From Streptacidiphilus sp. P02-A3a (GTDB taxonomy: Bacteria > Actinomycetota > Actinomycetes > Streptomycetales > Streptomycetaceae), in contig NZ_CP048289.1 in NCBI RefSeq assembly GCF_014084105.1, positions 6,023,922 to 6,087,921 of the forward strand: a stretch of DNA of 64,000 bases. Direction: 5' to 3'. Positions 1-64,000 of this stretch are shown here, piece after piece. Position numbers and translations under genes: made by a program. Position 1 is the first letter of the stretch, and each line of letters starts with the position of its first letter. The notes under the pieces were generated by a model. That model saw only the letters and a program-made list of their open reading frames with translations. It had not been told where the DNA came from and did not search any database.

Positions 1-1
1 C

Positions 2-373
2 AGCGCGGTCGAGTTGCGCAACCGGCTCATCACGGTGACCGGACTGCGGCTGCCGACCACCCTGGTCTTCGACCATCCGACGCCGCTGCTGCTGGCCGCG
101 TACCTGCGCGAGTCCCTGCTCCCGACCACCCAGGGCGAACCGCTGGGCGCCGAACTGGACCAGTTGGAAGCCGCGTTGGCTGCGGCTGACAGCACCGGCT
201 GGGACGACAGCGAGCGGGACAGGACCGTGCTGCGGCTGAACGCCCTGCTGCTGCGGTTGGCGAACCCCCAGCCGGACGACGGCCCGGACCCGGCCGACAT
301 CGGCACGAAGATCACCGCCGCCTCGGACGACGAGATCTTCGACTTCATTGAGAACGAGCTCGGAATCGCCTGA
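2..373 (+). CDS. Modular type I PKS, C-terminal fragment (ACP end plus docking domain)
   Basis: This is the 3' end of a PKS gene whose start lies before the window. The first codons read SAVELRNRL, so the window opens inside an acyl carrier protein, just after the phosphopantetheine-serine motif. [14 protein letters not shown] is the usual ACP helix III region. About 85 residues follow with two predicted helices and an acidic tail ending [10 protein letters not shown], typical of C-terminal docking domains in actinomycete PKSs. That tail should dock onto the N-terminal coiled coil of the next PKS, which starts 76 bases downstream. The upstream module's domain content cannot be seen. Confidence 0.93.
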
Positions 374-449
374 CGTTCAGGCCGCTGTTCCCGCACCGGA
401 GAACGCGCCCGAACCGGGCACCCATGACTAACGAAGAGGCTGAGACCGC

Positions 450-3400
450 ATGGCGAACGAGGAAAAGCTCAGGGACTACCTCAACCGGGTGGCCACCGAA
501 CTGCATCAGACCCGGCAGCGACTTCGTGACACTGAGTCAGCCCAGAGCGAGCCGATCGCCATCGTCGGCATGAGCGGCCGCTTCCCCGGCGGCGCCGCCT
601 CCGCCGACGACCTGTGGCAACTGGTCACCGAGGAGCGGGACGTCATCGGCGGCTTCCCGCTGAACCGGGGCTGGGACCTCGACGGGTTCTACGATCCGGA
701 TCCCGACAGCACCGGCAAGACCTACGTCCGCGAAGGCGGGTTCCTGCACGAGGCCGCCGAGTTCGACGCCGAGTTCTTCGGGATCTCCCCGCGCGAGGCG
801 CTGGCCGCCGACCCGCAGCAGCGGCTGCTGCTGGAGGCCTCCTGGGAGGCACTGGAGCACGCGGGCATCGACCCCTCGACCCTGCGCGGCAGCGCCACCG
901 GCGTGTTCGCCGGAGTCATCGCCCAGGACTACGGCCCCAGCCTGCACCATCCACCGGCCGAGAAGACCGACGGCTATGTGCTGACCGGCAACACCTCCAG
1001 CGTGGCCTCCGGCCGGATCGCCTACACCTTCGGCTTCGAGGGTCCGGCGGTGACCGTGGACACCGCCTGCTCGTCCTCGCTGGTCGCGCTGCACCTGGCG
1101 GTGCAGTCGCTGCGCTCCGGCGAGTCCGACCTGGCCCTGGCCGGCGGCGTCACCGTGCTGTCCACCCCCGGTATCTTCATCGAGTTCAGCCGCCAGCGCG
1201 GCCTCGCCCGCGACGGCCGGATCAAGGCCTTCGCCGGTGCCGCCGACGGCACGGCCTGGGGCGAGGCGGTCGGCGTCCTGGTCCTGGAGCGGCTCTCGGC
1301 CGCCCAGCGGCTCGGGCACCGGGTACTGGCGGTGATCCGGGGCAGCGCGGTCAACCAGGACGGCCGCAGCAGCCAGCTGACCGCCCCGAACGGCCCCTCG
1401 CAGCAGCGGGTCATCCGGCAGGCCCTGACCAACGCCCGACTCACCCCGGCCGAGGTCGACGCGGTCGAGGCGCACGGCACCGGTACCACGCTCGGTGACC
1501 CGATCGAGGCGCAGGCGCTGATCGCCACCTACGGCCAGAACCGGCCCGCCGACCGGCCGCTGTGGCTCGGCTCGCTCAAGTCCAACATCGGCCACACCCA
1601 GGCGGCGGCCGGTGTCGCCGGGGTGATCAAGATGGTCCAGGCGATCCAGCACGGTGTGCTGCCCAAGACCCTGCACGTGGACGAGCCGTCGCCGCACGTC
1701 GACTGGTCGGCCGGGACCGTCGCATTGCTGACGGATGCTCAGCAGTGGCCGGAAACAGGTCAGTTGCGTCGCGCCGGGGTGTCGGCGTTCGGTGTCAGCG
1801 GCACCAACGCGCATGTGATCCTGGAGCAGGCCCCGGCCGTCGAGTCGCAGCCCGCGACCGCTCCGGCCACGCCCCTGCCGTGGGTGCTCTCCGCCCGGAC
1901 CCCGGACGCGCTGGCAGCCCAGGCGGAACGCCTGCTCACCCTCGCCGAAACCCCGGACGCCCCGCACCCGGCCGACATCGCCACCGCGCTGCTGCACTCG
2001 CGGGCGCTGCTGGACGAGCGGGCGGTGATCGTCGCCGAGGAACGGCAGGACTACCTGACCGCCCTGCGCGCCCTGGCCACCAACGCCCCCGCCCCCGGCC
2101 TGACCCGCGGACACGTCCGCCCCACCGGCAAAACAGTCTTCGTCTTCCCCGGACAGGGATCCCAGTGGCCCGCCATGGCCACCGAACTCCTCACCACCTC
2201 ACCCGTCTTCACCCACCACATCCAGCAGTGCGCCGACGCCCTCGCCCCGCACACCGACTGGAACCTCCTCGACGTCCTCCACCAAACCCCGAACGCACCC
2301 ACCCTGGACCGCGTCGACGTCGTCCAACCCGCCCTATGGGCCGTCATGATCTCCCTCGCCCGCCTGTGGCAACACCACGGCATCCACCCCGACGCCGTCA
2401 TCGGACACAGCCAAGGCGAAATCGCCGCCGCCCACATCGCCGGCGCCCTCACCCTCACCGACTCCGCCCGCATCATCACCCTCCGCAGCCAAGCCATCAA
2501 CACCCTCAGCGGCCACGGCACCATGGCCTCCATCAACCTCCCCACCAACCAGGTACAGCAGCGCCTGGCGCCCTGGGCGGACCGCATCTCCGTCGCCGCC
2601 GTCAACGGACCCGCCACGACGATCGTCTCCGGTGAGGTCCAGGCCATCACCGAGCTCGTCAACTCGCTGGAAGCGCAGGCCATTCGCGTGCGGGTGATCC
2701 CCGTCGACTACGCCTCCCACTCCGCCCAGGTCGAACGCATCCAGGACCAGATCCTGCACGACCTCGCCCCCATCACCCCCCAAACCGCCACCATCCCCCT
2801 CCTGTCCACCGTCACCAACACCTGGATCGACACCACCACCCTCGACGCCACCTACTGGTACACCAACCTGCGCCAAACCGTCCGACTCCACGAAGCCACC
2901 CACACCCTCGCCACCACCGGACACCACACCTACATCGAAATCAGCCCCCACCCCGTCCTCACCACCGCCATCCAAGAAACACTGGAGGAGATCGACCACC
3001 AGGCAACCGTCACCGGCACCCTGCGCCGCGACGAAGGCGGACTCAACCGCCTCCACACCTCACTCGCCGAAACCTTCGTCCACGGCACCCAGGTCACCTG
3101 GCAACCCGAAAACGACGACACCACCCCACGGCAGCACGTTCCCCTCCCCAGCTACGCCTTCCAGCGGAAGCGCTACTGGCTCGACGCGACCAAGCCCGCC
3201 GGGGAGACCACCTTCGGCCTCGGCTCGCCGGGTGCTGACGCGCAGTTCTGGAAGCTGGTGGAAGGCGGCGACCCGGCCCAGGTGGCGGACACGTTGGGTG
3301 TCGGTGACGACGCGGTCCGCGAGTCACTGGGAACCGTACTGCCCGCCCTGTCCACCTGGTGGGAACAACGCCAGTCCGCCACCACCGTCGACGCCTGGCG

Positions 3401-6400
3401 ACACAAAGTCGTCTGGCGAGAACTCCCACAGACCCCACCCACCACCCTCACCGGCACCTGGCTCCTGGTCCTCCCCACCGACCAACAAAACCACCCCATC
3501 GCCACCGCCACCCAAGAAGCCCTCACCCAAGCAGGCGCCCACACCACCCACCTCCTGATCAACCACACCACCGACCGCACCACCATCACCCACCAACTCC
3601 AACAACACACCCAACCCCTCACCGGCATCATCTCCCTCCTCGCCCTCGAAAACCGACCCCACCCCAACCACCCCACCCTCCCCTGGCTCTACGCCACCAC
3701 CCTCACCCTCACCCAAGCCCTCCAAGACACCACCACCACAGCACCCCTGTGGCTCATCACCCAAACCGCCATCAGCACCCACCCCACCGACCCCCTCACC
3801 AACCCCACCCACGCACTCCTCTGGGGCCTCGGCACCATCATCGACGTCGAAAACCCCACCCCCTGGGGCGGACTCATCGACCTCCCCCAACACCCACAAC
3901 CCCACCACTACAACCAACTCCCCAACCTCCTCAACCAACCCACCACCCACCCCGAACACGAACTCGCCCTCCGCAACACCACCACCCACACCCGCCGACT
4001 CACCCACAACCCCCACCAACCCACCACCAACACCACCCCCTACAAACCCACCGGAACCACCCTCATCACCGGCGGCACCGGCGCCCTCGGCACCCACCTC
4101 GCCCGCTGGCTCGCCCACCAAGGCGCACCCCACCTCCTCCTCATCAGCCGACGCGGACCCCACGCACCCGGCGCCACCCAACTCCAAACCGAACTCACCA
4201 ACCTCGGCACCCAAGTCACCATCACCACCGCCGACATCACCAACCGAGACGAACTGGCCGACGCACTCAAGCTGATCCCGTCGCACCTGCCGCTCACCGG
4301 CGTGTTCCACGCCGCCGCCGTCCTGGACGACGCGCTGATCGGTGACCTGACGGTCGAGCAACTTGAGAGCGCACTCCAGGCCAAGGTGAACGGCGCACTG
4401 CACCTGGACGCGTTGACCCGGGACCTGGACCTGTCCGCGTTCGTCCTCTTCTCCTCCGTCGCCGGAGTCTGCGGCGTCGCCGGACAGGGCAACTACGCCC
4501 CCGGCAACGCCTTCCTCGACGCACTCGCCGCCCAACGCCGCACCCAGGGCCTCCCCGCCACCTCCATCGCCTGGGGACACTGGGCAGGCGGCGGCATCGC
4601 CGCACCCGAGATCGAGGCCAAGCTGCGCCGCCAGGGCCTCACCGAGCTGCCGCCCGAGCAGGCCGTCACCGTGCTGGGGCAGGTGCTGGACAACAACGAT
4701 CCGCACCTGGTCGTGGTCGATGTCGACTGGACGGTCCTCTTCCGCGACCGCAACCGTCGGCTCATCGACGAGCTCCCGCAGCTCCAGTCCACCCGGCAGT
4801 CCAGCAGCACCCTGCTCCCGACCGAGGAGCCCGCTGACGCGTCCGGCCTGGCCGGGCGCCTGCGTGGACTTCCGCAGGCCGAGCAGCGTCGTCTGCTGCT
4901 GGAGCTGGTGCGCGCCGAGGCGGCATCCGTCCAGGGGCACACCTCGTCGGACGCGGTCGACGGCGCGCGGACGTTCCGGGACCAGGGCTTCGACTCGCTC
5001 ACCGCCGTCGAGTTCCGCAACCGCCTCAACACCGCCACCGGCCTGCGCCTCCCCGCCACCCTCGTCTTCGACCACCCCACCCCCACCGCCCTCGCCGAAC
5101 TCCTGCACCGCGAACTCGTGGGCGAGCAGGCCCAGCAGACGGCCGTGGTGGTCGTCGAGGGTGGTTCGTCGGATGAGGCGGTGGCGATCGTGGGGATGGC
5201 GTGCCGCTATCCGGGTGGGGTGCGTTCGCCGGAGGACCTGTGGCGGTTGGTGGCGGACGGTGTGGACGCGGTGTCGGAGTTCCCGACCGACCGTGGCTGG
5301 GACCTGGAGCGGTTGTTCCATCCGGATCCGGACCACGCCGGTACGTCCTACAGCCGTCATGGCGGGTTCCTGGACGACGCGGCCCTGTTCGACGCGGGCT
5401 TCTTCGGGATCTCCCCGCGCGAGGCCCTGGCCACCGACCCGCAGCAGCGACTGCTGCTGGAGACCGCCTGGGAGACCCTGGAGAACGCGGGCATCGACCC
5501 CACCTCCCTGCGCGGCAGCCGCACCGGCGTCTTCGCCGGAATAGCCGGGCACGACTACGCCAGCCGCCTCGGCAGCACGCCGGAGGAGCTTGAGGCGTAC
5601 CTCGGTATCGGCAACGCCAGCAGTGTGGCCACCGGTCGGATCGCGTACACGCTGGGCTTCGAGGGCCCGGCGGTGACCGTGGACACCGCCTGCTCCTCGT
5701 CCCTGGTCGCGCTGCACCTGGCCGCCCAGTCGCTGCGCTCCGGCGAGTCCGACCTCGCCCTGGCCGGCGGCGTCGTGGTGATGTCCTCGCCCAACACCTT
5801 CGTGGAGTTCTCCCGGCAGCGGGCCATGTCCGTGGACGGCCGCTGCAAGGCGTACGCGGGTGCCGCCGACGGTGCGGGCTGGGCCGAGGGCGTCGGCCTG
5901 CTGCTGGTGGAGCGACTGTCCGACGCCCAACGCCTCGGCCACCCGATCCTCGCCGTGGTGCGCGGGACCGCGGTCAACCAGGACGGCGCGAGCAACGGCC
6001 TGACCGCACCCAGCGGACCCTCGCAGCAGCGGGTCATCCGGCAGGCCCTGACCAACGCCCGACTCACCCCGGCCGAGGTCGACGTGGTCGAGGGACACGG
6101 CACCGGTACCACCCTCGGTGACCCGATCGAGGCCCAGGCGCTGATCGCCACCTACGGCCAGAACCGGCCCGCCGACCGGCCGCTGTGGCTCGGCTCGCTC
6201 AAGTCCAACATCGGCCACACCCAGGCCGCGGCCGGGGTCGCCGGGGTCATCAAGATGGTCCAGGCGATCCAGCACGGCCTGCTGCCCAAGACCCTCCACG
6301 TCGACCAGCCCTCACCCCACGTCGACTGGACCGAAGGCAGCGTGCAGCTCCTGATTGACCATCAAGAATGGCCGGAGACAGGTGAACCGCGTCGTGCCGG

Positions 6401-9400
6401 GGTGTCGGCGTTCGGTGTCAGTGGCACCAACGCGCACGTGATCCTGGAGCAGGCCCCGGCCGTCGACCCGCAGCCGGAACCCGAGCCCTCGGCGGCGCTC
6501 CCCTGGGTGCTCTCCGCCCACTCCCCCGAGGCACTGACCGCGCAGGCGGCGCGCCTCGCCACCACACTCGACCTCGATCCGAGCCTCCGCCCGGAGGACG
6601 TCGGATACGCACTGCTGCACTCGCGGGCGCTGTTGGACGAGCGGGCGGTGATCGTCGCCGAGGAACGGCAGGACTACCTGACCGCCCTGCGCGCCCTGGC
6701 CACCAACGCCCCCGCCCCCGGCCTGACCCGCGGACACGTCCGCCCCACCGGCAAAACAGTCTTCGTCTTCCCCGGACAGGGATCCCAGTGGCCCGCCATG
6801 GCCACCGAACTCCTCACCACCTCACCCGTCTTCACCCACCACATCCAGCAGTGCGCCGACGCCCTCGCCCCGCACACCGACTGGAACCTCCTCGACGTCC
6901 TCCACCAAACCCCGAACGCACCCACCCTGGACCGCGTCGACGTCGTCCAACCCGCCCTATGGGCCGTCATGATCTCCCTCGCCCGCCTGTGGCAACACCA
7001 CGGCATCCACCCCGACGCCGTCATCGGACACAGCCAAGGCGAAATCGCCGCCGCCCACATCGCCGGCGCCCTCACCCTCACCGACTCCGCCCGCATCATC
7101 ACCCTCCGCAGCCAAGCCATCAACACCCTCAGCGGCCACGGCACCATGGCCTCCATCAACCTCCCCACCACCGACCTCGAAAACCGCCTCACCCCCTGGG
7201 GCAACCGCATCTCCATCGCCGCCGTCAACGGACCCGCCACCACCGTCGTCTCCGGCGAAACCCAAGCCGTCACCGAACTCGTCGCCGCAGCCGAAGCCGA
7301 CAACATCCGCGCCCGCCTCATCCCCGTCGACTACGCCTCCCACTCCGCCCAGGTCGAACACATCCAGGACCAGATCCTGCACGACCTCGCCCCCATCACC
7401 CCCCAAACCGCCACCATCCCCCTCCTGTCCACCGTCACCAACACCTGGATCGACACCACCACCCTCGACGCCACCTACTGGTACACCAACCTGCGCCAAA
7501 CCGTCCGACTCCACGAAGCCACCCACACCCTCGCCACCACCGGACACCACACCTACATCGAAATCAGCCCCCACCCCGTCCTCACCACCGCCATCCAAGA
7601 AACCCTCGAAACCACCGACCACCCCAACACCGTCACCGGCACCCTGCGCCGCGACGACGGCGGACTCAACCGCCTGCACACCTCACTCGCCGAAACCTTC
7701 GTCCACGGTGCCCCCATCACCTGGCAGCCCGTAGCCGAGGGCGTCCGGCCCGCGCCGACCAAGCTTCCGACCTACGCGTTCCAGCGGGAGCGCTACTGGA
7801 TCGACCAGGTCCCCGCCGAGACCGGTCCGGTGGGTGGCCAGTCCGCCGTCGACGCCCGGTTCTGGGAGACCGTGCAGCGCGGTGACCTGTCGCAGGTGGC
7901 GGACACGTTGGGTGTCGGTGACGACGCGGTCCGCGAGTCACTGGGAACCGTACTGCCCGCCCTGTCCACCTGGTGGGAACAACGCCAGTCCGCCACCACC
8001 GTCGACGCCTGGCGACACAAAGTCGTCTGGCGAGAACTCCCACAGACCCCACCCACCACCCTCACCGGCACCTGGCTCCTGGTCCTCCCCACCGACCAAC
8101 AAAACCACCCCATCGCCACCGCCACCCAAGAAGCCCTCACCCAAGCAGGCGCCCACACCACCCACCTCCTGATCAACCACACCACCGACCGCACCACCAT
8201 CACCCACCAACTCCAACAACACACCCAACCCCTCACCGGCATCATCTCCCTCCTCGCCCTCGAAAACCGACCCCACCCCAACCACCCCACCCTCCCCTGG
8301 CTCTACGCCACCACCCTCACCCTCACCCAAGCCCTCCAAGACACCACCACCACAGCACCCCTGTGGCTCATCACCCAAACCGCCATCAGCACCCACCCCA
8401 CCGACCCCCTCACCAACCCCACCCACGCACTCCTCTGGGGCCTCGGCACCATCATCGACGTCGAAAACCCCACCCCCTGGGGCGGACTCATCGACCTCCC
8501 CCAACACCCACAACCCCACCACTACAACCAACTCCCCAACCTCCTCAACCAACCCACCACCCACCCCGAACACGAACTCGCCCTCCGCAACACCACCACC
8601 CACACCCGCCGACTAACCCACAACCCCCACCAACCCACCACCAACACCACCCCCTACAAACCCACCGGAACCACCCTCATCACCGGCGGCACCGGCGCCC
8701 TCGGCACCCACCTCGCCCGCTGGCTCGCCCACCAAGGCGCACCCCACCTCCTCCTCATCAGCCGACGCGGACCCCACGCACCCGGCGCCACCCAACTCCA
8801 AACCGAACTCACCAACCTCGGCACCCAAGTCACCATCACCACCGCCGACATCACCAACCGAGACGAACTGGAGGCGGTGCTCGCCGGTATCCCCGAGGAG
8901 TTTCCGCTGACCGGTGTGTTCCACACCGCCGCCGTCCTGGAGGACGCCGTGATCGGCGCACTGACGGTGGATCAGCTGGACCGCGCGGTCAGCGTGAAGG
9001 TGAACGGCGCACTGCACCTCGACGCGTTGACCCGGGACCTGGACCTGTCCGCGTTCGTCCTCTTCTCCTCCGTCGCCGGAGTCTGCGGCGTCGCCGGACA
9101 GGGCAACTACGCCCCCGGCAACGCCTTCCTCGACGCACTCGCCGCCCAACGCCGCACCCAAGGCCTCCCCGCCACCTCCATCGCCTGGGGACACTGGGCA
9201 GGCGGCGGCATCGCCGCACCCGAGATCGAAGAGAAGCTCGGCAGGCAGGGCCTCACCATGCTGCCGCCGGAGCTGGCGGTGTCCGCGCTCGGCCAGGTCC
9301 TGGACGACGACGAGTCGCACCTGATGGTCTGCGACATCGACTGGACGGTCCTCTTCCGCGACCGCGACCACCCGCTCGTGAACGAGCTCCCGGCGGTCCA

Positions 9401-9986
9401 GCGGGCCCGGCGCGCCGCGGCGGCCGCGGCCGGCCCCTCCCGTCCCAGCGCGCCGGACTTCGCCGGCCAGTTGGCCGCGCTCTCCCCGGCCGAGCAGCGG
9501 CGGACGCTGCTGCGCCTGGTCCGTGAGCAGGCGGCGGCGGTGCAGGGGCACGCGTCGGCGGACGCGGTGGAGCCGGGCAAGCGGTTCCGGGACCAGGGCT
9601 TCGACTCGCTCACCGCCGTCGAGTTCCGCAACCGCCTCAACACCGCCACCGGCCTGCGCCTCCCCGCCACCCTCGTCTTCGACCACCCCACCCCCACCGC
9701 CCTCGCCGAACTCCTGCAAGCCGAGTTGGCACCGGTGGCCGAGGTGAGCGTGGACACCGTGCTCGCGGACATCGACCGGCTGGAGTCGACGCTGGGCGCG
9801 CTGGTGGCCGACCGGTCGGAGCGGTCCGCGATGACCGCCCGGCTACAGGAGGTGGTCGCCCGCTGGACGGCCGTTCCGGTCGGTGCGGCCGGTCCCGGCG
9901 GCCCGAGCGTGGCAGAGGAGTTGGACTCCTCGGACTCCGACGACGAGCTGATCGAGCTCATCGGCAAGACCTTCGGCATCTCCTGA
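450..9986 (+). CDS. Type I PKS, two modules: KS-AT-KR-ACP / KS-AT-KR-ACP
   Basis: A 3178-residue bimodular polyketide synthase. Residues 1-33 are an N-terminal coiled-coil docking domain. Module A has KS (Cys207 in DTACSSS, EAHGTGT, KSNIGH), AT (Ser654 in GHSQGE, YASH from residue 754), KR (nucleotide-binding TGGTGALG near 1208, Tyr1349) and ACP (Ser1516). Module B has KS (Cys1748), AT (Ser2195, YASH from 2295), KR (Tyr2887) and ACP (Ser3053), then an acidic docking tail ending GKTFGIS. YASH, GHSQGE and RVDVVQ in both ATs point to methylmalonyl-CoA. Both KRs keep Ser, Tyr and Asn; module A has LDD and module B LED, so B-type hydroxyls are expected. There is no DH or ER. Each module should therefore add an alpha-methyl, beta-hydroxy unit. 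Start is ATG after a GAAGAGG-type site. Confidence 0.97.
1798..3165 (+). repeat. PKS direct repeat copy 1 (KS-AT linker, AT, post-AT linker of module A)
   Basis: These 1368 bases recur at 16721-18088 in module D with the same length, no gaps and only about five single-base differences by eye. The tract runs from the end of the KS to the post-AT LPSYAFQ motif. Such identity between non-adjacent modules points to recent duplication or gene conversion. Confidence 0.93.
3279..4257 (+). repeat. PKS KR direct repeat copy 1 (module A)
   Basis: 979 bases covering the structural and most of the catalytic ketoreductase match 7893-8871 at a constant offset of 4614 with one difference seen (C at 4001, A at 8615). 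The tract is poor in G on the + strand, with runs of ACC, CAC and CCC codons, unlike the flanking KS sequence. Confidence 0.93.
5154..5539 (+). repeat. PKS KS N-terminal direct repeat copy 1 (module B)
   Basis: 386 bases covering the ACP-KS linker end and the first KS third are nearly identical to 15454-15839 in module D (offset 10300). Both tracts begin at a GTCGAGG joint and end at the same GTCTTCGCCGG joint. Confidence 0.9.
7893..8871 (+). repeat. PKS KR direct repeat copy 2 (module B)
   Basis: Partner of 3279-4257. The two copies diverge sharply after GAACTGG, at the segment holding the LDD/LED motif, and become nearly identical again from 9041 (matching 4427) through the active-site Ser and Tyr. 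Confidence 0.93.
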
Positions 9987-10017
9987 CTCCTTCACCTCAC
10001 GAGAGAGGACAAGCAAC

Positions 10018-13000
10018 ATGAGCGACGATCAGATACGACACCTCCTCAAGCGGGTGGCCGCTGAGTTGCACGACACCCAGCAGCGCCTGCACAAGGTGCA
10101 GGAGGACGCGCAGGAGCCGATCGCCATCGTTGGCATGGCCTGCCGGCTGCCCGGCGGTCTGGACACCCCGGAGCTGCTCTGGGAGTTGGTGGCCGCGGGC
10201 GGCGACGCCGTCGGCGGTTTCCCGACCGACCGCGGCTGGGACGTGGAGGGGCTCTACGACCCCGACCCGGACAGCCCCGGGAAGTCCTACACCCGCAACG
10301 GCGCCTTCGTGCGCGGGGTGGCCGACTTCGACGCGGACTTCTTCGGGATCTCGGCGCGCGAGGCCCTGGCCACCGACCCGCAGCACCGGCTGCTGCTGGA
10401 GACCGCGTGGGAGGTCTTCGAGCGGGCGGGGATCGATCCGCTGCCGCTGAAGGGCAGCCGGACCGGTGTGTTCGCCGGGATGAACGGCCAGGACTACGCG
10501 GCCCGGCTGAACCAGGTGCCCAGTTCGGTCGACGGCTACATCGGCAACGGCAACGCCAGCAGCGTCGCCTCCGGCCGGATCGCCTACTCCTTCGGTTTCG
10601 AGGGCCCGGCCGTCACCGTCGACACGGCCTGCTCGGCGTCGCTGGTGGCGCTGCACCTGGCCGCCCAGTCGCTGCGCTCCGGCGAGTCCGACCTGGCGCT
10701 GGCGGGCGGCGTCACCGTGATGGCCTCGCCGCTGGCGTTCCAGGAGTTCTCCCGGCTGCGCGGGCTGGCGGAGGACGGCCGCTGCAAGGCGTTCGCCGCC
10801 GCCGCCGACGGGACCGGCTGGGCCGAGGGCGCCGGGCTGCTGCTGCTGGAGCGGCTGTCCGACGCCCAGCGGCTCGGCCACCCGATCCTCGCCGTGGTCC
10901 GTGGCAGCGCCGTCAACCAGGACGGCGCCTCCAACGGCCTGACCGCGCCCAACGGCCCCTCGCAGCAGCGGGTCATCCGGCAGGCCCTCACCAACGCCCG
11001 ACTCACCCCGGCCGACATCGACGCGGTCGAGGCGCACGGTACCGGCACCACCCTCGGCGACCCGATCGAGGCCCAGGCCCTGATCACCGCCTACGGCCAG
11101 AACCGCCCGGCGGAACGGCCGTTGTGGATCGGCTCGGTCAAGTCGAACATCGCGCACACCCAGGCGGCGGCCGGTGTCGCCGGGGTCATCAAGATGGTCC
11201 AGGCGATCCAGCACGGCCTGCTGCCCAAGACCCTCCACGTCGACCAGCCCTCACCCCACGTCGACTGGACCGAAGGCAACGTACGGATTCTGACGGAGGC
11301 TCAGGAGTGGCCGGAGACCGGCGCCCCGCGCCGGGTCGGCGTCTCGGCCTTCGGCGCGAGCGGCACCAACGCGCACGTGATCCTGGAGCAGGCCCCCGCC
11401 GTCGAGCAGGCGTCCCCCGAGGAGACCGCCGCCGAGCCGTCCCCGGCGCCGGAGGCGCTGCCCTGGCTGGTGTCCGCGCGGACCCCGGCGGCGCTCCGGG
11501 CCCAGGCCGAGCGGCTGATCTCCTTCGTCGAGGCCGGAACCGAGCCGGAGCCCGTTGACGTCGCGCACGCGCTGGTCGGTTCCCGGGCGCTGCTGGAGGA
11601 GCGGGTCGCGGTCGTCGCCCGGGACCGGATCGGGCTGCTCGACGCCCTGGGCGCGGTGGCCAGGGGCGAGTCAGGGCCGCAGCTGGTACGCGCCTCGGCG
11701 GCCACCACCGGTGGCGGCCTGGCCTTCCTCTTCAGCGGCCAGGGCAGCCAACGGCTGGGCATGGGCCGTGAGTTGTACGACAGCTACCCGGTGTTCGCAG
11801 CGGCCTTCGACGCCGTGGCGGACGAGCTGGACCGGCACCTGGCCGGTCATGTCGACCGCACCGTCCGCGAGATCGTCTTCTCCGCGACGGAGGCGGACAG
11901 CGGACAGCTGGACCGGACCGTGTTCACCCAGACCGGACTGTTCGCGGTCGAGGTGGCGCTGTTCCGGCTCTTCGAATCCTGGGGCGTACAGCCCGACTTC
12001 GTCTCCGGCCACTCCATCGGCGAACTGACGGCCGCTCATGTCGCGGACGTGCTCACGCTCCAGGACGCGGCGGCGCTGGTCGCCGCCCGGGCACGGCTGA
12101 TGCAGGCGCTGCCGGACGGCGGCGCGATGGTCGCCGTGCAGGCCACCGAGGCCGAGGTACTGGCCGAGCTGGCGAACCGGGGGCCGCTCGCCGCCCGGGT
12201 CGGCATCGCCGCCGTCAACGGCCCCACCTCCGTGGTGCTCTCCGGTGACGAGGAGCCGGTCATCGATCTGGCCGGGCACTTCGCCGAGCAGGGCCACCGC
12301 ACCCGCAGGCTGCGGGTCAGCCACGCCTTCCACTCGGCGCACATGGAGGGCATGCTCGCCGAGTTCCGCGAGGTGGCCGCCGGACTGTCGTTCGCCGCAC
12401 CGCGGATCCCGGTGGTGTCCAACCTGACCGGTGTCGTGGCCACGGCGGAGGAGCTGGGCAGCGCCGACTACTGGGTCCGGCACGTCCGCGAGCCCGTGCG
12501 GTTCCGGGACGTGGTGGGTGAGTTGGAGTCGGCCGGAGTCACCGCGTTCGTGGAGCTCGGACCGGACGGCGTGCTCACCGCCATGGTGCGGGAGTCGCTG
12601 GGCGAGCGTCCCGAGGGCGAGGGCCCGCTGCTCGTCCCGGCGCTGCGCCGCAACCGGCCGGAGACCGAGACCGTGGTCACCGCCCTGGCCCATATCGCCG
12701 TCAACGGCGGCCGGGTCGACTGGACCGCCTTCCTCGGCGGCCCGCCCGGACACCGGCTGGACCTCCCCACCTACGCCTTCCAGCGGCGCCGCTTCTGGCT
12801 GGACCAGCCGGAGTCGACCGACACGGACGCCAAGGGCCTGGGGCTGACCCCGGCGGCTCACCCGCTGATCGGCGCGGCCGTGGGCCTCGCCGACGCGGGC
12901 GGCGCGCTGTTCACCGGACGCCTGTCGTTGCAGTCGCACCCGTGGCTGGCCGACCACGCGGTCCTCGGCACGGTGCTCGTCCCGGGAACGGCCTTCGTGG

Positions 13001-16000
13001 AACTGGCGATCCGGGCCGGGGACGAACTCGGCGCCGACCTGCTGGACGAACTGGTCATCGAGACACCGCTGATCCTCAACCAGCGCGACGCGGTCCAGCT
13101 CCAGGTCGCCGTGGGCGCTCCGGACAACGCCGGACGGCGCACGGTCACCGTCCACTCCCGGCCCGAGGCCGCGACCGAGGGTGACGCCCGCGACTGGACC
13201 CGGCACGCCAACGGCGTACTCTCCCACGCGGGTTCGACTCCGGAGGCGGCCACGGACAGCCTCGGCGGCAGCTGGCCGCCAGTCGGGGCCACCGAGGTCG
13301 AGCTGGCCGACGTCCGAACCGCTCTGGCCGAGGCCGGACTTGAGTACGGGCCCGCGTTCCTCGGACTGCGCACGGCCTGGCGGCGCGGCGACGAGTACTT
13401 CGCCGACGTCGCCCTCCCCGAGGAGCAGCGGGAGGCCGCCGGACGCTACGGCGTGCACCCGGCGCTGCTGGACGCCGCGCTGCACCTCGCCGCGCTCCAG
13501 GACTCGCCGCAGGCCCGGCACCGGCTGCCGTTCGCCTACCGGGGGGTGCGGCTGCACGCCTCCGGCGCCGCCGCACTGCGGGTGCGGCTGCGGGCCGTCG
13601 GCTCGGAGGAGCTGGTGCTGGACACCGCCGACGGCAGCGGGGCTCCGGTGGTCACCGTCGAGTCCCTGGTCACCCGCCCGGTCTCGGCCGAGCAGCTGCG
13701 CGCGGCGGGCGACGCCACCGCGGACCGGCAGCAGGACTCGCTGTTCCGGCTCGCCTGGACGCCGCTGGCGGGGGCGGACCCGGCACCGGCGGCCGAGTCG
13801 CGTACCTGGGCTGTGATCGGCGCCGAGCCCCAGGCGCTGCTCCCCGGGGCCGAGCAGGTCCAGGCGTTCCCGGACCTCGCCGCACTCGCCGCCGCCCTGG
13901 ACGCGGGTACCCCCGCGCCCGAGCTGCTGCTGGTCGACGCCACGGCTGCCACCGCCGACGGCGCCTCACCGGTGCCCGCCGTGCACGCGGCCACCCACCG
14001 GTGGCTGGAGCTGCTGCGCGGCTGGTCCGCCGACACCCGGCTGGAGTCCACGCTGCTGGTCGTGGCCACCCGAGCGGCGGTCGCGGTCACCCCGGACGAG
14101 TCCCCGGACCTGGTCGCCGCGCCGCTGTGGGGGCTGCTCCGCTCGGCCCAGTCGGAGCACCCCGGCCGGATCCTGCTGGTCGACACCGATGCTGACGTGG
14201 CGTCACTCGTCCTGCTGCCTGGCCTCGTCCACCGTGACGAGCCGCAACTCGCGCTCCGCGCGGGATCGGTGAGCGTGCCGAGGCTGGTCCGCGCCGAGTC
14301 CGCCTCCGACACCGCCGAACTCCCGTGGAACCCCGCCGGAACCGTGCTGGTCACCGGCGGCACCGGAGTCCTCGGCTCACTGCTGGCCCGGCACCTGGTC
14401 TCCCGACACGGTGTCAAGCACCTGCTGCTGACCAGTCGTAGCGGCGCACAGGCCCCGGGAGCGGCCGAGCTGCGGGAGGAACTGACCGCGCTCGGAGTCG
14501 AGTTGACCATCGCCGCCGGAGACGCGGCGGACCGGGACTTCCTCTCCGGGCTGATCGCCGGGATCCCGGCCGAGCAGCCGCTCACAGCCGTGGTGCACAC
14601 CGCGGGTGTGCTCGACGACGGAGTGCTGGCCTCGCTCACCCCGGAGCGGTTCGACACCGTGCTGCGGCCCAAGGCCGACGCGGCCTGGAACCTGCACGAG
14701 CTGACCCGGGATCTGGATCTGGCCGCCTTCGTGCTGTTCTCCTCGGTCTCCGGGGTCCTCGGTGCTCCCGGCCAGTCCAACTACGCCGCCGCCAACACCT
14801 TCCTGGACGCCCTCGCCCAGCACCGCCGCGCCGCCGGACTGCCCGCGCAGTCCCTGGCCTGGGGCCAGTGGGCGCAGGCCAGCGGCATGACCGCGCACCT
14901 CGGCGAGGCCGATCTGGGCCGCGCCGCCCGCTTCGGCATCCGGGCGCTGTCGTCGGCCGAGGGGGTGGACCTGTTCGACGCGGCCCTTCGCCTGGACCGG
15001 GCGGTGCTGGTGCCCGCCCCGCTGGATCTGGCCGCGCTCCGCCGCCAGGCCTCCGCCGAGACCCTGCCGTCGCTGCTGCGCGGACTGGTCAGGCCCGCGC
15101 GCCGGGCCGCCGGAACCACCGCCCAGGGCGGCGGGCACCCGCTGGCGCTGCGCCTGGCCGGTCTGGACGACGCCTCGGCGCGCGATGCGGCGCTGCTGGA
15201 GCTGGTCCGGGCGGAGGTGGCGGTCGTGCTCAGCGCCGACACGGACGCCATCGGCGCGCGGCGCGCGTTCAGCGACCTCGGGCTCGACTCGCTGACCGCG
15301 ATCGAGCTGCGGAACCGGCTCAACACGGCCACCGGGCTGCGCCTCCCGGCCACGCTCACCTTCGACTACCCCACCCCGGCTGACCTCGTCGGCTATCTGC
15401 GCACGGTACTGCTCCCGGCCGAGGCCGACGCCGCGCCGACGGCCTCGGCCGTGGTCGAGGGTGGTTCGTCGGATGAGGCGGTGGCGATCGTGGGGATGGC
15501 GTGCCGCTATCCGGGTGGGGTGCGTTCGCCGGAGGACCTGTGGCGGTTGGTGGCGGACGGTGTGGACGCGGTGTCGGAGTTCCCGACCGACCGTGGCTGG
15601 GACCTGGAGCGGTTGTTCCATCCGGATCCGGACCACGCCGGTACGTCCTACAGCCGCCACGGCGGGTTCCTGGACGACGCGGCCCTGTTCGACGCGGGCT
15701 TCTTCGGGATCTCCCCGCGCGAGGCGCTGGCCACCGACCCGCAGCAGCGACTGCTGCTGGAGACCGCCTGGGAGACCCTGGAGAACGCGGGCATCGACCC
15801 CACCTCCCTGCGCGGCAGCCGCACCGGCGTCTTCGCCGGGGTGATGTACCACGACTACGCGCCACGGCTGCAGGAGGTCCCGGTCGGCCTGGAGGGCCTG
15901 GTCGGCAACGGCAACGCGGGTAGCGTGGCCACCGGTCGGATCGCCTACACGCTGGGCTTCGAGGGCCCGGCGGTGACCGTGGACACCGCCTGCTCCTCGT

Positions 16001-18729
16001 CCCTGGTCGCACTGCACCTGGCCGCCCAGTCGCTGCGCTCCGGCGAGTCCGACCTCGCCCTGGCCGGCGGCGTCACCGTGATGTCCTCGCCCGGGGCGTT
16101 CACCGAGTTCTCCCGGCAGCGCGGCCTGTCCCCCGACGGCCGTTGCAAGGCGTACGCGGGTGCCGCCGACGGCGTCGGCTGGGCCGAGGGCGTGGGCCTG
16201 CTGCTGGTGGAACGGCTGTCCGACGCCCAGCGCCTCGGCCACCCGATCCTCGCCGTGGTCCGTGGCTCCGCCGTCAACCAGGACGGCGCCTCCAACGGCC
16301 TGACCGCGCCGAACGGCCCCTCGCAGCAGCGGGTCATCCGGCAGGCCCTGACCAACGCCCGACTCACCCCGGCCGACATCGACGTGGTCGAGGGACACGG
16401 CACCGGTACCACCCTCGGTGACCCGATCGAGGCCCAGGCCCTGATCGCCACCTACGGCCAGAACCGCCCCGCCGACCGACCGCTGTGGCTCGGCTCACTG
16501 AAGTCCAACATCGGCCACACCCAGGCCGCCGCCGGGGTCGCCGGGGTCATCAAGATGGTCCAGGCGATCCAGCACGGTGTGCTGCCCAAGACCCTCCACG
16601 TCGACCAGCCCTCACCCCACGTCGACTGGACCGAAGGCAGCGTCCAGCTTCTGACGGATACCCAGGACTGGTCGCCTGCCGGTGAGTTGCGTCGCGCTGC
16701 GGTCTCCTCCTTCGGGGTGAGCGGCACCAACGCGCATGTGATCCTGGAGCAGGCCCCGGCCGTCGAGTCGCAGCCCGCGACCGCTCCGGCCACGCCCCTG
16801 CCGTGGGTGCTCTCCGCCCGGACCCCGGACGCGCTGGCAGCCCAGGCGGAACGCCTGCTCACCCTCGCCGAAACCCCGGACGCCCCGCACCCGGCCGACA
16901 TCGCCACCGCACTGCTGCACTCGCGGGCGCTGCTGGACGAGCGGGCGGTGATCGTCGCCGAGGAACCGCAGGACTACCTGACCGCCCTGCGCGCCCTGGC
17001 CACCAACGCCCCCGCCCCCGGCCTGACCCGCGGACACGTCCGCCCCACCGGCAAAACAGTCTTCGTCTTCCCCGGACAGGGATCCCAGTGGCCCGCCATG
17101 GCCACCGAACTCCTCACCACCTCACCCATCTTCACCCACCACATCCAGCAGTGCGCCGACGCCCTCGCCCCGCACACCGACTGGAACCTCCTCGACGTCC
17201 TCCACCAAACCCCGAACACACCCACCCTGGACCGCGTCGACGTCGTCCAACCCGCCCTATGGGCCGTCATGATCTCCCTCGCCCGCCTGTGGCAACACCA
17301 CGGCATCCACCCCGACGCCGTCATCGGACACAGCCAAGGCGAAATCGCCGCCGCCCACATCGCCGGCGCCCTCACCCTCACCGACTCCGCCCGCATCATC
17401 ACCCTCCGCAGCCAAGCCATCAACACCCTCAGCGGCCACGGCACCATGGCCTCCATCAACCTCCCCACCAACCAGGTACAGCAGCGCCTGGCGCCCTGGG
17501 CGGACCGCATCTCCGTCGCCGCCGTCAACGGACCCGCCACGACGATCGTCTCCGGTGAGGTCCAGGCCATCACCGAGCTCGTCAACTCGCTGGAAGCGCA
17601 GGCCATTCGCGTGCGGGTGATCCCCGTCGACTACGCCTCCCACTCCGCCCAGGTCGAACGCATCCAGGACCAGATCCTGCACGACCTCGCCCCCATCACC
17701 CCCCAAACCGCCACCATCCCCCTCCTGTCCACCGTCACCAACACCTGGATCGACACCACCACCCTCGACGCCACCTACTGGTACACCAACCTGCGCCAAA
17801 CCGTCCGACTCCACGAAGCCACCCACACCCTCGCCACCACCGGACACCACACCTACATCGAAATCAGCCCCCACCCCGTCCTCACCACCGCCATCCAAGG
17901 AACACTGGAGGAGATCGACCACCAGGCAACCGTCACCGGCACCCTGCGCCGCGACGAAGGCGGACTCAACCGCCTCCACACCTCACTCGCCGAAACCTTC
18001 GTCCACGGCACCCAGGTCACCTGGCAACCCGAAAACGACGACACCACCCCACGGCAGCACGTTCCCCTCCCCAGCTACGCCTTCCAGCACGAGCACTACT
18101 GGCTGGACAGCGCACCCGTCACCGGCCCGCGTCCCGAGCTGGCCGACGGCGCCCTGGGCGCAGTTGACGAACCGTCAACTCAGGACGCCGACAGACTGCG
18201 GGAGCAGCTGGTGGGGGCCACCGCCGAGGAGCGGGCGGTGCTGCTGCTGAACCTGGTTCTGGCCGAGACCGCGGTCGTCCTCGGGCACAGCTCCCCCACC
18301 GCCGTCGACGCCAACGGCGCGTTCAAGGATCTCGGGCTGAACTCGCTCACCGCCGTGGAGTTGCGCAACCGGCTGCGCGAGGCCTCCGGGCTGGCGCTGT
18401 CGGCGACCCTGGTCTTCGACCACCCGACGCCGGTCGCCATCGCCGACCACCTGGACGCGGAACTCGCGCTCACCGAGGTGTCGGCGCTGCCCTCCGCCTT
18501 CGTGTCGCTCGGCCAGTTGGAGAGCAGGGTCGCGGCGTCCGTCCTGGACGACGCGGAACGGCCCGAGATCGTCGCCCGCCTGCGCGGACTGCTGTCGCAG
18601 CTGGACGCCACCGCCGTCTTTTCGAGCACCGGCGGCAGCGAGAGCGACAGCGGCAACGCGATCGACATCGACGTCGCGACCGACGAAGAGCTCTTCGCGC
18701 TCATGGACAACGACCTGGATTCGCTCTGA
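10018..18729 (+). CDS. Type I PKS, two modules: KS-AT-DH-KR-ACP / KS-AT-ACP
   Basis: A 2903-residue PKS starting 31 bases after the previous gene (GAGAGG before ATG). Module C: KS Cys205 (DTACSAS), AT Ser666 in GHSIGE with HAFH at 769-772 (malonyl-CoA), DH with the HxxxGxxxxP motif from His980 and Asp1152 in [10 protein letters not shown] with LDD and Tyr1589, ACP Ser1758. The KR is B type with Pro five residues before Tyr, which normally pairs with DH to give a trans double bond. Module D: KS Cys1992, AT Ser2439 with YASH from 2539 (methylmalonyl-CoA), then directly ACP Ser2776; no reductive domain, so the beta-ketone should remain. The module D ACP reads LGLNSL, with Asn in place of the usual Asp before Ser. 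The C-terminal docking tail ends DNDLDSL. Confidence 0.97.
15454..15839 (+). repeat. PKS KS N-terminal direct repeat copy 2 (module D)
   Basis: Partner of 5154-5539. Module D is thus a mosaic: its KS front matches module B and its AT matches module A. Confidence 0.9.
16721..18088 (+). repeat. PKS direct repeat copy 2 (module D)
   Basis: Partner of 1798-3165 at a constant offset of 14923 bases. The changes I see include R to P in EERQD, V to I, and E to G in QETLEE. Directly after the repeat, module D passes to its ACP while module A continues into a KR. Confidence 0.93.
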
Positions 18730-18774
18730 TGCGCTCCGACCCGACCCGACCTGCCCCGAAGGAGCCCGCCGGCC

Positions 18775-21700
18775 ATGGCCGATGACGAGAAACTGCGCAC
18801 CTATCTCAAGCGTGCGATCGCCGATGCCCAGCAGTACCAGAAGCGGGTGCGCGAGCTGGAGGCGAGCACCTCGCAGCCGATCGCGATCGTCGCGATGGCC
18901 TGCCGACTGCCCGGCGGCGCGGACTCCCCGGAGAAGCTGTGGCAGCTGGTGGAGGCCGGTGGCGACACCGTGACCGAGTTCCCGGCGGACCGCGGCTGGG
19001 ACATCGAGGAGCTGTTCGACCCGGACCCGGACAGCCCCGGGAAGACCTACACCCGGCACGGCAGCTTCCTGCCCGAGGCCGCCGACTTCGACGCCGAGCT
19101 GTTCGGGATCTCCCGGCGCGAGGCGCTGGCCACCGACCCGCAGCACCGGCTGCTGCTGGAGACCGCGTGGGAGGCGCTGGAGCGGGCCGGGATCGAGCCC
19201 GGCACCCTGCGCGGCAGCAAGACCTCGGTCTTCGCCGGGATCGCGGGCGGCGACTACGCTCCGCGGCACCACGAGGCGCCGGAGGATCTGGAGGGGTACC
19301 TCGGCATCGGCTCGCTGGACAGCGTCGCCTCCGGCCGGATCGCCTACACCTTCGGCTTCGAGGGCCCGGCGGTGACCGTGGACACCGCCTGCTCGTCCTC
19401 CCTGGTCGCGCTGCACCTGGCGGTGCAGTCGCTGCGCTCCGGCGAGTCCGACCTCGCCCTGGCCGGCGGCGCCACCGTGATGTCCACCCCGCAGGGGTTC
19501 ATCGAGTTCTCCCGCCAGCGCGGCATGTCGGTGGACGGTCGCTGCCGCGCCTTCGCCGCCGACGCCGACGGGACCGGCTGGGCCGAGGGCGCCGGACTGC
19601 TGCTGCTGGAGCGGCTGTCCGACGCCCAGCGGCTCGGCCACCCGATCCTCGCGGTGGTCCGCTCCACCGCCGTCAACCAGGACGGCGCGAGCAACGGCCT
19701 GACCGCCCCCAACGGCCCGGCGCAGCAGCGGGTCATCCGGCAGGCGCTGGCCAACGCCCGGTTGAACCCCGCCGACGTCGACGCGGTCGAGGCGCACGGC
19801 ACCGGCACCACCCTCGGCGACCCGATCGAGGCCCAGGCGCTGATCGCCACCTACGGCCAGAACCGGCCCGCCGACCGGCCGCTGTGGCTCGGCTCGCTCA
19901 AGTCCAACATCGGCCACGCCCAGGCGGCGGCCGGGGTGGCCGGGGTGATCAAGACGGTGGAGGCGCTGCGCAACGGCGTGCTGCCGCGGACGCTGCACGT
20001 GGCGGAGCCCACCCCGCACGTGGACTGGTCGGCCGGGACGGTGCAGCTGCTGACCAAGGCCCGGGCCTGGCCGGAGACCGGCCGCCCGCGCCGCGCGGGC
20101 GTGTCCGCCTTCGGTGCCAGCGGCACCAACGTCCACGTGATCCTGGAGCAGGCCCCGGCCGACGCCCCCGATCCGGTCACGCCCGCCGAGACCCCGGCTC
20201 CGGCCGAGGCGGCGCCGACCAGGACCGCGGCCCCCGACCTCCGGCGGCCGCTGCCCTTCGTGCTGTCCGCGCGCACCCCGGCGGCGCTGCGTCGGCAGGC
20301 CGAGCGGCTGACCGCGCGGATCGTCAGCGACCCCGGGCTGCGCCCGGCCGACCTGGCCCACTCGCTGGCGACCTCGCGGGCGCTGCTCTCCGAGCGGGCC
20401 GTGGTGGTCGCCGCCGACCGGGACGCCCTGCTGGCGGGCCTGGCGGCGGTGGCGGCCGACGAGCCCGCGCCGCAGCTGGTCGGCGGCTCGGAGCGGCCCG
20501 GCGGCCTGGCCTTCCTGTTCACCGGTCAGGGCAGCGAGCGCACCGGCATGGGCAGCGAGCTGTACGCCACGCACCCGGCGTTCGCGGCCGCCTTCGACGC
20601 GGCGGTGGCCGAGCTGGACAAGCAGTTGAGCGGGCACGTGGACCGGTCGGTCCGGGACGCCGTGCTGACCGACGGCGGCGACGCGGCGCTGCTGCGGCGC
20701 CCGGTGTACGCCCAACCGGCGCTGTTCGCGGTCGAGGTGGCGCTGTTCCGGCTGTTCGAGTCCTGGGGGGTGCGCCCGGACGTGGTCGCCGGCTACTCGA
20801 TCGGCGAGCTGACGGCGGCACATGTGGCGGGCGTGCTCTCGCTGCCGGACGCGGCGGCCCTGGTCGCCGCCCGGGCCCGGCTGCTGGACCGGCTGCCCGC
20901 CGACGGCGCGATGCTCGCCATCCAGGTCTCCGAGGAGGAGCTGGCCCCGGTGCTGGCCGAGCACGTTGACCAGGTCGGCCTGGCCGCGGTCAACGGCCCG
21001 GAGGCGGTGGTGATCTCCGGCGAGGAGCACCTGGCGCTGTCGATCGCCTGCCGCTTCGAGGCCCTGGGCCGCAGCAGCAGGCGGCTGGAGACGGCGCAGG
21101 CGTTCCACTCCCCGCAGGTGGCGGCGATCGCGGCGGAGTTCCGCGAGGTGGCCGCCGGGCTGACCTTCGCCGCGCCGAGGATCCCGCTGGTCTCCAGCCT
21201 GACCGGGCTCCTGGCCACGGCCGAGGAGCTGGGCGACGCCGACCACTGGGTCCGCCAGGTGCAGGGCACGGTCCGCTTCCACGACGCGCTGCGGCAGCTG
21301 GCCGAGCTCGGCGCCAGTACCTTCCTGGAGCTGGGACCGGACGGGGTGCTCACCGCGCTGGCCCAGGACTCCCTGCCGGAGGTCGCGGACGGCCTGCCGC
21401 CGGTGGTGCTGCCGGTGCTGCGCCGGGGTCGTCCGGAGGCCGACACGGTCGCGGCGGCGCTGGGGCAGGCACGGATCCACGGCCGCGCGGTGGACTGGGA
21501 GGCCGTGCTGTCCGGGCTCCAGCCGCAGCGGGTGGACCTGCCGACCTACGCCTTCGACCGGAGCAGCTACTGGATCACCCCGGGCGCGCCCGTCCGCGGC
21601 GCCCGGCGCGGCTCCGGCCTCGCGGCCAGGACCCGCCCGGCGGCCTCCTCGCTGCGCAGTCGGCTGGCGGCGGTCGCGCCGGAGCAGCGCGAGGCCTTCC

Positions 21701-22881
21701 TGTTGGACGCGGTCCGGGCCGAGGCCGCCTCGGTGCTCGGCACGGTCGCCGACGCGGTCGGCCCGCACCGGCCGTTCGGCGAGCTCGGCCTGGACTCGCT
21801 GACCTCGGTGGAGCTGCGTACCCGGCTGAACCGGGGGATCGGGCTGCTGCTCCCGGCGACGCTGGTGTTCGACCACCCGACCCCGGTCCGGCTGGCCGGG
21901 TACCTGTTGCAGCGGATCGGCGACCTCCCGCAGGAGCTGCCCGCCGACCCGCTCGACGCCGACCAGCAGGACCAGGAGGAGCAGGAGCAGCGGTCCGAGC
22001 GCAATCCCCTGGACGCGCTGGACCGGATCGCCGCGCAGGGGCCGCTGGCCACGCTGTACCAGCAGCTGTGCGCCCAGGGCAGCTACCTGACCGCGTCCGA
22101 GCTGCTGATCGTCGCCTCCCACCTGCGGTCGGAGTTCGACGCCAGGGCGGCGGAGCGGCACACCCTGACGCCGCTCCAGCTGGGCACCGGACCGGCCCGG
22201 ACGAAGATCCTCTGCTTCCCGTCGCTCAGTGCCATCTCCGGCCCGCACGAGTACGCGCGGCTCGGCCACACCCTGCGCACCGAGCGCGACGTCTTCGTCT
22301 TCCCGGCGCCCGGGTTCGGCGACGGCGACCCGCTGCCGGACGGTCTGGAGACCTTCGTCGGGATGCAGGTCGAGGCGGCGCTCAAGGTGGTCGGCGACGA
22401 CCCCTTCGTCATCGTCGGCCGCTCGATGGGCGGTTGCGTGGCGCACGCGGTCGCCGCCGGTCTGGAGGACCGGGGGGTGATCCCGACCGGCCTGGCGCTG
22501 ATCGACACCTACCCGATCGAGGGCCCGCGCGACGAGGGCATCCGGGGCTGGTGGCTGGCCGCCATGATCCAGGGGATGCTCGACCGGATCGAGCGCTACG
22601 AGATGCCCTGGAACGACCACAGCCTCAGCACCATGGGCGGCTACCTGCGGATCTTCGCGGGCTGGGAGCCCAAGCCGCTGGCCGCGCCGACGCTGCTGCT
22701 GCGGGCGCTGGACCCGGTCGAGGGCATGGACCTGGACCCGGCGAGCCCGGTCGACTGGCAGGCCTACTGGCCGCTGGACGTCGAGGAGGCGGACGTCCAC
22801 GGCGACCACTTCTCGGTGCTGGAGGAGGACGCCGAGCTGACCGTGGCGGCCATCCGGGACTGGATCGACCGGCTCGGCTGA
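18775..22881 (+). CDS. Type I PKS terminal module: KS-AT-ACP-TE
   Basis: A 1368-residue last PKS protein. Residues 1-33 form the N-terminal docking coil. KS has Cys206 in DTACSSS. AT has Ser675 in GYSIGE and QAFH ending at His778; the AFHS and AQPALF motifs favour malonyl-CoA, although GYSIG replaces the usual GHSIG. ACP Ser1008 lies in GLDSLT. The C-terminal 270 residues are a thioesterase with Ser1217 in GRSMGG, Asp1244 in LALIDTYP and His1345 in HGDHFS, a complete triad. There is no KR, DH or ER, so the last beta-carbonyl stays as ketone. The TE should release the chain as acid, macrolactone or pyrone; which one cannot be read from sequence. Start ATG follows AAGGAG; 45 bases separate it from the upstream PKS. 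Confidence 0.96.
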
Positions 22882-22955
22882 CCACCCCACCGCGGATCCG
22901 TCGCGGACCCACCCGAACCCCACCCGAACCCCTGACATCCATCCGAGGAGACAGA

Positions 22956-23729
22956 ATGGTGCCACCCGTCGTCGTCGTCACCGGCGCGGCCTCCGGAATC
23001 GGCCGGGCGACCGCCGAGCTCTACGCCGAGCGCGGCTACCGCGTGGTCGCGGTCGACGTGAACGAGTACGGGCTCAAGGAGCTCGCCGCGCGCGACGGCG
23101 AGGCGTTCGCCACGCTCGTCGGCGACGTGTCCAGCGAGGCCGTCAACAACGCCATGGTGCGGCTGGCGCTCCAGCGGTTCGGCCGCCTGGACGCCGCCGT
23201 CCTGAACGCGGGTATCGGCGGCGCCGGGCCGCTGGAGTCGGCCGGGGCGCTGGACCGCTTCGACCGGGTGCTGGCGGTGAACGTGCGCGGCGTGGCGGCG
23301 GGCATCCGGGCGTCGGTCCCGGCGCTGCGGGCGGTCGGCGGCGGCTCCATCGTGGTGACCTCGTCCATCTCCGGGCTGCGCGGCGACCCGGGGGTCTGGG
23401 GCTACAACGCCTCCAAGGCCGCCTCGATCAACCTGGTGCGGGCAGCCGCGCTTGACTATGCGTCAGAGAACATCCGGATCAACGCGATCGCCCCCGGCGG
23501 CGCGATCACCGCGATGACCGCCGGGGTGCTGGCGGACCCGGAGACGGCCGCCGTGCTGACCGCGCGGATCCCGCTGCTGCGCTGGTCGGACGCCCGGGAG
23601 CAGGCCGAGGTGATCTGGTTCCTCACCTCCCCGGCGGCGTCCTTCATCACCGGTGTCACGCTGCCGGTCGACGGCGGGATCATCGCCAGCACCGGCATCC
23701 TGCCGCCGCCGGGCCGCCCCGGCGAATAG
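22956..23729 (+). CDS. Short-chain dehydrogenase/reductase (SDR)
   Basis: A 257-residue classical SDR. It has the TGAASGIG nucleotide-binding motif near the N-terminus, NAG at the end of strand 4, the SS...YNASK catalytic Ser/Tyr/Lys set and a PGGA segment after it. The ATG follows GAGGAG by five bases. It lies 74 bases after the TE-containing PKS on the same strand with no hairpin between, so it is probably co-transcribed with the PKS genes. Expected role: NAD(P)-linked oxidation or reduction of a hydroxyl/keto group on the polyketide or a precursor; the substrate is not predictable from sequence. Confidence 0.9.
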   Translation: MVPPVVVVTGAASGIGRATAELYAERGYRVVAVDVNEYGLKELAARDGEAFATLVGDVSSEAVNNAMVRLALQRFGRLDAAVLNAGIGGAGPLESAGALDRFDRVLAVNVRGVAAGIRASVPALRAVGGGSIVVTSSISGLRGDPGVWGYNASKAASINLVRAAALDYASENIRINAIAPGGAITAMTAGVLADPETAAVLTARIPLLRWSDAREQAEVIWFLTSPAASFITGVTLPVDGGIIASTGILPPPGRPGE

Positions 23730-23798
23730 CCGAGCGCCACCGGCAGACCCATTTTCCCGCCCGGACGACCGCGGCGGGCACTGAAGAGGAGGGCATGA

Positions 23799-24245
23799 AT
23801 GGGGCAGGAAATCGCCGAGGAAAGCAGAACCGAACTCGCCAGGAACAAGGAAGTCGCCCGGCGCTATTTCGAGGAACTCGTCAACGAGCGGCGGCTCGAC
23901 CTCCTGGAGGAGATCATCGCCGAGGACGCGGCCGACGAGACCCGGGTCGGCCCCGGCGGCCGGGGCAGCCGCGAGGACTTCCGCGAGCACGCCGTGTGGC
24001 TCTTCGAGAACGTCGGCGGTGCCCGCACCACCATCACCGACCTGATCGCCGAGGGCGACCGGGTGGTGGTCTTCTGGCGGCTGGAGGGCGTCCAGCTCGG
24101 GGAGTTCTTCGGGGTCCCGGCCACCGGCAGGCCGTTCAGCGGCGCCAGCATCAGCACGCTCACCATCAGGGACGGCAAAGTCGTCCGCTACAACGTCCTG
24201 CCCGACCGCCTCGGCGTGGTCCGGCAGTTGGAGGCAACCCCATGA
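23799..24245 (+). CDS. SnoaL-like (NTF2-fold) polyketide cyclase/ester-cyclase family protein
   Basis: A 148-residue protein with the SnoaL pattern: an N-terminal helix (ARNKEVARRYFEEL), a central helix, and strands ending in FSGASISTLTIRDGKVVRYN. The family includes aldol cyclases of aromatic polyketides, epoxide-opening enzymes and many proteins of unknown activity. An ATG at 23795 is out of frame; the GAGGAGGG site at 23786-23793 fits ATG 23799. It overlaps the next gene by ATGA. Its position after a PKS that should release a reactive diketo chain makes a cyclisation or tailoring role attractive, but this is inference. Confidence 0.85.
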   Translation: MGQEIAEESRTELARNKEVARRYFEELVNERRLDLLEEIIAEDAADETRVGPGGRGSREDFREHAVWLFENVGGARTTITDLIAEGDRVVVFWRLEGVQLGEFFGVPATGRPFSGASISTLTIRDGKVVRYNVLPDRLGVVRQLEATP

Positions 24246-24715
24246 CCCGCAAGCTGCTCGCCACCGACCTCGCCGAGATCCGGCAGACCCTGTCGCTGTT
24301 CTCGCACGTGTTCGACAACGGTGACGCGGACGCCCTGGACCTGGTCTTCACCGAGGACGTCACGGTGCGCAACACCATCGGCCGGGGCTACGAGCTGGTC
24401 GGCATCGAGGCGGCCCGGGACTTCACCCGCCGGTTCGTCGTCGGCACGGTCGACCACCAGACCCTGGACACGGTGGTGCTGGTGGACGAGGACGGCACCG
24501 TCCGCACCCGCAGCCGGTACCTGGGGCTGCTGGCCGACGGCAGCATCCACGGCGGTGACTACTACGACATCCTGGTCCGCACCGAGGCCGGCTGGCGGAT
24601 CAGCTACCGGCTCTCGACGTCCCGGCTGCCGAAGCTGGAGAAGACCGAGCCGGAGCCCGGCCTGCTCGACCCGTGGCGTCCGCGCGCCGGGCAGCCCCCG
24701 GTGACGCTGATCTGA
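24242..24715 (+). CDS. SnoaL-like domain protein (second NTF2-fold protein)
   Basis: A 157-residue protein of the SnoaL_4-like group: IRQTLSLFSHVFDNGDADALDLVFTEDV at the start is written here only as its key features, an initial helix, an FDNGD turn and an FTEDV strand. Later segments, GGDYYDILVRTEAGWRISY, are the usual final strands. Its ATG lies inside the stop of the preceding gene, so the two NTF2-fold proteins are translationally coupled and may form a heteromer. Related proteins act as cyclases, dehydratases or small hydroxylation partners; the activity here is unknown. A strong hairpin follows 21 bases after the stop, probably ending the PKS transcript. Confidence 0.82.
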   Translation: MTRKLLATDLAEIRQTLSLFSHVFDNGDADALDLVFTEDVTVRNTIGRGYELVGIEAARDFTRRFVVGTVDHQTLDTVVLVDEDGTVRTRSRYLGLLADGSIHGGDYYDILVRTEAGWRISYRLSTSRLPKLEKTEPEPGLLDPWRPRAGQPPVTLI

Positions 24716-24736
24716 GCCACCGCCGCCCCACCCGCC

Positions 24737-24772
24737 GACGGCGGGCCCGCGCACCCGCGCGGGCCCGCCGTC
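24737..24772 (+). terminator. Strong hairpin terminator after the SnoaL pair
   Basis: A perfect 16-bp inverted repeat (arms 24737-24752 and 24757-24772) with the 4-base loop ACCC. There is no clear T-run, as is common in actinomycetes. It separates the PKS/tailoring genes from the ABC transporter operon. Confidence 0.82.
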
Positions 24773-24951
24773 GTCATGATCAGGGGCTGGCTAAGGGTCC
24801 GGTAGGGGTTACCCGGGTCCGGGGCTGCTGCTAATTTTTCGACAGGACCAGGGCGCCGGACGGCAATTCGCCACGCGCCCCGGAATTCACCGGCAACACC
24901 CTCCCCGTTCCCCGAAATTCCCCAGCACATTTCTCACGACGGAGCACGCGC

Positions 24952-26616
24952 ATGCCCATATCCCTGTCCAGAAAATCCCGAGTGGCAATCGGCGCGGCGG
25001 GTGCTCTGCTTCTCCTGGTCGGCTGCTCCTCCGGTGGCAGCGGCGGCAGCACCGCCGCCGCCGTGGTCGGGAAGCCGGTGTCCGGCGGGACGCTGAACTT
25101 CGCCGTCGACACCGAGCCGACCTCCTGGGACATCCACGTCAGCCCGCAGGACATCACCGCCGAGATCCAGCGCGAGGTCTTCGACTCGCTGGTCTCCGAG
25201 GACGCCTCGGGCAACTTCCACCCGTGGCTGGCGACCTCCTGGACGGTCGCGCCCAACCTGGAGAGCTACACCTTCCACCTGCGCCACGACGTGAAGTTCA
25301 GCGACGGCACGCCGTTCAACGCAGCCGCGGTGAAGGCGAACTTCGACCACATCGTGGCCAAGTCGACCAAGTCGCAGTACGCGTCCAGCCTGCTCGGCCC
25401 GTACACCGGCACCGAGGTGATCGACCCGTACACGGTGAAGGTCACCTTCTCCAAGCCGTTCGCGCCGTTCCTCCAGGCCGCCAGCACCACCTACCTGGGC
25501 TTCTACTCCCCCAAGGTGCTTGCCGCCGACGCGAGTTCGCTCGGTGGCGGCGGCCCGGTGGACGTCGGCACCGGCCCCTTCATCTTCAGCAGCTACACCA
25601 AGGGCCAGCAGGCGGTGTTCACCCGCAACCCGGACTACGACTGGGGCCCGGCGACCGCCAAGCACACCGGTCCGGCCTACCTGGACAAGCTGGTGGTCCG
25701 CTTCCTGCCGGACAGCTCGGTCCGCCTGGGCGCGCTGACGAGTGGTCAGATCCAGGTGGCCAAGGCCGTTCCGAACCAGAGCGTGGCCACCGTCAAGGAC
25801 GACTCCGCACTGAAGATCATCACCAAGGACGCCCCCGGCGGCAACTACAACCTGTGGCTCAACGCCTCGCTGGCCCCGTTGAACGACCAGCGGGTGCGCG
25901 AGGCCGTGCAGCGCGGGATCAACATCACCCAGGACGTCAAGACCGTCGAGTTCGGCCAGTTCGACCGGGCCTGGAGCCCGATCAGCCCGACCACTCCGGA
26001 CTATGACGCCTCGTTGGAGAACAGCTGGCCCTACAGCCCGACCCTGGCCAACCAGTTGCTGGACCAGGCCGGCTGGACCGCACGCGACTCGGCCGGCTAC
26101 CGCACCAAGGACGGCAAGCGGCTCGTCATCAACTGGCCGCAGGTGGCCGGCAACACCACCCGCGAGGGCCGGGACGTCCTCGGCCAGGCGATCCAGGCCG
26201 ACCTGCAGAAGATCGGCATCCAGGTGCTGCGCCCCACCCTCGACATCGGCACCTACATCACCGAGGCGTACGGCGGCAAGGTGGACGTGCTGGACTCCAG
26301 CTGGGCCCGGTTCGAGCCGGACGTGCTCTGGCTGTTCTTCAACAGCGCCAGCGCGCCCGCCGAGGGCGGCCAGAACGCCACCTTCCTCAGCGACCCGCAG
26401 CTCGACCAGTGGACCAACCAGGCGCGTACCACGCTCGACCCGACCGTCCGCAAGCAGGACTACGACCAGACCCAGGAGCGCGCGATCAACCTGGCCACGG
26501 TCGTCCCGATCTACACCCCGGCCTCCATCGTCGGTGAGTCCACCCAGGTCCAGGGCCTGACCTTCGACGCCGACACCTGGCTGACCTTCTACGACACCTG
26601 GCTGGCCGGGAAGTGA
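24952..26616 (+). CDS. ABC transporter substrate-binding lipoprotein, family 5 (peptide/opine/nickel type)
   Basis: A 554-residue extracellular solute-binding protein of the SBP_bac_5 family. The N-terminus has a basic start, a hydrophobic stretch and the lipobox LVGC with Cys25, so it should be a membrane-anchored lipoprotein. The mature part has the family signatures GGTLNFAVDTEPTSWD and YTFHLRHDVKFSDGTPFNA, about 500 residues in all, the normal size. It heads a four-gene transporter operon; its stop overlaps the GTG of the first permease. Family members bind peptides, nickel chelates or opines; the ligand here is unknown. The 236-base gap upstream holds a terminator and an AT-richer patch near 24833, a plausible promoter site. 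Confidence 0.92.
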   Translation: MPISLSRKSRVAIGAAGALLLLVGCSSGGSGGSTAAAVVGKPVSGGTLNFAVDTEPTSWDIHVSPQDITAEIQREVFDSLVSEDASGNFHPWLATSWTVAPNLESYTFHLRHDVKFSDGTPFNAAAVKANFDHIVAKSTKSQYASSLLGPYTGTEVIDPYTVKVTFSKPFAPFLQAASTTYLGFYSPKVLAADASSLGGGGPVDVGTGPFIFSSYTKGQQAVFTRNPDYDWGPATAKHTGPAYLDKLVVRFLPDSSVRLGALTSGQIQVAKAVPNQSVATVKDDSALKIITKDAPGGNYNLWLNASLAPLNDQRVREAVQRGINITQDVKTVEFGQFDRAWSPISPTTPDYDASLENSWPYSPTLANQLLDQAGWTARDSAGYRTKDGKRLVINWPQVAGNTTREGRDVLGQAIQADLQKIGIQVLRPTLDIGTYITEAYGGKVDVLDSSWARFEPDVLWLFFNSASAPAEGGQNATFLSDPQLDQWTNQARTTLDPTVRKQDYDQTQERAINLATVVPIYTPASIVGESTQVQGLTFDADTWLTFYDTWLAGK

Positions 26617-27554
26617 GCCGGACCTCGACCCTGCTGCGCGGGACCGCCCAGCGGCTGGCCTCGGCCGTCGCGGTGCTCTGGGGCGCGGCCACCCTCGCCT
26701 TCGTGACCCTGCAACTGATCCCCGGTGACCCGGTGGACATCCTGCTGGGCCCCGCCACCACCGCCTCCCCGGCGGTGCGGGCCGAGATCCGCCGACAGTA
26801 CGGCTTCAACCAGCCGGTGTACCTCCAGTACCTGCGTTACCTGGGCCGACTGGCCCACGGTGACCTGGGTCAGTCCTACCAGTTGCAGCGCCCGGTGACC
26901 TCGCTGATCAGCGGGCAGCTCGGGCCGACCGTGCAACTCTCGCTCGCCGCCCTGCTGGTGGCCGTCGTCCTGGCCGTGGTCTCGGCCGTGGCGACGGCCG
27001 GGCGGGGCCCGCTGCCGCGCGCGATCACCACCGCCTGGGAGCTGATCGCGGTCTCCACGCCGTCCTACTGGACCGGCATCGTGCTGCTCACCGTCTTCTC
27101 CTTCCAGCTGCACGTCTTCCCGGTCGCCGGGGCGCAGGACTTCGCCTCGCTGGTGCTGCCCGCGGTGACGCTGGCGCTGCCGGTCGCCGGAGTACTGGCG
27201 CAGGTGCTGCGGGAGAGCCTGGAGGCGGCGCTGGGCCAGCCGTTCACGGTCACCGCCCGCTCCCGGGGCCTGAGCCGGACGGCGGTACTGCTGCGGCACA
27301 CGCTGCGGCACGCCGCCGTCCCGCTGGTCACCCTGACCGGCTGGCTCTCCGGCTCGCTGCTCGGCGGGGCGGTGCTGGTGGAGACGGTCTTCGGCCGCCC
27401 CGGCATCGGCTCGCTGGTGCTCCAGGCGATCACCAGCCGGGACATGCCGGTGGTGATCGGCGTGGTGCTGCTGACCGCCGCGGTCTTCCTGGTCATCTCG
27501 ACCGTGGTGGACCTGCTCTACACCGTCATCGACCCCCGACTGAGGAGCTGGTGA
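26613..27554 (+). CDS. ABC transporter permease, DppB/OppB type
   Basis: A 313-residue inner-membrane permease with six predicted membrane spans. It has the DppB-type N-terminal pattern (LIPGDPVDILLG, then YLRYLGRLAHGDLGQSY) and the cytoplasmic EAA-like loop (TARSRGLSRTAVLLRHTLRHA) that contacts the ATPase. GTG start overlaps the lipoprotein stop (GTGA), indicating translational coupling. It pairs with the DppC-type permease four bases downstream. Confidence 0.92.
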   Translation: MSRTSTLLRGTAQRLASAVAVLWGAATLAFVTLQLIPGDPVDILLGPATTASPAVRAEIRRQYGFNQPVYLQYLRYLGRLAHGDLGQSYQLQRPVTSLISGQLGPTVQLSLAALLVAVVLAVVSAVATAGRGPLPRAITTAWELIAVSTPSYWTGIVLLTVFSFQLHVFPVAGAQDFASLVLPAVTLALPVAGVLAQVLRESLEAALGQPFTVTARSRGLSRTAVLLRHTLRHAAVPLVTLTGWLSGSLLGGAVLVETVFGRPGIGSLVLQAITSRDMPVVIGVVLLTAAVFLVISTVVDLLYTVIDPRLRSW

Positions 27555-27558
27555 CCCC

Positions 27559-28428
27559 ATGGCGAGTACCACCGTTCCCACCCTTGCCGTCGCGACCGCC
27601 GCGCCGACCCGCCGCCGGAACTCGATACCGCCCACGGTGCTGCTGTCCGCCGCGGTCCTGCTGCTGATCCTGCTGGTCGGCGTCGACCCCGGACTGTTCA
27701 CCGGTACCTCACCGGACGCGATCAACCCGGTCGGCGCGCTCCAGGGCCCCAGCGCCGCCCACTGGTTCGGCACCGACCAGCTGGGCCGCGACCTGTTCAC
27801 CCGGGTCCTGTACGGGGCGCGTCCGAGCCTGCTGCTGGGCTTCGGCTCGACGGTGATCGCGGTGGCCGGCGGCGCCGTGATCGGCCTCGCCGCCGCGCTC
27901 GGCGGACGCGTCGCCGACCAGCTGCTGATGCGGCTCAGCGACATCCTGCTGTCGCTCCCGGCGGTACTGCTGGCGCTGATGGTGATCGCCATCCTCGGCC
28001 CCGGCACCGTCAACATCATGATCGCCATCGGCGTCGCCTTCATCCCCGGCTACGGACGACTGGTCCGCGCCGAGGCGCTGGTGGTCCGCCGCTCCGGCTA
28101 CGTCGAGGCGGCGGTGGCGCTCGGCCTGCGCCGCCGGGCGCTGGTGCTGCGGCACGTGCTGCCGAACGCCCTGGCGCCGCTGCTCACCCTGGCCGCGGTC
28201 GGCTTCGGCTCGGCGCTGATCTCCGCGTCCGGGCTCAGCTTCCTCGGCCTCGGCCCGCAGCCGCCGTCGCCCGAGTGGGGGGCGATGCTCTCCGACGGCC
28301 GCGACTTCCTGCAGAGCGCCTGGTGGATCGGCGTGTTCCCGGGCCTGGCGGTCACCGTCACCGTGATCGCCGTGAACGTCGTCGGCCGCTACGCCCAGGA
28401 CCGCTTCACCAGGAGGACCAGCCGATGA
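27559..28428 (+). CDS. ABC transporter permease, DppC/OppC type
   Basis: A 289-residue permease with an N-terminal single span, the family signature HWFGTDQLGRDLFTRVLYGAR and the loop EAAVALGLRRRALVLRHVLPN before the last spans, all typical of DppC. It ends with an ATGA overlap to the ATPase gene. Together with the preceding permease it should form the membrane channel of a peptide-type importer. Confidence 0.92.
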   Translation: MASTTVPTLAVATAAPTRRRNSIPPTVLLSAAVLLLILLVGVDPGLFTGTSPDAINPVGALQGPSAAHWFGTDQLGRDLFTRVLYGARPSLLLGFGSTVIAVAGGAVIGLAAALGGRVADQLLMRLSDILLSLPAVLLALMVIAILGPGTVNIMIAIGVAFIPGYGRLVRAEALVVRRSGYVEAAVALGLRRRALVLRHVLPNALAPLLTLAAVGFGSALISASGLSFLGLGPQPPSPEWGAMLSDGRDFLQSAWWIGVFPGLAVTVTVIAVNVVGRYAQDRFTRRTSR

Positions 28429-30353
28429 GCCCGACCCCGGAACCGCTGCTGGCGGTCGAGGACCTGAACGTGGTGTTCCAGCAGGGCCGTTCGGCCCGGC
28501 GCGGGCAGCCGCAGGTGAACGCCGTCCGGGACGTCTCGTTCACCCTGGACCGGGGCGAGTGCCTGGCCGTGGTCGGCGAGTCCGGCTCCGGCAAGAGCGT
28601 CACCGCCCGCACCCTGCTCGGCCTGACCGGCAACCGGGCGCAGGTCACCGCCCGCCGGATCAGCTTCGACGGCCAGGACCTCACCGCGCTGAGCGAGCGC
28701 GAGTGGCGGTCGGTGCGCGGACGCCGGATCGGCCTGGTGCTCCAGGACGCGCTGGTGTCGCTGGACCCGCTGCGCCGCATCGGCACCGAGGTCGGCGAAC
28801 CGCTGCGCACCCACGGCCTGGCCGACCGCGCGGAGACCGGCCGCCGGGTGCTGTCGCTGCTCGCCGACGCCGGGATCCCGGACCCGGCCCGGCGCGCCCG
28901 GCAGTACCCGCACCAGCTCTCCGGCGGACTGCGGCAGCGGGCGCTGATCGCCTCGGCGCTGGCCGGCGGCCCGGAGCTGCTGGTCGCCGACGAACCCACC
29001 ACCGCGCTCGACGTCACCGTCCAGGCCCAGGTCTTCGACCTGCTCAGCGGCCTGATCGCGGAGGGCACCGCACTGCTGCTGATCAGCCACGACCTGGCCG
29101 CGGTGGCCCGACTGGCCGACCGGATCGCGGTCATGTACGGCGGCCTGGTGGTCGAACGCGGCCCGGCCGCACGGGTGTTGGGAGCCCCACGGCACCCGTA
29201 CACGCGGGCGCTGCTGGCGGCGGTCCCGGCGATCGACGGTCGGCGCGCGCTGCTCTCCGCGCCGACGCTCGGGCTGCCCGCCGCCGGGCCCGACGGCTGC
29301 CCCTACGCGGCCCGCTGCGCCCTCGCCGACCAGCGCTGCCGCGACGAACTCCCGGCGCCGGAAGGTGAGGACGGCCACCAGACCCGCTGCTGGCACCCGC
29401 GGACCGACGCCCCGGTGGCGCTGCCGACACCGGTCCGGGCGCTCCCGGCCGAACCGGCACCCGCGGGGCCGGGCCCGGCGGGTCAGCGCCCGGACGGTCG
29501 GGACCCGGCCGGGGAGCCGCTGCTGGAGGTCTCCGAGATCTCCAAGCGCTTCCGGTCGCCGGACGGCGGCCACTACGACGCCGTCCGCGAGGTCTCCTTC
29601 CAGCTGCGGGCCGGGGAGACCCTGGGCGTGGTCGGCGAGTCCGGCTCCGGCAAGACCACGGCCGCGCGGATCGCGCTCGGTCTGCTGGAGCCCGACTCGG
29701 GCAGCGTCCGGTTCGCGGGCGGACCCTGGAGCGGAGTGCCGGAGCACCGGCGGCGGGAGCGGCGGCGGCTGATCCAGGTCGTCTCGCAGGACCCGCTCGG
29801 CTCGTTCGACCCCCGCTACTCGGTGGAGCGGCTGGTCGGCGAGGCGGTGGCGCAGGCCGGGATCCCGCGCGGGGCCGCCCGGCGGGCCCGGGTGGCCGAA
29901 CTCCTGGACCAGGTCGGGCTGCCCGCCGGGCTGCTGGACCGGCGTCCACTGGACCTCTCCGGCGGCCAGCGGCAGCGGGTGGCGATCGCCCGGGCGCTGG
30001 CCCCCGGACCACGGCTGCTGGTCTGCGACGAGCCGGTCTCGGCGCTGGACGTCTCGATCCAGGCGCAGGTACTGGACCTGCTGGTCACCCTGCAACGCGA
30101 ACTTGGAGTGGCGCTGCTGTTCATCTCGCACGACCTCGGCGTGATCCACCACGTCAGCGACCGGCTGATCGTGATGCGCGGCGGCAGCGTGGTCGAGACC
30201 GGCGACGTCGCCGAGGTCTTCGCCGGACCGGCCCATCCCTACACCCGGGAGCTGCTCGCCGCGGTCCCCCGCCCCGAACCGGCCGCCGAGGCCGTACCGC
30301 ACCACCGCGACCGCACCCCGGTCGCACCGACCCCGCAGGGAGGAAGCGCATGA
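28425..30353 (+). CDS. ABC transporter ATPase with two nucleotide-binding domains (DppD-DppF fusion)
   Basis: A 642-residue fusion of two peptide-transporter ATPases. The first half has Walker A GESGSGKS, signature LSGGLRQR and Walker B VADEPTTALD; an oligopeptide-type C-terminal region with cysteines (CPYAARCALADQRC) follows. After a Pro/Ala-rich linker the second half repeats GESGSGKT, LSGGQRQR and VCDEPVSALD. The ATG at 28425 lies in the stop of the DppC gene, so an in-frame extension upstream is not used. The fusion supplies both ATPases needed by the two permeases. Confidence 0.93.
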   Translation: MSPTPEPLLAVEDLNVVFQQGRSARRGQPQVNAVRDVSFTLDRGECLAVVGESGSGKSVTARTLLGLTGNRAQVTARRISFDGQDLTALSEREWRSVRGRRIGLVLQDALVSLDPLRRIGTEVGEPLRTHGLADRAETGRRVLSLLADAGIPDPARRARQYPHQLSGGLRQRALIASALAGGPELLVADEPTTALDVTVQAQVFDLLSGLIAEGTALLLISHDLAAVARLADRIAVMYGGLVVERGPAARVLGAPRHPYTRALLAAVPAIDGRRALLSAPTLGLPAAGPDGCPYAARCALADQRCRDELPAPEGEDGHQTRCWHPRTDAPVALPTPVRALPAEPAPAGPGPAGQRPDGRDPAGEPLLEVSEISKRFRSPDGGHYDAVREVSFQLRAGETLGVVGESGSGKTTAARIALGLLEPDSGSVRFAGGPWSGVPEHRRRERRRLIQVVSQDPLGSFDPRYSVERLVGEAVAQAGIPRGAARRARVAELLDQVGLPAGLLDRRPLDLSGGQRQRVAIARALAPGPRLLVCDEPVSALDVSIQAQVLDLLVTLQRELGVALLFISHDLGVIHHVSDRLIVMRGGSVVETGDVAEVFAGPAHPYTRELLAAVPRPEPAAEAVPHHRDRTPVAPTPQGGSA

Positions 30354-30571
30354 CCAGTGACATTGCACCGAACGCGATACTCCACGGAGGCCCGTCCGAG
30401 TACCTGCCCGACGAACGGCGGCTGCGCCATGTAGCGGAACCACTTGACGTGCTCAAGGTGCTCTGCGGCAACCGCTACGAGCACTTCCGGCGGTCCGCGC
30501 AGACGATCCGCCACGAGTCCGTGGAGCTGCGGGTCTTCGCCTGGACGGGGTTCACCTACCTGGCCGAGTGA
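30350..30571 (+). CDS. Small DUF5988-like protein
   Basis: A 73-residue protein overlapping the ATPase stop (ATGA) with GGGAGGAAG upstream, so it is translated and coupled to the transporter. The sequence has NRYEHF in the middle and LRVFAWTGFTY near the C-terminus, which I recognise as a small actinobacterial family (DUF5988-like) often seen in specialised-metabolite clusters. No signal peptide, membrane span or catalytic motif is visible. Function is unknown. Confidence 0.78.
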   Translation: MTSDIAPNAILHGGPSEYLPDERRLRHVAEPLDVLKVLCGNRYEHFRRSAQTIRHESVELRVFAWTGFTYLAE

Positions 30572-30677
30572 GGGCCGCGAACCGTCCGGACTCGCCGCCA
30601 ACGGACCAGAATGCCGGGTCCGGCGGCGGCCAGGCGGTAGAAGTGTCCGCATCAACCACCCTCACCTGGAGGTAGTC

Positions 30678-31109
30678 ATGCGGGCTCGTCTCGCCGTCGT
30701 CGGCGCCATCGGCGCCCTTGCCGTCCTGTTCTCGGGCGGATGGACCGCCGCGGCCGCCGACGGGGAGAACTCGGTGACCGTCGCCCCGAGCGGCGGCATC
30801 GCCAAGGACGGCACGGTCACCCTCACCGGCACCTACCGCTGCGACTCGTCGGTCGGCTACGGCACCGTGGTGAACGTCCTGGTCACCGACGGCTCCAACA
30901 CCAGCAGCGTCGGCAGCAGCCGGCTCGTCAGCTGCGACGGCGCGGAGCACACCTGGACCGCGATCGGTCAGCCGTACCAGTCGGTGGCCGCCGGTCCGAT
31001 CCGGGTCGAGGCGACGCTGATCCACCTCAGCTGGCAGGGCTCGCTGATCCCGCGGACCGACGTGCTGGCGGACCAGCAGCAGACCAGCACGCTGGTCCCG
31101 CGCTCCTGA
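30678..31109 (+). CDS. Exported DUF6299-like protein
   Basis: A 143-residue protein with a signal peptide (MRARLAVVGAIGALAVLF, cleavage after TAAAA expected) and a mature beta-rich domain with two cysteines that could form a disulphide. The domain resembles the small immunoglobulin-like DUF6299 proteins of Streptomyces. ATG 30678 follows GGAGG at 30668-30672. A convergent gene and a strong hairpin lie downstream. Function unknown; it is 107 bases from the transporter operon and may have its own promoter. Confidence 0.78.
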   Translation: MRARLAVVGAIGALAVLFSGGWTAAAADGENSVTVAPSGGIAKDGTVTLTGTYRCDSSVGYGTVVNVLVTDGSNTSSVGSSRLVSCDGAEHTWTAIGQPYQSVAAGPIRVEATLIHLSWQGSLIPRTDVLADQQQTSTLVPRS

Positions 31110-31133
31110 CCACCCGCGCCCCGGCCCGCTCGT

Positions 31134-31182
31134 GACCGCGCCCGCGCCCGCCCCGGGGGACGGGGGCGGCGCGGGCGCGGTC
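31134..31182. terminator. Bidirectional hairpin between convergent genes
   Basis: Arms 31134-31147 and 31169-31182 form a perfect 14-bp GC-rich stem, and further pairing is possible inside the loop. It lies between the DUF6299-like gene and the convergent G1 peptidase, so it can end both transcripts. Confidence 0.75.
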
Positions 31183-31186
31183 GCGG

Positions 31187-32002
31187 TCAGTTGGAGTTCT
31201 CCCAGGTGTCGGCGAAGCTGCCGTCGGAGATCGACCCGGGCTGCGCCATGGTGTCGCCGCTGTCCTGGTTCTGCATGACGATGCCGGTCGGCGCGTAGCT
31301 GTCCAGTGCCTGGCCGTTGGCGGCGGCGCCGGTGAAGTCCACGGTGCCGAAGTCGGACAGGCTGGCGATCTGGCCGCCGACGTCGGTGGCCTCGGCGATG
31401 ACCTCGGCCGAGCTGTCCTGGTAGCCGGAGGAGCCCTGCTGGGTGGTGGTCTGGTTCCAGCCCTCGGTGCTGTCGTCGAGGGTCATGGTGAACGTCCCGT
31501 CGCCGTTGTCGGTGACGGTGGCGGTCAGCTGGTCACCGGGCTCGACGTCGACCGACCAGGGGCTCTCGGACGCGGGCAGCACCTCCCACCAGGCGCCGTA
31601 CTCGGCCTGCCCGCCGATGCAGTCGGCCTCGGTGCCGGTCTGCTCCAGCGCCGAGTTGTTGTAGCCGTCGAGCCCCACCCAGTAGGAGGAGTAGGTGTCC
31701 TGCGAGCCGCAGCTGATGGCGGGCTGGACCCAGGAGGAGGTGACCGAGGTGTAGCTGCCGGAGTCGCCGGTGGCCGCGTATCCGCTCCAGTTGCCGGAGG
31801 TGACGGTGTCGTTGTGGCGCCGCGTGTTCCGGTCCGGGCGCAGCGGGTGGCTCTCGCGGTGCGCGAGCGCGGCGCTGACCCGGGCATGGTGCTGGTGGTG
31901 CGCGGTGGGGGCGGCCGCCTGCGCGCTGGGGGACGCGAACGCGGCGGCGGCGACGAGGCCGGTGGCTATGCCGAGCAGGCGTACGGTTGATCTGCGGGAC
32001 AT
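31187..32002 (-). CDS. Secreted G1 family (eqolisin) glutamic peptidase
   Basis: A 271-residue secreted protein. The start at 32002 (MSRRST) follows AGAGGGAGAA, and a signal peptide with a SAQA-A type site is present; a longer reading frame upstream lacks these. The mature part carries eqolisin landmarks: NWSGYA, SSWVQP, YWVGLDGY followed by LEQTGTEADC with the likely catalytic Gln, YGAWWEVLP, and SAEVIAEA with the likely catalytic Glu. Eqolisins use a Gln/Glu dyad and work at acid pH; best known from fungi but found in actinomycetes. Activity is not proved by sequence. Confidence 0.88.
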   Translation of the reverse strand: MSRRSTVRLLGIATGLVAAAAFASPSAQAAAPTAHHQHHARVSAALAHRESHPLRPDRNTRRHNDTVTSGNWSGYAATGDSGSYTSVTSSWVQPAISCGSQDTYSSYWVGLDGYNNSALEQTGTEADCIGGQAEYGAWWEVLPASESPWSVDVEPGDQLTATVTDNGDGTFTMTLDDSTEGWNQTTTQQGSSGYQDSSAEVIAEATDVGGQIASLSDFGTVDFTGAAANGQALDSYAPTGIVMQNQDSGDTMAQPGSISDGSFADTWENSN

Positions 32003-32258
32003 GGGGGTTCTCCCTCTGGCAGTGCTGGTTCGGGACGCCGTTACGGCCCAGGGCCCAGGGACGCGGCCCGGTGCGCGGATCACGCGGCTCCGGGTGGCGG
32101 ACCCAGCCTGCCTGACGATGCATGTCCATGACAACCCTCGGAGCGAACCGTTCCGGGGAGATTCCTGAGAGTATCCCGAGAGTCCGTTTGAGTCCGCTCC
32201 CCCGCGAACTACCAGGTGTTTTGGGCGGAGTTGTGGTGATATCCGCCCGCTCCGCGGG

Positions 32259-32885
32259 TCAGCCGCGCGGGCGGGCGTCCGGGTTGTAGATCGCCCGCAT
32301 GTCCGGGCGCATGCCGAGCGCCCGGAACCCGTACTCCAACTGCTGGTACCAGGCCCGCTGGTCCTCCAGTTCCTTGGACACCTGGACCGGCCGCATTCCG
32401 CTCCCGGTCGCCTCGAAGACCATGGCCACGAACGAGTCCACCGGCTTCGCCGGGTCGGACGGGTGGCTGAGCACGGTGAACTCCCAGTTCTGCGCCCCGG
32501 ACAGGTCCATGCCCGGGCTCAACCTCCGCAGTACGAAAGTCGGTTGCGGCAGCAGCACCACCGACTGCGCGCGGATCGCCAACTGCCGCGCGCCCGCCCC
32601 CAGCACCCGCCAGCCGGGCTCGGGACCGAAGTGGTGCAGGTCGGAGAACAACTCCTCGCGCAGCTTGGAGTAGTCGGCCACGGCCTGGGCCACCGCCCGG
32701 CTGTCCTCCGCCAGTTGGCGCTGGGTGTCGCAGCTGTCGAGCAGCCCGCGCAGGTCGGTGAGTCGATCCCGCACCCACGGCTTCAACTGGGCGTCGAGCG
32801 CCCCCAGCCGGTAGGCGCTCTCGGCGGTCTCCACCACCAGCAGCGCGCCGTCCTGCAACGCCTGCCAACTACCCCTGAGATCCAT
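32259..32885 (-). CDS. Conserved-looking protein of unknown function
   Basis: A 208-residue soluble protein with no signal peptide or membrane span. ATG 32885 is preceded by GGGGGA. The N-terminal half looks helical (WVRDRLTDLRGLLDSC, AVAQAVADYSKLREEL); the C-terminal half has mixed strands with a Trp/Tyr-rich end. I do not recognise the family. It lies 74 bases downstream of the acyl-CoA ligase gene on the same strand and may be co-transcribed with it. No catalytic motif is visible. Confidence 0.72.
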   Translation of the reverse strand: MDLRGSWQALQDGALLVVETAESAYRLGALDAQLKPWVRDRLTDLRGLLDSCDTQRQLAEDSRAVAQAVADYSKLREELFSDLHHFGPEPGWRVLGAGARQLAIRAQSVVLLPQPTFVLRRLSPGMDLSGAQNWEFTVLSHPSDPAKPVDSFVAMVFEATGSGMRPVQVSKELEDQRAWYQQLEYGFRALGMRPDMRAIYNPDARPRG

Positions 32886-32959
32886 GGTCCCCCGTCCGGC
32901 CGAGCCCGGGCCCCAGGCTGAAGCAGGGCCAGCCCGGTCAACTCGCGGTCCCGCCCCTC

Positions 32960-34615
32960 CTATTCCCGCCACTCCTCGCGGAGCCGCTGCTTGAGCACCT
33001 TCCCGGCGGCGGACACCGGCAGCGCGTCCACCAGCCGCAGGCCGCGCAGCCGCGCGTAGGGGACCACCCGCTCGGCGACGAAGGCGAGCAGCTCCGCCTC
33101 GTCCGCGCCGACCCCGGCGCGGGGCACCACGTAGCCGACCGGGATCTCCCCCACGCCCTCGCTGGGCACCCCGACCACGGAGGCCTGCGCCACCGCCGGG
33201 TGCGTGCACAGCACCTCCTCCAGGTGCTGCGGGTAGACGTTGTAGCCCTTGTAGATCAGCATGTCCTTGGCCCGGCCCTCCAGGAACAGGTAGCCGTCGG
33301 CGTCCAGTCGGCCCAGGTCTCCGGTGCGCAGCCAGCCGCCCTGGAACTGATTGTCCGTCAACTCCGGGTGCCCGTGGTAGCCGTCGGTGATCTGCGGGCC
33401 GCGCGCCCAGACCTCCCCCAACTCCCCTGTCGGGAGCGGCCCGCCGTCGCCGTCCGGGGTGCGGATCTGCACCTCGGTGTCGAAGGCGGGCAGGCCCACC
33501 GTCCCGGGCGGGGGCGGCGGCGTGGTCGGCCCGACCGGGCCCAGGGTGATCGCCATGGTCGCCTCGGTCAGCCCGTACCCCTCGGCCACCAGGGCGTTCG
33601 GGAACAGCCCGTGCAGCCGCTCCAGGGTGACCCGGTCGATCGGCGCGGCCCCGCAGCTGACCAGGGTCACCGAACCCAGGTCGCGGCCCCGCGCGGAGGG
33701 GTGCTCCAGCAGGGCCCGGAACATCGGCGGCGAGCCCACCAGCCCGTTGGCGCGGTGACGCTGCACCAGGTCCAGGTAACCGGACGGCTCGAACCGGCCG
33801 CAGAGCACCACCGTGGCCCCCTGGAGCACCGAGACCACCAGCGAGATGATGCCCATCGCGTGGAACATCGGCGCCACCGCGATGCCGACCCCCTGCCCGG
33901 GCTGCACGCTGTGCGCGCCGCGCGCCCCGGGCAGGGTCCGCAGCACCACGCCGCCCTCGGCGTCCAGCTCCGGCACCGCCCCCGACCGCCAGCAGGCGGA
34001 CTGCAGGGCGTTCGCCATGACGTTGCGGTGCAGCACCCGGACCGGCTTGGAGCGGCCGGTGGTGCCGCCGGTGAAGGCCAGGTGCGCCAGGTCCGCGCCG
34101 CCGCGCCCGGCGTCGGTCGCCGGTTCGGCGCGCAGCAGCTCGTCCAGGCCGACGGTGTCCGGACGGGCGGACTCCAGCGGCCCCGGCACCACCACGGTCA
34201 GCCGCAGCCGCGGTCCCGCCGCCTGGTCCAGCAGCGGCAGGCACTCGGGCACGGTGACCACGCAGCCGACGGACGCCTCCGCCAGCTGCTCGCGCAGCGC
34301 ACCGGCGGGCTGCGCCGGGTTGAGCGGACCGACCACCGCCCCGGCCAGGATCGCGCCGAAGTAACCGACCGGGAACCAGAGGCTGTTGGGCAGCAGCAGG
34401 CCGACCGTGTCCCCGGGTTTCACCCCCCGCTCGGCCAGCCCCCGGGCCAGCCGCAGCGAGCGGTCGAACAGCTCGGTGTAGGTCAGCGAGCGCTCGCCGT
34501 CGACGAAGGCGAGCCGGTCGCGGTAGCGGCGGGCGGAACCGGCCAGCGCCGCGCCGATCCCGGCCGGCGGGTAGTCGAGCGTGGTCGGCAGGCCCGTGGG
34601 CCAGGCTCCGGACAT
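32960..34615 (-). CDS. AMP-dependent acyl-CoA synthetase/ligase
   Basis: A 551-residue adenylate-forming enzyme. Core motifs are present: A3 LAFTGGTTGRSKPV, A5 EGYGLTEAT, A8 TGDLGRLDADGYLFLEGR followed by KDMLIYKGYNVYP, and the A10 lysine in PVSAAGKVLKQ. It should activate a carboxylic acid as acyl-AMP and pass it to CoA; domain order and length match long/medium-chain acyl-CoA ligases. ATG 34615 has GGAGGGA about eight bases upstream, better than the in-frame extension. It is divergent from the S53 peptidase. The acyl substrate is unknown. Confidence 0.9.
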   Translation of the reverse strand: MSGAWPTGLPTTLDYPPAGIGAALAGSARRYRDRLAFVDGERSLTYTELFDRSLRLARGLAERGVKPGDTVGLLLPNSLWFPVGYFGAILAGAVVGPLNPAQPAGALREQLAEASVGCVVTVPECLPLLDQAAGPRLRLTVVVPGPLESARPDTVGLDELLRAEPATDAGRGGADLAHLAFTGGTTGRSKPVRVLHRNVMANALQSACWRSGAVPELDAEGGVVLRTLPGARGAHSVQPGQGVGIAVAPMFHAMGIISLVVSVLQGATVVLCGRFEPSGYLDLVQRHRANGLVGSPPMFRALLEHPSARGRDLGSVTLVSCGAAPIDRVTLERLHGLFPNALVAEGYGLTEATMAITLGPVGPTTPPPPPGTVGLPAFDTEVQIRTPDGDGGPLPTGELGEVWARGPQITDGYHGHPELTDNQFQGGWLRTGDLGRLDADGYLFLEGRAKDMLIYKGYNVYPQHLEEVLCTHPAVAQASVVGVPSEGVGEIPVGYVVPRAGVGADEAELLAFVAERVVPYARLRGLRLVDALPVSAAGKVLKQRLREEWRE

Positions 34616-34785
34616 GTGAGCGCTCCCTCCGTCGGCCCCCGGATCGCCCCTGACCGATGGCGGGAGCCGAACTGATCGAATGTTCGAAAGGCTAGAGCGA
34701 GGGGGGCCGCCGCGCCATACGGCGCGCCCCGGCAATCGCCCGCTCCGGGGCGCACCCGGTCCCGTCACGGGGCCGTCGGGCCTCA

Positions 34786-34814
34786 TTGACAGTGTTCTGA
34801 CAGCCGATCACCAT
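34786..34814 (+). promoter_or_regulatory. Weak candidate promoter for the S53 peptidase
   Basis: TTGACA at 34786-34791 matches the -35 consensus in a GC-rich divergent gap (34616-34912). The hexamer 17 bases downstream (CACCAT, 34809-34814) is a poor -10. The gap also carries a short AT-richer patch near 34670-34690, upstream of the ligase gene. Confidence 0.3.
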
Positions 34815-34912
34815 GAGGAGGTTGTCGCGGACGCGTCAACACCGTTGTGACCGGATACCGGCGTAGCGCACCACCGTGCCACGGCGCCGGGCGCCCGGTG
34901 AGAGGAGCCCTT

Positions 34913-36277
34913 GTGGTGCACGTCCGAAAGATCGCGGCGCCGGTGGTGACGGTCGGGGCGTTGGTCGCGCTGACCCTGCTACCGGCCGCAACGGCCCAGG
35001 CCCAGACCCGAGCCCAGACCCAACCGCAGGCACAGGCCCAACCGCAGGCCCAACCGCAGGCACAGGCGCCGAGTGCCGCCGCACTGCCCAACGCGGCGCT
35101 GGCCGACCGGGGCACCACCCGGGCCTGCGCGGGTATCGCGGGCGACCGCTGCCTGGCCGACATCGTCACCGTCGCCAAGGGCTCGGTCAAGCCGCTGGCG
35201 ACCAGTACCCCGGTGGGCTACGGCCCGGCGGACTTCGCCGCCGCCTACAACCTGCCCGCCGCCACCGTCGGCCCGGCCAACACCATCGCGATCCTGGACG
35301 AGGGCGCCTTCCCGACCCTCGAAGCCGACCTCGCCGGCTACCGCTCGCAGTACGGGCTGCCCGCGTGCACCACCGCCAACGGCTGCTTCAAGCAGGTCAA
35401 CGAGCACGGCGGGGCGCCGCTGGCGGCCGGGACCACCACCGCCCAGAAGGAGTTCGACGAGGGGGTCGGGGTCGAGACCACGCTCGACGTGGACATGGCC
35501 TCGGCGGCCTGCCCGACCTGCCACATCCTGGAGATCACGGTCAACCGGGACCTCACCACCAGCGAGGACCAGGCCGCCGAGGACTTCGGCGTGGCGATGG
35601 ACACCGCCGCCACGCTCGGCGCGTCGGCCGCCAGCGTCAGCTACCAGTTCGACCCGGACGCCACCTTGGACCTCGGCACCGCCGCGCGGGATTTCTTCCA
35701 CCCCGGGATGGCGATCACCGCCTCCTCCGGTGACAGCGGCTTCGAGGGCACCCCCTCCGGCTGGCCGCAGAACCTGCCGACGGTCACCTCCGTCGGCGGC
35801 ACCTCGCTCTACCGCACGCCCGGCGCCGGCAACGGCTACACCGAGGTCGCCTGGAGCGGCTCCGGCAGCGGCTGCGCGGCCGAACTCCCGCCCGCGCTCG
35901 GCCAGCCGACCAGCGTCGCGGCCAACTGCGGCGGCCACCGCGCCGACTCCGACGTCTCCGCCGACGCCGACCCGAACACCGGTGCGGCCGTGTACGACGA
36001 CTACGCGCCGTACAGCGGCCAGCCGTACGGCTGGATCGCCGTCGGCGGCACCAGCGAGTCCAGCCCGTTCGTCGCCGGACTGTACGCGCGCGGCGGCGAC
36101 CTGGCCGACGTCGAGGGTCCGAACACCCTCTACGCCGACCCCTCCTCGGCCTTCAACGACGTCACCGTCGGCGAGAACGCCCCGCCGAACAGCGGCTGCG
36201 GCGTGCTCTGCACCTCGGGCTCCGGCTGGGACGGCCCGACCGGCCTCGGCACCCCGAACGGCCTGTCCGGCTTCTGA
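34913..36277 (+). CDS. Secreted S53 (sedolisin-like) serine-carboxyl peptidase
   Basis: A 454-residue exported peptidase. GTG 34913 or 34916 follows AGAGGAG at 34901-34907; a signal peptide ends around ATAQAQ. A short Gln/Pro/Ala repeat (PQAQ units) follows. The catalytic set is visible: Glu188 and Asp192 (VETTLD), Asp274 (SSGDSG) and Ser381 in GGTSESSP. The fold end is closed by GWDGPTGLGTPNG, a sedolisin landmark. There is no typical long pro-domain, so this is a short S53 form. S53 enzymes are acid-active; this one may digest extracellular protein. Confidence 0.9.
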   Translation: MVHVRKIAAPVVTVGALVALTLLPAATAQAQTRAQTQPQAQAQPQAQPQAQAPSAAALPNAALADRGTTRACAGIAGDRCLADIVTVAKGSVKPLATSTPVGYGPADFAAAYNLPAATVGPANTIAILDEGAFPTLEADLAGYRSQYGLPACTTANGCFKQVNEHGGAPLAAGTTTAQKEFDEGVGVETTLDVDMASAACPTCHILEITVNRDLTTSEDQAAEDFGVAMDTAATLGASAASVSYQFDPDATLDLGTAARDFFHPGMAITASSGDSGFEGTPSGWPQNLPTVTSVGGTSLYRTPGAGNGYTEVAWSGSGSGCAAELPPALGQPTSVAANCGGHRADSDVSADADPNTGAAVYDDYAPYSGQPYGWIAVGGTSESSPFVAGLYARGGDLADVEGPNTLYADPSSAFNDVTVGENAPPNSGCGVLCTSGSGWDGPTGLGTPNGLSGF

Positions 36278-36311
36278 CCTGGGCATCCCCCGACCCGGCG
36301 GCGGCCGGGAC

Positions 36312-36351
36312 CGGCCGGGAACGGGTCGCCGTCGCGACCCGTCCCCGGCCG
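36312..36351. terminator. Bidirectional hairpin between convergent genes
   Basis: Arms 36312-36329 and 36334-36351 make an 18-bp stem with one mismatch and the loop CGTC, between the S53 peptidase and the convergent amidohydrolase. Confidence 0.8.
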
Positions 36352-36371
36352 AGCTGTTGGCCGCCCGGACC

Positions 36372-38030
36372 TCAGACCGAGTCGGCGGGCTGCCGCACCG
36401 GTTCGCCGCCGACCAGGGACAGGTCGACCCGGGTGTCCAGGATGGCCCTCGGGTCCGCCTCCGCGAACAGGTCGCGGGAGAGCAGCACCAGGTCGGCGTA
36501 CTTGCCCGGGGTGATCGAACCGAGGCGGTCCTCCAGGAAGTTGGCGTAGGCGCTGCCCATGGTGTAGCCGCGCAGCGCGGTCTCCAGGTCGACGGTCTGC
36601 TCCGGCCGCCAGGCCGGGCCGCCGCGCAGCCCCTGGCGGGTGACGGCGGTGTAGAGGCCGACCATCGGGTCCATCTCGGCGACGTTCCAGTCGCTGGAGA
36701 AGGCCAGCGCGGCGCCCGCCCGGTGCAGGTCCCGCATCGGCCAGGCCTTGCTCCAGCGCTCCGGGCCCACCGCCCGCGCCCAGTCCTGGCCGGGACCGGC
36801 GATGTCCGGCGAGCAGTGCCGCGGCTGCATGCAGGCCACCACTCCCAGTTCGGCGAAGCGCGGGGTGTCCGCCGGGTCCAGGCACTCGACGTGGACCACC
36901 TGGTGCCGGGAGTCGCGCGGCCCGTTGACGGCGCGGGCGTGCGCGGCGGCGTCCAGTACGGTCCGGATCCCCCGGTCGCCGGTGGCGTGCACGAACAGCT
37001 GGAAGCCCAGCCGGTCGAGCCGGGCGAAGACCTCGGCGAACTCCTCCGGCGGGTAGAAGGTCTCGCCCCGGTGGTGCGCGTGGCCGTGGTACGGCTCCAG
37101 CAGCGCGGCCGTGTGCGGTTCCACCACGTCGTCGATGTACAGCTTGAGCGGCCCCACCCGCAGCCGGTCGGTCCGGTACGCCGCGGCGGCCCGGGCGAAG
37201 GCGTCCAGGTCCTCCGGGCCGGTACCGCGCGGGTGGAACAGCGCGGCCACCAGCCGGGAGCGCAGCCGCCCCTCTCGTTCGGCGCGCTCGAACAGGGCGA
37301 GGTCGTCCAGCGAGTTCTGCGGCTCGACCACGGTGGTGATGCCGAACCTGGCGGCCAGTTCCAGGCTGCCGCACAGCCGCGCGTACTGCCGGTCCGGGTG
37401 CGCCCAGGGCACCCCCGCGGCGCGCAGCGCCCGGTGCCCGTCGCGGGACAGGCCGCGGACCGCGAAGTCGGTGACGAAGCCGGTGGGCCGACCGGTGGCC
37501 GGGTCCTTGGCGATGGTGCCGTAGGGGGTCTGCCCGGTGTCGGCGTCGATGCCGAGGCGGCGCAGCGCGGCGGTGTTCAGCCAGGCGGTGTGCACGTCGT
37601 AGCTGAGCACGAAGGCCGGATGGTCGCCGGTGTACGGGTCCAGGTCGGCGGCGGTGGGCATCCGGCCGCCGGGGACGGCCGAGTAGTCGAAGGCCTCGGC
37701 CTCCACCCAGTCGGCGCCGGGGTTGGCCGCGAGCCAGGCCTGGATCCGGCGGCCGATCTCGGGCAGGTCGGCGGCACCGGCCAGCTGCACGCAGGCCCGG
37801 TCCGAGCCGAGCCGGACGTGGTTGTGGCTGTCGATGAACCCGGGCAGCAGCAACCGGCCTCCGGCGTCCACGAGTTCGGTCCGCGCGCCGCGCCGGGCGT
37901 CGATCCCGGCGTCGGCGCCGACCCAGCTGATCCGGCCGTCGCGGACGGCGACCGCCTGGGCCGTGGGCAGGTCCGGGTCGACCGTGTGCACGTGGGCGTT
38001 GTGGATGATCAGGTCGGCGGGCTGGTTCAC
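36372..38030 (-). CDS. YtcJ-like metal-dependent amidohydrolase
   Basis: A 552-residue amidohydrolase of the YtcJ/NfdA type. It has an N-terminal beta sandwich part, the metal-binding PGFIDSHNH motif near residue 70, later His-containing strands (FVHATGDRG, VHVECLDP) and the Asp of FSSDWNV. The GTG start at 38030 overlaps the permease stop (GTGA), so it is translationally coupled to the permease. The enzyme should hydrolyse an amide or N-acyl bond; coupling to an amino-acid-type permease suggests that the imported compound is the substrate (inference). Confidence 0.9.
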   Translation of the reverse strand: MNQPADLIIHNAHVHTVDPDLPTAQAVAVRDGRISWVGADAGIDARRGARTELVDAGGRLLLPGFIDSHNHVRLGSDRACVQLAGAADLPEIGRRIQAWLAANPGADWVEAEAFDYSAVPGGRMPTAADLDPYTGDHPAFVLSYDVHTAWLNTAALRRLGIDADTGQTPYGTIAKDPATGRPTGFVTDFAVRGLSRDGHRALRAAGVPWAHPDRQYARLCGSLELAARFGITTVVEPQNSLDDLALFERAEREGRLRSRLVAALFHPRGTGPEDLDAFARAAAAYRTDRLRVGPLKLYIDDVVEPHTAALLEPYHGHAHHRGETFYPPEEFAEVFARLDRLGFQLFVHATGDRGIRTVLDAAAHARAVNGPRDSRHQVVHVECLDPADTPRFAELGVVACMQPRHCSPDIAGPGQDWARAVGPERWSKAWPMRDLHRAGAALAFSSDWNVAEMDPMVGLYTAVTRQGLRGGPAWRPEQTVDLETALRGYTMGSAYANFLEDRLGSITPGKYADLVLLSRDLFAEADPRAILDTRVDLSLVGGEPVRQPADSV

Positions 38031-39493
38031 GAGTTCTCCGTGGTGCGTGCGGTCGGCGCGGCGGCGGCCGGAACGGCGGCGGTGGCCGGAAGCGGGAGCG
38101 GCGCGGCGGCGCTCTGGTCGGCGGGCAGGCTCAACTGCCAGTGGGTGGCGGTGCGCGGGCGCAGGTAGGCGAACCAGTAGACCAGGCCGACCAGCAGCAC
38201 CACGGCGGTGATCAGCAGGTCGTGGCCGGTCTGCTGGGTGAGCACGTACGCCAGCGCGAGTGTGGTGACCACCGGTGCCAGCGGCCACAGCGGCATCCGC
38301 CAGGCGGTGGTGTCGCGGTGCCGGGCGCGGCGCGCGGCCAGCGCGGCGACACCGAGCAGCAGGTAGATCACGGCCACCACGACGCCGGTGAAGCCGAGCA
38401 GGTCCTCGATCGGGACGGCGGCGGCGAGCACGATCCCGGGGACGCCGATGCCCAGGGTGGCCACCCACGGCGAGCCCCAGCGCGGGTGGATCTGTCCCAG
38501 GGCCCGGTTGACCGGCTCGGGCCAGGTGCGGTCCCGGGCCGAGGCGAACAGCACCCGGCCGTTCTGCAGCACCATGACGATGACCGCGTTCAGGATCGCG
38601 GCGGCGACGCAGAGGCTGACGAAGGTGCCCACCGCGCTGCCCGCCCAGGAGTCGACGATGGCGACCAGGTCACCCGCCGCCAGCTGGTCCGGGCTGCTGA
38701 CGCCCAGGCAGATCGCGGTCACCGGCACGGTGATCACCACCACCCCGGCGAGCAGCGACCAGAGCACGGTGCGGGCCACCGACCGACGCGGCTCCACCAG
38801 GTCCTCGGACAGGTAGATGGCGGTGCCGAAGCCGTTGTAGGTGAACAGCGCCACCGCCAGGCCGGAGACCAGCAGCCCGGCGGTCAGCGGGCCGGTGTGC
38901 CCGTGGCCGTCCGGGACGGCGGCGTGCAGCAGGGTGGACAGCGGCTGGTGGACGTGGGTGAAGCCGAGGAGGCTGACGGTAGCGGCGGCCAGCACCTCGA
39001 TTCCCAGGAAGACCCCGGTGACCAGGGCGTTGGACTTGATGTCCAGCACGCCCACGGCCACCGACAGCGCCATCACCACCGCCCCGGCGACCCGCGGGTC
39101 GACCGTGACCAGGCTGGAGATGTAGTCCGAGGTGCCGAGCGCGATGATCGGCGGGATCACCATCAGCGACACCAGCGAGATCACGAACACCAGCCAGCCG
39201 ACCGGGCGGCCCAGCAGCCGGCCGACGATCGAGTACTCACCGCCCGCGCTGGGCACCAGCGTGCCGAGTTCGGCGTAGCACAGGCCCACGCCCAGGGAGA
39301 GCACCGCCGCGATCAGCAGTGCCTGCACCGTGCCGCTGCCCAGGGACATCAGCAGCGGCGGGACCACGATGAACAGCGAGGAGGCCGGAGTGACACAGGA
39401 CAGGGTCAGCATCACCGCACCGAAGACGCCCAGGGATCTGGGCAGCGCGGTGGCGGCGGGCGCCGCCGGGGTCGGCGGGGAGGAGGTGGGCAT
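38027..39493 (-). CDS. APC family amino acid/polyamine permease
   Basis: A 488-residue integral membrane protein with about 12 hydrophobic spans. The first span carries the APC pattern FGAVMLTLSCVTPASSLF, and a later conserved loop has PSAGGEYSIVGRLLG. It should import an amino acid, amine or related compound using the proton gradient. It is the first gene of a two-gene operon with the YtcJ-like hydrolase; the AsnC-type regulator gene lies just upstream on the same strand. Confidence 0.9.
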   Translation of the reverse strand: MPTSSPPTPAAPAATALPRSLGVFGAVMLTLSCVTPASSLFIVVPPLLMSLGSGTVQALLIAAVLSLGVGLCYAELGTLVPSAGGEYSIVGRLLGRPVGWLVFVISLVSLMVIPPIIALGTSDYISSLVTVDPRVAGAVVMALSVAVGVLDIKSNALVTGVFLGIEVLAAATVSLLGFTHVHQPLSTLLHAAVPDGHGHTGPLTAGLLVSGLAVALFTYNGFGTAIYLSEDLVEPRRSVARTVLWSLLAGVVVITVPVTAICLGVSSPDQLAAGDLVAIVDSWAGSAVGTFVSLCVAAAILNAVIVMVLQNGRVLFASARDRTWPEPVNRALGQIHPRWGSPWVATLGIGVPGIVLAAAVPIEDLLGFTGVVVAVIYLLLGVAALAARRARHRDTTAWRMPLWPLAPVVTTLALAYVLTQQTGHDLLITAVVLLVGLVYWFAYLRPRTATHWQLSLPADQSAAAPLPLPATAAVPAAAAPTARTTENS

Positions 39494-39613
39494 GGCGGAC
39501 CTGGCTCTCTAGGGGGAGCTCGTTACAGGGGGTGACCCGCCCATTGAAGATCAGCCAAAAATGAGGCGTCAAGAGTTCGCCAAGATGGAAATGCCTAACG
39601 ATTGAGCTACTTC

Positions 39614-39630
39614 CGGCGATTAGTTCGCCG
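39614..39630. promoter_or_regulatory. Palindrome upstream of the permease operon, possible Lrp/AsnC site
   Basis: A perfect 6-bp inverted repeat (CGGCGA, spacer TTAGT, TCGCCG) lies in the AT-richer gap 39494-39655 between the regulator and permease genes. Its size suits an Lrp/AsnC-type operator; assignment is inferred from position. Confidence 0.4.
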
Positions 39631-39655
39631 AATGACGCACACGGGAACTATGCGC

Positions 39656-40597
39656 CTACTCGGCGGGCAGATCGTACGTGTAGCTCTCCTTCACGATCTC
39701 CAGGTGCACCCAGGACTCGCTGCGGGCCACGCCCGCCAGCCCGCGCAGCGCCTCCAGACCGGCCAGCAGCTCGGCCCGGTCGCGGGCGTCGACCCCGCAC
39801 ACCACGTCGAACCGCCCGTGGCCCAGCGCCACGTAGTTCACCCCGGGCAGCCGCGCCGCCGCCCGCGCCACCTCGCGCGCCCCGGCGCGGACCCCCAGGC
39901 CGATCCCGGCCGCCTCGCGCACCCCGAGCGCGGCGGTGGCCACCAGGCCGGTCACATAGACCGCCCCGGCCTCCAGCAGCCGCAGCACCCGGGCCCTGGT
40001 CGCCGGCTGGGAGAGGCCGACGCGTTCCGACAGCGCGCTGAAACTGGCCCGGCCGTCGCGTTGCAGCAGCTCCAGCAGCAGCCGGTCGATCCGGTCCAGG
40101 TCGGCCGCCGTCAGCCGACAGCGTCCGGCGGCGGGCGAGGTCGGCGCGTAGGCGTCCTTGACCAGGTCGGTACAGGCGAACACCTCGATCCCGCGCACCC
40201 CGGGGGCCTGCCGCAGCAGTGCGCACTCCGCCTCCAGCGCGTCGGCGTCGGCGACCCGGACGTCGGCGACCACCGCGTGCGGACCGGCGGTGCAGGACAC
40301 GAAGCGGGCGGCCGGACGCGCGGCCGCGACCAGCGCGGCGGCGGCGCTGGGCCCGGCCACGTCGAGCGAGACGTGGGCCAGCGCGGTCAGCCCGGCGACC
40401 TCCGGCGCGACCACGCCGACCACCCGCACCCGGCCCTGGTCCAGCAGCCGCTGCACCCGCGCCCTGGCTGCCTCCCGGGAGATCCCGACGAGTTGCGAGA
40501 GCGCCTGGAAACTGGCCCGCCCGTCCCCCTGCAACCCACGCACCAGACCGGCGTCCACGGCATCAAGCACGACGACCTCACCAAGCAGTCGATCCAC
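39656..40597 (-). CDS. Lrp/AsnC family regulator with two HTH-AsnC/RAM units
   Basis: A 313-residue tandem Lrp/AsnC protein. The first unit has LDAVDAGLVRGLQGDGRAS followed by a helix-turn-helix (QALSQLVGISREAARARV); the second repeats it with LDRIDRLLLELLQRDGR and SALSERVGLSQPATRARV. Each is followed by a ligand-sensing RAM-type domain. This duplicated form is common in actinomycetes. The start is uncertain: GTG 40597 places the protein end just before the first HTH, while GTG 40660 gives 21 more residues; neither has a strong ribosome site. It probably controls the adjacent permease-amidohydrolase operon in response to an amino-acid-like ligand. Confidence 0.88.
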   Translation of the reverse strand: MDRLLGEVVVLDAVDAGLVRGLQGDGRASFQALSQLVGISREAARARVQRLLDQGRVRVVGVVAPEVAGLTALAHVSLDVAGPSAAAALVAAARPAARFVSCTAGPHAVVADVRVADADALEAECALLRQAPGVRGIEVFACTDLVKDAYAPTSPAAGRCRLTAADLDRIDRLLLELLQRDGRASFSALSERVGLSQPATRARVLRLLEAGAVYVTGLVATAALGVREAAGIGLGVRAGAREVARAAARLPGVNYVALGHGRFDVVCGVDARDRAELLAGLEALRGLAGVARSESWVHLEIVKESYTYDLPAE

Positions 40598-40697
40598 GAA
40601 GGGCCCCAGCCTAGCCAGGCGCACAGCAGTGCCGCCGAGCGCGTGGGCACTCGGCGGCACCGGGTTCAGCCGAGTCGCGGACTCAGCTGTTACTGGC

Positions 40698-43600
40698 TCA
40701 GACGTTCCAGATCTGGAACTCCGAGAGCTGTCCGGCCGGCCAGCCGGAGTTGGCGGTGATGTTCAGCCGGAGGTAGCGCTGGGTGGTCGCCGGGAAGGTG
40801 ATGGTGACCGTGTTGTTGTTGACGTTGGGGTCGAAGGTGTAGGTGGCCGAGCCGACGACGGTGGCGAAGGTGCTGCCGTCGGTGCTGCCCAGCAGCGACA
40901 GCGTCTGGGTGCGGGCCGCCCACGAGGTGGAGGCGGGGAGCTCCAGCACCACCCGGCTGACGCTCTTCGCCGAGCCGAGGTCGACCTGCACCCACTGCGG
41001 CAGCGCGTTGTCGGCGCTCTCCCAGTAGGTGCTCTGGTTGCCGTCGGTCACGTTGGAGGAGACGTAGCTCTGGGTGTTGCTGGAGTCGCTGGTGGCCGCG
41101 CCCAGCGCCAGGTTGGTGCTCACCGTGCCCGCACCGGTGCCCGTCAGCGCGACCGTGGTCGGGCTGCCGGTGGCGTTGCTGGAGACGCTGAGGGTACCGG
41201 TGGCGGTCCCGGCGGCGGTCGGGTCGAAGGTGACCGAGACCGTGCAGGAGGCGCCCGCGGCGATCGAGCTGCCGCAGGTGTTGGTCTGCGCGAAGGCACC
41301 GGAGGCGGTGACCCCGGAGACGGTCGCGGCGGCGTTACCGGTGTTGGTCACCGTCACCGTCTGCGCGCTGCTGGTGGTGTTCAGCGCCTGGCTGGCGAAG
41401 GTCAGCGCGGTCGGGTTGGCCGACAGCGTCGCCGAGGAGGTGCTGGTGCCACCGCTCGGGAACACCTCGAAGTCCGACAACTGCCCGGCCGGCCAGCCGG
41501 AGTTGGCGGTGATGTTGACCCGCACGTAGCGCGCGGTGGTGGCCGGGAAGGTGATGGTCACCGTGTTGCCGTTGGCGTTCGGGTCGAAGGTGTAGGTGGC
41601 CGAACCCACGATCGTGGAGAAGTTCGTCCCGTCCGTGGAACCCAGCACCGACAGGGTCTGCGTGCGGGCCGACCACGCCGTGGCCGGCGGGAGCTTGAGC
41701 TCGACCTTGCCGATGCTGAAGCTCTGCCCGAGGTCGACCTGGGCCCACTGCGGGAACGCGCCGTTGGCGCTCTCCCAGTAGGTGGACGGGTCGGCGTCGG
41801 TCAGGTTCGCCGGGACGTAGGTGCCGTTCGACGAACTGGCGGTGGCGGGCTGACCGGCGGCGATGTCGGTGGAGCTGTTGATGCCGCTGCCGCTCAGGGC
41901 CACACTGGTCGGGCTGTTGTTGGCGTTGCTGGTGACCGTCAGCGCGCCGCTCCGGGCACCGCCGGTGGTCGGCGTGAAGACCACGTTGACGGTGCAGGAC
42001 GCACCGACCGCGATGCTGGAGCAGTTGTTGGTCTGGCTGAAGTCACCGGTCACCGCGACACCGGAGACGGTCGCCGCGCTGGTGCCCGAGTTGGTGATGG
42101 TCACCGTCTGCGCGGCGGTGGACGCACCGACCACGGTACCGGCGAAGGACAGGCCGCCCGGGGTGGCGTTCAGCACCGGGCCCGGCGCGATGCCGGTGCC
42201 GGAGAGGCTGACCGTGCTGGTGTTGCCACCCGCGACCACGGTCAGGGTGCCGGTACGGGCACCGGCCGCGGTCGGCGCGAAGGTCACGTTGACCGTGCAC
42301 GAGCTGTTCGCCGCGATCGAGGAACCACAGGTGTTGGTCTGGCTGAAGTCACCGGTGGTCGCGATCGAGGAGACCGAAGCGGCGGCGCTGGTCGGGTTGT
42401 TGACCGTCACCGTCTGCGCGGCACTGGTCGCGCCGGTCGCCTCGGAGCCGAAGCTGAGCGCGCCCGGAGTGGCGTTCACACCGGTCACCGGGTACGGCGG
42501 GTAGACCGGGGCGGGCCACGGACCGCAGCTCGGCGTACCGCTGATGCCGGAGTTGCCGCCACCGTCGGTCACCACGAAGTTGCCGCCCTCGCAGTTGTAC
42601 ACCGGCGAGGAGGCACCCACACCGGTCGCGGTGACGTTGGTGAACGTCGCCGCGCCGCCGGTCTGCTCCTGCAGCGCGAAGGTACCGGTGCCGGCGATGG
42701 TCACGTTGTTCAGCGAGACCCCGCTGACCGTGCCCTCGACCCACTGCACCGCCTCGTACGGGCTCTGCTCGATCAGCGCGTTGGTCACGTTGATCGGCCC
42801 GGTGACCGCGCCCTGACTGCCGTCGAACCAGAGCGCGCCCACGCCGAACTGCCAGTTCGGGTCGAGGTTTCCGTCCCGGATCATGGTGTTGTTCTCGATC
42901 GTGGTGGTGCCCAGCGGAGTGGAGGTGAACCGCTGCGCGGCGGTGATGCCGCCGCCCTGGGTGATGCCGGTGTCCTGGACCAGGTTGCCGTTCACGGTGT
43001 TGTCGTGACCACCGTAGATGGCGATGCCGTTGGCGAGCTGCTGGAGCTGCACGGTGTTGTCGGAGATGGTGTCGAAGGCGTCCGCGCCGAGGCTGGAGTC
43101 GGCCCAGGTCGCGATGCCGTCGTCACCGGTGTTGCGGATGTCGCTGTCGGTCACCGTGGAGTTGGTCACGCCGCCGTGGAAGTTGATGCCGTCGGCGGTG
43201 GTGTCCCGGATCCGCATGCCACTGAAGGTCAGGTTGTTCATCGGGCCGTCCATCCAGGCCCCGACCTTCATGTGGTCGATCCAGATGTTCGACACGGTGG
43301 AGTTGCTCATCGCGCCGCCGATGCCGTTGACCTGCGCGCTGTCGTCGCGGTCCTGGACGTTGCCGAAGATCGCGAAGTTCGACAGGTGCACGTTGGTGCT
43401 CGCCGGGCTGGAGTTGGTGGGTGCCCCGTTGCCGTAGAAGCCGGGCGCCGCGCCGGTCACGGTCGAGTACCACATGCCCGCGCCCTCGACGGTGACGTCG
43501 TTGACGACGATGTGGCCCGGGATGTTGAACGTGCCCGGCGGGATCCACACCGTGCCGCCGGGACCGGCGGCGTTGATCGCGGCGTTGAAGGCGCTGGTGG

Positions 43601-44297
43601 AGTCGGCCGCGCCGGTCGCGTCGGCGCCCTCGCTGACCACCGACACCGAACCCGCGGGCTGCGCCAGCGGCGCGGCGACGTTCTCGAAGTCCGCGAGGTC
43701 GATGGTGTACGAGCCGGCCGTGTCCTCGGAGTCGACCTGCAGCTTGAACGTGGTACCGGCCGGATAGGTGGTCGAGAACAGCCGGTGCGTCTCGTCGTAG
43801 AAGTGGTGCGGGTTGCCCGAGCTCGGCGTGTTGGTGAACGGGTAGCTGCCGTAGTACCAGCTGTACGCGTTCGTCAGGCTGAAGTCGGTCTGCTTGGCGC
43901 CGTTGACGTAGAGCGACAGCGGCGCGGTGTAGACCGAGCCGTCGGAGCTGTCCGGAATGCTGTACCGGAAGTCGATCGAGTCGGTGGCCACCGGCGTGGT
44001 GAAGGTGACGTACTGCCCCGTGCCCTGCAGGGTCACCGCCTTGCGGCCCGACGCCTCGTCAGCGAGCTGGCCCTGGGTGTAACTCGGGCCGATGACCGTC
44101 CCGTTGGTGAGCGAGTTCTCCGCCTGCACCTCGGCGTACGGCAGGCTGGCGCCGCTGCCGCCGGTGGCGGTCGAGCCAGTGGCGGTGGCGGCCACGGCCG
44201 GCTGGCCCGCCAGCGTGAGCACACCCGCCGCCGCCACCAGGGCGGTGACCACGGGCATGGCGAGCATGCGTCTTAGATTTCGATGGGAATGGAACAC
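40698..44297 (-). CDS. Secreted multidomain GH87-like (mycodextranase/alpha-1,3-glucanase) enzyme
   Basis: A 1199-residue exported protein. GTG 44297 has AAGGAG six bases upstream, so I prefer it to GTG 44315. After a signal peptide (about 1-36) come a CBM35-like beta sandwich (about 50-190, starting AEVQAENS), a right-handed beta-helix (about 219-595) with TADGINFHGG and NTGDDGIATWAD near 372-395 that look like the catalytic Asp cluster, two Hydin-like beta domains (about 600-800), an F5/8-type C domain (about 809-942), a third Hydin-like domain (about 957-1055) and a second F5/8 domain (about 1062-1199). It should cleave alpha-glucan outside the cell, with the C-terminal discoidin domains binding carbohydrate. 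GH87 is my best match; another beta-helix family is possible. Confidence 0.8.
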   Translation of the reverse strand: MFHSHRNLRRMLAMPVVTALVAAAGVLTLAGQPAVAATATGSTATGGSGASLPYAEVQAENSLTNGTVIGPSYTQGQLADEASGRKAVTLQGTGQYVTFTTPVATDSIDFRYSIPDSSDGSVYTAPLSLYVNGAKQTDFSLTNAYSWYYGSYPFTNTPSSGNPHHFYDETHRLFSTTYPAGTTFKLQVDSEDTAGSYTIDLADFENVAAPLAQPAGSVSVVSEGADATGAADSTSAFNAAINAAGPGGTVWIPPGTFNIPGHIVVNDVTVEGAGMWYSTVTGAAPGFYGNGAPTNSSPASTNVHLSNFAIFGNVQDRDDSAQVNGIGGAMSNSTVSNIWIDHMKVGAWMDGPMNNLTFSGMRIRDTTADGINFHGGVTNSTVTDSDIRNTGDDGIATWADSSLGADAFDTISDNTVQLQQLANGIAIYGGHDNTVNGNLVQDTGITQGGGITAAQRFTSTPLGTTTIENNTMIRDGNLDPNWQFGVGALWFDGSQGAVTGPINVTNALIEQSPYEAVQWVEGTVSGVSLNNVTIAGTGTFALQEQTGGAATFTNVTATGVGASSPVYNCEGGNFVVTDGGGNSGISGTPSCGPWPAPVYPPYPVTGVNATPGALSFGSEATGATSAAQTVTVNNPTSAAASVSSIATTGDFSQTNTCGSSIAANSSCTVNVTFAPTAAGARTGTLTVVAGGNTSTVSLSGTGIAPGPVLNATPGGLSFAGTVVGASTAAQTVTITNSGTSAATVSGVAVTGDFSQTNNCSSIAVGASCTVNVVFTPTTGGARSGALTVTSNANNSPTSVALSGSGINSSTDIAAGQPATASSSNGTYVPANLTDADPSTYWESANGAFPQWAQVDLGQSFSIGKVELKLPPATAWSARTQTLSVLGSTDGTNFSTIVGSATYTFDPNANGNTVTITFPATTARYVRVNITANSGWPAGQLSDFEVFPSGGTSTSSATLSANPTALTFASQALNTTSSAQTVTVTNTGNAAATVSGVTASGAFAQTNTCGSSIAAGASCTVSVTFDPTAAGTATGTLSVSSNATGSPTTVALTGTGAGTVSTNLALGAATSDSSNTQSYVSSNVTDGNQSTYWESADNALPQWVQVDLGSAKSVSRVVLELPASTSWAARTQTLSLLGSTDGSTFATVVGSATYTFDPNVNNNTVTITFPATTQRYLRLNITANSGWPAGQLSEFQIWNV
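40710..41120 (-). repeat. F5/8-type C domain repeat, distal copy
   Basis: Codes the last discoidin-like domain of the glucanase and resembles 41470-41875 closely in protein (STYWES, WVQVDLG/WAQVDLG, RTQTLS.LGSTDG, NSGWPAGQLS). It is an intragenic domain duplication. Confidence 0.8.
41470..41875 (-). repeat. F5/8-type C domain repeat, proximal copy
   Basis: Partner of 40710-41120, separated by one Hydin-like domain; the Hydin+F5/8 pair appears to have been duplicated as a unit. Confidence 0.75.
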
Positions 44298-44644
44298 CTG
44301 TTGCTCCTTCGACACGGAATACCGGATCTACACCGTCGGCACCGAAGTCAGGGTGGGTTGTCGGAGCCGCACACAAGGGGAGTCGGGACATGGGGAGTTG
44401 GCGCTGTACAGGCAGGGCGGAGCGCCTCGGTGGCGCCCGTGGGCGGCGGGCGGCGAGGTGGTTCGCGCAACGGTGGGGGATCTGTGGGGTACTGAGGACG
44501 GCTGACGGCGCAAGGGGGACCGTAACCTCTCCGACACGCCTCCGCAATATCCAGATCCATCTTCGCTGAATCTGTACATTTTCCTGCAAGAACTTGCGTG
44601 CCAGGGTTCGATGGCTTGCGTCGGACCGGGAGCCGCCGCACGCG
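44298..44644. other. Gene-free stretch upstream of the GH87-like gene
   Basis: About 350 bases between the glucanase start and the GH16 terminator. It is moderately GC-rich with an AT-richer patch at 44540-44600 (- strand AAAATGTACAGATTC). I see no convincing promoter pair, riboswitch or RNA gene; the short reading frames here lack family resemblance. Confidence 0.5.
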
Positions 44645-44690
44645 CGCGCAGGGGACCACCGGCCCTCGGCGGGCGGTGGTCCCCTGCGCG
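44645..44690 (-). terminator. Hairpin terminator of the GH16 gene
   Basis: Arms 44645-44661 and 44674-44690 form a perfect 17-bp stem 42 bases after the GH16 stop. Confidence 0.82.
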
Positions 44691-44732
44691 TGTGTCCCCG
44701 ACCGGGGACCGGTGGTGACTATCTGTCAGATA

Positions 44733-45881
44733 TCAGCCGTAGACCCGGACGTAGTCCGCGGCGAAGGTGATCGGGGACGAACTGGTGGGCGCCGGATGGT
44801 ACTCACCGGCGCTGACCGACAGGCTCAGGATCAGATAGGCCGACCAGTTCGGGCCGACGCCGGTGCCGTCCGCGTAGACCTTGGTTCCGTTGACGTACCA
44901 GTCAACGGAGTTGGCGCCGTAGTAGGTACCGATGGTGACCCACTTGCCCGGCGCGACCGCACTGGCGTCGGTGTAGTAGTTCTGCGCCGGGTTGACGTGG
45001 TTGGTGAACTCCAGCAGGTTCGGGTTGTCCGGGTGGTACTCGAAGGAGTCGATCTCCCCGTTGCCGTTCTTCCAGGTCCACAGCGCGGGCCAGGCGCCGG
45101 CCGCGGTCGGCAGCCGCACCCGGGTCTCGGCGTAGTCGCCGGTCTTCACCTGGAAGCCCTGGGTCGAGCCCTCGGTGGTGAGCAGCCCGGTGGTCCAGGC
45201 CTGCTTGCCGTTCTCCAGGGTGTTGCCGGAGGGCGCGGCGGTGAAGGTGGCCACGCCGCCCGCGACGCTGACCGCGCTGTCGCTGAGCCAGTCCAGCTTG
45301 TTGTCGTTCGGGTTGTGGTTGCCGTACTGGAAGGCGGTGGTGCTGTCGCCGATCCAGCGCGACCCGTAGGCGACCGGGCCGTTGAACTCCTCGGACCAGA
45401 CCAGCGACTGGCCGGGTACCGGCGAGCCCGAGCCGGTGCTCGGCGGGGTCGGCGTGGCGGGCGGGGTCGTGGATGCGGCGACGGTCAGCGTCCGCGAGGG
45501 GAGGTTGTGCCAGGCCCCGGCGGTGTCCTGCCAGAAGCCGAACTGGGTGTACGTCCCGGCGGCCAGGGTGCGGCTGCCGGTGGTGATCGAGAGGCCGCCC
45601 GGGCAGATCCGGACGTTGTCGGCGGCGCCGGGGAAGTCCAGGTTGTCACCGGCGGCGTCGCGGACGCCGACGCCGAGCGTCCGCGCGGTGAAGCAGGCGC
45701 CGGAGTGCACGGTGAGCCCGGCCTCGGCGGCGGTGCCCGCGGTCATCGAGGTGGGGGTGAGCCGGTCCTGGGTGACCTTGGCGGTGGCGGCGTGGGCCTG
45801 CCCGGCCAGGGGTACCGCGACGAGCGCGGCGGTACCGGCTATCGCGCCGAAGCGCGCGGAGGTGACAGGAGAGATGCGCAT
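44733..45881 (-). CDS. Secreted glycoside hydrolase family 16 (beta-glucanase type)
   Basis: A 382-residue exported protein. Signal peptide cleavage is expected after GQAHA. Residues about 33-135 form a beta-rich accessory domain with two cysteines, then a Pro/Thr linker, then the GH16 jelly roll from LVWSEEFNG to the C-terminus. The catalytic motif EIDSFE has Glu276, Asp278 and Glu281, matching the ExDxxE nucleophile/acid-base pattern. It should hydrolyse a beta-glucan such as laminarin or lichenan. A candidate promoter and a block of 11-nt repeats lie about 220-350 bases upstream. Confidence 0.92.
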   Translation of the reverse strand: MRISPVTSARFGAIAGTAALVAVPLAGQAHAATAKVTQDRLTPTSMTAGTAAEAGLTVHSGACFTARTLGVGVRDAAGDNLDFPGAADNVRICPGGLSITTGSRTLAAGTYTQFGFWQDTAGAWHNLPSRTLTVAASTTPPATPTPPSTGSGSPVPGQSLVWSEEFNGPVAYGSRWIGDSTTAFQYGNHNPNDNKLDWLSDSAVSVAGGVATFTAAPSGNTLENGKQAWTTGLLTTEGSTQGFQVKTGDYAETRVRLPTAAGAWPALWTWKNGNGEIDSFEYHPDNPNLLEFTNHVNPAQNYYTDASAVAPGKWVTIGTYYGANSVDWYVNGTKVYADGTGVGPNWSAYLILSLSVSAGEYHPAPTSSSPITFAADYVRVYG

Positions 45882-46109
45882 GACAGACAGGTCCTCGGTG
45901 ACGCCTGCGAGGTGAGCTGTCGGGTTCGGGCCTGAGGCGGCCCGGCCGCCGGTCCGGCGGCTTCACCCCCAGTCGGTCCCCGCGCACACATGCGGGTACG
46001 ACAACTGACCTGGTTCCCCCGCTCCTGTCCGTTCGGTGCTCGACTGCCCGCCGGCGAGTGGACAGGACTCGGCGCCCCGGCGGCGGGTTCCGCCCGAGGC
46101 GGAGACAGC

Positions 46110-46139
46110 AGGGTAGGCACAGCCGGACGACCCGGACAA
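46110..46139 (-). promoter_or_regulatory. Candidate promoter of the GH16 gene
   Basis: On the - strand TTGTCC (46139-46134) and TACCCT (46115-46110) are separated by 18 bases, fitting an actinomycete housekeeping promoter (TTGnCn, TAnnnT). Transcription would begin near 46103 and leave a leader of about 220 bases before GH16. Most of the 45882-46109 leader shows no gene. Confidence 0.5.
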
Positions 46140-46163
46140 TGAATGCCGGTGAATTGTGCGTGG

Positions 46164-46229
46164 TCTCACACAGCGCTCACACCGGGCTCATCCGGGTCTC
46201 ATCCAGGGCTCATCCAGAGTTCATCCCGC
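46164..46229 (+). repeat. Six tandem 11-nt direct repeats, probable response-regulator binding array
   Basis: Six contiguous 11-base units: TCTCACACAGC, GCTCACACCGG, GCTCATCCGGG, TCTCATCCAGG, GCTCATCCAGA, GTTCATCCCGC. All share TCA at positions 3-5. The unit length and shape match PHO-box-like sites bound by OmpR/PhoB family regulators in Streptomyces. The block ends 25 bases upstream of the -35 of the candidate GH16 promoter. Confidence 0.7.
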
Positions 46230-46273
46230 GGTGCGGGGATTCCTGAATTCGTACACCATCCGTACGGCCGGGC

Positions 46274-48478
46274 TCACAGATCCAGGTGCGGCAGCGCCCG
46301 GTCCAGGCGGCCCGGCAGCCACCAGTTGACCCGGCCGGTGAGCACCATGACCGAGGGCACCAGGATCAGCCGGACGATGGTGGCGTCCAGCACCACGCTC
46401 ACGGCCAGGCCCAGGGCCAGCATCTTGACCACGACCGTGGGCGAGGCGGTGAAGGACAGGAAGACCACGGTCATGATCAGCGCGGCGCTGGAGATGACCC
46501 GCCCGGTGACCGCGAGCCCGCTGCCCACCGCCGTGGTGTTGTCCCCGCCGCGGTGCCAGCTGTCGGCGATCCGGGACAGCAGGAAGATCTCGTAGTCCAT
46601 GGAGAGCCCGAAGACGATGGCGAACATCATCATCGGCACGTAGGACTCGATCGGCACCGGTTCGCTCAGGCCCAGCAGGTGGTCGCCCCAGCCCCACTGG
46701 AAGGCGGCGACCAGCACCCCGTACGAGGCGGCGGTGGTGAACAGGTTGAGGACGACCGCCTTGAGCGGGATCACCAGGCTCCGGAAGACCACCATCAGCA
46801 GCAGGAAGGCGGCCACCAGCACGATCCCGATGATGATCGGCAGCCGCTGGGTGACGGTGTCGCGGAAGTCCAGCTGGCCCGCGGTGCTGCCGGTGAGGTA
46901 GCCCTTGGCACCGGTGCCCTGGAGCGCGCCGGGCAGGGTGTCCTTGGTCAGCGTGGTGAACAGGGCGCCGGTGGCGGCGGTCTGCGGGCCCTGGGCCGGG
47001 GTGACCGTGCTGACCAGGATGCTGCCGTCGGGGCTGGGCTGCGGCGGGGTGAACCGGGCGATGCCCGCGGTCCGCTGGAGCGCGCCGTTCAGGTCGCCGG
47101 TGATCTGGGCGGCGTCGGCGGTGGCGTGGCGCAGGTCGACCACGACCGTGAACGGGCCGTTGGCGCCGGGTCCGAAGCCGGGTCCGTCGGCCTGGGCGAT
47201 CCAGTCGTAGGCGGTGCGGGTGGAGCTGCCGACCGGGTCCGCGCCGTCGTCCACGTGGCCCAGCCGCATCGAGAGCAGCGGCACCGCGCACACCGCCAGC
47301 AGCGCGGTCCCGGCGATCAGGAACCGCCACGGGTGCCGGCTCACCACCCCGGCGTAGCGGTGCCAGCTGTCGCGGTCGCCGCTGGTCTCGGCGACCGGTC
47401 GGCGGATCCGCAGCCGGTCGATCCGGCCGCCGACCAGCGCCAGCGCGGCCGGCACCAGGGTCAGCGAGGCGGCGCCGGTGACCAGTACCGCGATGGTCGC
47501 GGCCAGGCCGAGCTTGCCGATGAAGCTGATCCCGCTGGCGTACAGGCCGAGCAGCGCCACCGCGACGGTGATCGCGGCCACTGTCACCGCCCGGCCGCTG
47601 GAGGCGGTGGTCCGGGCGGCGGCGTCGGCCGGGTCGTGGCCGTCGATCAGGTCCTGCCGGAAGCGGGTGGTCAGGAAGAGGGCGTAGTCGATGCCGACGC
47701 CGAGCCCGATCATGGTGGCCAGGGTGGGCGCGGCGGTGGCGAAGGTGATGGTGCCCGCCACGATGCCGACCACGCCGATCCCGGTGCCGACGCTGATCAG
47801 CGCGGAGACCAGTGGCAGCAGCGCGGCCAGCACGCTGCCGAAGGCGAGCAGCAGCACCACCAGGGCGGCGGCGATGCCGACCAGTTCGCTGGCGGTGTCG
47901 TTGGCGGGCGGGCGGACCACCTGGTCCAGGTCTCCGCCGTAGGCGACCTGGAGCCCGGCCGACCGGGCGGGTGCGGTCGCCCGGTCCAGTTCGGTGGTGT
48001 ATCCGTGGCCGAGGGTTTTCAACTGCACGTCGAAGGAGACAGTGGTGTAGGCGGTCCGTCCGTCGCCGCTGGTCACCGGGGTCGAGGCGGCCGTGGCGTG
48101 GGGCAGCCCGCGCAGGTTGCCGAGGCTCTGGTCGACGGCCTGCTGCTGGGCGGCCACCGTGCCGGAGTCGACGTGGAAGACCACCCGCCCACTGGGGTTC
48201 CCCGCGCCGGGTTCGGCGGCGGAGAGCAGGTCGGCCCCGGTGCTGGACTGGCTGCCGGGCAGGCTGACCTCGTCGCTGAAGGTGGGGCCGACGACATGGC
48301 GTCCGGCCAGCGCGGCCAGCAGCAGCAGGAGCCAGACCGCGATCACCCGCACCGGGTGCCGGGCGCAGGCGGCACCCAGGCGGTGCAGGCCGGAGGACCG
48401 GTCGGAGTCCGCGGTGGTGGCGCGGGTCGGTGAGGAGGGCACGGGGGCTCCAGTGGGAGGGCCGACACTGTGAGTGAC
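46274..48478 (-). CDS. MMPL family (RND-type) transporter
   Basis: A 734-residue membrane protein with two similar halves, each with one span, a large extracytoplasmic loop and five spans, the MMPL plan. Signatures GVGIDYALFLTTRFRQDL in the first half and GLSMDYEIFLLSRI in the second are clear. Family members export lipids, antibiotics or other hydrophobic compounds using proton force. I place the start at GTG 48478, after TTGGAGG; the upstream ATG 48514 would overlap the operator region. It is divergent from a TetR gene, which probably represses it. Confidence 0.88.
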   Translation of the reverse strand, partial: VTHSVGPPTGAPVPSSPTRATTADSDRSSGLHRLGAACARHPVRVIAVWLLLLLAALAGRHVVGPTFSDEVSLPGSQSSTGADLLSAAEPGAGNPSGRVVFHVDSGTVAAQQQAVDQSLGNLRGLPHATAASTPVTSGDGRTAYTTVSFDVQLKTLGHGYTTELDRATAPARSAGLQVAYGGDLDQVVRPPANDTASELVGIAAALVVLLLAFGSVLAALLPLVSALISVGTGIGVVGIVAGTITFATAAPTLATMIGLGVGIDYALFLTTRFRQDLIDGHDPADAAARTTASSGRAVTVAAITVAVALLGLYASGISFIGKLGLAATIAVLVTGAASLTLVPAALALVGGRIDRLRIRRPVAETSGDRDSWHRYAGVVSRHPWRFLIAGTALLAVCAVPLLSMRLGHVDDGADPVGSSTRTAYDWIAQADGPGFGPGANGPFTVVVDLRHATADAAQITGDLNGALQRTAGIARFTPPQPSPDGSILVSTVTPAQGPQTAATGALFTTLTKDTLPGALQGTGAKGYLTGSTAGQLDFRDTVTQRLPIIIGIVLVAAFLLLMVVFRSLVIPLKAVVLNLFTTAASYGVLVAAFQWGWGDHLLGLSEPVPIESYVPMMMFAIVFGLSMDYEIFLLSRIADSWHRGGDNTTAVGSGLAVTGRVISSAALIMTVVFLSFTASPTVVVKMLALGLAVSVVLDATIVRLILVPSVMVLTGRVNWWLPGRLDRALPHLDL

Positions 48479-48522
48479 ACTATGCCTCCAAGTGACACTC
48501 GTGCCAATTGACACGACTGTCA
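48473..48522. promoter_or_regulatory. Operator-like sites between the MMPL and TetR genes
   Basis: AGTGACACT, a self-complementary 9-mer apart from its centre, occurs at 48473-48481 and 48491-48499. A degenerate copy ATTGACACG lies at 48507-48515, overlapping the inverted repeat TGACA-CGAC-TGTCA (48509-48522). They cover the MMPL start region and the intergenic DNA, as expected for a TetR autoregulatory operator. Confidence 0.6.
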
Positions 48523-48543
48523 GAATCGGCGAATCTGGGAAAC

Positions 48544-49188
48544 ATGCCAGCTGATCCCGACGAGCCCGGCCTGCGTGACCGCAAGAAGGAGCACACCCGT
48601 CGCCTCCTGCGCGAGGGCGCCGCCCGCCTCTTCGCGGAGCGCGGCTTCGCCGGGACCACGGTCGAGGACATCGCCGCGCACGCCAACGTCTCCAAGCGGA
48701 CCTTCTTCCGCTACTTCGACAGCAAGGAGGACCTGCTGCTGCCGGACCTGACCGAGCTGTTCGGCCAGGTGGAGGCCTCGCTGGCAGGCAGGCCGCGGGC
48801 GGAGGACCCGTTCCGCGCGGCCTGCCGGGCGCTGCTCGACGCCGCCGAACCGTTCGCGGGCAGCAGCCTCACCGCGCTGGTCCACCCGTTCGAGCAGGCC
48901 GGGCCGGGCAGCGCCGAGGGCCTGGCCGCCGGGCGGCTGGTACGCGCCTTCACCGAGTTCGAGGACCGGCTGTCGCGGCTGGTCCGCGACCGGCTGCCGA
49001 CCGAGGAGCCGGACGCGGACCTGCGCGCGGCGGTGATCGCGGGCGCCGCGCTGGCGGCGGTCCGCGCGGTGCTGCGTACCCAGCGCGCCCGGCGCGGTTC
49101 CGGCGCCGTCGGCGACGCCACCGCGCCGCTGCTGCCGCGGGCCTTCGACGCCCTGGCCCGGCTCGGATCCCCGGACACCGACGGCTGA
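48544..49188 (+). CDS. TetR family repressor, divergent from MMPL transporter
   Basis: A 214-residue TetR protein. The N-terminal HTH reads TTVEDIAAHANVSKRTFFRYFDSKEDLL, and a helical ligand domain follows. ATG 48544 gives a normal TetR N-terminus; the frame is open further upstream but without a better start. The divergent MMPL exporter and the shared AGTGACACT sites suggest it represses both genes and is released by an exported or related compound. Confidence 0.9.
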   Translation: MPADPDEPGLRDRKKEHTRRLLREGAARLFAERGFAGTTVEDIAAHANVSKRTFFRYFDSKEDLLLPDLTELFGQVEASLAGRPRAEDPFRAACRALLDAAEPFAGSSLTALVHPFEQAGPGSAEGLAAGRLVRAFTEFEDRLSRLVRDRLPTEEPDADLRAAVIAGAALAAVRAVLRTQRARRGSGAVGDATAPLLPRAFDALARLGSPDTDG

Positions 49189-49209
49189 GCCGTCCCCCCC
49201 GGGGTCGGC

Positions 49210-49260
49210 GCGGGTCAGCGGTGAATGCGGGTCAGCCGTGGGCGCGGGTCAGCCGTGGAT
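49210..49260. repeat. Three 17-nt tandem repeats over the phosphatase stop codon
   Basis: Units 49210-49226, 49227-49243 and 49244-49260 differ at a few bases. On the - strand each contains a TGA; the real stop of the phosphatase gene is in the third unit. Confidence 0.85.
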
Positions 49261-50676
49261 GCGGGCCGCCAGTACCGCGATGTCGTCGTCCGGCACCGGC
49301 GGTTTCACCGTGCCCAGGACGTGGTCGAGCAGCCCGTCCAGGCTCGCCGCCCGCGGGCGCTGCCCGAGCCGGGTCAGCCGGGCCAGCGAGACGTCGATGT
49401 CCTCGGTCCGCCGCTCGACCAGGCCGTCGGTGTACAGCAGCAGCACCTGCCCCGGCTCCAGCGGGTGCACCTCGGCCGTGTAGCCGCCCAGGCCGGTGCC
49501 AAGCGGCGGTCCGGTCGGCACCGGGAGCAGCCGGGTCGGCTGGTCCGGCGAGATCAGCACCGGCGGCAGGTGTCCGGCGCTGGCGAAGGTGCACCGGCGG
49601 CGCGCCGGTTCCACCAGCGCCAGCAGGCAGGTGGCGGGCCGGGTCGCGTCGCCCTGCGAGGTCAGCCGGTCCAGCTGGCGCAGGATCCGGTGCGGGGGCA
49701 GGTCGGTCGCGGCGACGTAGCGCAGCAGGGCGCGGTACGAGCTCATGTCGACGGCCGCCTCCACCCCGTGCCCCATCACGTCGCCGACCACCAGCAGCGT
49801 CCGGCCGAAGGACAGCCGCACCGTCTCGAACCAGTCGCCGCCGACCATGGCCGAGGTGCCGCAGGGCAGGTAGCGCGAGGCCAGCTCCAGGTTCGCGTGC
49901 GGGCTGCCGGGTTCGGCCAGCAGCGCCCGCTGGAGCTCCATGGTGAGGTCCTGGGCGAGGGCGAACCGACGGGCGTTGTCGATGCTGGTCGCCGCCCGGT
50001 CGGCGACCGCCTGGAGCGCCGCGGCCTCGTCGGCGAAGGGCGCGGCGCCGGGGGCGCGCAGCAGCGAGAGCGCGCCGATCAGCCGGCCCCGGGCCCGCAG
50101 CGGCAGCACCAGCAGCGGTCCCGTGGCCTCGCCGGTCTCGGTGCCGGTGACCTCGCAGGCCCAGTCCGGCGGACCGGCCGGGTGGGGCTCGTCGACCGGC
50201 TGACCGGTCTCCAGGCAGCGCGCGGTGGGGCAGCCGCGCCGGTGCCGCACCCAGTGGCCGGGCGGCGCGACCCGGTCGGCCCGGTGCCGCAGCGGCGGCA
50301 GCGCCTCCAGCGCGGTGCGCCGCACCCGGAGCGGACCGGCGCCGAGGGCCTCGCCCGTCGGCACCGCCTCCGGCGGCAGGACCTCCACCCCGGCCAGATC
50401 GGCGAACCTGGGCACGAGGAAGCGCGCCAGTTCCGCGCTGGTGCCCTCCAGGTCGAGGGTGCTGCCGACGCCCTCGGTCACCTCGTTGAGCAGTGCCAGC
50501 CGCGCCCGGTCGGCCAGCAGCTCGCTCAGGGCGGACGCGCCCGCGACCGGCCGCCCGGCGAACGCGTCGTCGTCGCCCGGTCCGCGGCCGACGTCCTCGA
50601 ACCGCACCGACGCCTCCCGCAGCTGGTCCCCGCCACGCCCCAGAGTCATCATCGGACCCTTCAGTCCCATGCGCAC
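49249..50676 (-). CDS. GAF domain - SpoIIE/PP2C-type serine phosphatase
   Basis: A 475-residue soluble regulator. About residues 55-230 resemble a GAF sensor domain. The C-terminal PP2C/SpoIIE domain has the metal-binding GGDWFE, GDVMGHGVEAA, the TDGLVE strand and the final DDDIAVLAARI. Such Streptomyces proteins dephosphorylate anti-sigma-factor antagonists and tie sigma-factor activity to stress or development. GTG 50676 is used here; ATG 50652 with GAAGGG upstream is an equally good start and shortens the protein by eight residues. No anti-sigma or antagonist gene is adjacent. Confidence 0.9.
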   Translation of the reverse strand: MRMGLKGPMMTLGRGGDQLREASVRFEDVGRGPGDDDAFAGRPVAGASALSELLADRARLALLNEVTEGVGSTLDLEGTSAELARFLVPRFADLAGVEVLPPEAVPTGEALGAGPLRVRRTALEALPPLRHRADRVAPPGHWVRHRRGCPTARCLETGQPVDEPHPAGPPDWACEVTGTETGEATGPLLVLPLRARGRLIGALSLLRAPGAAPFADEAAALQAVADRAATSIDNARRFALAQDLTMELQRALLAEPGSPHANLELASRYLPCGTSAMVGGDWFETVRLSFGRTLLVVGDVMGHGVEAAVDMSSYRALLRYVAATDLPPHRILRQLDRLTSQGDATRPATCLLALVEPARRRCTFASAGHLPPVLISPDQPTRLLPVPTGPPLGTGLGGYTAEVHPLEPGQVLLLYTDGLVERRTEDIDVSLARLTRLGQRPRAASLDGLLDHVLGTVKPPVPDDDIAVLAARIHG

Positions 50677-50717
50677 CCCGGCAGCCCGGGTGGCGGCCGA
50701 CTCGCCGGAATACTATG

Positions 50718-50751
50718 CGGCTTCAGGGGGCGCGCGCGCCCCCTGAAGCCG
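50718..50751 (-). terminator. Perfect 34-bp palindrome, probable terminator of the hydrolase gene
   Basis: Bases 50718-50734 and 50735-50751 are exact reverse complements, with a GCGCGCGCGC centre. It lies 137 bases after the hydrolase stop and 42 bases upstream of the phosphatase start. The rest of 50752-50887 shows nothing. Confidence 0.65.
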
Positions 50752-50887
50752 ATCGATCAGCCCTCGGGACCATCCTGGCGGGCCCCGGAAGGACAGCGGT
50801 GGACGGGGAGCTGAACAGCGGCTTGAGCGGAGCCGAACCGTAGCCGCACCGCTCCCCCGGTCCGCTCCCCCGCACCCCCCGGTCCGC

Positions 50888-51874
50888 TCAGGGCAGCCGC
50901 GCCAGGAAGTCCAGCAGCGCCGCGTTGACCTCCTCCGGGCGCTCCTGCTGGGTCCAGTGCCCGCAGCCCGGCAGCAGCACCCGGGCGTGCAGCCGCGGCG
51001 CGACCCGGTCCAGCGAGCCGAGCAGCCGGTCCATGCCGCGCAGCCCGGTCACCATGTCGCGGTCCCCGGCGACGTACAGGGCGGGCATCTCGATCCCCCG
51101 GCCCCGGAACGGCTCCAGCAGCTCCTGGTTGCGCTCGATGTTGCGGTACCAGTTGAGTCCGCCGGTGAAGGCCCGGTCCCCGTGCCCGGCGTACTCCCGG
51201 ACGAAGGCCCCGATGTCCGCCTCGGTCAGCCAGGCGGGCAGCCGCTCCGGCTCCGGCATGGTCTCCAGCAGCGTCCGCCCGGCCGGGATCACCCACGGGC
51301 GCGGCGGCTCGGTGGCCGGGTTGTCGCCGGAGGCGGCGTACAGCAGGCGGCGGAAGGTCGCGGCCGGGTCCAGGGCCAACTCGGCGTCGGCGCGCCCGGG
51401 TTGCTGGAAGTAGAGCTGGTAGTAGCCCGCGCCGTACTGCTCCAGGGTGCGCGAGGGCGGGGGCATCCCGCCCGGCAGCAGCGGCGGGACGCTCAACCCG
51501 GCGACCCCGCGCACCACGTCCGGACGCAGCATCGCGGTGGTCCAGGCGACCGGCGCTCCCCAGTCGTGGCCGACCACCACCGCCCGTTCCTCGCCCAGCG
51601 CGTGGACCAGCCCGACCACGTCCGCGCTCAGCTGCGGCAGGCTGTACGCCAGCGGGTCCGGTGGCTGCTCGCTGCGGGCGTAGCCGCGCTGGTCGGGCGC
51701 GACCACCCGGTAGCCGGCCTCGGCCAGCGGCCGGAACTGGTGCCGCCAGGAGTACCAGCACTCGGGGAACCCGTGCAGCAGCAGGACCAGCGGCCCGTCG
51801 CCCTGCGCGGCGAGGTGCAGCCGGACGCCGTTGACCTCCACGAAGCTGTGCTCGATCGCGCCGATCCCGGCCAT
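50888..51874 (-). CDS. Alpha/beta hydrolase, epoxide hydrolase-like
   Basis: A 328-residue alpha/beta hydrolase. It has HGFPE (oxyanion region), the nucleophile elbow GHDWGA with Asp in place of Ser, a late Asp in AGDRD, and the His of GCGHWTQQE, together with cap-domain tyrosines (YYQLYF, NWYRNIER). This pattern is typical of soluble epoxide hydrolases, which open epoxides through an alkyl-enzyme ester; a haloalkane dehalogenase role is less likely. It is cytosolic, without a signal peptide. It is the nearest upstream gene to the phosphatase but is probably a separate unit. Confidence 0.87.
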   Translation of the reverse strand: MAGIGAIEHSFVEVNGVRLHLAAQGDGPLVLLLHGFPECWYSWRHQFRPLAEAGYRVVAPDQRGYARSEQPPDPLAYSLPQLSADVVGLVHALGEERAVVVGHDWGAPVAWTTAMLRPDVVRGVAGLSVPPLLPGGMPPPSRTLEQYGAGYYQLYFQQPGRADAELALDPAATFRRLLYAASGDNPATEPPRPWVIPAGRTLLETMPEPERLPAWLTEADIGAFVREYAGHGDRAFTGGLNWYRNIERNQELLEPFRGRGIEMPALYVAGDRDMVTGLRGMDRLLGSLDRVAPRLHARVLLPGCGHWTQQERPEEVNAALLDFLARLP

Positions 51875-52048
51875 GACCCTCCGTCATCAGTACAATGTCA
51901 CCCATGAGACCGGACGTCGCAACCGCGGTCCGGATCTGGGAGAATCATGCCTTGGGGCGGTCCGAGCGGGGCAGGTGATGCCGGAACAGGTCCTCGCACC
52001 ATCGGACCACTGCCCGGCGCGGACGCGCCCCGCTTCCCAGGAGTATCG

Positions 52049-53236
52049 GTGACCGTCCACGAGAGCAGCGAGAGCCGCGAGCGCAGTACCGGCAGTGCCG
52101 GAAGCAGCAGCGGTACCGGCGGTGCCGACGCTGAGCAGCGCGCCGTGAACGGCGATGACGTGCTCCGACTGCCGCTCCCGCGCTCCGCGGGGCAGCCGCC
52201 CCAGCCGCCCCGCCCGTCGCGGTCCTGGTTCTCCATAGGGTTCCAGCTCAGCCTCGGCGCGGTGCTGGCGTACCTGCTGATCCAGTCGGTGCAGTCGATC
52301 GCGTCCATCCTGATGCTGGTGCTGCTCGCGCTGGTCACCGCGATCAGCGTGGACCCGTTCGTCCGGGTGCTCACCCGCACCGGCATGCCCCGCTCCTGGG
52401 CGGTGACCTCGGTGCTGCTGGGCCTGGTGCTGGTCGTCGGCGGGCTGTCGCTGCTGTTCGTCACCCCGATCACCAACGAGGTCAACGCGCTGATCCGGAA
52501 CGTGCCGGTGTGGTTGCAGCAACTGCACGACCACCACTCGGCCCTGGGGAGGCTGGAGGACAAGTACCACGTCATCGAGAACGCCAAGAAGGAGATCGGC
52601 TCGGGCGGCGGCAGCACCCTGGTCAGCGGCCTGATGGGGGCCGGGCAGCTGGTGCTCTCGACGCTGACCGGGACCTTCCTGGTGGTCACCCTGACCATGT
52701 ACTTCCTGGCCGGGCTGCCCGGGCTGAAGAGCTTCTTCCTGCGCTTCGTGGCGGGCAGCCGCCGGGAGCACACCGCCCGGCTGACCGACGAGATCCTGCT
52801 GCGCACCGGCCGCTACATGCTCGCCAACGTCGCCACCTCGGTGATCGCGGGCGTGGCCACCTTCGTCTGGCTGGAGGCCTTCGGGGTCCCCTACCCGGCG
52901 GCGCTGGGGGTCTTCGTCGCGGTCATGGACCTGATCCCGCTGGTCGGTTCGACCATCGGCGGCATCGTGGTCTCGCTGGTGGCGCTGGTCGTGTCCTGGC
53001 CGGTGGCGATCGCCACCGCCGCCTTCTACACGGTCTTCCGCTTCGCCGAGGACTACCTGATCACGCCCAAGGCGATGAAGTACGCGGTGGAGGTGCACCC
53101 GCTGGTGACCATCCTCGGCGTGGTGATCGGCGGTGAACTGCTGGGCCTGATCGGCGCGTTGCTGGCGATACCGGTCGCCGTCGCGGTGGACCTGATCCTC
53201 GACGACGCGGTCTTCCCGAGCATCGACGCCCGCTGA
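52049..53236 (+). CDS. AI-2E family (PerM/TqsA-like) transporter
   Basis: A 395-residue membrane protein. GTG 52049 follows CCAGGAG; an in-frame extension to 51947 has weaker support. After a low-complexity Ser/Gly N-terminus and a Pro-rich stretch, it has about seven to eight spans and the family segments MDLIPLVGSTIGG and FRFAEDYLITPKAM. AI-2E proteins are exporters or antiporters of unclear substrates. The gene is convergent with the zinc-ribbon gene. Confidence 0.88.
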   Translation: MTVHESSESRERSTGSAGSSSGTGGADAEQRAVNGDDVLRLPLPRSAGQPPQPPRPSRSWFSIGFQLSLGAVLAYLLIQSVQSIASILMLVLLALVTAISVDPFVRVLTRTGMPRSWAVTSVLLGLVLVVGGLSLLFVTPITNEVNALIRNVPVWLQQLHDHHSALGRLEDKYHVIENAKKEIGSGGGSTLVSGLMGAGQLVLSTLTGTFLVVTLTMYFLAGLPGLKSFFLRFVAGSRREHTARLTDEILLRTGRYMLANVATSVIAGVATFVWLEAFGVPYPAALGVFVAVMDLIPLVGSTIGGIVVSLVALVVSWPVAIATAAFYTVFRFAEDYLITPKAMKYAVEVHPLVTILGVVIGGELLGLIGALLAIPVAVAVDLILDDAVFPSIDAR

Positions 53237-53260
53237 CCGCCCGCTGACCGCCCGCCGACC
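53228..53260. repeat. Three 11-nt tandem repeats over the AI-2E gene stop codon
   Basis: GCCCGCTGACC at 53228-53238 and 53239-53249, and GCCCGCCGACC at 53250-53260. The TGA stop (53234-53236) lies in the first unit. Confidence 0.85.
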
Positions 53261-53277
53261 CGCCCGCCGGGCGGGTC
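53257..53277. terminator. Short bidirectional hairpin between AI-2E and DUF35-like genes
   Basis: Arms 53257-53265 and 53269-53277 form a 9-bp perfect stem with a 3-base loop between the convergent genes, touching the zinc-ribbon stop. Confidence 0.55.
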
Positions 53278-53635
53278 AGTACCCGGCGTCGGAGCCGCCC
53301 TCGCACAGCCGGAACCGCATCTCCCCGTTCGGCACGCGCGGGTCGGGTCCCTTGGCCAGCCGCACCACGCTGCCCGGCTGGACCCGCCCCGCGACCGCGC
53401 CGAGCACCCGTCCCTGCACGGTGAACCCCTCCAGCAGTTGCACCGCGGCGTCGGCGATGGAGCTGACCGGCGGGCGGGTGACGATGCCGACGCCGTCGGA
53501 GCGGGCGGCCTCGAAGTCGCTGCAGGCGCAGGTGGGGCAGAGCAGGCGGCGGTAGGCCGGGGTGCCGCACCAGCGGCAGCGCTGGTAGTCGAGAACTGCC
53601 TGCTCCGCCGGGTCCGCGTCCTGCGCGGTACTCAT
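53276..53635 (-). CDS. DUF35-like zinc-ribbon/OB-fold protein
   Basis: A 119-residue protein. The N-terminal part has the zinc-ribbon cysteines CRWCG and CPTCAC; the rest looks like an OB-fold (GVGIVTRPP...VLGAVAGRVQPG). Such proteins usually partner thiolase-like or acyl-CoA enzymes. ATG 53635 is the most natural start; the frame can extend four codons to a GTG at 53647. No thiolase gene is nearby. Two operator-like palindromes lie immediately upstream, between this gene and the TetR gene. Confidence 0.78.
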   Translation of the reverse strand: MSTAQDADPAEQAVLDYQRCRWCGTPAYRRLLCPTCACSDFEAARSDGVGIVTRPPVSSIADAAVQLLEGFTVQGRVLGAVAGRVQPGSVVRLAKGPDPRVPNGEMRFRLCEGGSDAGY

Positions 53636-53660
53636 GAGTGACTGCACATCGCGACTCTAT

Positions 53661-53673
53661 GGCACTCAGTTCC
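53661..53673. promoter_or_regulatory. Operator-like palindrome GGNACTNAGTNCC, copy 1
   Basis: A 13-bp palindrome (GGCACTCAGTTCC) upstream of the zinc-ribbon gene, matching two other copies at 53684 and 54488. Confidence 0.7.
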
Positions 53674-53683
53674 CTACTGTAAA

Positions 53684-53696
53684 GGTACTGAGTTCC
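53684..53696. promoter_or_regulatory. Operator-like palindrome, copy 2
   Basis: GGTACTGAGTTCC, 23 bases from copy 1 (about two helical turns), so both copies may lie on one face of the DNA. Confidence 0.7.
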
Positions 53697-53701
53697 TCAA
53701 T

Positions 53702-54436
53702 TCAGCAAGGCCCTCCGTCGCCCTCGAAGGCAGCCTCGACGTCCCTGACCACGCGCCACATCGGCGTTCCGCGCCTGGTGATGACCACCACCACGTCCTC
53801 CGCCGGGGCGGTGTCCGCCGGGCCCGAGGGGTCGGCCCCCCAGGTGCCCAGCACCAGGTCGAGCGCCCGGTCCATGAGCACCGCGGAGTCGCCGCTGCCG
53901 CCGCCGCGCAGCCAGGAGCGCAGCGCGTGGTTGTGCGCGGCGACCACCGCGGCGGCCACCACGTCGGCCCGGATCGACCCCTCCGGCAGGTCGGCGTAGC
54001 GTCCGCGCAGGTAGCCGGCCAGGGTGCGCTCGTAACGCCAGACCACCGACAGCTCGTACGCCCGCAGGCCCGGGACCTTCCTGGTGAGCCGGTAGCGCTG
54101 GACCGAGAAGGCCGGGTTCTCCGCGTACATCCGCAGCACCAGCCGGGCCGCGTCGCAGACCCGCGCCACCGGGTCGTCGGCGTCGGCGCCGGTGTCCAGG
54201 AACTCGGTCATGTCGGCCAGGCAGCGCTCGTGGTCCGGGAAGACCACGTCCTCCTTGGAGGGGAAGTAGCGGAAGAAGGAGCGGCGGCCCACCCCGGCCA
54301 GGGCCACGATGTCGTCCACCGTGGTCTGCTCGAAGCCGCGCTCGATGAAGAGCTGGAACGCCGCCGCCACCAGCGCGTCGCGCATCGGCGGCCGGGTGGG
54401 CGTGACGGTTCGGGTGCGGCTGCGCGGCTCGGTCAT
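53702..54436 (-). CDS. TetR family transcriptional regulator
   Basis: A 244-residue TetR regulator. The HTH is in QTTVDDIVALAGVGRRSFFRYFPSKEDV. ATG 54436 (MTEPRSRT) is preferred over an in-frame upstream extension because it matches the usual short N-terminus. The palindrome GGNACTNAGTNCC occurs twice downstream of its stop, before the zinc-ribbon gene, and once upstream of its own start, so it probably binds all three and controls itself and the neighbour. Ligand unknown. Confidence 0.9.
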   Translation of the reverse strand: MTEPRSRTRTVTPTRPPMRDALVAAAFQLFIERGFEQTTVDDIVALAGVGRRSFFRYFPSKEDVVFPDHERCLADMTEFLDTGADADDPVARVCDAARLVLRMYAENPAFSVQRYRLTRKVPGLRAYELSVVWRYERTLAGYLRGRYADLPEGSIRADVVAAAVVAAHNHALRSWLRGGGSGDSAVLMDRALDLVLGTWGADPSGPADTAPAEDVVVVITRRGTPMWRVVRDVEAAFEGDGGPC

Positions 54437-54487
54437 GGACGCAACGTAGCAGGACTGTCCGCATGACACCGAGTGTCCATATTCAGA

Positions 54488-54500
54488 GGTACTGAGTTCC
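54488..54500. promoter_or_regulatory. Operator-like palindrome, copy 3
   Basis: GGTACTGAGTTCC in the gap between the divergent TetR gene and the unknown gene at 54530, 51 bases upstream of the TetR start. Identical to copy 2 over 13 bases. Confidence 0.7.
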
Positions 54501-54529
54501 CTTTCTCTGCCCGGGCTAAACTCAGCCGG

Positions 54530-55087
54530 ATGTCAGAGCCCAGGCCGATGATCCGCGTTCACGTCCTCCGGTCGCGCCGGGCCGACGACGGCGAGCCCTC
54601 GGTCCGGATCCGGATCAGCTGGTACGCCGAGGAGGTCACCACCGATGCGGACGAGGTCCGCCGCACCGCGCTGGCGCTGCTCCGCGCCCGCTGGTGGCTG
54701 GACGCCCACCAGCGGTTGACCGCCGCGGGCCTGAGCGACGAGCGGGCCGCCGGGTTGCTGGGGCCGCTCCCCACCGGGACCGACGGGACCGAGGGCCCCG
54801 ACCGCACCGGCAACGCCGACGACAGCGGGTTCCGGGTCTCGATCGGTCCGGGCGGGTCGGTCCGGCTGGCCCGCCCGGGCATCCGGATCCGGGCGCTGAT
54901 CCCGCGCGCCGAGGTGGACGCCATGGCCACCGGCTGGCTCCGCATCGCCGAGTCCGCCGAGGCGGACCTGCGGCTGCTCCAGGCCCTGCGGCACACCACC
55001 GAACTGCCCCAGGCCCGGGTCGACGACCTGTTCGCCTACCTGTGGGTGCTCCGCTCGGACGACCCGCTCAGCGAACTCGACGGCTGA
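54530..55087 (+). CDS. Hypothetical protein
   Basis: A 185-residue cytosolic protein without recognised family. It has a helical N-terminal half (RRTALALLRARWWLDAHQR) and a C-terminal helix, separated by a short Gly/Asp/Thr linker. ATG 54530 begins MSEPRPMIRV; the frame continues upstream but crosses the palindrome. It is divergent from the TetR gene and its 3' end overlaps the convergent mannosidase by 20 bases. Confidence 0.68.
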   Translation: MSEPRPMIRVHVLRSRRADDGEPSVRIRISWYAEEVTTDADEVRRTALALLRARWWLDAHQRLTAAGLSDERAAGLLGPLPTGTDGTEGPDRTGNADDSGFRVSIGPGGSVRLARPGIRIRALIPRAEVDAMATGWLRIAESAEADLRLLQALRHTTELPQARVDDLFAYLWVLRSDDPLSELDG

Positions 55088-57359
55088 GCGCACCCGCTGA
55101 CCCGCGCGCCCCGCCGGGGTAGGAGGGCGGTGCGGCCGACGGGTCCGCCGCCCAGCCGGGATCCGCGCTGGTGCCCAGTTCGAAGTCCAGCGCGCCGCCG
55201 CCGCGCACGGCCTCGGCCGGGGCCCGGGCCTGGTTCCACGGCTCGCCGTTCCAGCTGGCCGACCGCACGTACGGCGCGTCGTCCGCCGCGCCGCCGCCGG
55301 TGACCGTGAGCGTGCCGCCGGACGGCAGGGAGATCTCCGCGCGCCGGAACAGCGGGCTGCCGAGCGCCAGGTCGTCGGTGCCCGGGGTCTCCGGGTACAT
55401 GCCCAGCGCGGACCACACGTACCAGGAGCTCATCTCGCCCAGGTCGTCGTTGCCCGCCAGTCCCGAGGGGCCGTCCGTCCAGATCTGGTCCTGCACCGCG
55501 CGCACCGCCCGCTGGGTCCGGTAGGGCTCGCCGACGTAGTCGTACTCCCACGGGATGTCCAGGCTCGGCTCGTTGCGCAGGTCGGTGCGGCCGCCCGCGC
55601 CGGTGAACGAGGACAGGTCGGTGTCCAGGAAGGACGCCAGCGCCGCGTCGCCGCCCATCGCCGCGGCGAGCCCGTGCAGGTCGAACGGCACCATCGCGGT
55701 GTACTGCCAGGAGTCGCCCTCGACGAAGTTCCGGCCCGAGGTCGGGGTGAACCCGGACGTCCAGCCGCCGTCGGCGTCGCGCGGCTGGACGAATCCGCTG
55801 CCGGGGTTGAACAGGTTCCGCCAGTCCCGGGCCCGGTCGGCGAAGGCCGCCTGGTGCGCGGTGTCGCCGAGGGCGCCCGCCATGGCCGAGACGGCGAAGT
55901 CGGCGGTGTCGTACTCCAGCGTGGTCGAGGCCGCCCCGTAGAAGTTGCAGCAGCCGTAGCGGCCGTCGCTCGGCAGGTAGCCGAGCCGCTCCAGGTAGTC
56001 CAGGCCGGGGCGGTTGTCGTTGCCGGCGGAGGCCTCGGCGACCATGTCCGCCAGGGCCTCCGCCCGGTCGAACCGCCGGGCGCCGAAGGCCTGGTAGTCG
56101 GCCAGCAGCGAGTCGGCCGGGTCACCGACCATGACATGGGTCTCGCCGTTGTTCTCCGACCACTTGGGGAAGCGGCCGGTCTGCCGGTAGTCGTCGACCA
56201 TCGACTGCGCGGTGTCCCCCGCCGCCCGCGGATCGACCAGCGCCTCCAGCTGGGCCTGCGAGCGGTAGACGTCCCAGCCGGAGTAGTTGGCGTAGGCCGC
56301 CTGGTGGCCCGGGTCGACGGTGTGCACCGCGCCGTCGAAGCCGGGGTACCGGCCGTCGCCGTCGCTGATCACGTTGGGGTGCAGCAGCGAGTGGTACAGC
56401 GCGGTGTAGAACACCGTCCGCTGGGCGGGGGTGCCGCCGCTGATCCGGATCCGGCCGAGTTCGGCGTCCCAGGCCTGCCGCGCCGCCCGGCGCACCGCGT
56501 CCAGGTCCCAGCCGGGGTTCTCCGCCGCCCGGTTGGCCGCCGCGTTGGCCGCCGACACGTAGGAGACGCCGACCTTGGCCTGGACCGCCTGGCCGCGCGT
56601 GGTGTCGAAGGTGAGGTAGCCGTCCTGTGCGGCGGACTGCCGCGGGTCGGTCCGGGCGGCGCCGGGCAGGCCGCCGCCGGCGCTGAACGGGTGGTCGAAG
56701 ACCATGTCGAAGTAGACGGTGTAGCTGTTGTCGGCGTGGCAGAAGCCACCGCTGGTCACCTGCCCGCTGACCTCGGTCGGGCTGACCACGGTGAACCGGG
56801 TGCCGGAGTCGCCGTCCGCGCTGCCGGACAGCTTGAACAGCAGGTTGGCCGCGGTGGTCGCCGGGAAGGTGAACCGGGCCATGCCGCTGCGCCGGGTGGC
56901 GGTCAGCTCGGTGGTCACCCCGTTGGCCAGGGCGACCGTGTAGGCGCCCGGCGCGGCGGACTCCCCGGTGTGGCTGAAGCCCACCGTCGCACCGGCGTCC
57001 ACCGGTCCGACCGTGGGCAGCACCGGGACGTCCCCGGCGGCCGGGCAGCCGGGACCGGACAGGTGGGTGAGGCTGAACCCGGTGACGGCGGAGTCGCCGT
57101 ACGCGTACCCGCCGCCGTCCGGGCGGGAGGGGGTGTCCGGGCTCCACTGGACCATGCCGAACGGCAGGTCCGCGCCCGGGAAGTCGTCCGCCTGGTTGGC
57201 GGTGCCGATGAACGGGTCGACCAGCGCGGCCGGGGCGGTGACCACCGGCTCGGCGGTGGCGGACCCCGGCAGCGGGGCGCCCGCGGCGGCGACCGCCGCC
57301 ACCGCGCCGACCGCCAGCAGTCGGCGGACGGCTCCACCCGGCCAACCCAGTCGTGCCAT
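55068..57359 (-). CDS. Secreted GH92 family alpha-mannosidase-like enzyme
   Basis: A 763-residue exported protein with a signal peptide ending near SATA. GH92 landmarks are VDPFIGT, GWDVYRSQ, PKWSENNGETHVMVGDPADS, EGDSWQYTAMVPFD and GNDDLGEMSSWYVWSALGMYP, with the acidic residues of the calcium-dependent active site. GH92 enzymes are exo-acting alpha-mannosidases (often alpha-1,2) acting on fungal or yeast glycans. It follows the GH87/GH16 genes as another sign of fungal polymer degradation. The 3' end overlaps the convergent unknown gene. Confidence 0.92.
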   Translation of the reverse strand: MARLGWPGGAVRRLLAVGAVAAVAAAGAPLPGSATAEPVVTAPAALVDPFIGTANQADDFPGADLPFGMVQWSPDTPSRPDGGGYAYGDSAVTGFSLTHLSGPGCPAAGDVPVLPTVGPVDAGATVGFSHTGESAAPGAYTVALANGVTTELTATRRSGMARFTFPATTAANLLFKLSGSADGDSGTRFTVVSPTEVSGQVTSGGFCHADNSYTVYFDMVFDHPFSAGGGLPGAARTDPRQSAAQDGYLTFDTTRGQAVQAKVGVSYVSAANAAANRAAENPGWDLDAVRRAARQAWDAELGRIRISGGTPAQRTVFYTALYHSLLHPNVISDGDGRYPGFDGAVHTVDPGHQAAYANYSGWDVYRSQAQLEALVDPRAAGDTAQSMVDDYRQTGRFPKWSENNGETHVMVGDPADSLLADYQAFGARRFDRAEALADMVAEASAGNDNRPGLDYLERLGYLPSDGRYGCCNFYGAASTTLEYDTADFAVSAMAGALGDTAHQAAFADRARDWRNLFNPGSGFVQPRDADGGWTSGFTPTSGRNFVEGDSWQYTAMVPFDLHGLAAAMGGDAALASFLDTDLSSFTGAGGRTDLRNEPSLDIPWEYDYVGEPYRTQRAVRAVQDQIWTDGPSGLAGNDDLGEMSSWYVWSALGMYPETPGTDDLALGSPLFRRAEISLPSGGTLTVTGGGAADDAPYVRSASWNGEPWNQARAPAEAVRGGGALDFELGTSADPGWAADPSAAPPSYPGGARGSAGALSRRVR

Positions 57360-57585
57360 GCTCGGACGCTCCCTCGTGACGCGGGCGGACGGACCGGACC
57401 GGCGGGCGCACCGCCGCCGTCTGGTCTTGAGCCTGTCGGTTACCGCCGCGCGGCAAACGGCGCGGGGGCCGACGTCACCCGCACGGGGTCGGCGTCCAGC
57501 CGCCCGGCACCCGGCCGAGCCGCGGCCGAGCGGACGCTGAGCGGCGGACCCGGTGTCGCGGCTCCCGGTGTCCGTGCACGCGTAT

Positions 57586-57611
57586 GACCGCCCGCCGGTC
57601 GGCGGGCGGTC
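57586..57611 (-). terminator. Hairpin terminator of the MFS gene
   Basis: Arms GACCGCCCGCC (57586-57596) and its complement (57601-57611) with loop GGTC, 28 bases after the MFS stop. The rest of the 57360-57638 gap shows no gene. Confidence 0.8.
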
Positions 57612-57638
57612 ACCGGGGCGCTGCCCGCGGACCGGGGG

Positions 57639-59051
57639 TCAGTCCGAGGCGCGGTGACGAATGGTCACCGCCGCCACCGCGGCCACGGCCGAGCAGACGC
57701 CGCTGGCGAGGAAGGCCTGGAGGTAGCCGTGCGGGCCGATGACGCCGCTGTGCTGGAGGATCGCCGCCAGCCCGGCGATCCCGAGCGCGCCCCCGGCCTG
57801 CCGGGCGGTCATCAGCAGCCCGGTGCCGGAGGCGAAGCGCTCCGGCGGCAGCGAGCGGGCGGCGGCGGTGGACAGGCCGGTGAGCGCGGCGCCGATGCCG
57901 ATCCCGGCCACCACGCCGATCGGCAGCCACAGCTCCAGGTAGTGCCGGTGGCTGCCGAGGACGAAGTACATGGCCACGTCGGCGGCGGCGAACAGCACCG
58001 AGCCGGTCAGCACCGCGAGCCACTGCTTGGCCGGGCCGATCCGGCGGCCGACCACCATCGCGCCCGCCGCCGCGCTGAACGCGCCCGGGGTGACCGCGAG
58101 ACCGGCCTTCAGCTCGGAGTACCCCCACACCGCGTTCAGGAACAGCAGGGTGCTCAGCAGGTAGGCGTACATGGCGGCGCCGAAGAGCAGCGCGGTGGTG
58201 TTGGTCCCGGCGAAGGAGCGGTTCCGCCACAGGTCGAGCTCGATCGCGGGCGACTCGTGCCGCCGCGAGAGCAGCAGCGCGACCGCGGTCAGCACCGCGC
58301 CGCCGACCAGCAGCCCGATCACCTTGGCGTTGCCCCAGCCCCAGGCACTGCCCTGGGTGACGCCGAAGACCAGGCCGCTCATGCCCAGCGCCAGCGAGAC
58401 CACGCCGATCGGGTCGGGCATCCGCCGCCCGCTCGCCGGGTCGGCGCCGACGCCGCGGACCGCGATCAGCACGAACAGCACGCCCAGTGGCAGGTTGATC
58501 AGGAAGACCGCGCGCCAGCCCCAGACGTTCACCAGCAGCCCGCCCAGACTCGGGCCGACGGCGGCGGCCATGCTGCCGACCGCGCCCCAGACGCCGATCG
58601 CGGCGGCCCGGCGGGCGGGCGCGGTGTGCGCCAGTACCAGGCCCAGCGAGGCCGGGATCATCCCGGCGGCGCCGATGCCCTGGAGGGTGCGGGCGGCCAC
58701 CAGCAGCGGCAGGTTCGGCGCGATCCCGCTGAGCAGCGAGGCGCAGGTGAACAGGCCGGTGGAGATCACGAACAGCTTGCGTCGGCCGAGGATGTCGGCG
58801 ACCCGCCCGGCGACCGCGAGCAGCGCCGCGAAGACCACGGTGTAGGAGGTGATCACCCAGGTCAGGTGGGCCAGCGGTTCGCTGCTGAAGTCGGAGCGGA
58901 GGCTGGGGAAGGCGACGTTGACCACCGTCGTGTCCAGCACCGCCAGGAAGGTGCCGCCGGAGGCGACCACCAGGGCCAGTCTGGAGGACCGGGGCGCCTT
59001 GGTGTCGGCGGCGCTGTCGCCGTTCTCCGGCCGAATTGAGGTGGTCGTCAT
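57639..59051 (-). CDS. MFS exporter, DHA2 family (EmrB/QacA type)
   Basis: A 470-residue transporter with about 14 membrane spans. The DHA2 signatures LDTTVVNVAFPSL in span 1, the loop GRVADILGRRK, and the span-5 motif GAVGSMAAAVGPSLGG are present. Members export drugs and metabolites with protons. ATG 59051 follows GGAGGGAA. It lies at the 3' side of the hydroxymandelate-type locus and may export that product or protect the cell; this is inferred from context. Confidence 0.92.
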   Translation of the reverse strand: MTTTSIRPENGDSAADTKAPRSSRLALVVASGGTFLAVLDTTVVNVAFPSLRSDFSSEPLAHLTWVITSYTVVFAALLAVAGRVADILGRRKLFVISTGLFTCASLLSGIAPNLPLLVAARTLQGIGAAGMIPASLGLVLAHTAPARRAAAIGVWGAVGSMAAAVGPSLGGLLVNVWGWRAVFLINLPLGVLFVLIAVRGVGADPASGRRMPDPIGVVSLALGMSGLVFGVTQGSAWGWGNAKVIGLLVGGAVLTAVALLLSRRHESPAIELDLWRNRSFAGTNTTALLFGAAMYAYLLSTLLFLNAVWGYSELKAGLAVTPGAFSAAAGAMVVGRRIGPAKQWLAVLTGSVLFAAADVAMYFVLGSHRHYLELWLPIGVVAGIGIGAALTGLSTAAARSLPPERFASGTGLLMTARQAGGALGIAGLAAILQHSGVIGPHGYLQAFLASGVCSAVAAVAAVTIRHRASD

Positions 59052-59115
59052 GCCGGGGTTCCCTCCGTCGTCTGGATTGCCACGGGCAGTCGGGACGAGC
59101 CTACTATCAAAACGA

Positions 59116-59142
59116 ACGATCGTGCATTAATTGCGACGATCG
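59116..59142. promoter_or_regulatory. Two ACGATCG copies in an AT-rich patch upstream of the MFS gene
   Basis: ACGATCGT (59116-59123) and ACGATCG (59136-59142) sit 20 bases apart around GCATTAATTGCG. The paired self-complementary sites in an AT-rich island suggest a regulator site at the MFS promoter; no regulator gene is adjacent in the window. Confidence 0.45.
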
Positions 59143-59174
59143 GGCCACATCCCCCCGCCCCGCGCCAGCCAGCC

Positions 59175-59206
59175 GCTCACCGGGTCAGCTCCTCACCGGG
59201 TCAGCT
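59175..59206. repeat. 16-nt tandem repeat over the FAD protein stop codon
   Basis: Two units, 59175-59190 and 59191-59206, differ at one base; a partial third follows inside the gene. The FAD protein's stop (59193-59195) lies in the second unit. Confidence 0.85.
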
Positions 59207-61157
59207 CCTCGACCGGGCGGCCGACGCTGTCGGACGGCAGCGGCTGCCGCGCCAGCACCGCGCGGGCGATGGCGTCCGAGTCCTGCAGGATCACCGAGTT
59301 CACCCCGGGCCGGATCCCGGCCGCGGTCGCCCAGTGCACCGACTCCGTCGGCACCCCGAAGGCGAAGCGGCGCGGATGCGGCCGGTCGTCGGCGTCGACC
59401 AGGTGGAACGGCGCGGGGGTGACCGCCAGACCGCCGGTCTCGTAGCCCCCGGCCCCGGGGTCGCCGATCCGGTACGGGCGGCACTGGCCTTCCGCCAGCA
59501 GCCCGCGCAGCAGCGGGTCGGCGGTCTGCCGCAGCTCGCTGGTCGGCAGCCGGGCCTCGATCAGCGCGGTGGCCGTGACCCGCGAGCCGGGCACCGCCGC
59601 CGACTCCACCGTGAAGGCGCCCGACTCCGCGTCCGCCCTGGCCCGCACCTGCGGGCCGAGCACCCGCAGCACCCCGGCCTCGATCAGCGCGATCGCCTCG
59701 GCGATCCGCCGGGCGGGCGGCCCGATCGACAGGAAGGCGTTCAGCGGGGTGTACCAGCCGTCCAGGTCCTCGCGGTGCGAGGCGCCGGTGAGGCCGCCGT
59801 GGTCCACCACCTGCCTGACCTCGTTCCGCAGGTCGCGCAGCACGTCCAGGGCCGCCTTCAGCGGGCCCTCCACGTTGCCCTCCCGGGCCGCGTCCAGGTC
59901 CGCCCGCAGGTGGCCCAGCAGCCAGGTCCGGAACTCCTGCGGCGAGCCGAAGTCGCGCCCGTCCAGCGGCCGGGCGATCCGCGCCCAGTCCCAGCGGTCC
60001 GCCGCGCCGACGCCGAACTCCTGGATCAGCGCGGCCTCCTGGGCGCCGCCCCACTCCACCTCCAGGTACCGTGCCCGCAGCGTCTCGGCCTCGTCCGGAC
60101 GGCCCTGGGCGGTCAGCAGCGCGGCGTAGTAGACCGCCTCCACCTCCTTGGCGATCAGCGGCCACAGCTGCGCGCGGAAGTCCAGGCCGCCGCGCCGCCG
60201 CGACTGGCGGCGCAGGGTGTCCACGGTCAGCGGGGTGAGCACCGCCGGGAGGTGCCGCCCGTGCGGGCCCTTCTGGTTCTCGCCGCGCGAGTGGAACGGC
60301 AGCCCGCGCCGGGATCCGGCCACCAGCAGCGGCTCCCGGCCGGACGGGCGGTAGACCAGCCGCTCCCCGTCCCCCTGCCGTTCGAAGCGCCCGCCCCGGC
60401 CCAGCGTCAGCAGCGCGGTGTAGTCGAAGAAGTTGAGGCCGAGGCCGAGCAGCGCCACGGTCTCGCCCGGGAGCACCGCGTCCAGGTCGACGTCCGCCGG
60501 GTTGGCCGGGGTGATGTAGACCAGGCCGTGCCGCCGGGCGAACTCGGCGCGGTCGGCCTCGGTGCCGGAGCGCCGGGTCGGCAGGTGGCCCTGGGCCAGG
60601 ACCACCGCGTGCAGGCCGTCCAGCCTGGTGCCGTCCTCCAGCAGCACCCGCTGCGCCCCGTCCGGCCGGTCCTCCTCCAGGGCCACCGCGCGGGACCGGT
60701 GCACCACCGTGCGCAGCCGCCCGGGGGCGGTCCTGGTCACCCGCTGGAAGACCCACTCCAGGTAGCGGCCGTAGAAGGCCCGGGTCGGGTAGGCGTCCGG
60801 GCCCAGCGTGCGGGCCTCGGCCAGCACCTGCCTGCTGTAGCCGTCGGCCTCGCTCGGGGCGGCGACGGTCAGGAAGCGCGCCCACTGGTACAGGCTCGGG
60901 CCCCGGACCAGCGGACCGGCCAGGGTCACGCTGTCGTCGGTGAACATGGTGACCTGGCCGGCCACCGTGTTCATCAGCAGGTGCGGTGACTGGCCGGTGC
61001 GCCACACCTGCCCGGGGCCGGGCGCGAACGGGTCGACCACGTGCACGGTCACCGGTCCGTCGCCGCTGTGCCTGGCGTTGGCGCAGAGGCGTTCCAGGAC
61101 CGAGAGTCCTCTCGGCCCCGCGCCGATGAGGCAGATATCGAGCTGCCCGCTGTTCAT
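59193..61157 (-). CDS. Large FAD/NAD(P)-binding protein (NAD_binding_9-like)
   Basis: A 654-residue flavoprotein-like enzyme. An N-terminal dinucleotide fold has IGAGPRGLSVLE; VWRTGQSPHLLMNT and ALLGLGLNFFDYT are further family blocks, the latter resembling the second nucleotide-binding part. ATG 61157 has GGAGG eight bases upstream. No membrane span. Related proteins occur in actinomycete metabolite clusters and may act as oxygenases or oxidoreductases, but most are uncharacterised. It follows the prephenate dehydrogenase gene on the same strand, in a probable operon, so it may tailor the 4-hydroxyphenyl product. Confidence 0.85.
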   Translation of the reverse strand: MNSGQLDICLIGAGPRGLSVLERLCANARHSGDGPVTVHVVDPFAPGPGQVWRTGQSPHLLMNTVAGQVTMFTDDSVTLAGPLVRGPSLYQWARFLTVAAPSEADGYSRQVLAEARTLGPDAYPTRAFYGRYLEWVFQRVTRTAPGRLRTVVHRSRAVALEEDRPDGAQRVLLEDGTRLDGLHAVVLAQGHLPTRRSGTEADRAEFARRHGLVYITPANPADVDLDAVLPGETVALLGLGLNFFDYTALLTLGRGGRFERQGDGERLVYRPSGREPLLVAGSRRGLPFHSRGENQKGPHGRHLPAVLTPLTVDTLRRQSRRRGGLDFRAQLWPLIAKEVEAVYYAALLTAQGRPDEAETLRARYLEVEWGGAQEAALIQEFGVGAADRWDWARIARPLDGRDFGSPQEFRTWLLGHLRADLDAAREGNVEGPLKAALDVLRDLRNEVRQVVDHGGLTGASHREDLDGWYTPLNAFLSIGPPARRIAEAIALIEAGVLRVLGPQVRARADAESGAFTVESAAVPGSRVTATALIEARLPTSELRQTADPLLRGLLAEGQCRPYRIGDPGAGGYETGGLAVTPAPFHLVDADDRPHPRRFAFGVPTESVHWATAAGIRPGVNSVILQDSDAIARAVLARQPLPSDSVGRPVEELTR

Positions 61158-61198
61158 GGTCACTGCCTCCACTTGTCGGACCGGGGCCTGCGTTCGTC

Positions 61199-61275
61199 GG
61201 GCCGGTTCGGGTCGGGTCGGTTCACGTCGGTTCGGGTAGGGCCGGTTGGGGTCGGGCCGGTTCGGGTCAGGCCGG
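61199..61275. repeat. Degenerate 15-nt tandem repeats at the prephenate dehydrogenase stop
   Basis: GGTTCGGGTC-type units repeat about five times between the prephenate dehydrogenase stop (61267-61269) and the FAD gene; the stop lies in a unit. Confidence 0.75.
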
Positions 61276-62175
61276 GGCGCTCGCGCCGCTGAGCTGCCCG
61301 GCGGCCTTGCGGTCGGTCGGGGCCCGGGCCGGGATCCGGGCCTGGCCCTCGGCGCCGCGGCTCAGCGCCGCGCCGATCTCGGCCGAGGCCCGGCGCCGCG
61401 CCTGCGGATCGGCACTGCCGACGTCGCGCAGCGCCTCCAGCACCACGTTCAGGTCCAGCGCCAGTTCGGACAGGATGTCCGCGACGGCGGCGGCGTTGGA
61501 GCCGAGGATGTCGGTCCACAGCGCGCTGTCGCCCCCGGCGATCCGGGTCGCGTCGCGCAGCCCCTGCCCGGCCACCCGCAGCTGCGACTCGTCACCCGCC
61601 AGCATCCGGGCCGCCAGCAGGCTGGAGACCAGGTGCGGCGCGTGCGAGGTGAGCGCGACCGCGCGGTCGTGCTCGGTGTGCGCCATCGTCAGCGGCCGGG
61701 CGCCGCACAGGTGCACCAGTTCCAGGGCGGTGCGGACCGCTTCCTCCCGCGAGTGGGCGGACGGGGTGAGCACCCAGGGGCGGCCGTGGAAGAGGTCGGC
61801 CCTGGCCGCGAGCGGCCCGGACCGCTCGCTGCCCGCCATCGGGTGCCCGCCCACATAGCGGGTCAGGTCGCAGCTGCGCTCCGCCGCCTCCTGCTGCGGG
61901 CCCGCCTTGACGCTCGCCGCGTCGGTGAAGTACCGAGCGAGCGAGGACAGTTGGGCCTCCCTCAGGACAGCGGCGGTGTGCCGGGGCGGTACCGCGATCA
62001 CCGCCAGGTCCACCGGGGCGGCGGGGCGGCCCGCCGTGCCCGCGCCGATCGCGGCGGCGGTGGCCGCCGCCTGCGGGTCGCGGTCCAGCAGATAGGTGTC
62101 CACCCCCCGGCCGGTGAGGGCCAGGGCGATGGAGGTACCGATCAGGCCGGTACCCACCACTGCGGCGGTGCGCAT
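61267..62175 (-). CDS. Prephenate dehydrogenase (TyrA type)
   Basis: A 302-residue enzyme converting prephenate to 4-hydroxyphenylpyruvate with NAD(P)+. The Rossmann start VGTGLIGTSIALAL and the GGHPMAGSERSGP motif, which carries the catalytic and prephenate-binding residues, are clear. ATG 62175 overlaps the stop of the preceding PhyH gene (TGATG); an ATG at 62190 is a possible alternative start. A dedicated copy beside a hydroxymandelate synthase suggests local supply of 4-hydroxyphenylpyruvate. Confidence 0.92.
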   Translation of the reverse strand: MRTAAVVGTGLIGTSIALALTGRGVDTYLLDRDPQAAATAAAIGAGTAGRPAAPVDLAVIAVPPRHTAAVLREAQLSSLARYFTDAASVKAGPQQEAAERSCDLTRYVGGHPMAGSERSGPLAARADLFHGRPWVLTPSAHSREEAVRTALELVHLCGARPLTMAHTEHDRAVALTSHAPHLVSSLLAARMLAGDESQLRVAGQGLRDATRIAGGDSALWTDILGSNAAAVADILSELALDLNVVLEALRDVGSADPQARRRASAEIGAALSRGAEGQARIPARAPTDRKAAGQLSGASAPA

Positions 62176-63092
62176 CAGCTGCTGCGCCACAGCACGGGGC
62201 AGAACTCCGGGTCGCTGTAGTCCGGCGTGCCCTCGGCCGTCCGGCGGACCAGGCTGTCGTGGTTGTACGACACCGTCGAGCCGTCCGAGCGGAGGAACTC
62301 GCGGTAGCGGTTCTCGCCGTCCTGCAGGTGGAAGGAGATCGCCCGGCGCGGGCGGTCGCTGACGTTCGCGCCGCTGCCGTGGTAGGTGCGGCAGTGGTGG
62401 AAGCTGACGTGCCCCTTCGGGATCTCCATCGGGACCTTGACGACCTCGGTGCCGTTGAAGCGGGCGTTCTCGTCCAGCATCGCGTCGAGCTGGCTGCGGT
62501 CGCGCTCGGCGAAGTGCAGCGAGGTGGAGTCGTTGACGGCGGTCTCCTGCCAGCGGTGGCTGCCGTCGACCATGGTGATGGTGCCGAGCTCCACCGTGCA
62601 GTCGTGGAACGGGATGAACGCCGTCAGCATCCGCTCCGAGGTGCAGGTGGCCCAGTAGTGGCGGTCGAAGTGCCAGGGCACGATGTTCGACTGCTCACCG
62701 GCCACCGGCGGCTTGTAGATCAGCGTGGACTGGAACGCCCGGATCTCGTCGGCCTGCGCCAGCCGCGCGGCGATCGCGCCCAGCACCGGCTTGCGCAGGA
62801 TCGCGGCGATCGTGTCGTCCTCGTAGTGGATGTAGTCGTTGTGCCGCTGTACCGGGCCGTGCTCGGGCTCCCAGTAGGCGAGCTTCGGCGGCCGGGTCGG
62901 CAGCGTGCGGTCGCGGTGACCCGCGTAGAAGCGCTCGCTCGCGGACTCCAGCAGGTCGGTCTCGGCGTCGGTGAAGATCTTCCCCGACAGGTACCAGCCG
63001 CGCTCGGCGTACGCCGCGACCTCGCGGTCGGAGGGCAGCAGTTCCCGCTCCGCCCCGGTCAGCGTGAACAGTTCGGATTCCTGGACAGTCAC
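62175..63092 (-). CDS. Phytanoyl-CoA dioxygenase (PhyH) family oxygenase
   Basis: A 305-residue non-haem iron, 2-oxoglutarate-dependent oxygenase. Iron ligands are visible as HFD in PWHFDRHYW and the distal His of TYHGSG; Arg in RPRRAISFH should hold 2-oxoglutarate. GTG 63092 follows GAAGGAAG. Its stop overlaps the prephenate dehydrogenase start. It should hydroxylate or otherwise oxidise a pathway intermediate; the substrate is unknown. It lies 57 bases after the hydroxymandelate synthase gene. Confidence 0.9.
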   Translation of the reverse strand: MTVQESELFTLTGAERELLPSDREVAAYAERGWYLSGKIFTDAETDLLESASERFYAGHRDRTLPTRPPKLAYWEPEHGPVQRHNDYIHYEDDTIAAILRKPVLGAIAARLAQADEIRAFQSTLIYKPPVAGEQSNIVPWHFDRHYWATCTSERMLTAFIPFHDCTVELGTITMVDGSHRWQETAVNDSTSLHFAERDRSQLDAMLDENARFNGTEVVKVPMEIPKGHVSFHHCRTYHGSGANVSDRPRRAISFHLQDGENRYREFLRSDGSTVSYNHDSLVRRTAEGTPDYSDPEFCPVLWRSS

Positions 63093-63149
63093 GGTGCTTT
63101 CTCTTCCTTCGGTACGTGTTCGGTACGTGGGTCGATGGAGCGACGGCCG

Positions 63150-64000
63150 TCAGGCGTCGACCGTCTCGTCGTGGGCCACCGCCGCGTACAGCGCCTTGAT
63201 GTTGCCGCTGCCGAAGGTGCGCGCCCCGTGCCGGTCGATGAGCTCCCAGAAGAAGGTCCGGCGGACGTGCATGGACTGGGTGAAGATCTGGAAGACCTGT
63301 CCCCAGTGGTCCCGGTCGACCAGCACGTTGGTGTCACGCAGGTCGCTGATCGCCAGGTCGGGCAGGCCCAGGCGCTCCTCCAGCTCGGCGTAGTACGCCT
63401 CGGGGGTGCTCAGGAAGCGCACCCCGCGGCCCTCCAGCGTCTTCACCGCGCCGACGATGTCGTCGCCGAGCAGCGCCAGGTGCTGGACGCCCGCGCCGCC
63501 GTGCCGGGCGAGGAAGTCGTCGATCTGGCCGGGCTTGCGGTCGGCCACCGGCTCGATCAGGGTGAAGGTGATCTTGCCGGACGGGCTCTGCACCACCTTG
63601 GAGTCCATGGCCTGCTCGCCGACCTCGATGAACTCCTCGAAGATCTGGCTGAAGCCGAAGACCCGCTGGTAGAACTCGACCGTGGGGCCCAACTCACCGG
63701 CGGGCAGGCAGATCGCGGCGTGGTCCACCACGGTCACCAGGTCGTCGCTCTCCTCCGGGTCCGGCACGAACATGTCGAGCGCGCCGGGCAGGAAGGTCTC
63801 CGGGTCGCCGGAGCGCTCCACGAACCGGTGGCTGACGTCGCCGAAGCCGATCACCGAGGAGGTGACCACCCGGTCGTCGCCGACCTGGTACCGCACCGGC
63901 TCGTCGACCACGACCGCGCCCCGGGAGACGGCGGTCGCCAGCGCCTCGGCGGCGTCGTCGACCTCGAACGCGATGGCGGCGACGCCGTCGCCGTGCCGGG
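63150..64000 (-). CDS. hmaS: 4-Hydroxymandelate synthase (HmaS), N-terminus beyond window
   Basis: A partial gene of at least 283 codons, running off the end of the window on its 5' side. It belongs to the HPPD-like iron dioxygenases. Ligands are His in VVDHAAICL, His in GVQHLALL and Glu in FFWELID. Several stretches resemble known HmaS rather than HPPD: AICLPAGELGPTVEFYQ, QAMDSKVVQSPSG and TFGSGNIKALY, where HPPDs usually have FGxGNFKALF. HmaS turns 4-hydroxyphenylpyruvate into 4-hydroxymandelate, on the way to 4-hydroxyphenylglycine. HPPD remains a lesser possibility. Confidence 0.85.
   Translation of the reverse strand, partial: RHGDGVAAIAFEVDDAAEALATAVSRGAVVVDEPVRYQVGDDRVVTSSVIGFGDVSHRFVERSGDPETFLPGALDMFVPDPEESDDLVTVVDHAAICLPAGELGPTVEFYQRVFGFSQIFEEFIEVGEQAMDSKVVQSPSGKITFTLIEPVADRKPGQIDDFLARHGGAGVQHLALLGDDIVGAVKTLEGRGVRFLSTPEAYYAELEERLGLPDLAISDLRDTNVLVDRDHWGQVFQIFTQSMHVRRTFFWELIDRHGARTFGSGNIKALYAAVAHDETVDA

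Follow-up and report, generated by a model that had tools for sequence, protein, structure and literature searches.

Does the end of this modular polyketide synthase (PKS), whose last two modules would leave two successive ketones on the chain, come with a pair of proteins that steers cyclisation of the diketone, or do the genes that follow it serve another part of the molecule? The window, meaning the whole 64,000-nucleotide stretch of Streptacidiphilus sp. P02-A3a DNA analysed here, carries three PKS genes on the + strand: one for modules A and B, each KS-AT(methylmalonyl)-KR-ACP and the predicted sources of the C11 and C9 hydroxyls (450–9986); one for module C, KS-AT(malonyl)-DH-KR-ACP, and module D, KS-AT(methylmalonyl)-ACP (10018–18729); and one for module E, KS-AT(malonyl)-ACP, with the thioesterase (TE) and no reductive domain (18775–22881). 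The AT specificities are read from motifs, taken to indicate malonyl in modules C and E and methylmalonyl in module D. Module C is equipped for a double bond, as the initial annotation had it, its DH (12853–13707) retaining the catalytic His and Asp and its KR (14323–14889) the LDD/Ser/Tyr motifs. The claim that modules D and E have no reductive domains also stood: neither has a KR, DH or ER in cis, and the gap between the AT and ACP domain matches, 78 residues in module D (AT to ACP, 17062–18453) and 72 in module E, is too short for a KR or DH, which excludes a hidden one. An upstream gene with a KSQ loading module and a DH-ER-KR module (window coordinates -9139 to 373, in L003–L005) completes the PKS, giving it six extension modules. 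From these domains we infer by collinearity that the propionate-started line builds 9,11-dihydroxy-4,8,10-trimethyl-3,5-dioxopentadec-6-enoyl-ACP, which the TE would release as acid or lactone; the 3,5-diketo-6-ene chain predicted earlier follows from the simplest collinear reading, with no cis-acting domain to reduce it.

Directly after the PKS, at 22956–24715 and as first described, lie genes for a classical SDR (22956–23729) and two overlapping NTF2-fold proteins, SnoaL1 of the SnoaL family (PF07366; 23799–24245) and SnoaL_4 (PF13577; 24242–24715), all on the + strand; the last two genes share four bases (ATGA). A 17-bp hairpin without a T run follows SnoaL_4 (24736–24773, +; z -5.0, with 0 of 200 shuffles equally good) and is possibly the transcript end. 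Beyond it, on the same strand, are an extracellular solute-binding protein of family 5 (24952–26616), two ABC permeases (26613–27554 and 27559–28428) and a fused double ABC ATPase of the peptide/nickel type (28428–30353). The solute-binding protein has a NikA as its closest solved sequence and reached 216.8 bits against nickel_nikA, below the cut-off of 393 and thus short of the NikA equivalog.

SnoaL1 belongs clearly to its family and fold (97.2 bits against PF07366, cut-off 28.4; pLDDT 95.7 for the predicted structure), and superposes on the aldol cyclases SnoaL and AknH of the same Pfam family (PDB 1sjw and 2f98; Z 19.4 each, rmsd 2.8 and 2.5, 133 aligned each). Those enzymes serve aromatic rather than modular PKSs, however, and their catalytic Asp121, His107 and His119 are replaced in SnoaL1 by V133, S119 and Y131 in all 39 aligned sequences (the window and 38 of 39 homologous loci, the split L100 being left out); the pairwise alignment of SnoaL1 with SnoaL spans 14–144 to 2–132. 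The score against the NCBIfam SnoaL/DnrD methyl ester cyclase was 35.3 bits, under the cut-off of 200. Judged from its sequence, then, SnoaL1 is a SnoaL relative by fold and family and lacks the catalytic residues of a SnoaL-type aldol cyclase. The catalytic positions were mapped through IdmH of the indanomycin pathway (PDB 6hnn), whose Thr131, Asn117 and His129 correspond to Val133, Ser119 and Tyr131, together with the excerpted text of the IdmH paper (PMC6830212). By that text IdmH is likewise an NTF2-fold SnoaL-like protein of a modular PKS pathway without the SnoaL acid-base pair; it aligns with SnoaL1 residues 26–144 (Z 17.7, rmsd 2.7, 134 aligned) and differs in that no tetraene substrate is predicted for the window. 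SalBIII of the salinomycin pathway (PDB 5cxo), by its PDB title a pyran-forming NTF2-fold protein from another modular PKS pathway, ranked 47 in the fold list (Z 14.2, rmsd 2.7, 124 aligned). The initial annotation had called cyclisation by such proteins unusual for a modular PKS, which is too strong given these two ring-forming enzymes. The SalBIII pathway differs from this one in that Pfam found no polyether flavin epoxidase among the PKS genes and onward to window position 32.1 kb, nor in the four upstream genes, and a polyether epoxide cyclase route of the MonB/Lsd19 kind was set aside on that ground.

SnoaL_4 is equally secure in family and fold (55.8 bits against PF13577, cut-off 24), and its D25 and H72 are invariant in 25 of 25 aligned sequences. 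By residue number, the pair is close to the catalytic dyad D25/H73 of LinA given in the excerpted text of PMC3507683. LinA, scytalone dehydratase, ActVI-ORFA and BaiE are among its fold neighbours (Z 14.9–13.7, led by LinA-type2 at Z 14.9, rmsd 2.7 and 128 aligned, with scytalone dehydratase at Z 14.6, rmsd 2.5 and 129 aligned), at a sequence identity of 9–18%; other, unrelated NTF2-like proteins equal or exceed these scores, the fold being widely shared.

To place the locus among its relatives, named genomes were searched with SnoaL1 as query, giving 39 loci; the same search with SnoaL_4 returned no match, and plasmid searches with the TE, SDR, SnoaL and SnoaL_4 queries returned none at a protein identity of at least 60%. 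The SDR/SnoaL set stands beside related PKS lines in Streptomycetaceae, Streptosporangiaceae, Nocardiaceae and Frankiaceae, and the family comprises small modular PKSs, from pentaketide to heptaketide, the shortest lines (Nonomuraea, Streptosporangium, Nocardia) having loading and four modules. All 18 lines that could be read whole, 11 of them also counted among the named loci, run from a KR-only module through a DH-KR module and a module without KR to the TE module, so that a C9 hydroxyl, a C6=C7 enone and a C5 ketone are predicted for every one. The last module, by contrast, carries DH-KR in 15 of the 18, which therefore make no 3-ketone, and has no KR in three (the window, G040 and G016). 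The named loci agree: the last module is DH-KR in 20 of the 21 in which it is visible, and the penultimate one is without KR in 15 of 16. The Frankia QA3 line, which is fragmented, does not follow this module pattern, and no PKS domain was found in the sequence piece of five SDR–SnoaL1 loci (L067, L070, L089, L090, with 4 kb only, and L097); both observations count against tying the accessory genes to a shared part of the chain. Three weaker SnoaL_4 loci (L039–L041) had no PKS, SDR or SnoaL1 match.

The two NTF2-fold genes are less firmly coupled than first described. The four-base overlap in the window is real, but they are not an obligate pair: SnoaL_4 adjoins SnoaL1 in 24 of the 39 loci, with the overlap in 9 of those 24, and among the 15 loci without an adjacent SnoaL_4 no close copy was found elsewhere in any of the 12 genomes tested, which are drafts. 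SnoaL_4 is also missing beside Nocardia and Streptosporangium lines of the same build as Nonomuraea lines that have it. Four further clusters have a second SnoaL_4 as first partner, with neither an SDR nor a SnoaL gene adjacent; the second NTF2-fold gene of class 2 is sister to the window SnoaL_4 in the tree (support 97/96).

We therefore regard the SDR, SnoaL1 and SnoaL_4 as the local form of a widespread cassette for tailoring or processing, which would act on the C5 ketone, C6=C7 enone and C9 hydroxyl common to all 18 whole lines, and not as a device for the diketo end, a reading to which we give a probability of roughly one-half (about 0.48). Most related clusters lack the double ketone, so the target of the cassette is probably a different portion of the molecule that they have in common. 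At low confidence, the NAD-type SDR would oxidise the C9 carbinol; SnoaL1, without the usual acid-base residues, would template a ring closure across C5–C9; and SnoaL_4, with its Asp-His pair of the LinA kind, would remove a proton or water. The KR of the last module would have been lost from the window line and from a small number of relatives, so that the same product class there would carry a beta-diketone. Several observations weigh on the other side. The absence of SnoaL_4 beside lines of the same build implies that no shared step depends on it; two NTF2-fold genes occur in each of the five clusters found to end without a KR (the window, G040, G016, G041 and L077), compared with 13 of the 20 named loci that end in DH-KR; and unrelated NTF2-like proteins match SnoaL_4 as well as the dehydratases do. 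An extended version, in which the NAD-type SDR, a remodelled NTF2-fold protein and usually an importer turn the delta-hydroxy-enone into a ring by chemistry undescribed for modular PKSs and re-import the product as a signal, with a metal-binding beta-diketone added in the window variant, seems to us improbable. The question widens from one unusual PKS terminus to an orphan cluster family that recurs around a constant core. Its shortest members are small enough for expression and feeding, making the SDR and SnoaL-like roles directly testable, and in its KR-less variants, the window included, the terminal oxidation state changes in the line while the accessory genes remain.

The alternative that survives best, though we consider it unlikely, is a macrolide end, in which the TE makes a 10-membered (C9-OH) or 12-membered (C11-OH) diketo-enone lactone that the SDR/SnoaL set merely decorates. 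The tautomycetin TE is hydrolytic, and it matched the window TE (domain at 22201–22866, +, motif GRSMG) more weakly, at 80 bits, than did the closest solved sequences, those of the FluC, DEBS and Pik TEs (142 to about 110 bits); the C9 hydroxyl predicted in all 18 whole lines would also fit a constant ring. Ring closure is not predictable from TE similarity, however, and of the 40 end branches in the tree that of the window TE is the longest (0.74). A link to the saccharothriolides would be one of resemblance at most. Saccharothrix does make 10-membered macrolides according to the excerpted text of PMC8005632, in which no gene cluster for the saccharothriolides is given and the structural detail is too scant for comparison. 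Were the TE to close a lactone on the C9 hydroxyl, as its similarity allows, the C9 carbinol would not be free for the SDR, which counts against the cassette reading given above.

Less probable than the lactone, and rather doubtful, is a reduction in trans, whereby the SDR reduces the C5 ketone and an NTF2-fold protein isomerises the adjacent double bond, leading to a delta-lactone (in the window, a beta-keto-delta-lactone). It draws on the near-constant KR-less penultimate module noted above, on an intact SDR near SnoaL1 in 37 of the 39 loci, on the likeness of the SDR to butanediol dehydrogenase and levodione reductase types, at scores below the curated cut-off, and on ketosteroid isomerase belonging to the NTF2 fold. 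An Asp after beta-2 in SDRs favours NAD(H) rather than NADPH, and because that residue (D34) is present in 8 of 8 aligned SDRs, the sequence suggests that this enzyme would prefer NAD(H), which argues against reduction; moreover, four clusters (G040, G016, G041 and G047) have no SDR beside the TE, and three of them have the same KR-less module. As a substitute for the absent module E KR the SDR is unlikely, occurring as it does also beside lines with a KR in the last module.

Slightly less credible again is a link to the importer, by which the SDR and SnoaL1 would be non-biosynthetic and would process or detoxify re-imported product, in signal uptake or self-resistance. The complete set of four importer genes occurs in 29 of the 39 loci, and in 12 Streptosporangiaceae and Nocardiaceae loci without SnoaL_4 the order importer–SDR–SnoaL1 runs on one strand, with the PKS on the opposite strand in the 11 of 12 that show it; the ATPase and SDR genes of Nocardia aurea overlap by four bases as called, and in L067, which has no PKS in its piece, SDR–SnoaL1 adjoins transporter and oxygenase genes. 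Against this, the SDR and SnoaL genes lie directly 3' of the TE in the window and its Streptomycetaceae relatives, and the hairpin separates them from the importer in the window.

The initial proposal itself, a working pair steering the 3,5-diketone to a 4-hydroxy-2-pyrone, hemiketal or diketo lactone, is the least probable of these: both proteins share a fold with known cyclases or dehydratases, and the five KR-less ends with two NTF2-fold genes and the 97/96 sister grouping speak for it, yet the same genes accompany lines lacking the 3-ketone, SnoaL_4 is dispensable, SnoaL1 lacks the SnoaL aldol residues, and beta-keto-delta-lactones and pyrones can form at a TE without any cyclase. Nazarov, Diels-Alder and oxa-Michael ring closures, sketched from chain geometry alone, were not retained.

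The open-licence literature searched, with excerpts of PMC12187902, PMC8005632, PMC6830212 and PMC3507683 included, gave no product for the family, and its sole print record found there is the orphan cluster pks-7 of Herbidospora cretacea NBRC 15474. Tandem SnoaL_4 genes occur in Frankia AgB1.9 (L101/L102), with no PKS in the piece examined. By the excerpted text of PMC4599437, the last genes of pks-7 encode KS/AT/DH/KR/ACP-KS/ATm/ACP (2820 aa) and KS/AT/DH/KR/ACP-TE (2064 aa). One named locus, L072, has the same final domain order and a 2064-aa TE protein, followed by SDR, SnoaL1 and SnoaL_4; its identification with pks-7 relies on the strain, the order of domains and the protein length, the scaffold being s20 in the excerpted paper (PMC4599437) and number 18 in the record. 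As described there, pks-7 has six modules including loading and a reduced last module, whereas the window line is longer by one extension module and ends in a module without KR or DH.

Pfam searches and profiles made from the window's own domain copies placed modules C (KS-AT-DH-KR-ACP) and D (KS-AT-ACP) at 10018-18729 and module E (KS-AT-ACP-TE) at 18775-22881, in agreement with the initial annotation. Modules D and E were checked for a hidden reductive domain and none was found; the AT and ACP matches lie 78 and 72 residues apart, respectively, and these gaps therefore conceal no such domain. The gene upstream encodes a KSQ loading module with a methylmalonyl AT and a malonyl DH-ER-KR module, AT specificities being assigned from YASH/HAFH motifs, which we take to mark substrate choice. 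Read collinearly, the complete line (window at G000:C1:6023922-6087921 in its own genome) yields the 3,5-diketo-6-ene chain proposed earlier, with 9,11-dihydroxy-4,8,10-trimethyl-3,5-dioxopentadec-6-enoyl as the predicted product. Modules A, B and D (654-5107, 5280-9718 and 15242-18116) are near-identical as DNA, at 88.2% over 4.5 kb between A and B and 89.6-91.6% over 2.5-2.8 kb between D and A/B, and parts of these stretches have strong GC and AT skew; the likeness suggests that the methylmalonyl KS-AT region was recently duplicated or converted. Genes 5' of the PKS encode a LuxR-type regulator, an MFS transporter and a TetR regulator, and a free-standing 449-residue condensation-domain protein (locus L005, 2782-4128, minus strand; Pfam 70.7 bits) lies ∼16-17 kb upstream of the window.

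As also described initially, an SDR gene and two overlapping NTF2-fold genes directly follow the PKS: the SDR begins 74 bases 3' of the PKS stop, at 22956, and SnoaL1 (23799-24245) and SnoaL_4 (24242-24715) overlap by 4 bases. Between SnoaL_4 and the importer, a 17-bp hairpin (24736-24773) is far more stable than shuffled sequences (z -5.0), and a T-run-based terminator scan found nothing there. A minus-strand peptidase A4 family gene at 31187-32134, of a type associated with acid-loving organisms, would fit Streptacidiphilus.

A SnoaL_4 search of 199 genomes, the window's own included, matched 59 (E up to 0.001), and 12 other genomes held at least one match of at least 43% identity over most of the protein; the stretches around these 12 and three weaker matches were compared. 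Class 1 clusters (genomes G003, G013, G074, G009, G092 and G172) run TE, SDR, SnoaL1, SnoaL_4, importer, with two genes interposed in G172, and in class 2 (G040, G016, G041 and G047) two SnoaL_4 genes follow the TE, and neither an SDR nor SnoaL1 adjoins them. In G152 the SDR-SnoaL1-SnoaL_4 block and importer occur without an adjoining TE, G131 has SnoaL1-SnoaL_4 with no PKS within the stretch examined, and the stretches around the weaker matches held no PKS, SDR or SnoaL1. The window looks like a mosaic of both classes, retaining the SDR and SnoaL1 of class 1 while its SnoaL_4 clusters with the second of the two class 2 copies (97/96). Its TE falls outside the separate class 2 TE group (100/100) and joins Frankia class 1 TEs, a placement that is unsure because the grouping is weak (89/88 and 90/2) and the end branch is the longest (0.74). 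Metallophosphoesterase and 4'-phosphopantetheinyl transferase genes, assigned by Pfam on the L035 pair, flank clusters of both classes (loci L032, L035, L038, L064 and L065; class 2 loci L029-L031), with no match among the window's genes. Tandem SnoaL_4 genes also occur in Frankia sp. AgB1.9 (L101, 10770-11921), with no PKS in the stretch examined; this genome carries a class 1 type cluster as well.

Eighteen whole lines were compared, the window included, 11 of them also among the 39 named loci treated below, so that the counts overlap; the fragmented QA3 and the partial G041, G047, G092 and G152 were left out. All 18 share one module order (KR-only, DH-KR, KR-less, then the TE module), AT motifs being unreadable in a few modules. 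In 15 the last module carries DH-KR; in the other three (window, G040 and G016) it lacks a KR. The constant unit is therefore C9-OH, C6=C7 and C5=O, a 3-ketone being exceptional. G040, G016 and the partial G041 retain a terminal DH in which both His and Asp are present; the window has none. The number of extra modules preceding the constant unit ranges from none in Nonomuraea, Nocardia, Streptosporangium and Sphaerisporangium to two in the window, G040, G016 and G172.

A SnoaL1 profile search of named genomes gave 39 loci, with an intact SDR nearby in 37 (absent in L071, broken in L098), SnoaL_4 adjacent in 24 and all four importer genes within the piece in 29; of the ten without a full importer, L086, L090 and L099 are short contigs and L071, L082, L097 and L098 are not. 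The last module is DH-KR in 20 of the 21 loci with its reductive region visible (L098 in broken frames), 13 with SnoaL_4 and seven without; in L077 no KR or DH was recognised, yet 335 residues separate AT and ACP. The penultimate module lacks a KR in 15/16 visible cases, the exception being the DH-KR of fragmented Frankia QA3 (L078). The pieces of L067, L070, L071, L089, L090 and L097 held no PKS domain. In L067 (Streptomyces hokutonensis, 724-10405 of a 20-kb piece), SDR-SnoaL1 adjoin ABC transporter, luciferase-like monooxygenase, TauD dioxygenase and MFS-like genes, and may serve uptake or breakdown. In Streptosporangium saharense (L095) and Planotetraspora (L100), the gene directly 3' of the TE gene encodes a further SDR, similar in sequence to that of the cassette.

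The two SnoaL-like genes, proposed to be coupled, overlap in 9 of the 24 loci where they adjoin. In genome searches for 12 of the 15 loci that lack SnoaL_4 (L067, L090 and L097 left out), no match exceeded 86.6 bits, whereas eight known carriers gave 193-223 bits; because these 12 genomes hold no strong match, SnoaL_4 is, judged from sequence, dispensable. This, and the rarity of the 3-ketone among whole lines, weighs against the pair steering a diketo end, although each of the five clusters found with a KR-less end (window, G040, G016, G041 and L077) carries two NTF2-fold genes, a pattern with which that view is compatible.

The SnoaL1 model (pLDDT 95.7), compared also with Foldseek, matches 4lgq (Z 19.8), SnoaL and AknH (19.4), IdmH (17.7) and SnoaL2 (16.6). 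Mapped through the IdmH alignment, Val133, Ser119 and Tyr131 replace Asp121, His107 and His119, which SnoaL requires among others (PMC6830212), in 39/39 aligned sequences (the window and 38 loci, the split L100 left out), so that a SnoaL-kind aldol cyclase role is unsupported. His64, Trp93, Asp136 and Arg137 are also present in all 39. The SnoaL_4 model (pLDDT 91.4) neighbours LinA, scytalone dehydratase, ActVI-ORFA and BaiE (Z 14.9-13.7), many NTF2-like proteins scoring similarly or higher. BaiE acts on a delta-hydroxy-enone, and the resemblance to the C5-C9 unit common to whole lines may offer a lead. D25 and H72 occur in 25/25 SnoaL_4 sequences; the LinA dyad is D25/H73 in an excerpt of PMC3507683.

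From the genes, domains, conservation and residues we infer the chain, the site of action and the order of steps: the cassette would act on the constant C5-C9 unit, with oxidation by the SDR, closure templated by SnoaL1 and removal of a proton or water by SnoaL_4. Against this, lines of the same build do without SnoaL_4. The cassette may instead have an importer-linked processing role, since SDR and SnoaL1 lie behind importer genes in the 12 searched loci without SnoaL_4, on the opposite strand to the PKS in the 11 of them that show one. The window TE is closest in sequence to TEs of the macrolactone branch, consistent with a plain macrolide end, and may already consume C9-OH, which would also count against the C5-C9 mechanism. 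A trans-acting KR may work on the C5 ketone.

No product for the cluster family was found in the open-licence library searched, and this orphan family with its frequent importer is a more interesting object than the diketo end. Herbidospora cretacea pks-7 has the same terminal genes, and for it Komaki and co-workers (PMC4599437) predict a hexaketide product that carries two double bonds and a single hydroxyl group.
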